From the NCBI GenBank assembly GCA_963971425.1, contig OZ020518.1, positions 3,236,263-3,300,262 on the forward strand: DNA of 64,000 nt. The letters are read 5' to 3'. This DNA is from Bryoerythrophyllum caledonicum (lineage: Eukaryota > Streptophyta > Bryopsida > Pottiales > Pottiaceae). Under the pieces are notes generated by a model that worked only from the letters and a program-made list of their open reading frames with translations, searched no databases and had not been told where the DNA came from. Positions 1 through 64,000 of this stretch are shown here, one piece after another. Within the stretch, counting starts at the first letter, position 1. Every line of letters begins with the position of its first letter. A program made the translations under genes and the position numbers.

Positions 1-430
1 GCAATCCTTTCTCGGAATCCAAAGGAACATTTCTTGCAATCCTTTCTTGCAATCCTTTCTCAGAATCCAAAGGAACGTGTTGAGCCAAAAGGACTTGCAA
101 TCCTTTCTCGGAATCCAAAGGAAATCCGGTTCTAGAACCCACCCTTCCTACCTCAACACTTGGGCATCACCTAGGCATTCAACCATACGCTAATGGGGTT
201 CACACCTCTACAAAGATACTTGGGAGCACGACAAATGTGAAGGTAAGAGACACGAATGTGAAGATGAATTCTAAATATTAAAGCGACTTATAACCCTTTC
301 ACGGAGTCCTAAAGAAAACCATATCTAAAACCCACCTTCCTAACAACAACACTTGGGCATCACCAAGGCACTCAATCATTCACAATGGAAGTCACACCTT
401 TGCTAGGATACTTGGGAGCACGACAATTCC
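1..430. repeat. Imperfect direct repeats at left edge
   Basis: A short unit containing the words CAATCCTTTCTCGGAATCC and AAAGGAAC is repeated about three times in the first 125 bases. A longer module (about 100-230) with the words AACACTTGGGCATCACC and GATACTTGGGAGCACGAC returns at about 288-426, so two diverged copies lie about 190 bp apart. No coding frame is convincing. Around 635-670 there is a small GGTTCCG-type repeat. The array may continue left of the window. Confidence 0.7.
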
Positions 431-869
431 AAAAATGGGGGATGAAGATTAAAGATGTGAATGGCTTGCAACCATTTTGCTTATTTACACAAAAATATCC
501 CTCTTGGTCCTAAAAATCCAACTATCACACAAAGTCAACACCGCCTTCAAAGTCCCAGAAACGGCCGCCAAAAACCTCTCCAAAGACCACCCAACGAGAT
601 CCAAAAATCACGGATCAGATCCACAAATCACGGTCCGGTTCCGGTTCCGATTCTGGTTCCGAATCCGTGTTCTTATCCTATTTTAGCCGGATGTTTAAAA
701 ACACCTTTTCCTTCTCCCTAATCCGGTTCTTCCTTAACCTTTTCTTAATACTCTTATGGTTTAAGGAATTGACTATCATAGCCAATCAATAAAATTAATA
801 AAAAAATAAAAATAACAAAAGCTAATTAATTCCAAACAAACTAAACTATCTCACTAAAGCACTTATTAC

Positions 870-2305
870 TCTTAAGTGACTTCCAAGGTGAAAAGGAGGT
901 TCCGACATCCATGCTAGACAAATCGCAAAATTTATCAATTTTATTGACTTGGATTTGTAGTGATTTAAGTTTACCTACTATAGCGGCAAGGTCATCGACG
1001 TAGGTGGTCGAGTTAATGGTGACTTGTGATGCTCCAAAGGTGTAACTGGCATTTTACCTTCTCATCCACCTTGTATGGTTCCACGTTGAATAGGGATGGG
1101 ACAGGTTGTTCCAAAATATTCTCCAACGTATGAGGTGGACAATTGAGAGTAGATCTTTCCATCTAGTGCAAGTGCGTTGGCCAGGTACCCGAGGTCAGAC
1201 ATAATTGCTAGTAATCTTGCATGGTTAATAGATTCAAATGCATTTTTGAAATCAATATATAAAATATATATGTCTTGGATTGATAATTGTGTGTCTTCTA
1301 GTGCGGCTATTATGGTTTGGAGTTGTCTGGCCGTACTTCTTTCCGCACGAAAGTCTTCTTGGCTGTCGTGTAAGATTTGGTGTTTTTTTCCATATGAGGA
1401 TAATGTGGATGTGAATGTAAATGTGCTTGTGAAGAGTTTAGAGATGGTGTTGGTTAAGGCAATTGGTCTATGGTTGGGAAGCATTGAGTAATCACCTTCT
1501 TTAAATATTAATATTGTAAAACTAGTTTTTGATGAGGCTGGATTTTGTTTTATTTGTAGTAGTGAGAGAAAAATAGGGAGAGAAGTTCATGGAATCTTGG
1601 GGGCATTAGTTTAAATATAGAGTTTGGAATGCGTCTCGCCCTAAGGCTTTATTGTTCCCAAGATTTTTGAGGCATATATCGTATTTGGCTCGGTTAAAGT
1701 AAGTGCGTAGTGGGATTTGTGGTTCACCACATTTATCTACAATGAAGCCATCCAGGTCATGCCATGGATATTGTCTTACCGCACATGTATATGGAGGTGG
1801 GTGGTCTAATGAATAGTTACATGTAGATACAATAGGTCTATTGCTTTTTGTTTGTTGGTAATATATCTCATTTGGAATGTATTCAGAGCTAGTTAAGATG
1901 ATGTTATATTGGTTAATGATCCAATCTAGCGGTGGAGATTCATTGTTTTGAAGACTCTTCTATTAAGTTTCTTTGGACTAGTATCATATAATTGTCTGAA
2001 TTTAGAGATGGATTTTTTAATATTCTCTCTAGTATACTTGGTAGTTATTTTTCTAGCTTGTTTCATGGCCTCATTTGCAATTAATGCAATATTATGTAAC
2101 CATTCATATTATGATGTGTGGGGAGGTGGTGGAGGCAGAATTTGGATATCTTGGAGGGTTTGTACTTTTTAACAAATGGGGTGAGTGAACCATTGTGGTT
2201 TATTTTTAACAATTCAAATTGTTTTCCAAACCGTATAATAGATGGTTAAGTGTTGTTTCCACCTTTTGAGAGTTTTTGTGGTAAATAGCCTCCTTGTATA
2301 GATGC
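870..2305 (-). pseudogene. LINE reverse transcriptase domain (decayed)
   Basis: Reading the minus strand, 1484 to 1062 carries classic non-LTR reverse transcriptase motifs in order: NHRPIALTNTISKLF, a QEDFRAERSTARQLQT block, the first catalytic block YILYIDFKNAF, and RGTIQGG. After a frame change the catalytic YVDD box follows near 980-1010 (STTYVDDLAAIVGKLKSLQ), then FCDLSSMDV. The domain fades near 870, so the C-terminal third normally expected is missing. Several stops and frame changes are present, so it is not functional. Together with the endonuclease part at 2860-3896 it forms one ORF2 broken by a miniature element. The clade is uncertain; the composition is very A/C-rich on the sense strand. 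Confidence 0.85.
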
Positions 2306-2309
2306 TCTA

Positions 2310-2853
2310 AGGTAGAGGCACCCAATTCCGATCGGCCATCCAATTCCGATCAGTAGAGTATGCATGGCATGGTGCTTCAAAATGGCAAATGCATGAAATG
2401 GTGCATGAAGTGACCCAAAACCGATAACTCAAAATCTAAAAACACCAGTCATTATCGGCATTGGGTCATGAAGTGTGCAATTTTGGATTCTCCACCTCAA
2501 TTGAGCTCTCATTGGCGGCATTGCCTTGACAGTCGAACAAGGCCTATCAACATTGGGTAGCCTCCATGGGTTGGTTATCCATGGCATGTCTTCTCTCTTT
2601 AACTCACTCTCACTTGTTGGCATTGAGCAGAGGAGGGCACTAAATCTCACCTATCCTAGAGTTTGATTATGGGCTTTGGTGGTTTTTCGGTTTTTAAATT
2701 CTATATCAATTCCAAATCTTTGTGATTAAATTTGAAAAAATATTTGTTGAGTTTCATTCCTAATTCCACATCTTTCTATATTAATTTTTTTGACATACAA
2801 TGTCATTTGAGTCCCGAATTGGCTTAAGTGATCAAAATTGGGTGCCTCTACCT
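2310..2853. mobile_element. 544-bp miniature inverted-repeat element inside LINE
   Basis: The ends are inverted copies of AGGTAGAGGCACCCAATT, at about 2310-2327 and 2836-2853, each bordered by TA. The interior has no credible gene. It sits between the endonuclease and reverse-transcriptase parts of a LINE frame, so it inserted after the LINE. A TA target duplication would suit a Tc1/mariner (Stowaway-like) non-autonomous element; that class is an inference from the TA alone. Near the left end the word CCAATTCCGATC occurs twice. Confidence 0.75.
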
Positions 2854-2859
2854 TAGTTG

Positions 2860-3896
2860 TTAGTTGAGGTATGGGTGGGGCTTTGCATGTTTTCTCAAGG
2901 GTGTTGGAGATATTATTTATTAGTGTGTCTAGGGTGTTATAGGCTTCAAGCCATTGGTTTTGAGAGAGTGGGCCATTGTTTTTTAGACAGTTAATAAGGG
3001 ATCGATTTGTATAGAGTTTTCTTCAAAAAACATTGTGTTGAAATCTTGTACATTGGTTTTTGAGATGGGATTAAGTATTCGAACATTTTCTTTGTTTTGT
3101 GTTGTCGGTGTTCTATTTATAAATGTGTTGTGTGGGATATTTATTTGGATTGATGAGTGGTCTGAGTTTAGAATAGTTCTTGTTTTTGGTGTCCAAGTGT
3201 ATTGTGCTTGATTGGGGCTTTGTATTTAAAAACCGCCTATTAGACTTAAGCCTTTGTAGTCATAGTCACCTTGTCTGGAGTATCTTGTGTTTGTAGAGAT
3301 ATATGTAAAATTTAGGTTGTCTGTGAAGTCACGCCATTGTTGGTCGATGGATTGTGGCGGGGAAAATTGGTCTCCATGTTGTCTGTCAATTAGTGCAACG
3401 TCTCGATTAAAATCACCACATAGTAAGTATGTGTGATTTGGATTGTTGTTAATTTGAGTGGTTATAGTGTTTTTGATGTCTGTGATGAATCTAATGTCTT
3501 TTGGGTGGGATGGCATGTACATGTGAAGTATAAGCCATGGTTGAAGGGGTTGATTATTAATTTTAAAAATTTGTAAGTATGGAGATATGTGCGTTGATGT
3601 AGGGATTTTGACAATGTTGCTTGGAAATGTGCAGGCTTTATGTATTAATGTTAGAAGGTCACCTCGGCCTGGTGTATATGGGTGGCGTTGTTGGATACAG
3701 CATGTGAAGGCATGAGTATTGTTAAAGAAAAGTTTATAGTTAGAAAATATTTGTTCTATGTATTTAGTAGATTTTGTGGTTGTGAGTTTGGTTTCTTGTA
3801 TGGCTATTATGGCTGGAGGAGTATTTTTGTATGTGGCGAGGTTTTGAATGCATAGGAGGGCGATGTTGAGGAATAGGACATTTCATGTTAGAATAC
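2860..3896 (-). pseudogene. LINE ORF2 start: APE-type endonuclease (decayed)
   Basis: The minus strand from about 3896 reads WNV-like (with a stop at the usual Trp), then LNIALLCIQNLATYKN, AIIAIQETKL (the conserved QETKL metal-binding glutamate motif) and LLCGDFNRDV (the GDFN motif). These are hallmarks of the apurinic endonuclease domain that opens LINE ORF2. The frame 3522 to 3226 is open for 98 codons and continues in frame upstream to about 3840. The stretch 3225-2860 encodes the linker with at least one stop. It joins the reverse transcriptase across the inserted element at 2310-2853. It is inactive. Confidence 0.85.
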
Positions 3897-4908
3897 ATGT
3901 GTTGTTTAATGTGTTTGTGTTCTGATTTAGAAGGGGGATGTATAGGGGTGGAAGGGCTGGGTGTCTATATTCTAGTGTAAGTTCAAAGCATCTCAATGTT
4001 TCTTTCATTAGTTCCACGGGAAGAAATCAAAAGTGTTGTTGTATTATGTTTTGTGTTGGTGGTGAGTTTTGATTAGGGATGAAGTTGTATAGTTTTTAAT
4101 GTATTAAATCTCTATGGTGCATAATGTCTTGGTTTTCTTCAATAAACTTTTTATATGGGTGATTAGTGTCGTTGTGCCGTTTGGGTGGGTTATCTAGGGC
4201 AGCTAGTTTGTTTAGGAGAGTGTCAATACATTGTGTTATATTAGAGTATTGAGGTGATAAAAGGTGGTTGCATTCTTTTAGGGTGGGGTGAGTGGTGATT
4301 ATTAACGCATATAGTATATGTGATGGTGGATGTATATTGTTCTGTTGGATGTAATGGGAGATATGTGAGAATGTTATTGTGAGCATTTTGTAACGTGTCT
4401 GTATTTTAGGAGGGATGCAAATGTATTAGAAATTTGTTGGTATTTGGGGTGGAGTTTTATAGTACTTAGGGTAATATATATTTTTTATCTTTTCTTATGT
4501 GTCGTGGGGTGTGTTTTTATTATGTTTGGCATGGGACATGGGTTAATTTCAATATCTCCACCATATAGTAGTAGATGTGTACAATGGATTTTTTTTGTTA
4601 CAACTAATATGTTTGTTATTTTGTTTTGGAGTTGTTTATTATTTCTTTTTTGGTATTTTTTGGTTTTGTTTTTTTATTATTATCATTAAATTAAAAGTTG
4701 CAAAGTGTATACCTTGGGTTTGTTTAATTTTTTAGGGTTTATTTTGTTGTAATTGTTTATTAAATTTTTCCGAGTAATGGTTTTGGTATGGATTTTAGTG
4801 TGTGTTTTTGTAATTGTGTATGTATTTGTGTTATGGGTGTGTATGTTAGTGGTTTTACTTGTAGTCGTGAGGGTATTTGTGTTTTCTAGATGTAGATTTG
4901 TGGTTATT
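3897..4908. other. Upstream LINE/unknown DNA, strongly strand-biased
   Basis: The plus strand is rich in G and T and very poor in C. The minus strand therefore reads as A/C-rich, Asn/Thr/Lys-rich frames, for example 4386-4096 and 4912-4683. These may be the 5' part (ORF1 or leader) of the LINE, but no motif is recognisable, and open frames are expected by chance in such composition. Confidence 0.35.
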
Positions 4909-4912
4909 TTAA

Positions 4913-5455
4913 CCCCTAAGGTACCCTGACAGTTTTACACCAAAAACACTTCAAAATTGTTGGATTCTAGTGCAATGAACAGATAAGGAAATAAAAACTT
5001 TGATTAGTTCTAGCCATAAGATCTCAATTAAAAATTATTGAGTAATATATTTTCAAAATTTCATACACTTTGACCGCAAGGATTGAATGATTATAGTGTT
5101 TGAAGTCAAGCAAATGGTTCATATTATTTTGTGCGTTCAGTGGATCAACAAACTTTGGCTTCACTTGGTGTCAAATTTTTGCCCTACATAAGGTCTAAAT
5201 CCATTACCATCTTATTAAGCATGATGTTAGTTCCTTATACACCAATTTTTAGAGGTAGAGGACGGGTGTAGCATATTCAAAACAACTATAATTTTTTCAT
5301 CAAATGTCCAATTTAGGAAAAAATTGTTTTCCCACTAAGGTCTTGGTAATGCCTTTCTATTGTAAAGGTTTCAAAGAGGACTCTTGGAAATTGACACCAT
5401 AGGAACCTAACCGAACTTTCAAAAAGCCCATTTTTGACACTTGGTCCTTTGGGGG
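4913..5455 (+). mobile_element. TTAA-flanked miniature element, copy 1 (short form)
   Basis: It starts TTAA-CCCCTAAGGTACC and ends GGTCCTTTGGGGG-TTAA. The body matches the other copies (ACACCAAAAACACTTC, TTGACCGCA, TTTTTAGAGGTAGA, GTAGCATATTC) but lacks roughly 400 bp of the middle, so it is an internally deleted copy. It is non-coding. TTAA at both ends together with CCC-type termini resembles piggyBac-class non-autonomous elements. Confidence 0.8.
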
Positions 5456-5459
5456 TTAA

Positions 5460-6230
5460 TGTTTCTCTTTGAGGCTAGGGTTAACTTTATTGTATCATTG
5501 ATTTTAATTTTGATTGATGTATGTATATTTTGATTTATTTTTGTATTTCTAGAAGTTATGATATTTATGTATGTAGTTACGATCAAATATATTTTGTTGT
5601 TTGTATGTTGTTTTGATTTTGTATGTAGAGAATCTTGGGATTTGTATCTCATAGGTGGGATTTTTAGTGTTATTCTTTGTGTAGAGATGGACGTAATTAG
5701 GTTTATCTTTGCAATTTGGTAATGTGTATTATTGTAAATGCAAATGATTGTGGCTTTGTATTTTATAATGGGGGTATTTGTATATTTTGGATGTGGAGTA
5801 TAGTTGTTTTGGTGGTAATTTTTAGAGTTGTAGTTAGGCATATTCTCTCATTGATTTGTAAAGTTATTTTGATTTTTATTGTTGAATGGATTTTGTGGTT
5901 TTTTAGGATTGTTTGTGTAATAATTATTTGGATACTTGTTTGTATGTTTATTGGTGAATTTGTTTGTGTATTTAGTTGTGTATTGGTTTGTTTTTTTAGT
6001 GTTTTATTTGTTTTTGTATATGTTTGTATATTGTTAATTGTATTTCTATGGGTGTTTGGTGTTATATAGGTATTGGTGTTTGTATGAGTATGTGTGGTAG
6101 TATTTTATTGTATATATGCTGGTATTTGTATTGATATATGTATCAATATATATAGGTATGTATATTGATATATAAATATATATTTGTACTACCATGTATG
6201 TATACCATATATATGTTTTTATTTATATTC
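5460..6230. other. C-poor strand-biased DNA and AT microsatellite
   Basis: The plus strand is almost devoid of C. Minus-strand 5841 to about 5460 is an open Asn/Ile/Thr/Lys-rich frame that probably continues the strand-biased region on the far side of the miniature element. The plus-strand 117-codon frame at 5716-6069 is its Val/Phe/Cys-rich antisense and not a credible protein. From 6110 to 6215 there are TATATG/GTATAT simple repeats. Confidence 0.5.
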
Positions 6231-6400
6231 AAAGGAAATATACTTGTTGTAAGGAATATTGTATGAGTCTAATTTTGCAAGATAGGTAGATACTAGTTAG
6301 ATAAACTCTACTATAGAAGTATTCAAGGCAATATCGGTAAAATACTAACCTTTTAGCCTTAAGGTTGCTTACCTTCACATTTTTTATGGTCCTTCTTCAA

Positions 6401-7357
6401 TTATGGGAGGTGGCTTGGACCCCGTAATGTTTTGCACATTATAAAGGTTCCTCCAACACACTCTTGGGTCTTCAACATTTGGTCCTTGAGTTTTTTGAAT
6501 TCCATGGCCTTTGCATCCGCTAGCGCCTTGGCTTCTAACCTCAATAGTTCGTTGTTTGCTTCAAAAGCCGCCGCCGAGTCTTTCATGGTGACTACATCCG
6601 TGGATGCTTGGAGCTTGAAGGCTTCCACGGTGTTGATAATTGCTTTATTGACGTTGCCAATACCGAACTCCTCAAGTTGGGCTTAAATGTGGGGCTCAAC
6701 TCTATCAATGCTCCTCCTATGAGGAGCAAAATTCACAAAGTGGCCATCTATGAGAATGGTTTTGTTTACTAAGGCCTTGTAAACTATGGAATTTGCACAC
6801 ACAACATTGACACTCCCATTGTGACGAACACGGTTATTACGGCAAAACCAAATAGAACTAATGCTATTAGCACCTAAAATCTTGTGGATAGCACTAGTAG
6901 TCTCATTAGTACTCATGAATATGGGAAGTTGGGAGAGTGTGAAGGTGAGGGCGTCATTCTTGGCCTTCATATCCTTGGTCATGCATCCTCCACCAAGAGC
7001 TTTCTTCGGTTGCATGATTTCTTGGTGCGCGATCACTTGGAGATCTTGTATCTTTTTTGCATGCTACAGAGTAGTAGACATAATGTAGGCGAAGCCTTCA
7101 TCCTTCATCTTCTCTACTCTAGTTACTTCAAATTCTTGTTCTCTCTTGAAGCTGGACTCAAAAATCTCTTTAAAGAGATGGTTAGCAGTAACACCATGGA
7201 GAATAGGGCAGAGAATTTTCACTGAGTATGTATTACATACCTTTCCCATCATGTCAACTTCATCAAGTTTGAGGATAAAGGGTCGAATTACCTTGAGGAG
7301 GAGTAGCTCGTCAAGCTCGGGTTTCAAGAGATGAAGTAAGATAAGCCTAGACCAGAC
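6401..7357 (-). pseudogene. Decayed frame, possibly LINE ORF1-like
   Basis: One minus-strand frame runs from the left end of the 13.5-kb element at about 7357 to 6401 (about 320 codons) with only two stops. It includes a segment around 6690-6840 (FVNFAPHRRSIDRVEPH, then LEEFGIGNVNKAIINTVEAF) that reminds me of the RNA-binding half of some plant and algal LINE ORF1 proteins. That is a memory-based resemblance, not a proven match. The C-terminal part is Ala/Glu/Lys-rich and probably helical (LLRLEAKALADAKAMEFKKL). The frame is cut off at the inverted repeat near 7363, and similar decayed minus-strand coding resumes beyond 20838. Confidence 0.45.
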
Positions 7358-7362
7358 ACCTT

Positions 7363-7394
7363 GAACATGCAATTAAGCAATTATGCACTTGGCC
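7363..7394 (+). repeat. Left terminal inverted repeat of 13.5-kb element
   Basis: It begins GAACATG and runs through AATTAAGCAATTATGCACTT to GGCC. It differs from the reverse complement of 20806-20837 at three positions. AAGTGCACTTGG follows at 7401-7412. Confidence 0.75.
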
Positions 7395-7396
7395 AT

Positions 7397-7984
7397 TTAA
7401 AAGTGCACTTGGGTACAACAGCGGCCATTGCGAACAAAAGTGGCAAAATTGAAAAAAATAAAAAAATAAAAAAATAAAAAATATTTTCTAAAGAAAAAAA
7501 AATGAGTTCCTGCAACAATATTACGTACAATCATGGTTGTTCATATTGGAAGCAATTTTTTGGCATTTTCAACTAATTTGTGGTGGCCCCTCGTTAATAC
7601 TAGATAAATGTGTATTTAATATAGTTTCACAATATTTCAAAGATAGATTTGAAGGATTGTAGTATATAAACAAGCGTAATTACAAAAAAACATACTTTAT
7701 GCAAGGGTTGGCAGTTGATTAAAAGATATTCTACGTAGTACATAATGCATACAATGGTGAAAACTAAATATAGATGCTTCAACCCTTAGAATATACTACT
7801 CTTACACATACACTATATATCAATTATCATACACAACTAGTATACTCTCAAAAAGGCATACTATCTACTCCATAGAATTTAGGGCTGCTTGCAAACGGTC
7901 GTCATCCATAGCTTCGGTTTGCATTGCAATATATTGTAGTATGTCAGCCTTTGCCGATTGAAGAATGCGAATCCTGCTTTCAAC
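7397..7984. other. Left non-coding end of 13.5-kb element
   Basis: About 590 bp between the inverted repeat and the end of the DUF7869-like gene. It contains an A-rich run of AAATAAAA units at 7450-7500 and otherwise unremarkable AT-rich DNA. No gene is seen. It probably holds the 3' untranslated region of the minus-strand gene and subterminal transposase-binding DNA. Confidence 0.5.
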
Positions 7985-10900
7985 CTACACTCCAAATACA
8001 TTGCGCTTTCTCCACCCGTTGGCCCCTGACATGGTTCTTTCCTGAGAGTCTACCCATGAAAAAATGCATGCATCTTTCTCTACCCAACTATGGCTCTCCC
8101 CAGATGGCTCCCATATTGAGTCCATACAATTTGCATATCGTTGTGCAGAAGACCCATGTCCATCAACAACCCCTCTTTGGATGCTGGGCCAATACCAACA
8201 AACTTTCATCTTAAGTCTCCTTCGGTTTTTTCCTTCCTCAATCACTTTCCCTACATAGAATAGTACACCGCCTTCTATTTCTGCTCTATCAACACTCAAG
8301 GCTACAAATTGTCCACAACAGATATCAGACTGTGGATTAAATGGTGGAAATGGGTCGTGATTACCTTCATACATTGCTCCTTCTTCGGTTCTTTCCTCAA
8401 CATAGTTGCGCTCTGTTCGTTGTGCCCTGCGCAGTGCTTGATTAGAGGGTCTTTCTCTGCGAGGACCAAAGTATCCTCGAGCCTCGGCATTTGGAAGCAT
8501 CGCCACTACCTGCTCTACGACATCTATCTCGTAATTTTCTTCACTTGTACCATCCATTACATCCAAAGATGTAGTCTCTGTAGGTACGGTGTTGGAGAAC
8601 TCTGAAGGCCAAAACGGTGAGGAACGATGCTCATTGCTACGATCTTTGTGTGGAAATTCAGCTAAATAGAGATTTAATCTTTCAGCCTCTACTTTTGCCT
8701 CACGATTCTTGTCCTCATGCTGCAATCTTTAAATCCACCTTTGTATATATACAATGAAGTCATCCAACGCCTTCAACTCCCGTGCGTCCGCTCCAAATAC
8801 TTCCACAAACGATGGTCGCTCATCCCTACTTGGCAACAACCTCAAAGTTTTCGTCCCTGCCTCCGGTCCCCATGGATCCTTGCAATAATGCTTGTGTTGT
8901 ACTCGTACTTCACGAGTCCCTTCTCGATTGTCCATATAGAATCGCATGTGGTGCGGAAATGTTATGCCCACGAATGAATCCTGGTCTGTCAGTAAGTGAG
9001 GAGTTATGAACAATTTCCAATCCCATACATTCTCTAGCAGCCGGGTGCTAACAAATGCCTCTGTAGGAGATGTTCCTTGTTCTATAAGACTCATCATTTC
9101 CTTCAACGAGTCCACGTCCGACCTCTTCAACGTATTTGATACACAACTGAAGCGTTGATCAATATCTTCGTGTGTATGGCTCATTATAAGAAAAGATAGT
9201 TCCACCTCCTGAAAAAACCCCAATCCCACCAATGTAGCACATAGAGCAAACATATAAATGTTTTTGTTCTCGCGTGTGCAGTTGTCCGCCTGGATTCGCA
9301 ATGTTGGTGGCAAAAAGCCCTTCCTCCGCAGCACATCTCCTATCACGTACAACAATGTACTCACGACTTGGTTGCTATCGTGTTTGTGGTGAGCTCCAAA
9401 CCACACGTCGCAATATAAACCAATACCATGTACAAGAGCACCACACAAAATGGGTCTTCACAAACCGGTGTTCAATATTCTTCACAGTCTGCCGCATCCT
9501 CGGTACCATGGTCGTATTTTGGTCCATGCCATCCACTATGATGCACATGTACAACTCAGGGCTAATATAACACGACCTCTTGAATATCCAATAATGCCTA
9601 CGTTCTTCCATCTGGTTGCGTAGATGCAACATAAACAACTCCTTTATCTTTATTCTTGCATCCGCATTGGTGGTTTCCTCCATGGCACATTTATACTCCC
9701 AACAATGATAACACTTTGAAAATCTCGAGAATGGAGGTACCTGAACGAGGGGATACTTGATGCACCACATCCTCCGGAACGAACTCATAGAAATGGTTTC
9801 GCCATTACAAATTCTCTTGACCTCCTCGTTCACGTAATTGAATACATCAAATTTGGATGTATTCATAGGAAGGAGAATGAGAGGCACCACTTCGTTGTCA
9901 CTCTTACGGCGAATACAACGATGAGGTTGATGACAACCAGCTTCATCCACAAACGATTTAAAGCAAGCCTCTGCTGCAAACATCCTAGTGTTCTCTCTGA
10001 TCGAATCTGAAAGGGTATTGCCGTGAATCGATGTCACTCTTCCATATATTGAACAATCCTTCTTCAATTACTTAAAGCGCCTCTGTGAATATCCAACCCC
10101 AAGAGCGTAGGAAGCATTGCAAACTTCTTTCCCATCTAACTTTGTTACAGACTTGTCTCGACGAGTTCCTTCCGTCCTTGTCTAAAAAGAAACCAGCATC
10201 TGTCTCATCCACGTACTTCGAACTGAAAACTCATTACCCCATGCATTATATCGCATGTCCAATAGATACCTTACTGGAACGTCCCTCAAACAATTGCGTT
10301 TGCATCTTCCTTGTTCCATTGCAATTTGCACGCTTCTAAGCGATACCTTAGCTGGTGCAGCTTCGGTCAATGATGGCTCCCTTGAATCTCTCCTTCTCCT
10401 ATTCTGCATAGAATAGGGACGATGTGTTGGTCTAACATAAGCAAATCCATCTACATGAGGCAAATCTTGGATGTTTGATTGAGAAACGGTGAATTTTCAT
10501 CTATGGCGTTTGAAGCATGACTACTGCGTCGAGACCTCTCCGTAGATCCTGGTGTGTTGATGAACACAAAAAAATCAAATTTTGGGGCCATCACTTGTGT
10601 AGGCGATATCTGTGATCCATTGTCACCATGGACACCTGTGATATCAGGTTCTATAGCCACTACACGTAGCAAAGACCGATGCCAATGAATGATCAAGCCC
10701 ACACACATGCCAAGGCGTTCTCCTACAATCTCTCCGGTCCAATGCAATGCATCATCTACCCTAGTGATACGCACCGCCACCTCGAATGGGAACAACTTCG
10801 ACCCATTCAATTCCATGCTACTTTTGAATGCATGCTCCCTGGTTGCTAACCACATCCCCTGCTTCATAAAGCAGTTCTACTGCCCTTTCCAATTCAAATG

Positions 10901-10990
10901 TCATGATGCCATCAGATCTCTGTTGAATTTGCCTTGCACGTGCTGCTCGTACTATTCGGGCCCCCACAGAGCTATTGGAATGCATATTAT
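7985..10990 (-). pseudogene. DUF7869-type transposase-like protein (decayed)
   Basis: The minus strand gives, from about 10990, an Arg/Gln-rich N-terminus, a middle with CKRNCLRDVPVRYLLDMRYN and AWGNEF, then SIHGNTLSDS, LILLPMNTSKFDVF, a CYHCWEYK zinc-like pair, IVDGMDQNTTMVPRMRQ, HHKHDSNQVV, LRIQADNCTRENKN, and HTHEDIDQRFS. A C-terminal module follows (GQFVALSVDRAEIEGG, VCWYWP). I recognise this order from the uncharacterised DUF7869 family common in algae, bryophytes, ferns and invertebrates. The three acidic blocks (DGMDQ, ADN, HEDID) would suit an RNase H-like D-D-E/D nuclease, which is my inference. About three stops, mostly Gln- or Lys-like sites, and at least three frame changes are present (near 9448, near 10463, and further upstream). 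No introns are seen. It is the best candidate transposase of the 13.5-kb element. Confidence 0.8.
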
Positions 10991-11265
10991 CCTTTCAGAT
11001 GTGTGGCCGTATCGAAGGAGTCTAAATCGTGCGGCTCTCCATTATCACTATTGATAAAATAGGATCATTTTGGCTGCACAGTAGTCAAAATACATGTACT
11101 AATTGTTAACCTTAAAAGCACCATTCATCTAATAAAAGATATGTTTCTAAACACATATTTATTGTTCAAAATATGATGATGATATTGGACCTTTTGATAA
11201 AACAACTTTAAAATGGAAAAAATTAAGAATTTGTAGAGCATAAACTCCTTGCACGGAGTCTTTAA

Positions 11266-12146
11266 CCCTGAAGGTACAATGACAGTGTTACACCAAAAAC
11301 ACTTCAAAATTGTTGGATTCGAGTGCAATGAACAAAACAAGAAATGAAAACTATTATTTCTAGTTTTGACCGTAGGATCTCGATTAAGACTTATTAAGTA
11401 ATATATATACAAAAAATTCATAAACTTTGACCGTACGGATTGAAAGATAATAGTGTTTGAAGTCAAGCATATGGTTCATATTCTTCCCTGCGTGCTGTGG
11501 ATCAGCAAACTTTGACTTCACTTGGTATCTAATTTTGACACTACAGAAGGTCGAAATCCACAACCATCTTGTTAATGATGATGTTAGTTCCTTGTACACC
11601 AATTTTTAGAGGTAGAGAACAGGTTTAGCATATTCAAAACAACCGTGCAAGGAGTGGAAGTTCGGAATTTGTTAATTCTAACTGTAATCTTTTGTGAACT
11701 TAATTTGTTTGAGATTGGTAGTCCAAATGGTCAATAAGAAGGTTTACACCACATATTGTTGTGGAAAAAATAAAAAAATGAAAAATAAAAAGATATCTAG
11801 GTTTTATTTGGAAAACAAGAAGTTTATTTGGTACCTTGCCCAACAACGAGTGACAATGTGTGAAAATGTTTGACTTAGATTGATATGTTATTTTTCACTA
11901 AAGACAAAAACTTATTTTGACATCATTAAGGAAAATAATATTACTTGTGAGTACTGAAAATCTCACATTCAACAAAGTGTCCTAGCAATAGATTTTGGAC
12001 GTGCCCGACTTGCCTGCTCTCCCCACTAAAGGCTTCGTAATGCCTTTCTATAGTGTAATTTTCAATAATGAATGTTAGAAATTGACACCATAGGAACTTG
12101 ACCGAACTTTCAAGAAGCCCATTTTTGACACTTGATCCTTTAGGGG
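11266..12146 (+). mobile_element. TTAA-flanked miniature element, nested copy 2
   Basis: 881 bp between TTAA at 11262-11265 and TTAA at 12147-12150. The left end is CCCTGAAGGTAC and the right end GATCCTTTAGGGG. It has the shared interior words (ACACCAAAAACACTTC, CCGTAGGATCTCGATTAAGAC, GTTTGAAGTCAAGC). It has no protein-coding capacity. It lies within an older minus-oriented copy. Confidence 0.85.
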
Positions 12147-12273
12147 TTAAATATGCTACACCCGTTTTGCATTCCTAAACATTGGTATAAAATAGAACTA
12201 ATATCATTTCTGACAAGATGATGATAAATCTAGATCATGTGTGATGCAATCTTTTGAATCCAAGTGAACTTAA

Positions 12274-13218
12274 CCCCTAAGGTACCGTGACAGTTTTACA
12301 CCAAATACACTTCAAAATTAATGGATTCTAGTGCAATGAACAAAGAGGGTAACAAAAACTTTTATTTTTAGTTCTGACCGTAGGATCTCAAATAAGACTT
12401 ATTAAGTAATACAAGTACAAAATTTCATAAACTTTGACCGCATGGATTGAACGATTATAGTGTTTGAAGTCAAGCAAATGGTTCATTTTCTTCCCTGTGT
12501 TTAGTGGATCAGCAGACTTTGACTTCAGTTGGTGTCAAAAAATTTCACTACACAAGGTCTAAATCCATTACCATCTTGTTAAGCATGATGTTAGCTCCTT
12601 ACACACCAATTTTTAGAGGTAGAGACAGGGTGTAGCATATTCAAAACAAGTGTGCAAGGAGTGGAGGCTCGAAATTTGTTAATTCACACTTTAATTTTTT
12701 TTGAACTTAATATGTTTTCGATTGATAATCCGAATGGTTAATAAGAAGGTTTACATTACATATTGTTGTGGCAAAAATAAAAAGTGAAAAATACGAAGAT
12801 CTCTAGGTTTTATGTGGAAAAGAAGAAGTTTTTTTGGTACCTTGCCCGACAATGAGTGACAATGTGTGAAAATGTTTGACTTGGGTTGGTATGCTATTTT
12901 TCACTAAAGACAAGAACTATTTTTTGACAACATGAAGGGAAATAATATAACTTGCGAGTACTGAAAATCACACTTTCAATAGAGTGTCCCATCAAAAGTT
13001 TTTGGAGGTGCCCGAGATGCCCGCCCTCCCCATTTAAAATTCAAAACCCTATAACTTTTTCATCAAATGTCCAATTTACGAAAAAATTGTTTTTCCACTG
13101 AGCTCTTGGTAATGTCTTTCAATAGTAAAAACTTCAAAGTAGAATGTTGGAAATTGACACCATAGGAACCTGACCAAACTTTCAAGAAGCCCTTTTTGGA
13201 CACTTGGTCCTTTAGGGG
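12274..13218 (+). mobile_element. TTAA-flanked miniature element, nested copy 3 (full length)
   Basis: 945 bp between TTAA at 12270-12273 and TTAA at 13219-13222. The ends are CCCCTAAGGTACC and GGTCCTTTAGGGG. It is one of the most complete copies and is non-coding. It interrupts the same older copy as the 11266-12146 insertion. Confidence 0.88.
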
Positions 13219-13290
13219 TTAAACGAAGGGAATCCAATGAACCTAGGAAAGAAAATGAACCATGTTGTCTACTTGCTATAATTGACACCA

Positions 13291-14205
13291 TTGGAACTTG
13301 TTACAATTGCTAATAAAAGAAAGGATTTGTACATCCACGTAATCGTTATTCTACAAACAACATAGTACAAAAGCTCAATCAACACATAATATTAAAGTTG
13401 TATAAAAATAAATGTTTACCTCAAAATACGTTGCTGGTGTTAGTGGTACACGCACTGGTGCTTGATGGCGTTCAACATTTAGTCACCATTCCATCGTTGT
13501 TGTTGAACATGTTTTTCAACTCTTCCCACTTTACCTGCAACACATGCATAAAATTTATATGGTAAACTATGTGATAAAATCTCCTAATTATCTTCGTATT
13601 ACATATAGCCCAAAATTTTAATATAATATGTAAAAAGTTTAAACAAAAGGAGAAACAAAGCAAAAGGTCCAAAGTTCTAAAGTCAAACTTTGACTAGTAA
13701 ACTTGGGGCACAAGGTTCCAACATGGATATAAGGTTTCTATGCAAGTCTAGAGGTCTCTTCCCTTCCCAGTTTGGAAGGTGAGCTCTCTTGCAATCGAAA
13801 TCTCAAGGCCTTGTGCATTTTTCTTCATTCACTAATTTCTGTCAACTTTGTATGTACTGTGTAGATTGGAGGACATTTGCACATCGAGGAGATTTTTGCA
13901 AATTTGGTAAGCTTCGTTTCAATTCTGAATACGAGGGAACTCCAGGGTTAGGTTCAAGATGATTAAAGTGAGTTACAGTTCCAATAGAGAGTAGTACCAA
14001 TAGTGGAGCACACAAATTAGAACATGAACTTGAGTATGTTTAAAATTGCAATTACAACGAAGGTTTAATGTTCACACAACAGTCAACAACTAGAGAGTGT
14101 AGGTTTTGTACTACTGAAACACTGACACCAAAACCATACAAAACTCAAGTCAAGAGATATCTCATAGAATAGCACTAAGTCCTGAGTATAGCACATCAGC
14201 ACACT
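13291..14205. other. Non-coding interior of 13.5-kb element
   Basis: AT-rich sequence with no frame over 70 codons that looks like a protein. Some stretches (TTTACCTGCAACACATGC near 13535) look like splice-type signals, but I cannot tie them to an exon. Confidence 0.4.
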
Positions 14206-14210
14206 ACCTG

Positions 14211-14305
14211 AAACCCTAGCCGCCGCAACCAAAACCTAGCCGCCACAACTAAACCCTAGATGCCGCAACCAAACCCTAGCTGCCGCAACCAAACCCTAGC
14301 CACCG
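14211..14305. repeat. Short tandem repeat, ACCCTAGCCGCCGCAACCAA unit
   Basis: About five imperfect copies of a roughly 20-bp unit (CCCTAGCCGCCGCAACCAAA and variants). The unit contains CCCTA but is not the plant telomere heptamer. Confidence 0.75.
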
Positions 14306-14349
14306 TTCCCATGGAGTTCGCACAATACCTCACAAAATAACTGTAGACT

Positions 14350-15110
14350 GGAGGTGTGCGCGCGCACACCCCCCAACTGCTGTTGGTCCTCCATCCATCG
14401 AAAAAAGTCCTGGCCTCCATGATGCATCGCGTGCCACCTCTTGACAACGGTAAAAAAATCTTCGTGGGCACCTGATCTTCAAGTTAAGGCGCCATAACAT
14501 CAAGAATGTCGCGCAACCCTCGCTGCGCCGCAGCCCTCCCGGACACCCTAGCTGCGGCGCAGGCTTGGCGCTATGCGCGGCGCAGGCGCTCTGCGGCGCT
14601 GCACAGGGAGGGTAAGGCGCGGCTCTTCACATCTCCTCTCTCTTCACATCTACTTCATATCGGCCTCTATCACATCTTTTTCACCATTCCTCACACCTTC
14701 TCTGACACCCAAACCATTATCCTCCTCTCTCCCAAACCCTAGCCACCCACACATTCTCTCCCTCACACCTCCCCTCCATTCCTCTCCCTCACAACTCTTC
14801 TCCCCTCACAAGACCTTCTCTCACAAACCCACAAGCCTCTCACTCTTCCAAACCCTCTCTCACTCTCACAGCCTCCCTCACAGCCACTGCCAGGGGTGTG
14901 CGCACGCACACCCCTCCTAGGACTACCCAAGTTTGCAAAGGATTGATACCCTTTGTTGAAACCCTCAAAACCAAACCCTAATCCAAACCCTAAGTTGATA
15001 CCCTGACTATATACCCTGGTTGATAACCAGATGTGATACCCAAGAAAACATTCCTTGATGGTGATACCCTAGATATTGATACCCGAAGTACCTTGGTCCA
15101 TAAAAGATGT
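14350..15110. other. GC/CT-rich block with two palindromes
   Basis: A perfect 18-bp palindrome GGTGTGCGCGCGCACACC lies at 14353-14370, and GGGGTGTGCG-CA-CGCACACCCC at 14893-14914. Between them are a GC-rich piece (14500-14620) and a long CT/CTC-rich tract (14630-14890). From 14930 to 15100 the words GATACCC and AACCCTAA recur. The frames at 14506-14920 are low-complexity His/Ser/Pro products and not convincing genes. Position and composition would suit a promoter/leader in the gap between the two divergent genes, but that is inference. Confidence 0.5.
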
Positions 15111-15114
15111 TGAG

Positions 15115-16222
15115 AATATCTCAACCAAATATCGTTAAAAATGATTATTTTAGTGCAATTAGCAAGGGAAAAAAAAAACTATTTTTTTATAGGTTTAACC
15201 GTAGGATCTGAATCATGACTTATTAAGTAATATGCTCACAAAATTTCATAAAGTTTCACCGCACGGATTGAAAGATTACAATGTTTGAAGTAGTGAAAAG
15301 GCTCATTTTCTTCCCTGCGATTTCTGGATCAGCAAACTTTGACTTCAATTGGTGTCACATTTTTGCACTATAAAAGGTCTCAATTAATTACCATAATGTT
15401 AAGCATGATGTTAATTTTTTATGTACTAATTTTTAGAGTTAGAAAAGGGGTGTAGCATATTCAAAAAATTGTGCAATGAGTGGAGGTTCAAAAATTCTCA
15501 ATTCACGTTTTGTTTTTTTGTGAATTTGATATCGTTTGAAATGAGAATCCAAATGGTCAATACAAAGGTTTACATCAAATAATGTCATAGGAAAAATTAA
15601 AAGTGAATCATACGAAGATCTCAAAGTTTTATGTGGAAAGGTAGAAGTTTTTTGGTACTCTCCTCGAAAATGTGTGACAATGTGTGAAAATAATTGATTT
15701 GGATTAATATGCTATTTTTCCTATAAGAACTAACAACATGCTTAACATGATGGTATTGGATTTAGATCTTGTGTAGTGCAAAAGTTTTTAGAGGTAGACA
15801 AGGGGTGTAGCATATTCAAAAAAAATGTGAAATGAGTGGGGTTTCAAAAATTCTCAATTCACGTTATGTTTTTTGGTGAATTTGATATCGTTTGAAATGA
15901 GAATCCAAATGGTCAATACAAAGGTTTACACCAAATAATGTCGTAGGAAAAAATAAAAGTGGATCATACGAAGATCTCAAAGTTTTATGTGGAACGGTAG
16001 AAGTTTTTTGGTACTCTCCTCGAAAATGTGTGACAATGTGTGAAAATAATTGATTTGGATTAATATGCTATTTTTCCTATAAGAACTATCAACATGCTTA
16101 ACATGATGGTATTGGATTTAGATCTTGTGTAGTGCAAAAGTTTTTAGAGGTAGACAAGGGGTGTAGCATATTCAAAAAAATTGTGCAATGAGTGGTGGTT
16201 CAAAAATTCTTATTCCATACTA
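15115..16222 (+). repeat. Truncated TTAA-family copy with 356-bp tandem duplication
   Basis: Interior words of the TTAA family (AACCGTAGGATCTGAATCATGACTT, CACCGCACGGATTG) begin near 15125 without a clean left end. From 15430 a block beginning TTTTTAGAG is repeated at 15785 and again at 16141, giving two near-identical units of about 356 bp plus a stub. The array stops about 50 bp before the start of the 16273-20238 gene. It is non-coding. Confidence 0.8.
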
Positions 16223-16272
16223 ATAGTGACTATCGTTTTGTAATGATATACAGGTTCTTTGAGTGTTGCGTT

Positions 16273-19200
16273 ATGGCACCACCAAATATTGATAGAATCT
16301 GGGAGAGCCATGGCTGGTGGATCGCGGAAGTGGATTAGTCGAGCGCCTTCTTATAGGTGATGGATTATCCTTTTGAGCTGGGGAAGCGTACATCGGCGTT
16401 AGGAAAGAGTTTTGGCAAAATCCAGGCAATCACTCTTCGACGTGATGATATGGTATACGTTACTTGCGAAGTGGGTCCAGGTCAATCGGAGGTGAAGACT
16501 TCTCTTTCGAAGAAGTTGCTTCTTGCACCTGTCCTTTTGAATCTTCTTCAAAATCCAGGTTAGGTGAAATTCCTCAAATCATTGCAGACGTTTTGGTTGA
16601 ACATCTCTCTTGCGGTAGGTACTACTAGACACAACAACGTCTTAGCCTATTTAGCGTTATCACCGGAGATGGTGCTGAAGGCTAAGAAGATTATGGAGGA
16701 ATATATTAGATATGAAGCATTTCAGGAGAGGGATCCATCACGTGCGACAACTCGAGCCCCACCAGCGGAACCAGAAGAAATAGAAGTTTATCGAATTCTT
16801 GCTGAGCCGTTGCAACTAGATTGGCGACCACTGGAGGGGGGAAGGGGAAGTGGAGGCCAACATCCCACCACAACTTCTGAGGTACAGACATTATCGAATC
16901 ATCCATTAACGAGTAGACGTCCTACAAAGAGGCCACGGCGTGTGGAGAGTGATGTAGCTTCTGGTTCAAGAGAAGGCCCATCAAGTTTGGACCCTAGCAG
17001 GAGGAGGTTGATTGGGAGAAGTGTAAGATCCGGTGGCAGGGTTCCAAGGTCGGGGCTCAGGACGTCCGATGGTCATCGTAGGGTCCTTGCATCTACACCG
17101 AGAGATTTAGCTGATTTGTCAGCCATGGCGCCGGAGGAAGAAGCATTTCACAACCTATTTGACAGTGTACCAGAGGATTTTGAAGACAATGCGGAGATAC
17201 CACAGGATGTTCCAACTTCGATGTATTTAAAAGCACCAGTGCCTACATCGGAGGAGATTGCAAAAGGATCAATGAGGGGGAATTTTGTGTTTAAGGCACA
17301 CGTAGACCGCATTGTCTCTGTGGAGAATCCGGAAACGAACCTCCGGGTTTTATCAGAGAAGAGGGTCAGAGAAGTATTTAATCGCTTAAGAGACCCTGAA
17401 TCCGCGACTCAGGTGAGTAGATTGGTACTTCGACCGATCAGATACATCGTGCATACTACCACTGATAATGGTGTCGTTGAGAAGGAGGAGCTGTCATTTC
17501 CGTTGGTAGGAACTGCACGAGAGTTTGAGCGCATGTTCATTACACACGGGAGTGCTTTTGCACAGAGTGCTATGGGATCCCAATATTCTTGGCTTGAAGA
17601 TCATATCATTTGAGAACCGGTGGATGGGCAACACATAGTAGCAGCTTGTAAGTTTGCACAGCAACAGTGGAGAAATGGTACCATACCTTTAAATGAGTAC
17701 CTGGACACGTTCGAGAGGCGGGAGGCCTCTTTTGTGGTGTATGATGATCGTCGCTATTACATTGAGAAGTCTACGCGGATCAACGTGGCGGAATTCCAGA
17801 GACAGTCATATTCTACCATGGAGGAGGATTTGAAGAAGCTCCGTCAGATTTGGAATCTATACGGGAGGCCTGACAGCACACTATGTGCGGACGATGCACG
17901 CAGGGCTGTTGATTTGGTGAGTGCGGCAAGTGCAGTGCATAAGTTGCCCAAGGGGGATGGAGTTGTCACGGTGAAGAGGTTGGCCAAAAATATGGAAGAT
18001 CTGACCAATCATGCATGGAATCCGAGCAATGACTGCTTTGAAGCTATCATTCAAGTATGCAAGGACTACGAAGACGGCATTCTCTTTTACAGCAAGGAGA
18101 AAGAAGACAAGTGGAAGAACATGGCGAGGAAGAAAGAGTTGGATCCAAATGTGGACGTACGACCAACAAGAAAGGAGATGACCCAGAATTGGTTGAGGTC
18201 GTTAGGTAGAGTTCCGACTCCATATTATCTTCGGTTGGCAAAGTCTGCTGCAGTGAAGCCGGTGACGGATGATGGAGTAAGACCTCGTCAAGCATACTAC
18301 TTCGACAATGTAAAAGACGAGAATCCACATCCTCGTATGATTGCCGGTGTTTGTGATCGATATCAGAGACGAGAAGCTGTGATCAATTCCATTCGTTGGT
18401 TGATGGTAGAGAACAAGGAAAGTACACCTGATTCCATGGAGGAGTTCTTTCGTATTCGTGTAGGGAAGTGTTTTCCAAGAAGTAACGCACAACTTGATAC
18501 CTTTGGAAATCTTTTGAATGCTACCAAGAAAAAAACTTGGACTGCTCCTATGCGGGGGAAGGTGTCTAAGCTGGAAGACATAGGCTACCTCATCCCTCCT
18601 TCCATTAGGTTTCATTATGGTAACATTGTAGCAGGGGGGCGTGGATACATTGGACTGTCCGTGGATGTGGGAAGACAGGCTACTGCTAATTGGGAATGGC
18701 AGATGGAAGTCAAGAGGCCAGGCCAAAACGACACAGAGAATCTTCTTCCGGTACGGTGTAGAAGAGGGTTATTCCGCACCGACTACATAGAGTTGGAGAA
18801 ACCATGTTTGTGGGTGATTGATTGTCGACGTGGCGGTGGGAGGCATGGAGATGGTCATTGGGGAGACGCCCAGTTATCCGCAACTTTTGCACAACTGTCA
18901 TTATGAATGACAAATATTGAACGATGGAACGTCATCTTCTTGTTACCAGCGGCCGTGTATGCCAACGAAGAGTTTTTCACGAAGGTGAAGCTTCCAGAGG
19001 GATGTACTATGCGACGTAGATGTTGGGCGTTTGATCCGAACTCGGTTATTCCCTATGCTCTCGATTTTACAGAGAATGGGCGTCTGGAGCAAGTAGTACA
19101 ACGGATTGGCGATGTTGTGATTTGTATGCAGCACCTTGTGGGTACATCTCATGGCTCGAACTATGTTTTTGGAGACGTTCCACTTCCTCTTGTTTTCTTG

Positions 19201-20238
19201 GATCACTGGAGTGAGGCACGCCAACCCTCTGAAGTTGATTCACTTGAGAGATCTCCATCAGAGCTGGCAAGACTAGTGGGCTCTTACTTGCCCCGCGGTT
19301 GGGGTTTAGTGGCGTGTAACATATCTACGGCCATTCCCACGATCCTTGAAGGAGATTTCCAAGGATCTGAGGTTTTTATCATTGACGATTGTACAGACAG
19401 AGTTTCATTCTTGTACAATGAGTTGTTCGACAATTTCCAAGGACAACTGTTGGTTAGGACTGGTGGAACAAGGACTGGTTGCAACATCGAACTTGAGACC
19501 GAAAAGGCGGTTGGTGAAGTGAGGAATGAAGACGACAATGAAGATGGAGGTGATTTACATGAAAGATTGCCACGTTCAGGTACCACTGAAGATTTGTCAT
19601 CTCGTAGTGGTTCAGACGCAGATGTAGATGGAGTGAACCAGTCTTCTCCAAGAGAGAGGATTCCATCAACGCAGCGGGCGGTGGGAGATACTTCAGGGGA
19701 GACGTCTGCAATATCTACAGAGAAGATGCAAGATATCTGTGTAGTGGATGTTGGTTTGGCGGCAGGGGCAGGAGGGGGGCGTACATTTGATGGTCCTAGG
19801 CTGGAGATGGAGGAAGAACAATTGGACTCATTAGAATTTTTTTCGGTGTAGAAGAGGGTTCCACAGCCTTCGATGCCTTCTCAATTAGAGCCTATATTGG
19901 AGACACAAGAGACGTTTGGAGGTACTCAGAGTGATACCGGACCAGGTTTGGCTTCCGTTCCAAGATCTAGCGTATCCGAGGACATCATTGCATTTCAGGG
20001 GGCCTTCTCGTTAGAGCGAGAGATGTCCTTCAATCTAGAGGATGGCTTTTTCTACAATGATGATAGGATAAGGCATACGCGGGAGGGTGTTCCTGGCAAT
20101 TACCGACATGTTGAGTGTGCGTCCATTGGCATTGAAGATGTGGGAGATCGTCCAGTGCAGGATCATGAACTGTCCGCTATGGTAGGTAGCGTCATTGGAC
20201 ACGTGGAGGGAGTCGTTCCGCCAGAAGATGAGCTCTGA
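16273..20238 (+). pseudogene. Unrecognised ~1300-aa gene with ParB/DGQH-like motif (decayed)
   Basis: One frame stays open over about 1320 codons with only about six stops, from ATG at 16273 (MAPPNIDRIWESHGWW) to 20238. No intron is needed. An N-terminal domain is followed by a basic, low-complexity linker (TSRRPTKRPRRVESD, RRRLIGRSVRSGGRVPRSG). Next is a domain with LRVLSEKRVREVFNRLRD and VDGQHIVAACKFAQQQW; the DGQH-x-x-A motif is like the ParB/DndB DGQHR nuclease-type fold. A globular region follows (WVIDCRRGGG, HWGDAQLSATFAQL, WNVIFLLPAAVYANEEFF) that faintly resembles a degenerate methyltransferase, then an acidic Ser-rich tail. I cannot name the family. It is coding-like: long frame, balanced codons, GC above its surroundings. 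It is the divergent partner of the DUF7869-like gene. Confidence 0.6.
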
Positions 20239-20805
20239 TCCCTGGAGCTATATACTATAGTAGAGCATGCACGCAGTTTAGGTGGCAAATACGTTAGTAT
20301 AATGCAGTTTGAGATGTGTCTATCGTTCGGTCGGTGGTATATATTTATATATTGGGTGGTCCATATGATATGTTTGATTTTAGAATTCCTCAGCAATAGT
20401 GTGGAATTGCTTGATTATGTATGTTTTTGCATTATAAAATACAGTGAGGTACTTTACACTGTCTTAGGAAATTGCATATATATTTTTGTATCTCTTACAC
20501 ATTGTATTTGTAGTGCACTACTCTAAAATCCTATAATAACTCATAACAAATTTATAATCTCTTTGGGCACATGATTATAATTTTGTAGCAGGATTTGTAA
20601 ACTAGTTTAGAAATCATATATTTTCTAAAAAAAGGTAGAAAATGTAAAAAATATATTATTGATATGAACATGAAGATGCCAAGGTATGACACGACAAACA
20701 CCAAAAAAATTTGACAAAAAACATACTAAACTTTTGCCAAATTTTGATTTAAAAAAAAATTATGAGCAAATAACTTGCGGCTTTCTACCAGCAACCAGTG
20801 CACTT
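20239..20805. other. Right non-coding end of 13.5-kb element
   Basis: About 570 bp of AT-rich DNA between the end of the unknown gene and the right inverted repeat. No gene is seen. It mirrors the 590-bp non-coding segment at the other end. Confidence 0.5.
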
Positions 20806-20837
20806 GGCTAAGTGCATAATTGCTTAATTGTGTGTTC
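20806..20837 (-). repeat. Right terminal inverted repeat of 13.5-kb element
   Basis: The reverse complement begins GAACACA and runs through AATTAAGCAATTATGCACTT to AGCC. AAGTGCACTGG follows inward (20794-20804 region). It matches 7363-7394 at 29 of 32 positions. Confidence 0.75.
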
Positions 20838-20939
20838 TTTTTGTCCTCCACTTTGTTTAAAACTTAAGCAGTGAATGGAGATAGGTTCAATGATTTTCTT
20901 ACCGAGAAGAATGTCTATGACTTTGAGGCGATTGACAAC

Positions 20940-21874
20940 CATTGCATAGACATCATCGCACATGGTTAGATAGTAGGAAGCTTAAAATGAATAGCAATTT
21001 GAAAGTCTAGAGCCAAACATGTGCTTGATTTCATAGGGATGTTTGTTGGTACTTGCGTGAGGTTGTAGTGTTGTCCACCAAGGCCTCCTGCTCCTCTTGA
21101 TTGTCGGTATAGGATCTATGGGATGTATAGAAAGGCTATCCTTGCCTTTTAAACTTCCCATGCCTCTTTTTCCTTAAAGTCCCTATTTAATATGTCCTCA
21201 ACTGTCTCTCTACTGAAGAGCTCTTTGAATCCTTCATCTATTGCCATCTCTTCTATCACCTAGAAACCAAGCCAGAATCTCAAGCCACAAGCCTTAGGGA
21301 CACAGATGAGAGCCGTGCTTACATCTTTAGTCAGCTCTTCAATAATAGGTTTTTGCTTCTTGCTGGAAAAGGTTTCTGCTTCACGTTGCTTCTCTACTTG
21401 CTCCACTTGAAGCCGCTTGAGGCTTTCCGTCCGAGACTCAATGTCCATATAGTCAACATAATTGAGAGTTTTCTTCACAATACTTGTATCCATATCTACA
21501 CCCGCCAAGCTTACACCACTTACAAGTTATAATTTTAAAGCATGAGGTTTAAGAGACTTACGTGGGTAGCGATCCAGATATTGCAATGTAAGCACTAGGT
21601 CATTGAGACATGTTTGGGCGTTGCTATGTGAGATAGTAGTGTTGTTGCAATAGGTCGATCGGCCAAGAAGGGGAGATTGTTGGATCAAGGGAGGGTCATA
21701 AGAGTTGCTCGCACGAGTCGCTGGAGGTCTCTCAAGCCATTGTGGGTAGGGATTTGTGCCTCCCCGCATTGCTTCAGGCATTGTGCTCGGGTCCTCTTCC
21801 TCTTGTGTTGCTTTGGGCATTGTGTTATGTCTTTGCTCTTCTTCTCCTCTGTGCTCCTCTACTCTTCCTATCAA
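20940..21874 (-). pseudogene. Decayed unidentified frame right of the 13.5-kb element
   Basis: A single minus-strand frame from 21874 toward 20940 is readable with several stops. It contains a Pro-rich start (PQWLERPPATRASNSYDPP), a charged helical segment (LKRLQVEQVEKQREAETF) and FKELFSRETVEDILNRDFKE. I do not recognise it. Because it points into the right end of the 13.5-kb element, and the frame at 7357-6401 continues outward from the left end on the same strand, the two may be halves of one gene or retroelement split by the insertion. That is not proven. Confidence 0.4.
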
Positions 21875-21899
21875 GGCTCTGCACTTGGGTTCTTTTGTG

Positions 21900-24290
21900 T
21901 TGCAGTGTACCTGTACCAGGCTCTACAATTTGACACAAGGTTGAGGTGTGGACTCGGGCTTTTGGGCGCTCAATACTCTTCTCACTTAGGGTTGGTGACT
22001 TCTTGTGTGTGTGCAAGAGGTCCATCTCTCCGATGAATGATATGAATGTTGATTCCAAGGAGGCTACTAGACTTTACATGTTGTTTTTTTATTAGTGATG
22101 CGGATAATTGGGGCGATTTCATTTTGGTGGTGTTGCTTGTTGTTTGAATGTTGTTGCTTGGTGGTGCTACTTGCTCTAGTATTTTTTTGATGGTGTTGCT
22201 TTGGGTGTTGCTGCTTGGACGTTTTGGGGTTGCTGTTGTTGGGACTCGGGCTTGGGCGGTATTGCTTGCAGTTGGGACTCGGGCTTGGATGTTGTGGCTT
22301 GAGTGTCGCTACTTGGTATTCGTTGTTGAGATTCGGGCTTCAATTAGTTGATGCTTGGAAGGTGCGATCTTGTTGTGTTGGTTGGTCATCTATGGGCATT
22401 GATGTTGGCGTCGACCTGCAGGTTTGACCGTAGCGCACTCTTGACGTGGTGACTCTTGTGTGTCTGTGAAGATTCGAGAGAGAAATGGACACAGCTTCCG
22501 TGCTTTGCTACGGATGTGGGGATTTCTTTGTGTGTGCACAAGACTGTTTTGAGCTAGGACTAGGCTATTATTTATTTGGTTTGATTGTTGTTAGTGCTAC
22601 TAGAGTTATAAGTGACTTATTAAGTTTCAGTAAGAAAAATAATAACAAAACTAGAATGGATTTTGGAATATGAGCTACAGTTCTATTGAGGAAACAGAGA
22701 GGGTGGGGAGAGGTAGTCTTGAGTGAAGGTACTCACAGGGAATGTGTAAACGTTGTTGCATGATCTGCCAACTTCAGGATCTTGACATGCCCACTTGCTG
22801 TTCAGAGGTGCCCTCGACAAGTAAAGTCGCGTTTTCTCGATCTTCGTGTATCAGTACTAGATCGTGTGCTTTTACTACTCCAGAGTCATATTGATGTGTT
22901 ATCGCTGATGTGGATCTTGGTTGGATGTGAAGAGGTGGTGTTGTTTTGGAATCGCGTTGATCTTGTCCGTTATGTGGTAATGAAGTAAAGACTGGGTCGG
23001 GGGGTGTGGTGGCTTGCAAGGAAGGCTGCAGATCTGGTATCGGGCCTTCAGATGCGGGGCAGATCTAATGGCGTAAGACTAGTAGATCTATGTGCCAACA
23101 CGTGCTCCCAAGCTTTCAGTACCTACACACCATAGATCTAACACCAATCCTTTGTTTTCGCTCCTCTAACCCCAGATCAGATGCTTGTGAGCCTCTTTCA
23201 ACATGATCTGCTTCCCCAACCTATCCTTCCTCTCAGATCTAAGATGTACGGGAAGCTCACACCAAAACCAACTATCTCTTAGTGTCCACAATGATTTTGT
23301 TTCTGAGACTAAGTCCCTCCTCCCCTCGCCAAAAATTACAGAGCTCACTCAACCATTGTCTCTCCTTCAAAGCTCCTTGATTATTCAATGTAACTTGCAC
23401 TTGGGTGAAAAACCACATTACTTGCACATCCAAGATCTAAAGATTGTTTAATGTAATTGCTCCTAATGTTTGACATGGCATTGGTGGGTTGTGTAAAAAT
23501 TATGGTTGTATAAGATGTTCTTGGCTTAAAAAAGGCTTTACAATACACTTATGAAATATGTAGTATTAGAATTAGAACAATAATTTATAGCTTCCTAGTA
23601 CACATGTGACCAAAAAGAATTGTCACATTTCATATCAACTGACATTACTTTCAACGATCCTTTTTTTCATTTTATTTCAACCTCCAACTAAAGGGGTTGC
23701 AAATTTTTGTAGCATTTTTCTACTATCATTTATTAAGAATTCAAATGCATTTGCTCATTTTCAATATTAACATTTAGAATTTCATCTGTAAATATCCAAG
23801 TTAAAACCATAAATTCCCAATATTTAGTATTAGTAAAATATTAACCAATATTTGAAACCTCCTCCATATGTAAAGTTATATTAAGATGATTTTTTTGAAA
23901 AATAACAATGAGGATAATGTCTAAGAAATTAAGAACGAAAGATTATTTTCATATTGAAAAATAAGAGGATGTTGGACTTAACCCTTCACTGCCCATGAAG
24001 CCCAAAATGGGCCTCTGGAGGTGCTAAAACTCAATTTGCATGAAATCCATGAAGAATTAAGCTTTGAGATACGAGGTTCAAATTTGCGCACTCATTACAT
24101 GAACACTTCAACAATCAGATCATGATTTGGAGTTATAGAACTCACGGAAAAGCTAGGGATACAACACCAAAATACTTTGAATACACTAAATATAGTGAAT
24201 ATAGTGAGTATAGTCAATACCATGCTGCATACTATGTTGTATTTCACACACATGCACATTAATTTTGGTCTTGAATTTTGATTGAACTTT
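21900..24290. other. Intergenic DNA, no gene recognised
   Basis: From 22110 to 22340 the plus strand is G/T-rich with repeated GTTGCT and GGGACTCGGGCTTGG words. From 22680 to 23200 there are scattered GATC-rich, moderately GC-rich segments (AGATCTGGTATC, GCAGATCTAATGG). From 23460 on it is plain AT-rich DNA. Frames here are short and of low complexity. A TTAA-CCCTTCACTGCCC word at 23980 could be an orphan end of a related miniature element. Confidence 0.4.
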
Positions 24291-24298
24291 GTCGTTAA

Positions 24299-25228
24299 TC
24301 CCTAAAGGCCCAAGGCATTTTCACACCAAAAACACTTCAAAATTGCTTGTTCTAGGGCAAGGAAAACAAAGAATTTTATTTCTACACCTATTCGTAGGAT
24401 CAAAATTAAAGCTTACTAAGTAACGTCCTCACAAAATTTCATAAACTTTGACCGCATAGATTGAAAGATTGTAGTGTATGAAGTAGCGAAAATGGTTCAT
24501 TTTCTTCCTTGCCTCAAGTGGATCAACAAACTTTGACTTCACTTGGTTTGAAATTTTTGCACTATTTAAGGTCTATATTCTTTACCATCTTGTTAAGCAT
24601 GAAGTTAGTTCCTTGATCACCAATTTTTAGAGGTAAAAGAAGGGTGTAACATATTCAAAACAATTGTGTGAGGAGTAGAGGTTCAAAAATTACCAATTTT
24701 CGTTTTATTTTTTTATGAACTAAATGTGTTTTAGAATGAAAATCCAAACGGTTGATAAGAAGGTTTACAACACATCTTGTAGAAGAAAAAATAAAATTTA
24801 TGAAATATAAAGATCTCTAAATTTTCGGTGGAAAAAGAGAAGTTTTTTTAGTACCTTGCCCGACAATTTGTGACAATGTATAAAAATGTTTGACTTGGGT
24901 AAATGTGCTATTTTTCACTAAAGACAATTTTTTTTGACAATATGAAAGAAAATGATATTACTTGCCATTATTGAAAATCTCACATTTGAATGAGTATTCT
25001 ACTAAATTTTTTTGGAGTTGCTTGATGTGCCCGCTCTCTCCATAAAAACTTCAAAACCCTATAACTTTTGCATTGAATGTCATATTTCAGAAAAAAATTG
25101 TATGCACACAAAGCTTTTAGTAATGTCCATTTACAGTTAAAATTTCAAAAAGAAACGTTGTAAATTTACACTATAGGAACTTGCCCAAATTCTTAGAGTC
25201 CCCGGAGGAGACTCTTGGGCCTTTGGGG
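24299..25228 (+). mobile_element. TTAA-flanked miniature element, copy 4
   Basis: 930 bp between TTAA at 24295-24298 and 25229-25232. The left end is TCCCTAAAGGCCCAAGG and the right end CTTGGGCCTTTGGGG, a good inverted repeat. The interior is diverged from the copies at 11-13 kb but collinear (ACACCAAAAACACTTC, CTTGCCCGACAAT). It is non-coding. Confidence 0.85.
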
Positions 25229-25234
25229 TTAAAG

Positions 25235-25850
25235 ACATTCTTCATTGTTTTGGGATTGTTGATCCTTCTCCTCTCATACAAAACTTTGGTTTTGATCCAT
25301 ATAAGTTTGGAACATTTTTGTATACAATCAAGTAGACAAAAGCAAAAAAATCATCAATAATTGTGTATAAATAATTTCTTCACATATGATATGTCAATGC
25401 AAAGCTATCAACCTACTGCAAATGTGAACTGATTTTATTTAAAGTACAAAAATTATTGCAAGAATCTATTAATGGTTAAAGTAGTACACCCTCCAAAATC
25501 TACAATTTTCACTACCAATAGACGGTAACTTGAAACACTATAATCTATTCCATCAACCGTTGGTTATTGTGAAAATTCTCCCCAAAGTTTAGGTCATGGT
25601 TTGAGTTCAATTATATATGGTTATATACTTAATTAAGACATTATATTTTCAAAGAAATAAGCAGAAATCAACAGAAATCTTGATTTTTCCACAAACATAT
25701 CTGGGTGGTAAAGGGTTGATGGAGATGTGATCCAAGCAACAAGACAATGAATCCGCCACGTCAGCAGCATGGTGGATTTTGCCGGTGGGTGTAACTTCTA
25801 TGCACTGATTGCGTGTTGGAGCTAAAAATAGACAATGGTGTGTTGAGGAA
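25235..25850. other. AT-rich intergenic DNA
   Basis: I see no gene, repeat or structured element here, apart from short frames that look accidental. Confidence 0.4.
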
Positions 25851-25857
25851 TGAATAA

Positions 25858-26152
25858 TAGAAATCTTTTTACATTGATGCATTGGTTGTAGAGAGAATGT
25901 CGTTCTTTTCATTGGTATGCGATTTGGTTTCTTTTTAGAAGCTTCTTATGGTGCATTTGAGGTTTCATGAGCCACGCCAATGGATATGTTTATTTAACCC
26001 GTAAGTGTTTATAAGAACAAACATATCCATTGGGCATGACTCATGAAACTTCAAATGCACCATAAGAAGCATCGACGAAGGAACCAAATTGCATACCAAT
26101 GAAAAGAACAACATTCTCCCTTCAACCAACGGAGCAATGTAGGAAAAAGGTT
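25858..26152. repeat. Long imperfect hairpin (about 130-bp arms)
   Basis: The left arm (about 25858-25991) and right arm (about 26020-26152) are inverted copies with roughly 85-90% matching. Paired words include TTCATTGGTATGC, GCTTCTTATGGTGCATTTGA and TTTCATGAG, and the loop is about 25-30 bp. Transcribed on either strand it would form one long stem. It lies about 1.1 kb upstream of the histidine kinase start. It could be a foldback miniature element or a young small-RNA precursor; there are no target duplications to decide. Confidence 0.8.
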
Positions 26153-26159
26153 CCTATTT

Positions 26160-27258
26160 TTTGACCTCCTAAAGTGCTATTTCCATTTTGCACTGGAATG
26201 AGGTTTCTATAAATGACAAGGGAAAAAAAAGAAGGAAGAGACTTTCATTCCAAGATTCAAGTGAGACTTTCATTCCCTAGTGGCCCCACCCCCACCCCAG
26301 AAAAAGAAGAAGACCCCTCAAAGTGGACTGAGCCCTCCCTGACCCCCTCCAGAAGAACACATACAAGTAAATATCAGCACCATGTGGCGCCCTCTCAGGC
26401 CACCAACAGCACAGCTTACTACCCCACCCACCTCAAGCGGGCCCCCCACCCGCCACGTGGCACCCGACAGAACCCCACCGCTCACATGCACTATGCGACG
26501 AATTCCACCCAGAATCCACCCCCTCTCCCTCGGAATGACGACGCATTCCGTTCGGAATCCGCCCCCTTCACCATCCCGTTCGGCGGGATCCGCCCTGGGA
26601 CGACGCTTTCTGTGTGGAATTCGTCATCCTCTATGGGACTTGTGTGCATGGGACCAACGAAATGGAGCTGCTTTTCAAGCTTCGCAACCTTGGCGCTAAC
26701 TTGCAGTCGCGAGCTCGTTCTTACTGTAGTTGTTGCGGCGCGTCTCGGCGTATCATTGTAGGAGAGCTTGTGCGGCTGCGTCTCATGATTGTACGTCGGG
26801 CGTGTTGAATCGTTCTTTTGGAAGATCGAGCTGTTTTTTGTTGGTTTGCTCATGATTGCGCGTGTTTCAGGTTTGTCTGCCGGATCTGGCGGTTTCCTGG
26901 CGAGAGGTTCATGGAGAGGGGTGGAGGTGGAGAGGAGTTTCTAGGTTTTGAGGAGAGAGGATTGGTGTGTTTGAGGATGAGGAGGCGGTCGCGGCGGTGG
27001 AGTTTGGAGGGAGGAGGATTGTTGTGAGAGGTGGAGGTGCGGGGTGTTACTGCAATCAGATTCGATATGAGGCTGTTTTTGGAGAGGAGGTGCGGGACGA
27101 GTGCATATGTGCCGGGATTCGGATATGGCGGGAGAGGAGTGAGGTGACTTGGTTTAGTGATGGCGAAGCGGCGGGCGAGCTTGGTGATTGGAGTGGTGGA
27201 TGCGGTTTCTTGAAGGATGGTGAAGGAGGCGGAGTGGTGAGGGAGAAGCTGTGCGAAG
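26160..27258 (+). promoter_or_regulatory. GC-rich upstream/leader region of the histidine kinase gene
   Basis: GC rises sharply compared with the flanks. The frames at 26213-27302 on either strand are low complexity (Pro/Thr/Ser or Gly/Glu/Arg) and not credible proteins. This is probably promoter plus 5' untranslated sequence of the gene starting at 27259. Words such as GGAATTCGTC and CATTCCG-TTCGGAATC suggest small inverted repeats around 26535-26640. No TATA box could be assigned. Confidence 0.4.
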
Positions 27259-30200
27259 ATGAATACGGCCGCTGCAGTGCGGAAGGTGCTCGGGAGGACT
27301 AAGAGATCCATGGCTTCATCGCGGAGCAGTAGCAGCAGCAGCTTGATGAGCTACGGCGTCTCGGATCCTTTCTCCATGGTGGAGCTTCCTCACCCGGAGC
27401 GCAACCTTACGGTTTCACGCGTTGTCATTATGGTAATTCTCTTCTCTTCCTCTTCTGTGTGTCTCTCTTCGCAGTGGCCTGCTGTTCCCGCTGAAGCGTA
27501 TGGTTAGGGTTGGTTTTGCGGCACGGCTTTTCAGATGACGAAGCAGAAGCAGATGAAAGCACTTTAAATGAAATTGTGGTGTCGGAGGAAGGAGCTCGCT
27601 CTTCAGTTTGGAAGTTGGCTAGATGACTAGAAGGCTGCCGATGTGAATGACCACTGGATTACACTGTGAGGAGACTCTTTTGCTCACTTGCAGTGGGAGC
27701 TCGAAGGATAGATGGGCTAGCTTTGGGGAACTTCAGTGCCTGGGGGAGCAGATTGGAGGCTCTGGTGGAGCTTGGCTAGCTGAGATTTTGCGTCACATCG
27801 TTTCGTGCAGAATCGGAAAGGCCAGTCATGCGCAATGTAGCCTATTGTGCATCATATGCACGCGTCACATTTCATTGTATTTGGAGACATTGGTGGAGCG
27901 AAAGACATGCATTCTGAGGAGTTGTCCTTTGGGGTGTTCAAAATAGCAACATGCGGAACACACTCTGGAGATGCCGCTCGAATAGCGTTTGCTTTATTTT
28001 GTCTGAAAGCTATCTTGGTCCACTGTAGCATCTCGTTGAGAATGATTATCTTGAACGGTGACGATATGTCTTCGATGACCCGAGGATTTCTTGATGGTCC
28101 GCTTCCTGCAAGACACTGTGTGGTTCCAGTAGGTGATTGTTAATCAGCCTCGCATTGAAGCGGATCAGGATGAGTGGGAGTTTCCAATCATATGTGGATG
28201 ATCTCACACTCGATCTGGTCACTTGTGAATTGGAAGTGCTGTGGTGGGACTTAGAATGAGTTGCATTTGTGCAGGTCACGGTGGCGGTTCTGGTAGGAGC
28301 TCTTACGATCAGTACATGGTACTTTACACATAGCTATCCAAAATCCGCAGTTACCAGTTTATCGGAGTCATTACGACTTGAAATTCTTGTTAACACCTCG
28401 GAGCTTCTGGACGTGATTTTTAAGATGAATGCGTACAGTTCAACTGCTCTTTTCAATCTGATGGAGAAGAAGTTTTTTGGCTTTGATTTTGGAGTTGGTT
28501 CTATTGAGCAGGTATTGCGCACTTCCCTCTTACACTTCGCAACATCTGAACCATGACGTTGATGACTTTGCAATGTGTATCCCGGAATACATACAGTATA
28601 TATATGTGTGGGATTTTACCTTCCTGGGACTTTTGACTCAGTAGTGCGATTATTATAGTAGAATACCTTTTGATTACAGGTCGAGCCACCTTAGCATGTA
28701 TCCATGTATTTTCTATATCTTGTTTAAGATACGGTTTCCATTGTTGTGATTCGTGAAATTTATTGTTCACTAAGCGAGAGGCTGTTGTAGAATATTGTGG
28801 TTGTGATTAGTTGACTACTAGTTTCCATTAGATTAGACTTTGAAATTCTGCAGTTATTTTCCTTTTCTGAAAGAGCACTCGAGTAAATTGATCCGATTGC
28901 TGGTTGCTTCTTTCCTTTTCTACAGATAAGGCTAGTTACATGGTCTATTTTCAAGGCTGTGCCATCAATCACATCCTTAGGTATTACGGCATTGAACGGG
29001 ATAACGGTCGCTTATGTTCGTCAGGAGCTTGGTCATCAGGGATACCTTTTTCTTTATTCGAACATGACGACTGATAAACCGATATATTATAAGGAGATTG
29101 TGGACGAGGAGACCGGTGACTCAATTGCTCCTCCAACCGTTGAAAACTTAATGCCTTTGCATACTTACCAGTGGTTTGTAGACGCTATGAAATGGCCCCT
29201 GAATAGTCGCTCCTGGCTTATTGAGCGCAGAACACCAAGTAAGTTTCCTTATTGTTTCTTGAGCAATTTATCGTGATGATTCGTCACTTGTGAAACTTGT
29301 GCCTATTTATATCTATGCGCGAGGTAATGGACCATAGTCCGAGAAGCTTTATTATGGTCTAGATTGTCATTGGGATATCTTGAGATTTTAAATGAGATTA
29401 ATTTTACAGGTGAACTGTCCCACAATACTGAAAAAAAAAGAATATACAACTCATAAGACTTTTGCAATGCAGATGGACACCCGTATGTGCAATGTTCAAT
29501 ACCAGTTCAATCTCATAAGTCCAAAGAAATGGCACTCATTCATTCCGGACACAGTGCCAAGGCGATCAATAATTTCCTGTCCTCTCTTGATTTGAAAGGT
29601 GAGTATCTGACCAGACTTTTTGTAAGAGTTCTTCAGTATTTTTTGTGTACATCTTTTGAATGTTAAAAATAATTTTTGCGCAAGTAAGGTTGATTCGAGA
29701 GAACTACTGTTCCTTTCATCAAATCTGCTCTAAGTAGACAATGTGGCCTTGATTGTCGCTCAGAGCGTTCCGATAGGAGCCTCTAGTGTTGGCTATCGCT
29801 TGGATCTATTCCGCACTCATTTTTTAAATGCACTGTATGTATTTAAACATGGTAATATATGTGAGTTCATTAAAGTCCATATAGTAATACTATTGAAGTT
29901 CTCTACGTCTTTGTTTAGGCTTGCCTACTTTAGTGGGGTACATTTTACATTTCAGCTTTGTATGCTTGCAATACCATATGTACTAAAATACATAGCAGGG
30001 GGGAGGATTTTCATATCGGATCAGCTTGGACGGCTGCTTTTCTCCTCAGATGCTACGGTTTGTGCACCGCAGAACAAATCCCAGTGTGAAGTAGCCCCGT
30101 TGCAGACGGATTCTGTACTCAACGACTGCAGGCAGTTTCTGCAAACTGAAGTTGGTTTGGAGCAACTTACTCTGAACCGAACCAGCTTTGCCGACGTTAA

Positions 30201-33200
30201 TATCCGAGGCAAGCGATACTCTCTCGATAGTTGGCCGTATGAGTTTCAAACTCTTAGGCTAGCTGTGGTGATTATGATTCCACGGCACAGTTTCTGGGGT
30301 CCCATGGACTATTACACAAGTATTACATGGATCATTTTGCTATTGCTCTCTCTCGGAGTTGTCTTTATTGGATGCAGTCTGATATATTTGCTCGTCGAGC
30401 AAGTTCAAGCGGAGGAGAAGCTGAGAGCAGAAATTCTAAGGCAGTCTGAGGCGAAGCGCAGAGCGGAGGCTAGTCGAGATGCCAAAACCAATTTTTTGTC
30501 AAGTATGAGGTAAACAGTTCAATTTCTGTTGTGTATCTGCAGCTGGCTACAAGGGAAGTTGCGAGGCTAAATGAACCTCTGCGAGTTAAAGTGCAACAGT
30601 TTTTAAGCTCCTGGGAGAAGAAGCGTGAATATCAAAATTCGGAAAGGCCGTCATTATCTCTGCATTCTGAGTTTACAAAACTAAGTCCCAAATTTATCGA
30701 GTTTTTCTCTCCAGCTGATTATGAATATATCTTGTTTTTATTTTACGCTATCTACCTTAATGAACAAGCTAAGTGATGGATCCAGGGCGTCTTATCCAGC
30801 GGTCGTGCACAAGGCACATAATGTTTTAAGTTTTCTCAGTAGGTTCTGGTGGTAATTAGTTTCAGAAACTCGTTGCTAGCCACAGTAATGAGCATTCCGA
30901 TGAGACTCTCTTGTGTAGACGTTTACAGTTTTTTAACGTTTCTTCTGTACTGAGAAATAATTTAGACAATGCTTTACTTAGATAGTACTCAAGATTCAAT
31001 TATCCCTAACTGTCGTCTTGTTTTGAGCCAGCCATGAGCTTCGAACACCGATGGCTTGCATAATTGGGCTTCTTGATATGTTATTATCAGAGAAATTATT
31101 GGATGATATTGCAAACAGTGTCCGCCAAATTCATCGGTGTGCCACATCCCTTGTTGGCATTCTGAACTCTGCTCTTGATATTGCAAAGGTAGGTCTACAG
31201 TTTATGGACCGCGTAATATTTTATTTGTGTACTTCAAATCTGCATGCTTTTCCTGATAGTTGAGGATATTCTTTTCGTTTGTTACTGCATGGGTGAATCT
31301 GGAGGCTTTGAGTCGGCTCATTGTGAGGCATCTGTATAGACTGGTACCATTTCACACGCGTAGAATCTTGTAAAGGAGGAGTATTCAAGAAGTAAATGAT
31401 TATCATAGCTGAAATGGCGGATGTGTTTTTGGTATACTCATGATTGTTCTCATTGTGAAAATCCCTTGCATTGAGTTCTTTGCTCTATGTTTCATTTTTC
31501 TGAATTTTTTCATTGGCAGGTGGAATCCGGAAAGCTTGAGCTGGAGAAAGCGGAATTTGATCTTGAGGCAGAGTTAACAGCACTTGTTGATGTATTTTCG
31601 GTGCAATGCGATAACAAAGGTCTCTTCATCTGTTTTCAACTAGCAGGTTAGCTTACATGTGGCATTTGATCTGTTTCACCTGGTTTTATGCTTGTCTTGG
31701 TCCTGAGTTTTTTGACATGCTAGTACGTCAGTTGTTGATATTATGTTTTTATGCGCCATTTTGCTATTAGACTGATACGTGTATGAGATGTGAATTCATT
31801 AGATGATGTGCCGAAGGACTTGGTAGGTGACTCAGCCCGCGTAATGCAAGTTTTTACAAACTTGATTGGGAACAGCATAAAATTTACTTCCAGTGGAAGA
31901 ATATCAGTCCGTGCAAGTCTTGCACCACCAGACATTTGTACAAATTCTGGTCGATTGCGACGTCGTAGCTTTAGTTCATTTTCTCTCGACACGTACAATG
32001 ACTATATTCCAACAAGTGATGAAGTGGTTATATTATTTGAAGTTGATGACACTGGACTAGGGGTTGAACCAGGTTAGCGTTTCCTCCTTCTGCCATCAAT
32101 CCAATTCCATTCTGCTAGCTTTCCATAGAAATGAGTCTTGTCTTAATTTACAGCATTTCATTTTCAAATTTTGTCCGCCGTAAACAAGAGAAGCGTTTAT
32201 GACAACTAGCGGACACATGGGGCACCCTGTCATGAGAACAATTTCGGTTTGTCTGACCTTATTTGACAATTCTGTTGATGCAGCGTTACGGGAGCGTATA
32301 TTCGAGAATTTTGTTCAAGGTGACGCAAGCACAACTCGCACGTAAGTACTCATACATTGCCCTTTATGTCAAGTATTTAGTGTGGAAAAACCAGTTCATT
32401 TTAATACCGAAGTTTAATCCAAGGTGAAGAGATCATAGAAGAAGAATTTTCACTGATTGGAAAGTCAACCAAGCAAAGTAGCCCAGTTCAGTTCACACTA
32501 TTATGGTATTTGAAATAAGCTTAGAATCTGTATTCCATATTCTGTTATGTAATTTATGTGGCTGAAATGACACATGGTTTCCTTTTTTTTGTTTTAAATG
32601 ATTATTCTGATGGTCTAAATTACAGGCATGGAGGTACTGGATTGGGATTAGGTATCGTGAAATCTCTTGTACACATAATGGGAGGCAACATCAGAATTGT
32701 GGAGAAGGCAGGTCCGGGATCCGTGTTTGAGTTCACAATCTGTTTCGAGCGCTCCTCGAAACCTGAGAGGACACCCTACGTTTTACCATCCTCTTTAGAA
32801 GGAGCCGAAGTAATCCTAGGAATCCCTAACGCGGACTGTCGCGCTGTTGCTACTCACTGGTTCAAAACCTGGGGCCTCGTAGCGCACGAAGTTGACACTT
32901 GGGAAGAGATTATAATCAAAATGAGAGCCGTGAATGGAATTCCAGTGGACAACGTGACTGCAACCAAAGGATTCCCGCAGAAGCAGCACGCAGAGTCTTT
33001 ATATCGACCTCTTTTACCGGGCTGGGATGGCCTAAAGAGCCCGAAAGCTTCAACTCGGAAACGATCCAGCAGGTACGACTTCTGGAAAAGCTGGCAGACC
33101 ATCGGTGGAAAGGGATTGAGTGGACAAGGACGACAAATCCTAATCATTGACATAAGTCTCTTACCAACCATCGTTGAGCATGCGTATCTCGAAGAGTACC

Positions 33201-34439
33201 TTCAACAGTCCGGATTCTTGACAGGAAACTCGACTGTGTGTCGTGATTCTCTTGGGCTCGAGAAGCTGCATCTCAATGATCGTCAGTTGACGGATATGCA
33301 ACGAAACCTTCTGGTCGTGTGGGTGACCGCCTCAAACACGCCAGAACCCGTGAAAGCTGCTCTACGATCTGTTCGAAACTCCATTGCCGTGAGACGGCCT
33401 CTTCATGAAACACGGTTGAAGGAGCTTCTTCACCAGATCGCGACTGAAGTGGGCGATTGCTTGCCATCCATGGACTCTGAAAGGCCAAGGATACTCCCCT
33501 CCAATGCTTTAGCGTATGCTAAACAGCAAGAGTGGGATGATCCTTACAGATGCGATACCGAGGTCTCGCTTCCAGGTGTTTCTAAGCCCTTGGCGTCACG
33601 GTCACTCCCGATCAGTCAGGCTACCAGTGTCCTCTTTTCAAAGCCTTTCCCCTTGATTCCTAGCAGCCAAAGCCTTACTCTGGAGCCTAGCCCTCTTATG
33701 TCGGTTGGTATTCGCCGGAGGGCCAGGATACAGCCCAGAAAAGACGAAGTTAAAGCGATTCCGGTTGGTCCGAAGCCTTTTGAGAAACTTGAAATACTGG
33801 TGGCCGAAGATACACCCCTTCTCCGGAGGCTTGCTGTCGTTATGTTGCGGAAGCTGGGGGCAACTACTCATGAGGCTGGCAATGGACAAGAGGTTTTGGA
33901 TGCAGTTTTGAATCGGATCAAAAACGAACAGCCACCTTTCAACTGCATACTTATGGACTGCCAGGTAAGCTGTTTAATGTTTTCTTTCATGCTTAGGAAC
34001 TTATCTTCTGGACTCCGGTACATCTTTCCAAAGTTTAAATCGTGCCAGTACGTGCGATTTTAGCTAAATTTGTTTCCTGATTCTGTTTTGTTGATCTGCA
34101 CTATTATTGATACGAATGAGTTTCGTACAGATGCCAGTGATGGATGGTTATGAAGCTTGCGTGGCGGTCCGGGACATAGCTCACGAAGCCCATCAAAGGA
34201 CGCCCATAATTGCTCTCACGGCCAATGCAATGGCCAGCGACGAAAACAAGTGTCTGCACGCAGGAATGGATGCGTTTCTAACGAAGCCCATAAACCAAGA
34301 TTACATGATCCAGGTCATTCTACAAACCGTGGCCCCTCAGGTTCTACAGAGAACGTCTTCGAAGCCCTTGGTGCTTGACACCGAGGTCCTAAAGAATGGA
34401 TACTCCCCGAAGCCGGATCTCAGGGTTTCCGTGATATAA
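27259..34439 (+). CDS. CKI1: CKI1-like hybrid histidine kinase (12 exons)
   Basis: Proposed exons: 27259-27432, 28275-28511, 28926-29238, 29473-29598, 29738-29851, 29999-30509, 31032-31188, 31520-31646, 31803-32072, 32284-32341, 32626-33964, 34131-34439. All introns are GT-AG and phases agree throughout, giving about 1244 aa. Membrane helices lie near 54-76 and 430-453 and enclose a sensor of about 350 aa. A coiled segment (QVQAEEKLRAEILRQSEAKRRAEA) leads to the H box SHELRTPM with H493. N, G1 and G2 boxes follow (NLIGNSIKF; VDDTGLGVEP; HGGTGLGLGIV). A linker of about 340 aa precedes a receiver with ED at 1090-1091, phospho-acceptor D1140 (LMDCQMPVMDG), T1172 and K1194. The sensor layout and sequence resemble plant CKI1, which signals through His-Asp phosphorelay to type-B response regulators without needing cytokinin. 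All key residues are present. CKI1 is my closest match; the sensor is diverged, so a sister clade is possible. Confidence 0.88.
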
Positions 34440-35273
34440 TCGAAACCTCAGTTCACAGTTCTTTACGTTTGGATCTCGAAGATAAGTGGTGCTTCACCAA
34501 TACCGTGTTGACGGTCGCTTCATGTACCTCCCTGGTACAGATCCGCAAACTTTTCATTCTGTAGTTGTTATAATCTAACTTCAGAGCATTCTTAGATGGA
34601 GCTTTCCCATAATTAGCGATGGTCACAGTTTGGTTTGTGATGCAGATCGGTTGAGATAAAGAAGCACCTCTCTTGGAATTAGACGTGTTGATGGTCGCTC
34701 CCTCTTTATCGTGGGTTGTATTGGACACTAAGAAGCGCAAGTGGAAGTCTTTAAGGGAGATTTTTATTAGGCGAGGGACGTAGATGATGTATATCAGATC
34801 AGCTCATGATGAGTTTTTGTCGACGTCGGAGCGCTTCCGGTCGATTTGAGCATAATACTAGTATAAAACTTACACCACACCATAATTGGTTTGTGCTTGT
34901 GAAATTGGGGTCTATTCATATCACTGTAAAACATACTAGCTGACGTGGCATTGTTTTAACGAAGCATTTTTGTAAGAGACAAAGAAATCATTGCAAGTTT
35001 GGTAACTGTGCTATCATTTCTTGCATCTTCCAAAAGAAATGACATGTTTCCATCGAACATGCAAAGGTTGAAGCACCCTTGTTTCCATCAGCTAACAACT
35101 ACTTTGGGAGGAAAGTTTCTGATGGAAACTTTTTGGTGCTTGTTTTACAGTGTTTGCATTACAATCAACATTGCCCTACATGCAATACGACTACCATGAT
35201 CTTCTCCGTTTTAAGAGTATAGATTGCCAAAACAGACAACTTTGTCAGTTATATCAATTCTGAAAGTGTTAGC
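34440..35273. other. Downstream of histidine kinase; no gene
   Basis: Probably the 3' untranslated region followed by spacer. No exon or element is recognised. Confidence 0.4.
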
Positions 35274-35277
35274 TTAA

Positions 35278-36244
35278 CCCTTTTAACCCTTACAGACCCA
35301 TTTAACCCTGGGGGCATGTTTTTCTTTTAACCCTTACAGACCCATTTAACCCTGGGGGCATGTTTTTCATTTTGGGCAGGTTCCAAAAGTTCCAAAAAAA
35401 ATCTTTTCTTTTTGGAATTTTAAATCTAGATTGTCCCTTTGTGAAAAATATAATTTTAATTTTTTTGGATTCATAATATGAAAGTTATTAGCCTTCAAAG
35501 TCAAATTGGGGACTCCGAGGAGCTCCAAAATTTTTGCTACAAGTTTATATCGACATTGAGATTTTTCATACATGTAGAATGTATTACCTTCTTTGAAGAT
35601 GTCAAAAAACAATTCTTGTCCTATGTGTTTTAAAATGTTTGACTCGGGTTAAAATGTTTTTTCACATTGTTGGGCAAGGTACCAAAAAAACTTCGACTTT
35701 TCTACATAAAACCTAGAGATCTTCATATTTTTCATTTTTTACTTTTTGAACAACAACATGTGGTGAAAACCTACTTATTGACCATTTCAATTATCATTTT
35801 TAACCAGATTAAATTCAGAATAATATAAAACGGGAATTGACAATTTTTGAAACTCCACTTTTTGCACACTTGTTTTGAATATGCTACACCCCTTTTCTAC
35901 CTCTAAAAATTAGTATGTAAGGAACTAACATCATGCTTAACACAATGGTGAAGGATTTTGACCTTTTGTAGTGCAAAAATTTGACACTATGTGAAGTCAA
36001 AGTTTGCTTATTCACTCAATGCAAGGAAGAAAATGAACCATTTTCTTGACTTCAAATGCTCTAATCTTCACAACCTTACGGTGGATTGTAGCCAAAAAAT
36101 ATGGTAAGTTTGTATAGAAGTCTTTTTTGATATCTTACGGTTCAAAGTCCAAGATTGTACTTCAAAATTAGATTTCCTTGCCACATGTTGATAGTGGCAA
36201 TTTTGGAGTGTTTCTTGAGGGAAAATGCCTTGGGCTCTTGGAGG
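35278..36244 (-). mobile_element. TTAA-flanked miniature element, copy 5 (reverse orientation)
   Basis: TTAA at 35274-35277 and 36245-36248. The family words appear in reverse (GAATATGCTACACCCC, CTCTAAAAATTAGTATG, GTGAAGTCAAAGTTTGC). At its left end a segment of about 48 bp starting TTAACCCTTACAGACCC is duplicated in tandem (35284-35330 and 35333-35380). The ends are more diverged than in other copies. It is non-coding. Confidence 0.75.
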
Positions 36245-36768
36245 TTAAGGCCAAACAACCATATATGGGTCATTTCGGCACAAGATCCTTTGTAACAAGC
36301 CCTACAGGGCACCTTGAAAGAAAATATAGACCATGACTTAGAGGTGGAGGAAGAAGGGCATCTATTGAGACCATTGCCGCGACAATTGGTGCAAGCATCA
36401 GCAAGCTATTGTTATTTCCGTGAAATGAGTTTGTAGATTTTTGTTGAAATGTACCTAGTGCGTAGATGTCATCTAGCAAGATCTAGAACACTTGTAGATT
36501 CTCACTAGGCAGAAAAGCTCATCGGCCTTGAATGTGCTCCACAAAAATGTCAAAAGAAATGGAAAATTCATCAGATCACTAAACCTCATTGAAAGATAGC
36601 AGATGGACGAAGAGGAAGTGAAGACCATGGAAAACACAACATGCATGAACAACTCACAGAATGGGTGGATGAGAGTGTCAGCTTATACCAATTGCATGCC
36701 ACACAGTTTGCCATTGCAATGTGGATTTTAAAATGGGGATTCTAAAGTTGGAACAAATTGCAATTCAG

Positions 36769-39054
36769 GCCCGCTTTACACTATAATGGAGAACTCCACT
36801 GGCCAAGAATTCAAGGGAAATGAAGCAATATGATTGGAGAACAATTTGTTCTTCACCGGATTGGGTTTACACTTGGCCAAGATTTGACCGGTGAAGAACT
36901 TCAAGCATGGATGAAAAAATGACATGGATGCCGATGTGGCACACCTTTTTGAAGAGTTCCTCTCCTCTCAATTGATTTCTTGTCCGACCTCAACCCCCCG
37001 GACAAGAAACCAAACCATTGGAGAAGAACTTACTTAAAATATTCTTTCCCTTTGCAAATTCGTTGAACTTCACTGTAGTTCAAGTTCCTACTTCTTCTTC
37101 CATGAGTGTCTATTTTTAAAAAAATTATTAGGTAAGATGCGCATTGTTGTCTAGTTTATGTGGTACAAATTTCGAATTAATTCGATTAGTATTGAGTGAG
37201 TTACATGCATTTTATTGGAAGGGGATTCTGCCAAAAAAATCAGGGTCAGTTTTGAACACTGCTACTTTGGCGTGTTGTAACTTCTTGGTGGAAGATTCTT
37301 TTCCAACATTTGTTTTTCTCAGAGATGCGCATTTTTGTCTAGTTTATGTGGTACAAATTACAAGTCAGTTCAATTAGTATTGAGTATGTTACGTGCATTT
37401 TAGTGGAAGGGGGTTCTGCATATTTGCAAATTTTTATTGCTATTGATTTTCAACTGTTCTTTAATTGTAAATGACATGATTGTAGGGCTTGTGTTTCAGG
37501 TAGGAGTTTACTACTTGTTACTCTTTCTTAGATTTTCAAAGTTGACTGTAGCCCAAAAACTCTATGCTAGATTATGTTTTCTATACAAGAAGTAGAGTTA
37601 ACTCGGTGTAATAAATGGCTGTCAAAATTACATTGTATGATGAATTCATGTGAACTTTTTACCACACAAACTAGACAAGTAGGACCAATTTTTCCAACAA
37701 GTTTTACTACAATTTTACACTTGATGTGAAATGTATAGATTTTGAAAGGTGATTGGGGCCAAAAACGCATGGGGGACCTTATATCATTAAGTAGATGGAA
37801 GATATCCATCCTTTGCTCGAAGAAATCAAAAGCCAATTTGGAAAATGATTTTTCATCTACAAAGAATTGGCACATTGAAGAAGTTAAAAGGAAAAGACAA
37901 AATGACATTGGCAAAAAGCCAGATGGAAATTTTTAAAAAACTTATACTGATGGTATATGTTTTATTTAGAATAGTTCCTTTTGAGTTTTACCTTATATTT
38001 GGACATCAATCGTTGTCAAGGCATATCTTATCTTTATTTTTATTTTTATATTGAAATCTTTTGAGATATCTTTTTCACACTCTTCCAATGTGCAAAAATC
38101 ATTTCATTTCTATTAGTTGGATCAATTATTGTCCACATTAAAAATACAATGTCCAAAAGTTTCGTACTAATTTATTTTTTCAAATTGTGTGTTATTTTTC
38201 ATATTTCATTTTTATAATTATTGTATTGAAAATATTGTATACCAACTTCATATCGTCTTTTTACAATATGATCTCAAGAAGGATTGAATTTTGAAACAAT
38301 ATTGATTTTATGTCAATATTGATATGGAATGCAATTATGACCCATATGGAATCTATATGACCATAAGAAACATATATCTCCTATATATGAATCTACATAT
38401 GAACAAAAGTGCCTTCTATTTTCCTGATGTAATTTTGGTAAATAAATTTTGAACAACTGAATCGACTTTTTTTTGTAGTATAGAAATTATAAAGTACAAC
38501 CCAGAGTAAGCACATAGATGTGTTGTTACCTAAACTAATGCCAGCATCAACAAGCCTTATGTGGTAATTGGAGAAAAGGCAAGCAAATAATTAAAAGGTT
38601 TGAAAGAGATCAATTATAACATGGTTGTGCGTGCTAACATCATGTATATTATATTCATGTGAAATTTTTTCCACACAAACTAGACAAGTAGGGGCTTTTT
38701 TCCCAACAACTGTTACTACATTTGGACATTTGATGCAAAGATATAAATTTTTGTAGTTCAACGGAGCCCATAATGTACATAATATGTCCATGGGGACCAT
38801 TAGAAATTGTGGTTTCCATTGGCTAGCATAAACTTTCTTGGTGGTGAAGTTCACCGGAGGTCTTCACCTTATGAAGTTGGCCGGTGGACTTCACCGTTGG
38901 GTGTTTACACTACTAACCGGTCAAGACTTCTTCATGCATTACTTTATTCTTTTTTTGTCTTGTCCAACATCCACCGCTCGCCTCAAATAACCATGTCTTG
39001 GCCGAGACTTCTTGACCGGCCGGTGGAGTTCTCCACCATAGTGTAAAACCCCCC
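36769..39054. mobile_element. 2.3-kb inverted-repeat element with TCAG flanks
   Basis: The left end (36769-36805) and the reverse complement of the right end (39018-39054) share TTTACACTAT and TGGAGAACTCCAC within about 37 bp. TCAG lies immediately outside both ends and is a possible target duplication. Subterminal GGCCAAG/ACCGGTGAAG words also recur inverted. The interior has two direct repeats: about 100 bp at 37137 and 37322 (GTCTAGTTTATGTGGTACAAAT) and about 105 bp at 37640 and 38648. The second encodes, on the minus strand, PTCLVC-V-K-SHE after a C-x-x-C-like pair. No intact transposase is seen, so it is probably non-autonomous. Confidence 0.6.
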
Positions 39055-39059
39055 TCAGA

Positions 39060-39585
39060 CTACCTTGTTAGTAGATCTTCAACTCTTTGTGTCAGTCGGG
39101 AACAGTATGTACATGCACATATTGTACACTTTACAATACAAATAATGTATTAAAATTTAGCAAGACTTATACCTTTGGAATGGAGATTCTTCAACTAACA
39201 TCTTTCCATTTGGAGGTCATTTCAATAACTGAACCTCATCATGTTCAAATACAACATCATACATGTAGAATATTGTGGCCACCAACGGGCCATTTTGACA
39301 TTTAAGGGTTAAGAGAGAGCACATTACGGTCTTTCAAAGAAGTATGCTCAGGAGCATTTTCATTTGCTGTGTGAATTCCAAAGAAACATGCCTATCCATA
39401 AAATAGGTGTACAATTCCATCCAAAAAGAAAGGTAACCCTGTACTTTTCTAGGAGAGAAATCAAAGTCAATCTTGCGTCATGTACACAGTAGGTGCAATT
39501 TTTTTTTCAATAAATCAATAGTTTTATACATGTAGACCAAAAAAATTTGACTTTGGCAATCATTTAATGTTTGTAGGTTTAATTC
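39060..39585. other. AT-rich spacer
   Basis: I see nothing identifiable between the inverted-repeat element and the mariner relic. Confidence 0.35.
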
Positions 39586-39589
39586 ATCA

Positions 39590-40400
39590 ACAACTACTAC
39601 TACCACCTTGTCCTATCTCTTTTGGCATCAATTACAACTTGCGCTTGTATGCACTGTGGCATGCTAGCTACCAACTTCTCTAACATCTCCATTCGTAAGC
39701 TCTCCCAAGCTGCATTTATTGCATTCTACATATGATCTTTATTTTTTAGTCTATTCATCTTCCAAACCTTGTTTTTGCAAATCATCCAAAGGTTTTTTGG
39801 AAGATTGAAAGTAAAGAGAATTGGAGGGCCACTTGAGCATCTTTAATCCAATATCTTTGATGCAAGCTTTTGTTACATTGACAGTAAGTGTTGCTACACC
39901 ATTGAACATTAATATCAATTGCTCTTGGTTAGGATGGTCATAGAGGTAAGGCAATAATTATTTCTCAAACAATGTCTACGAAGTCCATAGAAGTGTGTTG
40001 TTATTGAAGGAATTAAGACAAAATAACACTTGCTAGTTGCGTTGAAAGCACCCAAAATTTTGATTGACATCCATCTAGACTTGAATATTGGTGTTAAACA
40101 TTGTGAATCAATTCCTCAAAAGTAGTCTACCATACTCAAGTTTTGCATGAAATTTGACTTATTTCAAACGATGACTCGTTGCTCCAAATAATCAAGTTTC
40201 ATTGTTGCAAAGTTCAATTTTTATGTTCTTGTACAAAGGCCTCTATGTCTTGTGTCTCTAGTTCAAGAAATGTTTCTTCTTTGCAATCTTGTTGCCAAAT
40301 CGAAGCTCATGCACCTCTTTCCGAACAATGTTAATACTCATTTATGATAGGCAAGCCTTCAACATTTGGCAAAAGACAAACAACGATCCTTGACAAAGTC
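39590..40400 (-). pseudogene. Tc1/mariner-type transposase relic
   Basis: The minus strand shows fragments in order. IIWSNESSFEISQISCKT corresponds to the SDESSFE block around the first catalytic Asp, here Asn. ATLTVNVTKACIKDIGLKMLKWPSNS corresponds to the H...LxWPxxSPDLN block. A C-terminal part follows in another frame (INAAWESLRMEMLEKLV, ASMPQC). The usual SPDLNPIE block is replaced by unrelated residues, and frame changes and stops are frequent. It is therefore an old, dead copy. The 67-codon frame 39954-39751 is its best-preserved piece. Terminal inverted repeats were not found. Confidence 0.7.
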
Positions 40401-40599
40401 ATGTTTGAGAATCCTTCAATTACACTCTTGCAACTATTGAAGACATTCTTATTTTTATGAAATTTGTATTGCGTCTTGCTTTGAGTTTCTCGTCATGACT
40501 AATGAAATGGTCTTGTTTGCTCTACCAACTATGTTTGAAAATTGACTCAAAGATGATCTAAACATGCTCTTCTCTATAATAATACCTTGTTCTTCTACT

Positions 40600-43500
40600 A
40601 TTAAGAAATAATTTGCCCTACTACTACTCAAGATTGCTCAAAATCACACTACTATTTGATTCTCAACTCTAAAAGTTAGTATGTCCATTACAACATAAGA
40701 AAAGATTCAAAAATTTGTGGCAAAAACATGTATGTATGTATAACCATTTCAACTCAAAAATTAGTACAACTATTCTTCTTTTTCACAGTAGAACCAAAAT
40801 GTAGTGAATTGTATACTCACAAAGCTCCCTATTTAAAGTTATGGCTTCAATGCTCTAGAAGCTTCACTTACCACAGCTACCAATTATTGCATTTCCAACT
40901 ACTCATGGCTAATTATTGCATTCCCAACTATCTAGACTTTTTGATTTCACATGATCATGTATGCATCAATTGCCCAATTTAATTTACAAGATCAATCATC
41001 TTTGATATATATATGAGTGGTACCTAAGAATTACCTTACTCTTTAGAAGGGACTATAAAAAGAATGGAATTTCTATTATTTTCTAAAGAAAGGAAAAACA
41101 AGAAAAATTAACTTAATTCCTAAGTGGTAGTTCAAGATATGTTTATCTCAATAATAAAGATCTTTTACCTTACAGCTCATGATCAAATTTCACTTTTAGA
41201 TAGGAAATTCCACATTAAAAAAATGTAAATAAGCTTCAAGGAATGGGCTCTTAGAGGATAAACTACTTCATCTAAATGCAAACTACCTTAACTCTTTAAG
41301 GATGAGCAAACTTTGGACGATGGGAGAGTCTACAAGTGTGATAGATTATGCAAAGCATCATCTATATAATGATACATTTCATCATGACCCCACTTCACGG
41401 AAATTATTGTAGTTCGCCAATACCTACATCAAGTTTGGTGGCGCTAGATCCGGTACATGCTTGTCCTCATCCGCTGCTAAGTTGTAGTTCAAATTTTCCA
41501 TGAAGTGCCTACTAAAGGGGTCAGCATGGCCAAACGACCAATTAATGGTAGTTAAGCCTTGAAGGCAGTGTTTAAATTGGTTTTTAATTTTTGGTGCAAG
41601 TCTGGTGACCTTACTTTTTTTTTAAGTGCAAATTTGGCTACATGGTTTTTTTTGGGGGGGGGCTGCAAAAAATTTCTGGTCATCAATGTGTGGCTACATG
41701 GGCTTTTATTTTGTAGCCATTTCTGGCGACAACTCGCAATATCGGCAAAGCTAGTCTGGCAATAATAGAAAATTCTACCACAATCTACCTGGCCAGGCAA
41801 CCTGAAATTCTACCACAATCTACCACAATCTACAACTTCAAAGTTCGAAGCTTCTACAAGTTACAACAAACAAGTTGCAAACTTAGGCTATAACTTACAT
41901 GTTTAAAACATGCAAGACTACAACAGATAAATCACAATTCAACCTTCATGCAAACTAGTATGAGCAAGTAACAAACAAAGAAAACACCAATGACGTTCAA
42001 ATGAAATGCAGTGCATGCAGTCTCAAAGGTGATCAGACATCGAACAATGCAAACACGACGAGAATCACGGAGTAAGAATGCAGACATGAAGTATGTTGAA
42101 GGCAGCGAGGCTCTGTTGCGATCACAGATTCAAACGTCTAGCAATGCAGAGGTGGCGGAAATCACGGACAAACAATGCACAGGTGACAGTTTAGACTCAC
42201 AGACATGTAGAAGATTAGAAGCAGAGGAATTCAATCGCTGATTTGCTGTGGAATTTGGAAGCAAAAAATTGTCAGTGAACATTGAACTTTCAAGAGACTT
42301 GACACTCAGGATTCCTAAACAAATACAGAACAACGAGTTTAAACTTGCATATAAAAGAAACCAAGATCCCAAACAAGATCAGCTATGTACAATCTCATGA
42401 AATTAGCATGAACAAACTACTTGCTCTTACATAGCCCACTACTCTCAAGAAAATTAGAAACATAAAATAAACTATCAACGTATGTTAATTGCAAGGAACA
42501 AGATGGCGACATACAACAAAAAAAATGGTACAAGTTAGGCAAAAGTTCGAAACGTACCGACATAGACAGAAATAATCATGTAAAAAGCTGGCGACAACAA
42601 CCTCAAGCCCATCCATATTAGGAGAAGGAGATCAATCCAGGTGACGAAAGTTTGCAATATGGACAGCTGAGATGGCGCTGACTGGCGACATGACTTGTAA
42701 TTATTTTTCTTTGCTACACAAAGTAGCTTGTGACAAGACAGGTAAAGCCAGTGACACGTGGAAAAGGTGGGCAGAATCAATCCCCCCATGGCCGAAATTC
42801 GGCAATGGCCACTCTGGCTTTTCACATTGATTATCACTAATTTTAGACTTTCCTATTTTTTTCGTTTTAAGGCTCCATTTTGCCTCAAACAAAAACACTA
42901 CTTGAAGGGTTAAGTGACCACTCGTCCACTCTAAAAGTTATTTAGTATTGCCTTACTCATCTAATATAGATAATTTTGTAGTCAACCTTTGTTCAATGTT
43001 CTACAACTTTTCAATCTAATAACAAATGTGCACATGGCATGAATATTATAGTTGATTTATTTTTGGCTGTGAAGAAACATAAACTCATAAATGGAAGAAC
43101 ATCAAGGGAACCCACAAATGATGAAGACCACCTACTACATCAACTTTCAATTTTACCTTCCAAGTACTTCTTTTACATATGATTAATCTTTGCAATCATG
43201 GAAAATTTCTGAAAAATTCATACAACAACATAGAATCACGCGATTCTTTCGCTATATTCAAAAACGTATAACTGGTCCACATAAGTTTTCATTGAACACT
43301 TTACATCTTAGAATTTCTGTTGAGAGTTTGTGGCTGACCTGGCAGACGCTCTCCTCGTCGAATATGTCTAGTTTTCGTTTCACCTACATGACACTTGTGC
43401 ATGCAATAAGCTCCAAGCATCAGTTTCTGTCTCAAATTTATGAGATACCACCTTACAACCGTAATGCATTTATCAAATGGTACATGACTGTCTCAAATTC

Positions 43501-43800
43501 ACTTGAATCATTGTTGGTACTATAAAAAAGTCTATGTCAAAGACCAGCAACCAGCTCCCAATGTCTTCTGTAAGAACTTGTCCACCTCATCTGAGTTTGA
43601 AATTTTGAGCAAATAGATTCATGTTGTTGATGTCCTCTGACGCCCTGTTACTGTTTCTTAAAATCATGGCCTGTAACCCACCGAAGCCACTTTTAAATTC
43701 TAAAGGTCGATCATGATTTACATCAGCTTTTCATGACACACAATGAAGAAAAAACATTCGTTGAAACGAAGCCTTGAATCTAAATTGTTGTGATATCCTT
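40600..43800. other. Intergenic DNA, no gene recognised
   Basis: AT-rich DNA with only short accidental frames. At 42030-42240 a word of the type AATGCAnACnnnGAGAATCACGGA recurs imperfectly. Words of the form TTAACYCTTTAAGGATGAG at 41278 and GAAGGGTTAAG at 42907 may be ends of a small miniature element. Nothing else is supported. Confidence 0.35.
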
Positions 43801-43803
43801 CTG

Positions 43804-46800
43804 TCATAATGAAGTCCAGCTTCTACGGCATTTATAAAAAACCACTACAAAAGATTTGTGACAACTTGGATCACTTACCTTCGGTTTGTTCATGGAGCTT
43901 CCATAATAGGCAATGCCAAATGATGATGATGTAAAGGCTGCTACCAACTCTACTCTCTGGAGCATGGGCGAGTTCACCCGTGTTGAATCGGAACTTGACT
44001 GTAGGAACAAGACTCCAGCATCATCTTTTCCACCAAAGCACCGGCCCTTTCCGAGAACAGAACGCAGCATCGTCTCACAAGCATATCCCGGCCCCTCTTG
44101 CGATCTGTTTAGGTAATTATTACGAGTTCAGATATCATTTTGACAGCATCTTGGCAAGCTAACATGAACATAGCAAGGAAACGAGAAATTCGTTACATAC
44201 GTTGTAGCCAACGAAGAGCACTGGTATGCAGCAAGTCCTCTCATGAGCTGCTCGCCTGCACCTGAGACTGCACAGCCAACTGAAATACCAGATGTTGCTG
44301 TCGGGGTTGCCCAACAACCACTCCCGTAGGTTGCTGCTAAACCCACCCGTCCTTTTACCTGAGTCAAATCAAAGATGACATGGTTATTAACTTTCTCAAG
44401 ACATATGGTAAAAAGACTAATAGCAACTTCGTATCGTTAGAAAAACTTTTACGATTTGCAATGAGCCATAAAGTGTTGGTTAGAAGACTTAAAGGAATCT
44501 TCAAGATACACCAACTCCATCAGCTTCACTAACTACATAAATGTCAAATTATTATTCAATATTCGACAAATAAGCCTCTCACACTATCCAACACATGAAA
44601 ACTGCCTCCAGTTGGAACTTCTAGGCTATTAAAAAGTGCTCTACAAAGAGAGTATAGACAGTCTCAAGAGGATCTTATGTTCACCGCTGGAGTTTAAAGC
44701 GGACAACAAGTCTATCTGTTTCCAAAGGAGAAAGAGACTACCATCACCAATATTGAAGTGGTGAAGGTACATCATCTCAGCACCACCTCCATTGTACATG
44801 AAGCAAGCATTATAAGCATGGAAAATTCCAGCATCATGAAATGTAGCGATAAACCTTCGCTCTAGAAGTACCAAACAAACAGATAAGTGCGGCACAATAT
44901 ATATTGATGATGAGTTGTGAGCAAGACGACGATTCTTACCTTCATAGCGATGCCCCCACTTGAAGCACCTGAAGCAACATTACCATCTCTGTCAATGCAG
45001 ACAGCCCCCACAGTATCTAGCACTACGTCTTCCCCGCACTCCGCTTCAATAAGCCCATTGTTCGTCTCAGCAGTTTGAGTAGCCGGTTGGAGGGCCAGCA
45101 TTTGCTTGTACTTTTCCCATTGCTCGTATGCCTTCTTGGTCACAAGCCACTGCCAAAAATAATAACAATAATAATCATAAAACCAGCTGAGTGGGGTGTT
45201 CAAACAGAATCTCGGGACCAATCTCACGAGAAAAGACGGACCCCTTAGAATTCAAACCTAAGACAATGAAAACCGAGGTGTACTGTGCTGACTCCAGCTT
45301 TCAAGTCAACAAATTTGAAGTGCTGATTCAAAACGTGCATTACATTACGTATCATAAAAAATAGATCACATAACAAAATGGAGCTACTGCTTGTATGAAG
45401 AACATCAGACACTTGAGACAAAGTCAGAATTATGAAAATAGATACATGTGCATAACGAAGCAATTTTTACCTTCTCTGCTTCACCACCTATGGTTTCAGT
45501 TGCAAGACCGTGCCTAGATGCCCACTCTCTTGCTCCATCCCCCGCTAAGAAACTGTTATCCATACCACAAAAAAATACTTCAAATGTTGCAGTCAACTGC
45601 AGATGATGTAAAATAAGAGGATGTTCCTCTCTAAGAATAATGTAGAGACAATACAAAACTGAAATTGTACAAACGAGCCGAAGAACAAGAGAAATACATG
45701 TACACGATTACTAAACCATAAGAAAAAAGTACCTACACTTACAATGACCACATTACTAACGGCAATATATTACTGGAGTGAAAGTTTCAAGGTTTGTTCC
45801 GCACACAGGAGGTGTTCGACCAAGAGGCAAAGCCCCTTTGCAGCTTTCTTTCGCAAGTTGCGTAGCAACATCGATTACATTTCGTACACCTGAAGGGAAA
45901 GATAAAAAGCACAACGAGATATAAATTATCCATCCATATATCCGTTTTTCGTTTTACTCGTCCAGATACGAAGAGAAGGACCAGGAACATTTCTACAAGA
46001 ACTCTTTATCATGCGAAAAAACAAAAAAAAATCACTACGGAGTTTATCAAAATTGACATCATTCAAGTGTCGTCGATACTGTAGAGTCCGAAAGTACCAG
46101 AAACTGCTCCGACAGCTCCAAAGGCTCCACTACGCCCATCCATCACGCTTGCATCGCACTCCACGTAACCACCTTCTGTCAGATTTGAACCTCTACCAGC
46201 ATTTGTGACTTCATCATCCTGGAAAGCAATTGCTCAAATTCTAAGCGATAATGCACGCAGGATTTCAAACAGGCGCCTACTACAGAAATGCAGAGCTCCT
46301 CGAAAAATCATACAAAATTTGGGAAATTCTATTTGTGGCGAAAAACTCTATTCGATTTCAGTAAGACCTTGCACGATGAATAGAAACAATGCACGAATTT
46401 GTCCAAATATAAAACTCAACGACTCCAAAATTGTTTGACAAGACGCTATCCGCAGGAAACCACATCCGCAATCGGCCCTATCCAAGCTTATCGTATCATG
46501 TGCACCTGAATCATAACGACTGCACTGCCCCTGATTCCATGCTAATGTACAAACGCTGACAGAGAAAATAGGACAATGAAGCTCAATAAGATCAGATTGT
46601 CGCAAACGCTCACCTCAAGCACTCTGATCGCTGCGGCTACAGCGTCAAGGCTGGTCCCTGACTCCTGAAAAACACGCAACCGTTAGAACACAAATCTCAC
46701 CTGCGCACAATAAGACAAGCTATCTTGAAATCAACCTCTAGCACTAAGCCTTGCAGAGTATAAGATTAAGAACACCAATAGACGCGACAGTTTCTCATCG

Positions 46801-47372
46801 GCCTTACTGAACGCTATGAACTCAAACGCTAGATATCATTAAAATTCAAAGCACCTACAGCGGAAAATCACCAATTCTTGAATCGATTCTCTTCAAGGAA
46901 AACAAAACCAGACGCAATCCGCTACGGTTAAAGCAAGAAGTATAGATACAGACTAAGATTCAACGTTCGATTACAGCGCCGGCTCAAACTAATTAGCGTT
47001 GAACTCATGCAATCCCGAATTTCATGAGAAATGAGCAAAATAAATAGCTCTGTGAAATAGCAAAATAAATAGCTTATAAACAGTTTCTTAGAAACAGCGG
47101 TATTCACATTGCTAGTCGTTTAAGAAAAAGATTGCGATTACCTCGGAGAGAACAGCGGCCGCAGCCTGGCAAGCACGCCGCATGGCCTGCTGAAACGCCT
47201 TGGCTCGCTTCTCGCTATGAAAGCCGGCTCCGACATGGACTGCCACAAAGAACAAGTCCGGCTCCTGCTCCTCCGCACCACGGCCGATGCCGATGCGCAG
47301 GTCCTTCCCGATCCGATTGCCGTCGCTAGGGTTTGAATCTCCCCCGAGAGCCTCGCGCACTTCCCCCGACAT
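43804..47372 (-). CDS. TASP1: Threonine aspartase (taspase-1), 8 exons
   Basis: Exons on the minus strand: 47372-47142, 46664-46614, 46218-46098, 45889-45805, 45552-45471, 45149-44940, 44358-44201, 44104-43804. Phases agree, giving about 412 aa, close to human and plant taspases. Family motifs: [19 protein letters not shown] at the N-terminus, [47 protein letters not shown]. The processing and catalytic site is LDTVGAV with T236, followed by [11 protein letters not shown] and YGSGCWAT. Taspase is an N-terminal nucleophile hydrolase that self-cleaves before this Thr and then cuts after Asp in substrates. The plant substrates are not settled. The start is the Met of [11 protein letters not shown]. 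The last exon could instead splice at 43879 (KPK-gtaag), which would change only the short C-terminal tail. I see no damage. Confidence 0.92.
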
Positions 47373-47616
47373 TGCCAAACAAACGAGCTAACCAGTAATT
47401 GCAGCCAGCCTCCGCGTTCTACAGCAACAATCTGGAGAGGGAGCTGCCGTAGGTGAGAAGAGAAGAGGGAATGAGCGCGCTGTGTGGCGATGTCGAGGAG
47501 TAGTCTGCAAGGGCCTTCGTTGGTTGCTCTGGTGTCGCCATGGCTTTGTCTTCCATTGCGAAGAGCAGCGCTCGTTTCCTGCGCCGGAGACGCCTTCCAA
47601 GCCTGCGGATCTCTGT
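47373..47616 (-). promoter_or_regulatory. Upstream region of the taspase gene
   Basis: About 240 bp of GC-rich DNA between the taspase start codon and the first inverted-repeat arm at 47617. It presumably holds the 5' untranslated region and core promoter. No TATA box is evident. Confidence 0.35.
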
Positions 47617-48779
47617 AATCTTGGGTTAGGAGCGTGAAGCGCCTCTCTGCCCGGCTGCGGGAGAACTGCCCGGCCGCGTCACAACTGCCCGGCCAGCAGT
47701 CTTCGGAGAACCCAGGGCGAACTGACCCCTCGTTGCCCCGCCGAGGGATGAACAGGAGGTCAGTTCCCCGAGCATTCGTCGGCCTTTCCCGGCACGGCCT
47801 GCCCGTGCACGTGACGAGCCTGTGAGATGGTGGTGCATCTTGAGTTCACAGTTATCATGAGATCGCTGGCTCGGGACGACGGGTTTTCTAGACGGTGCTT
47901 GAAGAAGTTGAGGGTGTTTTCATGCGCATGGGAGTGAGTTGTGAGTGAGTTGTTGGCGCACGTACTATATTCAAGTCCATCGATGAAGCCCTCAGTGGTG
48001 CCTGTGTTCATGTGGCCATTTTCTCAAAGTGCTACGCTGAGTCCAAGTACTGCCTTCAGGAACTTTGTGGTATGCTGCAAAGCGAGAAGATTATCATCTC
48101 TGTGTTTTCATGATGTCAAGCCAAAACATTTGCTGGATTTAAGAGCGGGGCGTATGCCAAAGGATTTCGCAAGCACCGAAGCCGTGGAAGACACAAAGAC
48201 ATCCGAAAGTGGAAGGACGCTCTCTTTCAAGCTTCTAAACGCAAAATACCATTGCCACATTGCCACAAAACAGGCCTCTCCTTGATCGACGTCAGATCAA
48301 ATGCCATCAAGTACAAGCAGCTTCCAACATCTCCACAAACCTAGAGCTTGCGTTTTATCCAGAAAACCATGATGGGCAAGGTCAATGCAACAAACGATTT
48401 CTGATAAAAGAAGAAAGTCATGCAGACTTTCGTTTCAAAACAACGATTATCCAGAAAATCACGTCCGTGATTGACCAGAAGCCTGCGCACACTCACGCCA
48501 TTCAATCCGCTCTTACCCTTACTAAACCTGTGAGAAGATCTCAGAAGCCATCGGCGTGGAGAACCCCGATGCCAAACCCAGGTCGGGGAGCCAAGCCCTA
48601 ACCTAGACGACGTCTGTGCGCAGCTAGGTCGCTCGGGCGGGGCTGAGAGCCAGCATCACAACTGATCTACATGGCGGCGGACTTCGGGGAGACTTGGAGG
48701 GGGGGTCTTTGAAGACTGCTGGACGGGCAGTTCTGAGGCTACCGGGCAGCGAGCCGCTTCACGCTTGTAACCCAAGATT
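47617..48779. mobile_element. 1.16-kb inverted-repeat element beside the taspase promoter
   Basis: The left arm 47617-47707 and right arm 48707-48779 are inverted copies: AATCTTGGGTTA, AGCGTGAAGCG, CTGCCCGG, AACTGCCCG and CAGCAGTCTTC in order. The left arm carries about 20 extra bases from a repeated ACTGCCCGGCC word. The interior contains two overlapping plus-strand frames (47941-48285 and 48260-48601) of ordinary-looking but unrecognised composition. Long arms around non-transposase sequence recall Mutator-like elements carrying captured DNA, but no 9-bp target duplication is visible. It could equally be an inverted segmental duplication. Confidence 0.55.
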
Positions 48780-48789
48780 GGTTCGTAGA

Positions 48790-49915
48790 ATTGACATAAG
48801 GGAAGCCTCCCCATAACCAACCAAAAAAAAAAAAAAAACCCATAGCCAATGCCTATAAAATTGGGGTGTATCCAACCCTCATCCATCCCATTACCACCAT
48901 CTCAGCTCCAAATGGAAATTTGCTAATAGTCAAGACCCTTACTTTTTGTCATTGGCTATTGGGGGTGCCTACTATTGGCCACCCACTAAACATGGCTACA
49001 CAGTTTGAAAATTCATAACTAATTAAGTTTTCATCGAAAAAATATGAAATCACTTGGGTTGGAGTTGTAATTCTATTGGCTATCACTGGAAAAAAAAATA
49101 GTATAATTATCTCCTCTCTCCATATATTCACATTCCTTAACTTGTCGGTTTTAGCGGGGCTTACCTTAGTGATATTGACAAGAGAGTACATTTTTCACTT
49201 GTGAATGTTTTTTAATTTGTAGATAGCTTTAGATATAAAGTGAGGACTAGTAACGAAATAGAGAGCAAGATCTAACATTGCAAAAAACCCTACCATTAAT
49301 GTTTTTATTTCAAATATTTTCTTGATGATAGATTAAAGTACCTAATTCAACATATCAAAAGATATGGTGAAAGCTCTTCCAAACTCTATTCAAAATCTTA
49401 TTTTCTTTCATTTGTTTAATTTATGTTTTTGATTTAAGAAGGACAATGGCTCATGGTAGCCATACTATGGAATGATTAAATAATGATTCACTAACCTAAA
49501 ACCACAAATAATCATATCCTTCTTATATTCTATAGAAAATCACTACATAACATAAATAAGAAGAAAAACTCCAACAAAAAGCGGCTCGAAGAATAGTGTT
49601 TGTTTCTTCCACCATTAGGCCTATATCCATAAGACATGGATTAGCGGTATGGAATAGCACTATTGTATAAGTAGACTCTAAGAAGTGAAGACTGAAAGTA
49701 GTAACAAGTAACAAGTGAAGAATGCATTTGACCAATAATTAATGGAAGCGTTAAATAGTGTAGAAGACTAAACAGATTGTTTGGTTGGAACTTTGTATGC
49801 CAATCTAATTTCTCATATTGGTTGGGTGGGATTTTGTCTAAAATAAATAGTCTCAGTTTAAGTTTGATAGACCTATTTGAGTACGTGCAGATATATGTAT
49901 TGATTTGGCACTACT
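48790..49915. other. AT-rich intergenic DNA
   Basis: No gene. A segment near 49600-49690 (TTCCACCATTAGGCCTATATCC, ATTAGCGGTATGGAATAG) is related to one near 50900-50950 (TTCCACCACTAAATCCATGTCC, TTAGGGGTATGGAAT), so a diverged direct repeat brackets the tandem arrays between them. Confidence 0.4.
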
Positions 49916-49920
49916 GTACA

Positions 49921-50040
49921 TTAATGAGAAATAACATGCATTAATGAGAAATAACATGCATTAATGAGAAATAACATGCATTCATGAAAAATAACATGCA
50001 TTCATGAAAAATAACATGCATTCATGAAAAATAACATGCA
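49921..50040. repeat. 20-bp tandem repeat, six exact-length units
   Basis: Three copies of TTAATGAGAAATAACATGCA are followed by three of TTCATGAAAAATAACATGCA. Units are identical within each half, so expansion happened after the two variants diverged. Confidence 0.97.
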
Positions 50041-50064
50041 GGAAAGTACACATATCAATCCGCC

Positions 50065-50164
50065 GGCTCGATCATTCTACCAACTAGCAGACTCAATTAT
50101 TGTACCAACAGACAAGCTCAATTATTGTACCAACCAACAGGCTCAATTATTGTACCAACCAGCA
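50065..50164. repeat. 25-bp tandem repeat, four units
   Basis: Four units of the type GCTCAATTATTGTACCAACC plus five bases. The first is the most diverged. The word ATTATTGTACCAAC reappears singly near 51942. Confidence 0.9.
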
Positions 50165-50169
50165 GACAT

Positions 50170-50990
50170 TTGATAGGTATTGGCTTGGCATTGCATTAAT
50201 GAGAAATGACGTAGTCACCTTAACCCTTTAAGGATGAGAGGCCCACAGGTGGTCACTTTTGGAGTAATTTGCAAATTTGGTGGACCCATACTTCATCTCT
50301 ATTTGATCCTTGGCCTAAGTTAAGTTCCCACTGTCCGTGCGCTTTCAACGAATGCGATGAGAATACGGGCTAGAGTCTGACGAACAAACTATAATGATTT
50401 CTACAGTGACCATTTGCAATAAAAAATATCCATTGAATAAATGATGTTTTATATGATCTATTGTATGCCTAGATTCTCCCAAGCCTGGTCACCCTTGAGT
50501 CCTTAAATGGTCAAAGTCTCTACCAAAAAAGAAAGTAATGGAATAGAATGGTGCAATTTAAACATAGTAAGAAAGAAAGCATGACAAATTCCATGCTCTC
50601 TTCTTTTGCACCAATAATATGCATGGCAATAAATGCTCTTGGGCCCTTCTCAATGTAAGCCAAAGTTACCTCATAGTACCCTAAGTTCCCAAAGAATTGA
50701 TTGTTAATTTCTCCACACCTTCCCAAGCCAAGTCACCATGCCTACAAGGTACCATTTACTAACATACGAGCACAAAGTGGGGGGTGACAGAGTGACATCC
50801 TTTCACTTTCAAGAAGAAACTAACAAGTAGGACAATATTTGTACCAACTAGTAGAAGAAGAACTCCGGGGGCCGGAGTGAATAAAGTGTCTGTTCGTTCC
50901 ACCACTAAATCCATGTCCACCGGACATAGGTTTAGGGGTATGGAATTGCTCCCCCTTCTCGAGGGTAGACACTATGTAACTACCAACTAG
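50170..50990. other. Intergenic DNA, possible small miniature element
   Basis: TTAACCCTTTAAGGATGAG at 50221 and a partly inverted GAGTCCTTAAATGG near 50499 could bound a roughly 290-bp element related to the TTAA family. Support is weak. No gene is seen. Confidence 0.3.
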
Positions 50991-50999
50991 CACCTTTAA

Positions 51000-51922
51000 C
51001 CCCTAAAGGACCAGAGTCTCCTTCGGGGGGATTTCTGATTTTGGGGAGGTTCCTAAAATTTGAAAAAAATTCTTTTTTCTCTGAAATTTTTATTCTAGAT
51101 TGCCTCTGATAAGAGCTTTGTGGACATATTTTTATTTTATTTTTTGTATTTGTGGTTTGAAAGTTAGTACCACTTAAAGCCAAAAGTGGGGACACTGGGC
51201 ACCTCCAAAAATTTTGAAAAAGGTTTCTATTGACATTGAGATTTTTCACACATATAAAGAATATTTTCTTTTTTGTAAATTTTCAAAAAAAAATCTTGTC
51301 TTTAGTGTAACAAGGCATTTTATTCCAAGTCAAACATTTTCACACATTGTTGGGCAACGGGGGAAAAAAAATCATCTTTTCTACATAAAACCTAGAGATC
51401 TTCATATTTTTCACTTTTTATTTTTTCAACAACAATATGTGGTGAAAACCTTCTTATTTACCGTTTGGATTATTTTTTGAATACATACGTAGTTCAAAAA
51501 AAAAAAACGTAAAATGGCAATTTTTGAACCTCCACTCCTTGCACACTTGTTTTGAATATGCTACACCCCTTTTTTACCTCTAAAAATTGGTATGTTGGGA
51601 AATGACCTCATGCTTAAGACAATGGTAAAAGATTTAGACCTTGTACAATGCAAAAATTTGATACAAAGTGAAGTCAAAGTTTGCTGATCTACTCAATGCT
51701 GGGAAGAAAATGAACCATTGTTATGACTTTAAACACTAAAATCTATCAATCCGTGCGGTGGATTGCAACCAAAATTTAGGGGCATGTTTATATAGAAGTC
51801 TATTTTAAGATCTTATGGTTGAAAATCCTAAATTCACTTTAAAATGTGATATTAATGTCTCTTTTTGGTAGTGGCAGTTTTGGACTGGTTTTAGAGCGAA
51901 AGTGGTCGTGGTCCTTTAGGGG
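51000..51922 (-). mobile_element. TTAA-flanked miniature element, copy 6 (reverse orientation)
   Basis: 923 bp between TTAA at 50996-50999 and 51923-51926. The terminal repeat CCCCTAAAGGACCA is perfect at both ends (14 bp), the best pair in the window. The interior is collinear with the 35.3-kb copy. It is non-coding and probably among the youngest copies. Confidence 0.9.
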
Positions 51923-52086
51923 TTAATCATTATTAGATTATATTATTGTACCAACCAATTAAAACAAGATATAAATTTGATATTTAATATAAATATTTCT
52001 AATTTGAATCAAATATTTATTGTGTAATTAAATATATTATTCAATAAAATCATTTAAATACCTAAATCAAACAATTTATATACCAA

Positions 52087-52204
52087 TTACAAATGAGTAT
52101 TACAAATTAAATTTACAAATCAATATTACAAATTTATAATACAAATTCATATTACAAACTCATACTACAAACTCATATTACAAACTGATATTACAAATTC
52201 ATAT
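52087..52204. repeat. 13-bp AT-rich tandem repeat
   Basis: Five units of the type TACAAACTCATAT occupy 52140-52204, with degenerate TACAAATT versions before them from about 52087. The surrounding 51930-52400 is extremely AT-rich. Confidence 0.85.
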
Positions 52205-52960
52205 TAGATATTGAAAATGTAATATATAATAATATATTTGAAATATTAAAAATTCCAAAATTCAAACTATACTACATTTTTAAAAACAAAATTATATTAC
52301 ATTTAGAAATATCAAAACATTTTAGATTATTTCATTTGAAATACAATGCTTGTTTTGTCATTCTTTTTTACAATAATAATTCTTTGTATTAAATGAATTG
52401 TTACTTTATCAACACCAAATGTATACATGTTAAAATTTAACAATGGCCAAATATTACAATTATTAACAATTAGTGGTGAAATTCAAATTTAATGGTGTTT
52501 CATTGGTAGGGTTATTGTAATTAATGTTGCCAACACGAAATATCATTATTCGTCTATTGGTTATGGATAAAGTAACGTAGTAGACAAAACTCAGTAACGT
52601 GCTTAACAATAGAACTTACATCACCGTAAGCCCAAAATCCCGAAGCTTGTGAGTCACAGAGGGTGTGCTCGCAAGATGGCTCTGGAGCTTAACAACTCAA
52701 GTGTATTCTACAACTTTGGAAAAGACGCTATTGTTAATCATACAAAATTCAAAATAAATTTAGAAAACCACATTACAAAAATGAAGTATTATTTTGAGAA
52801 ATAAATAAATAATTCCTAAACAAATAAAATTTAGAGTAATTGTACAAATCTAGGCTTGTGAATTTATAATGTAAAATCTCGTGTCCATATAAATATGAAG
52901 TTTGTAAATTTAGAACTTCTAATTGTGAGTATAAGTTTAAAAAAATTAACTTCCAAACTT
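52205..52960. other. AT-rich intergenic DNA
   Basis: No gene is seen. A slightly less AT-rich patch at 52610-52700 has no coding frame. Confidence 0.35.
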
Positions 52961-53029
52961 AAACCAATTAAAATAAATCCGCTATTTGATAAGTGCCATG
53001 TTTGATTTTTGACGTATTGAACATGAGAT

Positions 53030-54340
53030 AAAACCATTTTATGAGGAAGCTACAGAAGGAAGCGGAAGGAAGGAGGACGTTGTCAAAACATACCATGGAA
53101 GGCAAATGTGGCAATTCTAAGTGGACAAGGATTGAAGGGGAAGGAGGATCCACCACTGGGATAGAAGTCATGACACTCCAAAGAAGTCTATTCATGGCAA
53201 CCGCAAGTACCGCAGGTTGAAGAAGCATTTCCGAGAGCTAGAGACTTTGTCATCAGAGGAAGATGGACATGCTTCCTCCAAGAAGAAGAAAATAGTGCAG
53301 GAAGATTGAAGTGAACATAGTCAAAAGAAGGGGAAACAATGTTATGATGACAAAGTTGTGTCCGAGTTTGAGCCGAAGTCAAGCGACTTGTGTGCCCCTT
53401 AAAGAAAATTCTAGATTGTGAGATAAACCCATTGGGCGATCCTACTAGAGAATTTTGGAAATTGATGCCCCTAGACGCATTCAATCAAGCGTTGTTGATT
53501 TTACCATGGCATGTCTACTAAAGCCAATAAAGTGAGGAACTCAAGGCTAGATTTCTTCTAAGACTGCACAAAAAGTATCATGGCGTGTAGCTGTACAATG
53601 AGCTCATGAAGCAAATAGACAACAACCTCCGCAAGCGAAGGAATCGCCTGAAGAGGCTGTTCGAAGATGTTGTAGATCCAAAGAGAATAAGTCAATTGCG
53701 AGGGTGCAGGAAGGAGTCATGGCTTCAAATTTTGGAATGGTCTCAAAGATCCTAAGAAGAAAGTTTTAAATTGAGGAGTGCACGTGTGCTGCAAATGAGC
53801 CGGACGAGGATGCTTCAAAGGCGTTGTACTGAAATTTGTAAGCATTCAAACCTCATGGTAGAGATCTCATATTAGTAGCCTTTGTGATTTTTTAGGTGTC
53901 ATAATAGTACAAGTTTGCATAGAAGTTCTTTCAAGGTTCGTTGAGTTTGTCTAAATTTGAGAAGAGTAGACTTTTTCTAGAATATATATGTTCCATATTT
54001 AGCAGTTGAATTTCATTATCCTTGATTATCTTGCATGATGTCGTTTGCAAGAAGAATAGTTTGGGCGACCTCTGACCTCGCTTGAAATTGACTACTCTAG
54101 GACGCATGATTACTAGGCCCTAGAGAAGAGAACGGAGAAGGGCATCAAAGTATTAAAAAAAATCAAAAGAAGAAACGATAGAATACATTGGAAGAGGACA
54201 CAACAGAATCAACTTCGGATTCAAAGGGAACGAATTCCTTCTCAAGCAATACAGACAACGACTCCAAAAGTGGTACTTCAACGACCTCAAAGTCAAGCTC
54301 CCGATCTAATGAATCCGGAAAGCGCTTAGAGTGAGGGTAG
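53030..54340 (+). pseudogene. Decayed coding-like DNA, unidentified
   Basis: The plus strand has purine-rich, coding-like stretches in changing frames: Lys/Glu/Ser-rich around 53220-53320 (HFRELETLSSEEDGHASS, KKKK), then INPLGDPTREFWKLMPLDAF at about 53420-53480, and a Ser-rich piece near 54230-54300. Stops interrupt every frame. It looks like the remains of a gene or transposon protein, but I cannot assign a family. Confidence 0.3.
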
Positions 54341-54344
54341 GAGT

Positions 54345-55855
54345 AAATGTTTCTTTCCTCATCTACATGGAACTAGGTTTGTATTCAACACCTTGGAGAC
54401 AATTAAGAATTTAGTGTAGTCATTCTTGTAACTTGTGAATGTTCTTGTAGTTTTTATAGATATGCATGGCAGTTGAAAGTAGTTGAGAGTGACATGTCTA
54501 CTGATTGGAGAGCATTTCTTGCTTGCTGCAAACATTGTTCCCGTGTTGTACATGAGTGTTTTATGCAGTTTAGATTTCTGGGAACAGAGAACTGTTACAG
54601 TGTCTAGGTTCTTTGCAGTGATTTTGTAGAGATCTGAATGCCAATATTTCTGGGAAGAATGATGGGGTTTGTTGTCATGCTTTGAAGAAAAAAGAATCAG
54701 TGTCTAGATGCACATTCTTTGAGGAAGGTCTTATTATCGACTTGTAGGTAATTGTTGTCGTTGTATAGCTCAAAGAACTATTGCATATTGGGCGACAAAT
54801 TTTGATTGCTATGTAAGAAGAAGGGGAGAATAGGATTGTAGAAGGGGCGGTTCACTACAAAGAATCATGTCATATTTCATTCAAAAGTGTTGCTCTTCAT
54901 TCACTGAAAATGTGGAAAAGAATTTTTTTGGTCCTTTGTGACCCAACTAACTCACCCGCTCAGAAAATCCTCCAAATAGCAAATGAAAAATGACAGGATT
55001 TGTTGTAGAGGCTGCTGAAGTATACAATTCAGAATGAATCCTGAAACTCATGGGATTTTTTGGTGGTAGTAGAAAATCTAATTTTATGCATGTATTGTGC
55101 ACTGTTTTTGTAAATGGCATTTCCTACCACTGACTTGCCACGTGTGTTGACATTAGATTAATGAAAAATTGTTTATAGAAGGTGACTGGTTGGCATTGGA
55201 GGGATTTGAATTTCTTTATGTAAATTACGTGCCCACAAAGTCTTGAGTCTTGACAACATTGGAGGAATCATTGTCTTGACAACATTGGAGTTAAATATTT
55301 TCTAGCAAGTGATTAATATACGGTACACCACAGTAACTGTATAAACACAATAAAAGAGAGCTACCAAGAATATTCCTCTTCTATTTACATAATCAACAAT
55401 GAATTTAAATTAGACCAATTTGACTAAAAATAGAAAACCAAAACCATGAATTGTGTTTTTTGCAAAATTCCTGCACTAGCTAAAATCTTTACCTTTGTAC
55501 GCAAAATGGAATAGGAAACATTTACAACCTTTCTTTTTACTAAGGCGGTGGCATGTACTACTTGCGGGACCCATTTAGCTGAGTCACCATGAAAACCTAG
55601 GTGGAAAGGGGTGGTCCCCATGCCTCGGGAGTTGAACGTGGAGTACCCGAGAATGCTCTCCTAGGTCGTTATTTAAACAATACAGAAAACGTAGTAGGTT
55701 GCGGGTTGGCTTGGGCCGTCCGATTGGCTGACAGCGCCACAAACACGCAAGGTATTCGCTTAAGTTTGAATTTGTAATGATGATGAGGAGAATACATCTA
55801 TCCACCTGCAAAATATAACAACTTACCTGCAAATTATAGTGACCTTTCATTGTGC
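54345..55855. other. Intergenic DNA, no gene recognised
   Basis: Only short accidental frames. A small direct repeat TCTTGACAACATTGGAG occurs twice near 55249-55290. Confidence 0.4.
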
Positions 55856-55865
55856 CCTTGCCTCG

Positions 55866-55955
55866 CTACGCCAAATAGCGGGCTAGCTTCTACCTACCTA
55901 CCTCGCCCTATCGGGCTCGCAAGGTAGGTAGAAGCCAACCCGCTATTTGGCGTAG
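55866..55955. repeat. Near-perfect 33-bp-arm hairpin
   Basis: The arms 55866-55898 and 55923-55955 match at 31 of 33 positions (CTACGCCAAATAGCGGG and GCTTCTACCTACC in both), with a loop of about 24 bp that itself contains CGCCCTATCGGGC. It is GC-richer than its surroundings. The outer bases (GCCCTTGCCTCG and AGGGCTCGCCC) extend weak pairing. It is either the core of a foldback miniature element or a small-RNA-type stem. No target duplication is obvious. Confidence 0.85.
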
Positions 55956-56019
55956 TAGGGCTCGCCCTGCCTGCTACGCAATTTGTAATACTTTCTCATC
56001 AACGTTTGTGGCAATCCTG

Positions 56020-56300
56020 TAGCGACATTCAAGGGGTCGGTAGACGGGCCCATTTTAGTGTAATGAACGTCACTAGAGGCCCCAAATTTACTACACTAAA
56101 TAGTGAATATAGTGTAGAGGGATTATTGATGTAGATCATCCACACTAATTTCCATCAAAGCCATGTGCATGCCAAGTTCTGATTGGGTATTTGTTCTCAA
56201 GCAAGTGTCTGTCAGTCAACAATTGCATGTAAATTTTCAATTAGTGTAGGAAATTTCAAATAGTCTAGTCTACACTATATTCACGGAACGGTGTAGTGTT
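56020..56300. repeat. Possible small inverted-repeat element
   Basis: TAGTGAATATAGTGTAGA near 56100 and its inverse TCTACACTATATTCAC near 56268-56284 face each other about 160 bp apart. A similar ATATAGTGAATATAGTG word occurs at 24188. The boundaries are unclear. Confidence 0.4.
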
Positions 56301-56729
56301 GAAGACCACCAAATCTCTCCATATTGATAGGGATTCTAGTTGAGATACCATCTTTCTCTTCCATATTTAGTAGCTATTTTGAATAAATAAAGAATGATAA
56401 TATAAAAATGAAAAGCATAGTATCTTATCCAAACTTTGAATGGGCCATGGTTTTTCAATAACCTCAAATATTTGAAAGTATGATATATACAAATTTATAA
56501 TACTTTAGATGTGAGACAATGAGGGGACTATAAGAGCATCCTCAATGCTGTGACCGTTGCCCCCGGCAACGGTAACTGACGGGCGCGAGTGTCCGCAGCA
56601 CCCTCCAACGCCCTCGCTACCCCTCCCCTCATTGTGCTGCTCCCGCCAGATGACCTCCCGCTCTCAGCAGTTTTTCCGTATTTGCGGTGAGAACCAATCC
56701 TCCCGCTACCAGTCCTGACAGTGGCCACC

Positions 56730-58449
56730 ATGGCACACGAAGAGGCGGAAAAGACACGCAAGGATAGAAATTTTACTACTGACGAGGAGAGAAGCTTGTG
56801 TAGAAGTTTTCTTGCTATCTCCCAGGACCCAATTTGTGGCAATGGTCAACGCAATTCTGCATTTTAGGAGCGTATCACTACTCTTTTCAATCATAACAAA
56901 CCACGCACAAATCATGTGTGCCCTGCTAGGTCGCTAGAGACAAAATGGGGTCACATTTAGCACGACGTGGGGAAATTCTGTAGGGCGTACAAACAAGTAT
57001 TTGACTGTAGAGAGTCGGGGACGTCCCTAGACGATGTAGTTGACAAGGCACTCCAGTATTATGGAGATAGGCATCCCAAGCAGCAGGGTTTTGTTTATTT
57101 GCATTGTTGGCAGGTTCTGAAGGATGTGCCAAGGTGGTGGGATTCGCCAATCGATGTGCAACGGCGATCAATTACGGTGGAGAGTGCTCCGAGAGGTGTA
57201 GGCATGGGGAAGAGGAAGTCACCTCCGACAGCTGCCACAGAGGTCCCCACTGATACAACCGGATCGGGCAGCGTTTCACAGGAGGACGTCGCAGTCATTA
57301 GCCCGTAAGGGTTCCCCCGAGGCCAACCAGACCGTAGGGTTCGAAGGCAGCAAAGGCGGATTTAGCCGCGCAGAAGAAGAGAGAGAATATTCTTCAATCG
57401 CAGGCGCGCGCAACGGAGACCATGGCGGAAGCGAGCCTCCGCAAGGCGAATGCGATTCAAGACCAGTGCGCAATGTCTCTGTTCACGATGCCGTTAAAGG
57501 AAGGTCTCACTGAGGAAGCGTGCAAATACTTCACCCTCCGTTGGCAGGAGGAGATACAGCGCCTCAAGCGGTGCATTCAGTCGGAGCGAAGAAGAGCGGA
57601 GCTGGAGGAGCTTGAACATGCGAGGCTGCTCAAGAAGCGGAATCTGGAGGTGCCATCCACGCGGAACGTACCTGTCGGCCCGCCGTTGGTGCTCATGGCC
57701 CCGCCGCTCCAGGTCGTCATCACTCATGTGCCACCGTCGGCACCGTCACCGGCAATACCGCCCTCTACCGCAGCAGGTGCGTTTCCTGTGCACTTCGTTT
57801 TAGGATTTTCCCCGCTCCTATTCATCTTCACGTCATCCTGGTGTTTTATTTTTTTTGGCAGCTGGTCTTCTTCATGTCGTCGTCCTCCTCGTGTTCCTTT
57901 TTAATTTTGGCAGGTGCTCGTCTTGACGTCCTCGTCTTCCTCACTCCATTTTTTTTTGGCGAAGCTGGTCGTCTTCACGTCGTCATCTTCGTCGTTTGTT
58001 TTTTTTTTTTTCGACCCTATTCGTCTTCACGTCGTCGTCTTTGTCGTCTGTTTCGACGTCATTTTTTGTTTGCCGAAGGTGGTGGTCTTCACGTCGTCGT
58101 CTTCGTCGTCTGTCTTTTTGGTTTTTTGTCTTGTGCTCATCGTCTTTTGTGCTTGTCTGTAGGTGATGAAGGGGACTCTGGCTGGGAAGATACGGAGTGC
58201 ATTCCGGACACTCCAGTCGATGCTAATCACTCACACGGCGATCAGAGCTTCGGAGGCAACCATGATGTGAATTACGTGAATTCAAGCCAAGGCAGAGTTA
58301 GAGAAGGGTTCAGTTTTGGACAATCAAATGTGATGTACGGCTCTCAGAGGGCCAGTGTAAGTCCGATTCAAGCCGCCTTTACTGAAAATCACATGCTTGG
58401 TTACAGAAATGGTGGCCAAGGTTTGAACCTCAATTCCCAATTCTATTGA
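56730..58449 (+). pseudogene. Harbinger Myb/SANT-like (NAM-associated type) protein, decayed
   Basis: From ATG 56730 the frame reads RNFTTDEERSLCRSFLAIS, QDPICGNGQRNSAF, then a stop where Trp is expected, RSLETKWGHI, a stop where Gln is expected, and HDVGKFCRAYKQVFDC, DDVVDKALQYYGDRHPKQ, CWQVLKDVPRWWDSP. After a frame change at 57300-57420 the coiled region AEASLRKANAIQDQCAMSLF and IQRLKRCIQSERRRAELEEL follows. An intron at 57777-58162 (phase 1, GT-AG) joins a last exon beginning GDEGDSGWEDTEC. Such proteins bind DNA and help the Harbinger transposase enter the nucleus and recognise its ends. The first two stops are explained by C-to-T or G-to-A changes. Confidence 0.82.
57777..58162 (+). repeat. 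CGTCGTC-rich intron of the Harbinger Myb-like gene
   Basis: The intron consists of imperfect repeats of a CTTCACGTCGTCGTC(TTCGTCGTC)TG-TTTTTT module, six or so times. It is bounded by GTGCGTTT and CTTGTCTGTAG. It is open in several frames by composition only. Confidence 0.7.
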
Positions 58450-58484
58450 CAGTAAAGATATATATATATATTGCGAATTGAAAT

Positions 58485-59783
58485 CTACAACCCTCCTTTG
58501 AGCCACCACAAGTGCTCTATGAGATCATTGCGCAAAGCAAAGTGAGCTTCCACATTCTGAAGTTTCGTGGTGCCTGATTGCAATTCTCTGAATGATAAAG
58601 GATATCTAACGCGCTCCACTGGAAGCCCCCAATCAGCGAATGGCTCTAGTGACAATCCCTGCTCGTCCTCTATAATCATGTTGTGCAAGATTATACACGC
58701 CATCATGATGTCTTCAATTGTGCCTAGATCCCATTGCCTAACGGGGTTCTTCAGTATCTCAAACCTGGCCTGCAATACTCCAAAAGCACGGTCGACATCC
58801 TTACGATCACCTTCCTAGCACTTGGTGTAGTGCTCTTTCATCTCTCCTATTGGCTCGTGGATTGGTTGTACAAAACATGTCCACGGTGGGTAAATACCAT
58901 CCGCAAGAAGGTAGAATTGAGGGTAGACATGGCCATTTACCTGGAAGGTGAGATCACGGCCTTCACCTCTCAACATGTTGGAAACAAGAGGTGATCTATC
59001 CAAGACGTTGATGCCGTTATTGCCTCCCGGGAGTCCAAAAAATGCATGCCATATCCACAAGCTCTGATCTGCAATGGCCTCTAAGATAATTGACCGGTTC
59101 TTGTCCTTATCTTGGAATTGTCCTTGCCACTCAACCGGACAATTCTTCCAATTCCAATGCGTACAGTCAAGACTACCAAACATCCCAGGGAAGCCTCGTG
59201 CTTCATTGATGGCCATTTGTCGCTCAAAATCCTGACGTGTGGGCTGCCTCAAGTAAGTAATCTCAAAACACCCTCTCACTGCTACTATAAACCGTTTCAT
59301 GCACTCAGAGGCTATGGACTCACCCAACCTGCAATACTCATCGCACGCGTCCACAGGCAATCCATATGCAAGCATCCTGATTGTTGCAGTGCATTTCTGC
59401 AATGTGCTCAAACCCAATTTGCCGACCGCATCAACACATTGGACAAACCAGGGATCAAAATTTGCCACTGCATCCATAATGCTTACGAACAATTCCCGTC
59501 TCATTCTGAACCGTCTACGGAACTTGACATGGCCATAGGTAGGACTCTCAGCAAAGTAATCCTGATACAAGCGGTGATGGTATGCTTCCCTGTCACGAAA
59601 AATGTATTGTCTGCCGATTGTACTCCCACCAGGCTTACGTCTCATCCGCACTTCACCTTCCACCTCCTCTATAACCGCATCAACCATTGCTGAAAAAAAC
59701 CCTTCCTCATACTCTTCTTCGTCCTCATGGCTCTCTAGTGCCTTTTGAATAGACGCCTGAACCTCCTTCCTCCATGCCTCCAT
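58485..59783 (-). pseudogene. PIF/Harbinger transposase, one nonsense change
   Basis: A 433-codon frame from Met 59783 (MEAWRKEV) to stop 58485, with a single in-frame TAG at 58815-58817 where relatives have Gln (YTKC-Q-EG). Motifs: FRRRFRMRRELFVSIM, GESIASECMKRF, first catalytic Asp in GSLDCTHW (with a downstream CPVEWQG), second in INVLDRSPLV. The third catalytic position is in KDVDRAFGVLQARF, where the family Glu of VERAFGVLQ is Asp here. The C-terminus has IMMACIILHNMIIEDE. An upstream extension to 59945 exists but looks non-coding. The stop and the Glu-to-Asp change make activity unlikely. Confidence 0.9.
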
Positions 59784-60121
59784 ACCGTCAACTATGAAAC
59801 TCACAAAAACTATAACAGAAAGGGCACCAAGAATGAGAGAAATTAAAACAGCGCAGGGAGCATGTGCTGTGCAACACATAGAAACGCGGTGAGCATGGGA
59901 GGGAGGGAGTACGATGCGCCCTAATTGTTGCCAACCTGTCATCACGCGGAACGTACCGTGCCACCTCCCTGCCCGCGTCAGCCCGCAAGACCCTTGCCGG
60001 GCACGGTTGGCGGGCCTTGCGCTGGACCCCCCTCCCCGTCATTGCTCCCGCTCCCTCCGCGGGCTCCCTGCACACGCCCATGCCGGGAACGTGTACAGGG
60101 ATTGGAGTGAGGATGCTCTAA

Positions 60122-61300
60122 TGCTATAGTAATGACATCTTATAACCCTTAACATCTGAATCCCTTATTGTCAAAGCCATTCAAAGTTTAGTTCTTGAGT
60201 TTAGGATTTTAGGGTTTTAATAAATGGAGAAATTCTCAAAAATGTCTCGGTCCATTACAGATTAAGTCATCAATGTCACACTATTCTACCATAAAAGTAT
60301 ATCACGTTTTTATGGCCAGTATTCATCCCATCATATTGTCCAATGTTTCATCCAAAATGAAAGATGTCTGGTATGAATATGGATAATTCAACATCAATCT
60401 GAACATTAGTAGATAATGAATCTTCTGTTCTTATGAAAATGGATTGAAAACATCATAAAAGTAGATGATTTTACTATTCATATGTTAGTTAAATAGAAGC
60501 ATATCTGTCTTAAAGACTCTCACTACTCCAACATTATTTTATTCTCTCTTCATCAGTGGATGTTCTTTTGTTCATTATAATCTTGAACTGTACAAACGGA
60601 TATTATATTGAAATTGTTATTACAGAATATGTTGCATGGCTTGAATTATCATAATACTGTCCCCAATCTTAGGTGACGAATGCAAACACAGTATATGTAA
60701 GAACATCATACACCATGATAGCTTGAGTTGGCCTTCTTGTACCCTATTCGTAAGCAAGTTAGATGGTTGAAATGCTCAAAAAGTGTTTCAAAATCATTTA
60801 AATAGACTTTCTCGGCGGACGCTTGGTGGTGCTGTAACGTCTTCCATTGCCTGCCAATGTGTTCACAACCTTGATAGCTTGTTCATAGCGTTCATAGTTT
60901 GTTTCCCACATGATAACATTTCCCTTTATAATATGACAAAGTGTGGGTCTCAAAGTGTCACATTATCATGTGTCATAGTCGTATTATAGAGGGAGTTTTA
61001 GACTAAAAAGTTTGGTCACGGAAAAATGTGTTGTATTAATGTGTTTATCATATAATGGAGTGTTGTATTAAAGAGGTTAGACTTGCTCAGTGGATGCAAG
61101 TAATTGATTGGTCTAAGAAAACAAAAAGTTATCTTGCATCTCTGATTGGAGTAGTAGCTAGTGACGGGATTGCCATAAGTTGCCAGTATAGCAACTTGTG
61201 TGCCAAGATAAAAAAAAGAAAAAAAGAAAAAAAGACACATGCGAATGTGACGTTTTCACGAATATTGTGTTCGCAGAAAGGCCAAACTATTTGTACAGTG
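60122..61300. other. AT-rich intergenic DNA
   Basis: No gene or clear element. An AAAAAAGAAAAAAAGAAAA tract lies at 61209-61232. Confidence 0.4.
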
Positions 61301-61305
61301 TATTA

Positions 61306-61754
61306 GGGCCTCTTTACATTAGAAACAAGAAGCCTCCGGCCAAACTCCACTTGGGTCATGGCACATTCTTGAGAGGCCAATCCTCGAGAAGCCATGGCCT
61401 TTGGGTGTGGTGTAAAGTGAGAGAAGGCCAAAAGTGTCAATGTTGAGCTTTTTCAAAATTCATCTTTAAATATATTAAATGATTGGTTGTGAGTTTTTTG
61501 GCCAATGGCCCCCCGGATTTATAGTTAGGCCCACCTCTTGAGGTAGGCCTAACTATAATTCCGGGGCCCTCATCATTATGCACTTTCGTTGCCACGAGGA
61601 CAAAAGTGTTGTCCATGTCATTTTCTCCTCTTTCGTCCCTTGGACTGAAAAAATCGGGTGTAAAGTGACATTCTTTGGTCTTCTCGATTTCTACGCCTCC
61701 CATTGGCTGAAATTTCTCTCCTCAGGGCCTCTTGCCTCTAGTGTAAAGAGGCCC
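61306..61754. mobile_element. 449-bp Tourist-like miniature element
   Basis: The ends are GGGCCTCTTTACAYTAG in inverted orientation, with similarity extending about 30 bp (AAGARGCC). TTA duplications lie at 61303-61305 and 61755-61757. In the centre (about 61513-61566) is a second palindrome, CCGGATTTATAGTTAGGCC facing GGCCTAACTATAATTCCGG. It is non-coding. The TTA target and GGGCC start indicate a Harbinger-mobilised (Tourist-type) element, though its ends differ from those of the Harbinger copy at 56.5 kb. Confidence 0.85.
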
Positions 61755-61759
61755 TTAGA

Positions 61760-62771
61760 GGGTGTCACACAACCCCATTCTCAAATAAAGTGTTGTGTCA
61801 GATACTTACTTCATCCATTGCAAGAGTTACCTTGGGTTTACCATTCAATGCAAATAGTACAGTTGAAGTCCACTATTTGCTAAGTAGGTCAGGTCATGAA
61901 AAGTGAGTACGATTGTAGCTGCTCTGTGACTTGAATGGTACTACATTAACTTGAAGTTTCAGAATTGAGAGAGAAAGCGAGTAACATGCACATAAAGCCG
62001 TGAAAGCTGAAGACCAGATCAAACTGATTTCAACACTTTTGCACTGCCTCCTCATTTCATGTTTTACGTTTCTCTTCACATTGCGTACAACAATGTCAGC
62101 TAGTACTATCAAATTCCTCTTACAGCTCCTTGAGCCGGAATGTGTTTCCATACCCTATTACAAACACAAGCCTCCTACAACGAAGCCCCCAAACCTGGCA
62201 AGTATGCACACCTTAGCTCGCTCTCCACCAAGGAAAAGATGATATTACTGGTGAGACATGGCCCTTCACAGCGCATCGTCCATGTCGGACACCATGCCAA
62301 AGCTCAGTGGATCCAACGTCTCCGCCTGCTACAGTAATAAAACACCACACAGATTCAGCAATCGCATCATCTCCTGCACCTTACAAACACAACCTCATTG
62401 CATCACGACCAGCATGACACTCTAGACCCAGATCTAAAACGGCCTTCCATTTACGAATCTGTGAAGGGCCACATTTGGAAGAGCCTGAACTACCTTGTGG
62501 CTGTCTAGGGGAAGAAATAGATATGTATTAGTGAAAGAATGAGCATGGCCTATTAGCCAACGAATTGATTACACTCAGCAGCCATTCCTACAAACCAGGA
62601 GGCCACCCTAGCACTGGTTCTGCAATATTATGAAAAGCAGCACGAAGACAGAGACAAGGGATAGATACTTCGATCTCTAAGCAAGACTAGCACGTGGAGA
62701 TCATAATCAGCAAGTATGCAACATCAAGACTAGGAAGACAGCTGAGGACTTCAACCGAATGTCAAGAGAGT
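61760..62771. other. Spacer and probable 3' untranslated region of the AMBRA1-like gene
   Basis: No protein-coding frame is convincing. The part next to 62772 is likely the transcribed 3' tail of the minus-strand gene. Confidence 0.4.
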
Positions 62772-64000
62772 CTAATGCAGCACCTCAAGTAGTTCATCTT
62801 CTAATCCTGGACGAGGATTCAAATGTAGGGGGGCTCTGTCGTGTCTTAATATCCTGAGCTTTCCTTCCTATAGCACAGCCCACATGTAATCTTTCAGTGT
62901 GACGATCATAACCTTCGTTCAACAGAGACATCAAAGTTTGATAAGACGCAGCACCTACATTGCCTTACCAGGTTATATAAACCGCTTCGAGCTGACCCGA
63001 CCCTAAACATCCTGTAATTTGATCCATGAAAAGCGAGATATAATTCACCGATAGATATTGACGAGGCTGTGAATCACCTTTGTTCCGTACACAAGACCGC
63101 CACCAACTTGCGGATGAAAACAGGCCACATTCACCTCGTCTTCAGCGCTCGGGAGAACTCTGACAAGCTCCATATCTGAAACTCTGTACACCTGACATGA
63201 CAGAACAAAAAGGGCGCAAAACGGCGCATAAGCCAAAGGAGCTAGCAGAGAAGCATCGAGAACCAATCAAAGAACAGACTAAGAAAACCCCCATACAACT
63301 CAAGAGAAGCATGGTACAGAGAGATTTGCCATCATGACAACGGAGTTGAATGAGAAAGATCCCAAACCTCAAGAATTGTGTACACGCGAATCGGAATGGT
63401 TGCTGAGCCGTCTACAACAAGGCTTCTTAATAGTGAATTGTGACGTCTTCCGTACGCTAGCAATATATGCCCCGATGTCGGTGAGAACTGCAAGTTCGGA
63501 ACCAACATTTGAACTTGTCAAAACACGTTCACCAACGAGGTGCTAATAGGGTCAGCATTGCAGCACATATGAATCAGATAAGTAGCAGACAATCTAGTTT
63601 GTGAAGCCTAGGAACATTATAAGCACTCCAGACTCTTGCACCGACACTACCAAGAAAACCTACGAGTATGCCCAACCAACCTGGATAGACGTAAGACAGT
63701 GGGCGGCTCTCACAGCTCTTGAAGCAAGCACTTGTCCGAACCTGAAATACCAATAAATAACGATAAGGTGAGAACGCCTGGAAAATCGCATTGTATGGAA
63801 AACTTGCTCAGAACATATGGAACCCACCCAAAACAAATTAGGACATGAGGTGTCTAGTGTCGAAGGGTTGTTCACCACGCCGAGTTACAAATGGTTCACT
63901 AACAGCTAACAAAAACTTACGTGGCTTCTTCAAGAGAGTACACTCGAAGTTCATATATGACTTGCTGTGCAGAGATTGGATGTTGAGTAGGGGAATGAGC
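62772..64000 (-). CDS. AMBRA1-like WD40 protein, C-terminal exons (partial)
   Basis: Five exons on the minus strand: 64000-63920 (incomplete), 63741-63681, 63487-63368, 63191-63078, 62867-62772. Phases agree. The reading is HPISAQQVIYELRVYSLEEA, then TFGQVLASRAVRAAHCLTSI, FSPTSGHILLAYGRRHNSLL, VYRVSDMELVRVLPSAEDEV, NVACFHPQVGGGLVYGTK and EGKLRILRHD, ending in LEDELLEVLH and a TAG at 62772-62774. This is the conserved C-terminal WD-repeat end of the plant proteins related to animal AMBRA1, a substrate receptor linked to autophagy and CUL4-DDB1 ubiquitin ligases. The plant role is less certain. The gene continues beyond the right edge, and this end is intact. Confidence 0.88.

What the first reader, a model, noticed from the sequence alone, without database searches (positions are those of the whole stretch)
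7363..20837. Possible undescribed large DNA transposon pairing a DUF7869-type gene with a ParB/DGQH-like giant gene
Seen: a 32-bp inverted repeat (29/32) 13.5 kb apart with matching subterminal AAGTGCACT motifs, enclosing two divergent intronless genes that end at almost equal distance from each terminus. Known: DUF7869 proteins are abundant and multicopy in many eukaryotes and have no established function. Inferred: the DUF7869-like protein is the transposase, and the second gene is an accessory protein travelling with it.
Basis: partly seen in the sequence, partly recalled or inferred. Interest (0 to 1): 0.85.

Follow-up and report, generated by a model that had tools for sequence, protein, structure and literature searches.

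The report
Decayed large two-gene DNA transposon
This 13.5-kb stretch looks like the decayed remains of a large cut-and-paste DNA transposon whose uncharacterised DUF7869 gene has the layout of a transposase; large transposons that carry an extra big gene are already known from some algae.

Summary
The inverted repeat is real: 30 of 33 bases at 7363-7395 and 20805-20837; about 1e-5 such pairs are expected by chance in 64 kb. It encloses two outward-reading genes, both broken. Gene 1 (minus) holds PF25273/DUF7869 at E=7e-47. Its VDGMDQ, QADN..ENKN and HTHEDID motifs recur in two other loci. A weak model places them in RNase H-like order; none of its fold matches is significant, though 23 of the 50 PDB rows shown are Argonautes. 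Gene 2 (plus, 1321 codons, six internal stops) matches no family; its 'ParB' label rests on one DGQH motif and failed profile tests. About 3 kb between the genes is a dispersed repeat found at four other places in the window, probably nested. Joining the flanks restores a 146-codon frame, modest evidence of insertion. Best reading: an inactive Sola1-like or unclassified DDD-type transposon. A 21.5-kb Sola1 element of Ectocarpus with a ParB-plus-methyltransferase gene opposite its transposase is published (PMC12477816). No host genome was held, so copy number, empty sites and co-occurrence stay untested.

The parts
7363..7395 (+). left terminal inverted repeat (33 bp, 30 of 33 matching the right arm)
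20805..20837 (-). right terminal inverted repeat
7401..7410 (.). subterminal palindrome AAGTGCACTT, left
20797..20805 (.). subterminal AGTGCACTT, right
7865..10950 (-). gene 1, broken transposase-like gene; upstream limit approximate; two frame changes and six to eight in-frame stops
8918..9467 (-). DUF7869 domain (PF25273), E=7e-47 in one frame, 1e-46 with one frameshift read through; limits converted by me from protein positions
9531..9533 (-). candidate catalytic acid 1 (D of VDGMDQ)
9284..9286 (-). candidate catalytic acid 2 (D of QADNC..ENKN)
9158..9166 (-). candidate catalytic acid 3 (one of the two D residues of HTHEDID)
7985..8728 (-). C-terminal part of gene 1, same frame beyond an in-frame TAA; no Pfam match
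16273..20238 (+). gene 2, 1321 codons in one frame with 6 internal stops (4 TAG, 2 TGA); no family match
17623..17634 (+). DGQH motif, the only basis of the ParB label
11258..13223 (+). two head-to-tail copies of a dispersed repeat of about 1 kb, probably nested later
15124..16221 (+). third, rearranged copy of the same dispersed repeat (356-bp internal tandem)
20838..20981 (-). right-flank half of a possible interrupted older open frame (48 codons)
7067..7362 (-). left-flank half of the same possible open frame (98 codons)

Best explanation
The stretch 7363-20837 is an old, inactive copy of a large cut-and-paste DNA transposon. Gene 1 encoded the transposase: its DUF7869 domain is inferred to be an RNase H-like catalytic core using three acidic residues (D-D-D). 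It would bind the 33-bp ends and the adjacent AAGTGCACT motifs, cut the element out and paste it elsewhere. Gene 2 is inferred to be an accessory protein that travelled with it. The element entered an older sequence, later took in copies of a dispersed 1-kb repeat between its two genes, and decayed. Shown: the ends, the DUF7869 match, the conserved D motifs, the two broken outward-reading genes, the dispersed repeat. Inferred: catalytic activity, binding of the ends, mobility, the role of gene 2, and the order of events.
For: 30/33 inverted ends with a shared inner motif. DUF7869 at 7e-47 and 1e-46 read through one frameshift. [VS]DGM-x-Q, QADN or QIDGG followed by ENxN, and HTHEDID are shared with L013 and L015; the candidate acids are D87, D169 and D209 or D211 of the read-through protein (motif positions, codons checked). 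The model has strand 81-85 just before motif 1, helix 140-157, strand 163-169 ending at motif 2, helix 176-189, strand 195-201, and helix 207-213 over motif 3, an order that fits an RNase H-like core (the comparison is from recalled knowledge). 23 of the 50 PDB rows shown are named Argonaute or PIWI proteins, many of them repeats of the same protein. Gene 2 is a coding frame: 7 stops including its own, against 63 and 82 in the other forward frames. Flanks joined with 2 bp removed give a 146-codon frame. The coding parts and flanks have no other copy in the window, apart from the inverted ends themselves.
Against: No clean target duplication: TT/TT only, or CTTG/CTTT (3 of 4) if each end is one base shorter. 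The model is poor: mean pLDDT 47, pTM 0.46, 4 sequences, and residues 87-141, where strands 2 and 3 should be, are below 50. Of its 403 PDB matches at E up to 10 none reaches 0.001; the best is 0.17, to a cytochrome supercomplex chain. The viral library gave 125 matches, none at 0.001. No sequence match to any solved structure. No second copy of the element could be sought. Of L013 and L015, only L013 has an inverted pair around its DUF7869 gene, 16 nt at 81% (762-777 and 4947-4962), which may be chance; L015's contig ends close to its gene. The joined-flank frame is only moderate evidence: of 5000 random joins of real window sequence, 680 reached 146 codons and 182 of these had at least 43 codons on each side; of 2000 dinucleotide shuffles of the flanks, 6 and 2 did.
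Confidence: 0.72

Rival explanations
1. The element belongs to the known Sola superfamily, group Sola1: DUF7869 is the Sola1 DDD transposase and the element is an ordinary, if large, member with an accessory gene, like Sola1-1 of Ectocarpus. This refines the best explanation rather than opposing it.
For: A review gives Sola as DDD transposases with 4-bp target duplications, TIRs of 11-1124 bp, some elements over 15 kb, and presence in a moss (PMC10741241, passages). Here: three conserved D motifs, a 33-bp TIR and 13.5 kb, a possible 4-bp duplication at 3 of 4. Ectocarpus Sola1-1 is 21.5 kb with an accessory gene opposite the transposase.
Against: No Sola sequence was available, so homology is untested. 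The partner gene here has no ParB match and no [DNS]PP[YFW] motif. The exact duplication is 2 bp, not 4.
Confidence: 0.42
2. The inverted repeat belongs to a DNA transposon of another superfamily, and the DUF7869 gene is cargo, not the transposase.
For: DUF7869 occurs in no paper of the library; the fold evidence is below significance.
Against: No other transposase family was found in the gene 1 and gene 2 pieces scanned; the middle, 11050-16270, has no stop-to-stop frame over 122 residues and was not scanned. The D motifs are conserved in two other loci.
Confidence: 0.12
3. The inverted repeat is coincidental, and the two genes are unrelated decayed genes lying side by side.
For: No clear duplication, no second copy available, and 3 of 1405 random window pairs reached the same match count.
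Against: Analytic expectation about 1e-5; the seeded scan traces the other long-distance matches to one dispersed repeat; shared inner motif and similar spacing of the gene ends, 502 and 599 bp.
Confidence: 0.08

Closest known systems
Sola1-1_Ec32, giant Sola1 DNA transposon of Ectocarpus (PMC12477816, section 5 read)
   Same: Large DNA transposon; transposase gene and a long accessory gene on opposite strands. The paper says that transposase genes of giant families there are frequently predicted to be pseudogenised.
   Different: Its partner is described as ParB-like plus DNA methyltransferase (1104 aa). Here ParB is not detected by profile and no [DNS]PP[YFW] motif is present. Transposase homology not tested.
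Pfam PF25273 (DUF7869)
   Same: Gene 1 matches at 159.9 bits against a cut-off of 26.
   Different: Pfam gives no function; here the domain lies between inverted repeats and carries transposase-like D motifs.
KDZ and EnSpm/CACTA giant transposons
   Same: Generally more than 10 kb, extra genes, nested insertions (PMC12477816).
   Different: Ends here begin GAACA, not CACTA or CACTG, and no 3-bp duplication is exact; no Pfam match to such transposases in the pieces scanned. KDZ was not tested further.

Membership tests
Sola superfamily | transposase homologous to Sola transposases | not testable with these tools
   No Sola sequences or profiles found in the libraries used; Pfam names only DUF7869
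Sola superfamily | DDD catalytic triad | tested here: inconclusive
   Three conserved D motifs shared with L013 and L015; catalytic role inferred, weak model
Sola superfamily | 4-bp target site duplication | tested here: inconclusive
   CTTG/CTTT, 3 of 4, only if each end is one base shorter
Sola superfamily | TIR of 11-1124 bp | tested here: met
   33 bp
PF25273 DUF7869 | score above the curated cut-off | tested here: met
   159.9 bits against 26
ParB_N / ParB-like | profile match | tested here: not met
   No Pfam match at E up to 10. hhalign of a 209-residue piece to 5 bacterial ParB sequences (5 of 18 fetched loci were usable) aligned 21 columns away from the DGQH motif, and 32 of 200 shuffles scored as well
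DGQHR family TIGR03187 | profile match | tested here: not met
   NCBIfam scan: no match at E up to 1
DNA methyltransferase partner of Sola1-1_Ec32 | [DNS]PP[YFW] catalytic motif (recalled, from no call) | tested here: not met
   0 occurrences in the 1321-residue reading
PIF/Harbinger | 3-bp TAA/TTA duplication and a Plant_tran or DDE_Tnp_4 transposase | tested here: not met
   CTT/TTT; no such match in the gene 1 pieces, while another gene of the window matches Plant_tran
CACTA/EnSpm | ends CACTA/CACTG, 3-bp duplication | tested here: not met
   Ends begin GAACA; no exact 3-bp duplication
hAT / Mutator | 8-bp / 7-12-bp duplication | tested here: not met
   With the ends as given, 1 of 7, 1 of 8, 0 of 9, 2 of 10 and 3 of 11 bases agree; shifting both ends by up to 6 bases gave no 5-9 bp duplication with at most one mismatch. 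12 bp not tested; a decayed duplication is not excluded

The most novel reading that the evidence does not exclude
DUF7869 is the catalytic domain of an unrecognised DDD-type transposase superfamily, distinct from Sola, with 2-bp TT target duplications, whose large members regularly carry the gene-2 protein as a conserved companion.
Probability: 0.25. Interest if true: 0.7.

Novelty: new member of a known kind. Interest (0 to 1): 0.45.

Why it matters
It would also add a case to the giant transposons with large accessory genes that the Ectocarpus paper reports for algae. The source organism was not identified; a neighbouring Plant_tran transposase suggests a plant.

Tried and rejected
ParB as the identity of gene 2: rejected as unproven. 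Methyltransferase domain in gene 2: no motif; the single-sequence model has mean pLDDT 33.6, so I did not search with it. Reassigned stop codons instead of decay: not tested by a tool; gene 2 holds both TAG and TGA as internal stops, so I kept decay. The repeats between the genes as part of the transposon: judged unlikely, since copies lie at 4908-5459, 24291-25233, 35663-36082 and 51197-51760.

Searches for relatives: viral contigs with the DUF7869 piece, a gene-2 piece, a DUF7869 motif, an L013 protein and the inner end: no relative. Phages with the DUF7869 piece and plasmids with gene 2: no match at E up to 1. Genome contigs with a pattern for GHTHED[IVM]D (the window itself has S in place of G): 15 stretches, of which 2, L015 and L013, match the DUF7869 piece by tblastn at 3e-6 and 8e-6 and PF25273 by hmmscan. 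Both are short contigs (6432 and 5162 bp) filed in Bacteroidetes MAGs; L015's gene is in two pieces split by a stop, so I suspect eukaryotic contamination, unproven. Two draws of 395 genomes around them, overlapping at least in part, matched only in the starting genome: 1 of 395 with the Pfam model, 1 of 395 with alignment A3. A gene-2 piece was not found in those 2 genomes. TIGR03187: 0 of 9 genomes. Solved structures by sequence: none for DUF7869; for a gene-2 piece one chain at E 1.1, taken as chance; none for the full reading. Rfam on the window: none at gathering score.

Papers: DUF7869 in 0 papers; other searches. Seen: PMC12477816, section 5 whole and passages; PMC10741241, passages; PMC10294476, passages. 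Not held: the Bostrychia genome paper. The original Sola paper and the structure of RNase H-like transposases are recalled.
Full report
What is there. The inverted repeat exists at 7363-7395 and 20805-20837, 30 of 33 bases, with AAGTGCACT within 6 bases of each arm. About 1e-5 pairs this good are expected by chance in 64 kb (independent bases). A seeded scan of the whole window for inverted 33-mers with at least 30 matches gave 39 rows: this pair, three rows from two close hairpins, and 35 rows within one dispersed repeat family. A cruder control was less favourable: 3 of 1405 random 400-bp pairs also reached 30/33; those three were not traced.

Gene 1 (minus strand). The frame 8729-9457 matches PF25273/DUF7869 at E=7.3e-47. 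The open frames 9375-10067 and 8729-9457 overlap, so the change of frame there leaves no room for an intron. Reading through it gives 353 residues with DUF7869 at 1e-46. By my reading the gene has a second frame change further upstream and six to eight in-frame stops, depending on where that change is placed (stops listed). Its last stop is 7865-7867, 502 bp from the left end. It is not functional. The upstream pieces and the C-terminal pieces match no Pfam family.

Relatives of gene 1. A pattern scan of genome contigs (one genome for each of 84,980 prokaryote species) found 15 stretches; two, L013 and L015, encode DUF7869. Both are short contigs in Bacteroidetes MAGs and probably eukaryotic contamination, which I did not prove. 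The window and these two share a C-x2-C pair, [VS]DGM-x-Q, QADN or QIDGG with ENxN, and HTHEDID. In the window protein the candidate acids are D87, D169 and D209 or D211 (motif positions; codons). L013 has one short inverted pair around its gene, 16 nt at 81%; L015's contig ends near its gene. So neither shows convincing terminal repeats, which is a point against or at least no help.

Fold. AlphaFold2 on four sequences gave mean pLDDT 47 and pTM 0.46. The better parts run strand (before motif 1), helix, strand (motif 2), helix, strand, helix (motif 3), as in RNase H-like transposases (recalled); residues 87-141, where two further strands should lie, are below pLDDT 50. Foldseek against the PDB gave 403 matches at E up to 10 and none at 0.001. 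Of the 50 rows shown, 23 are named Argonaute or PIWI proteins, whose PIWI domain has an RNase H-like fold (recalled), but many rows repeat the same protein and the best row is a cytochrome supercomplex chain at E 0.17. BFVD gave nothing significant. This hints at the fold and no more.

Gene 2 (plus strand). 16273-20235 is one frame of 1321 codons with six internal stops, four TAG and two TGA. The other forward frames hold 63 and 82 stops, so it was a coding gene without introns. It matches nothing in Pfam (E up to 10), PHROGs or NCBIfam (up to 1), PDB sequences (up to 10, full reading) or plasmid records (up to 1); one piece had a chance-level PDB match at E 1.1. A comparison with five bacterial ParB sequences aligned only 21 columns away from that motif, and 32 of 200 shuffles did as well. 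No [DNS]PP[YFW] motif is present. A single-sequence model was useless (mean pLDDT 33.6). Its role as an accessory gene is inferred from position alone.

The middle. 11258-13223 and 15124-16221 are copies of a repeat of about 1 kb that also lies at 4908-5459, 24291-25233, 35663-36082 and 51197-51760. The simplest account is later insertion, leaving about 10 kb for the element itself. The coding parts and the flanks have no other copy in the window. Between 11050 and 16270 no stop-to-stop frame exceeds 122 residues.

The insertion site. No long duplication flanks the ends. TT/TT is exact; CTTG/CTTT matches 3 of 4 if each end is one base shorter. Joining the flanks on the minus strand with 2 bases removed gives an open frame of 146 codons, 48 before and 98 after the junction; the 4-bp reading gives the same joined sequence. 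For shuffled flanks, 6 of 2000 joins reached 146 codons and 2 of 2000 also had at least 43 on each side; for random joins of the real window the counts were 680 and 182 of 5000. So this supports insertion into an older open frame only moderately. The joined product, searched with 141 of its 146 residues, matched no family above cut-off (best E 0.089).

What is known. A 2025 paper on Ectocarpus describes giant DNA transposons and, in the 21.5-kb Sola1-1_Ec32, a 1104-residue ParB-like plus DNA methyltransferase protein on the strand opposite the transposase; [quoted passage not shown] A review gives Sola as DDD transposases with 4-bp duplications, TIRs of 11 to 1124 bp and some elements over 15 kb, present in a moss (PMC10741241, passages). 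The present element fits that outline, but no Sola sequence was available for comparison, and its partner gene does not show the Ectocarpus domains. No paper in the library mentions DUF7869.

Verdict. A decayed large DNA transposon with DUF7869 as its probable transposase (0.72). It may be Sola1 (0.42) or a superfamily not yet recognised (0.25).

Noticed in passing
window 4908-5459, 11258-13223, 15124-16221, 24291-25233, 35663-36082 (-), 51197-51760 (-): A dispersed repeat of about 1 kb, mostly 75-88% alike between places, at four sites outside the element and three copies inside it.
   Followed up: partly
window 1062-1586 (-) and 3226-3882 (-): Fragments of a LINE-type retroelement: RVT_1 at E=5.7e-7 and endonuclease matches below cut-off.
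   Followed up: no
window 58815-60038 (-): PIF/Harbinger-type transposase: Plant_tran PF04827 at E=7e-54; the frame 58485-58814 seems by eye to continue it.
   Followed up: no
window about 28887-34439 (+): Probably a split host sensor-kinase gene: HATPase_c and Response_reg matches just below cut-off in 32525-34063; the wider limits are by eye.
   Followed up: no
window 14211-14305 and 14353-14372 / 14893-14912: A 20-bp tandem array (consensus AAACCCTAGCCGCCGCAACC), and a GC-rich 20-bp inverted pair (95%) 520 bp apart that could be the ends of a small nested element.
   Followed up: no
window 25893-26118 and 55866-55955: Two long hairpins (31 of 33 matches in the best stretches).
   Followed up: no
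L013 and L015: DUF7869 genes on short contigs filed in Bacteroidetes MAGs, likely eukaryotic contamination; L013 also carries a gag-like frame by eye.
   Followed up: partly
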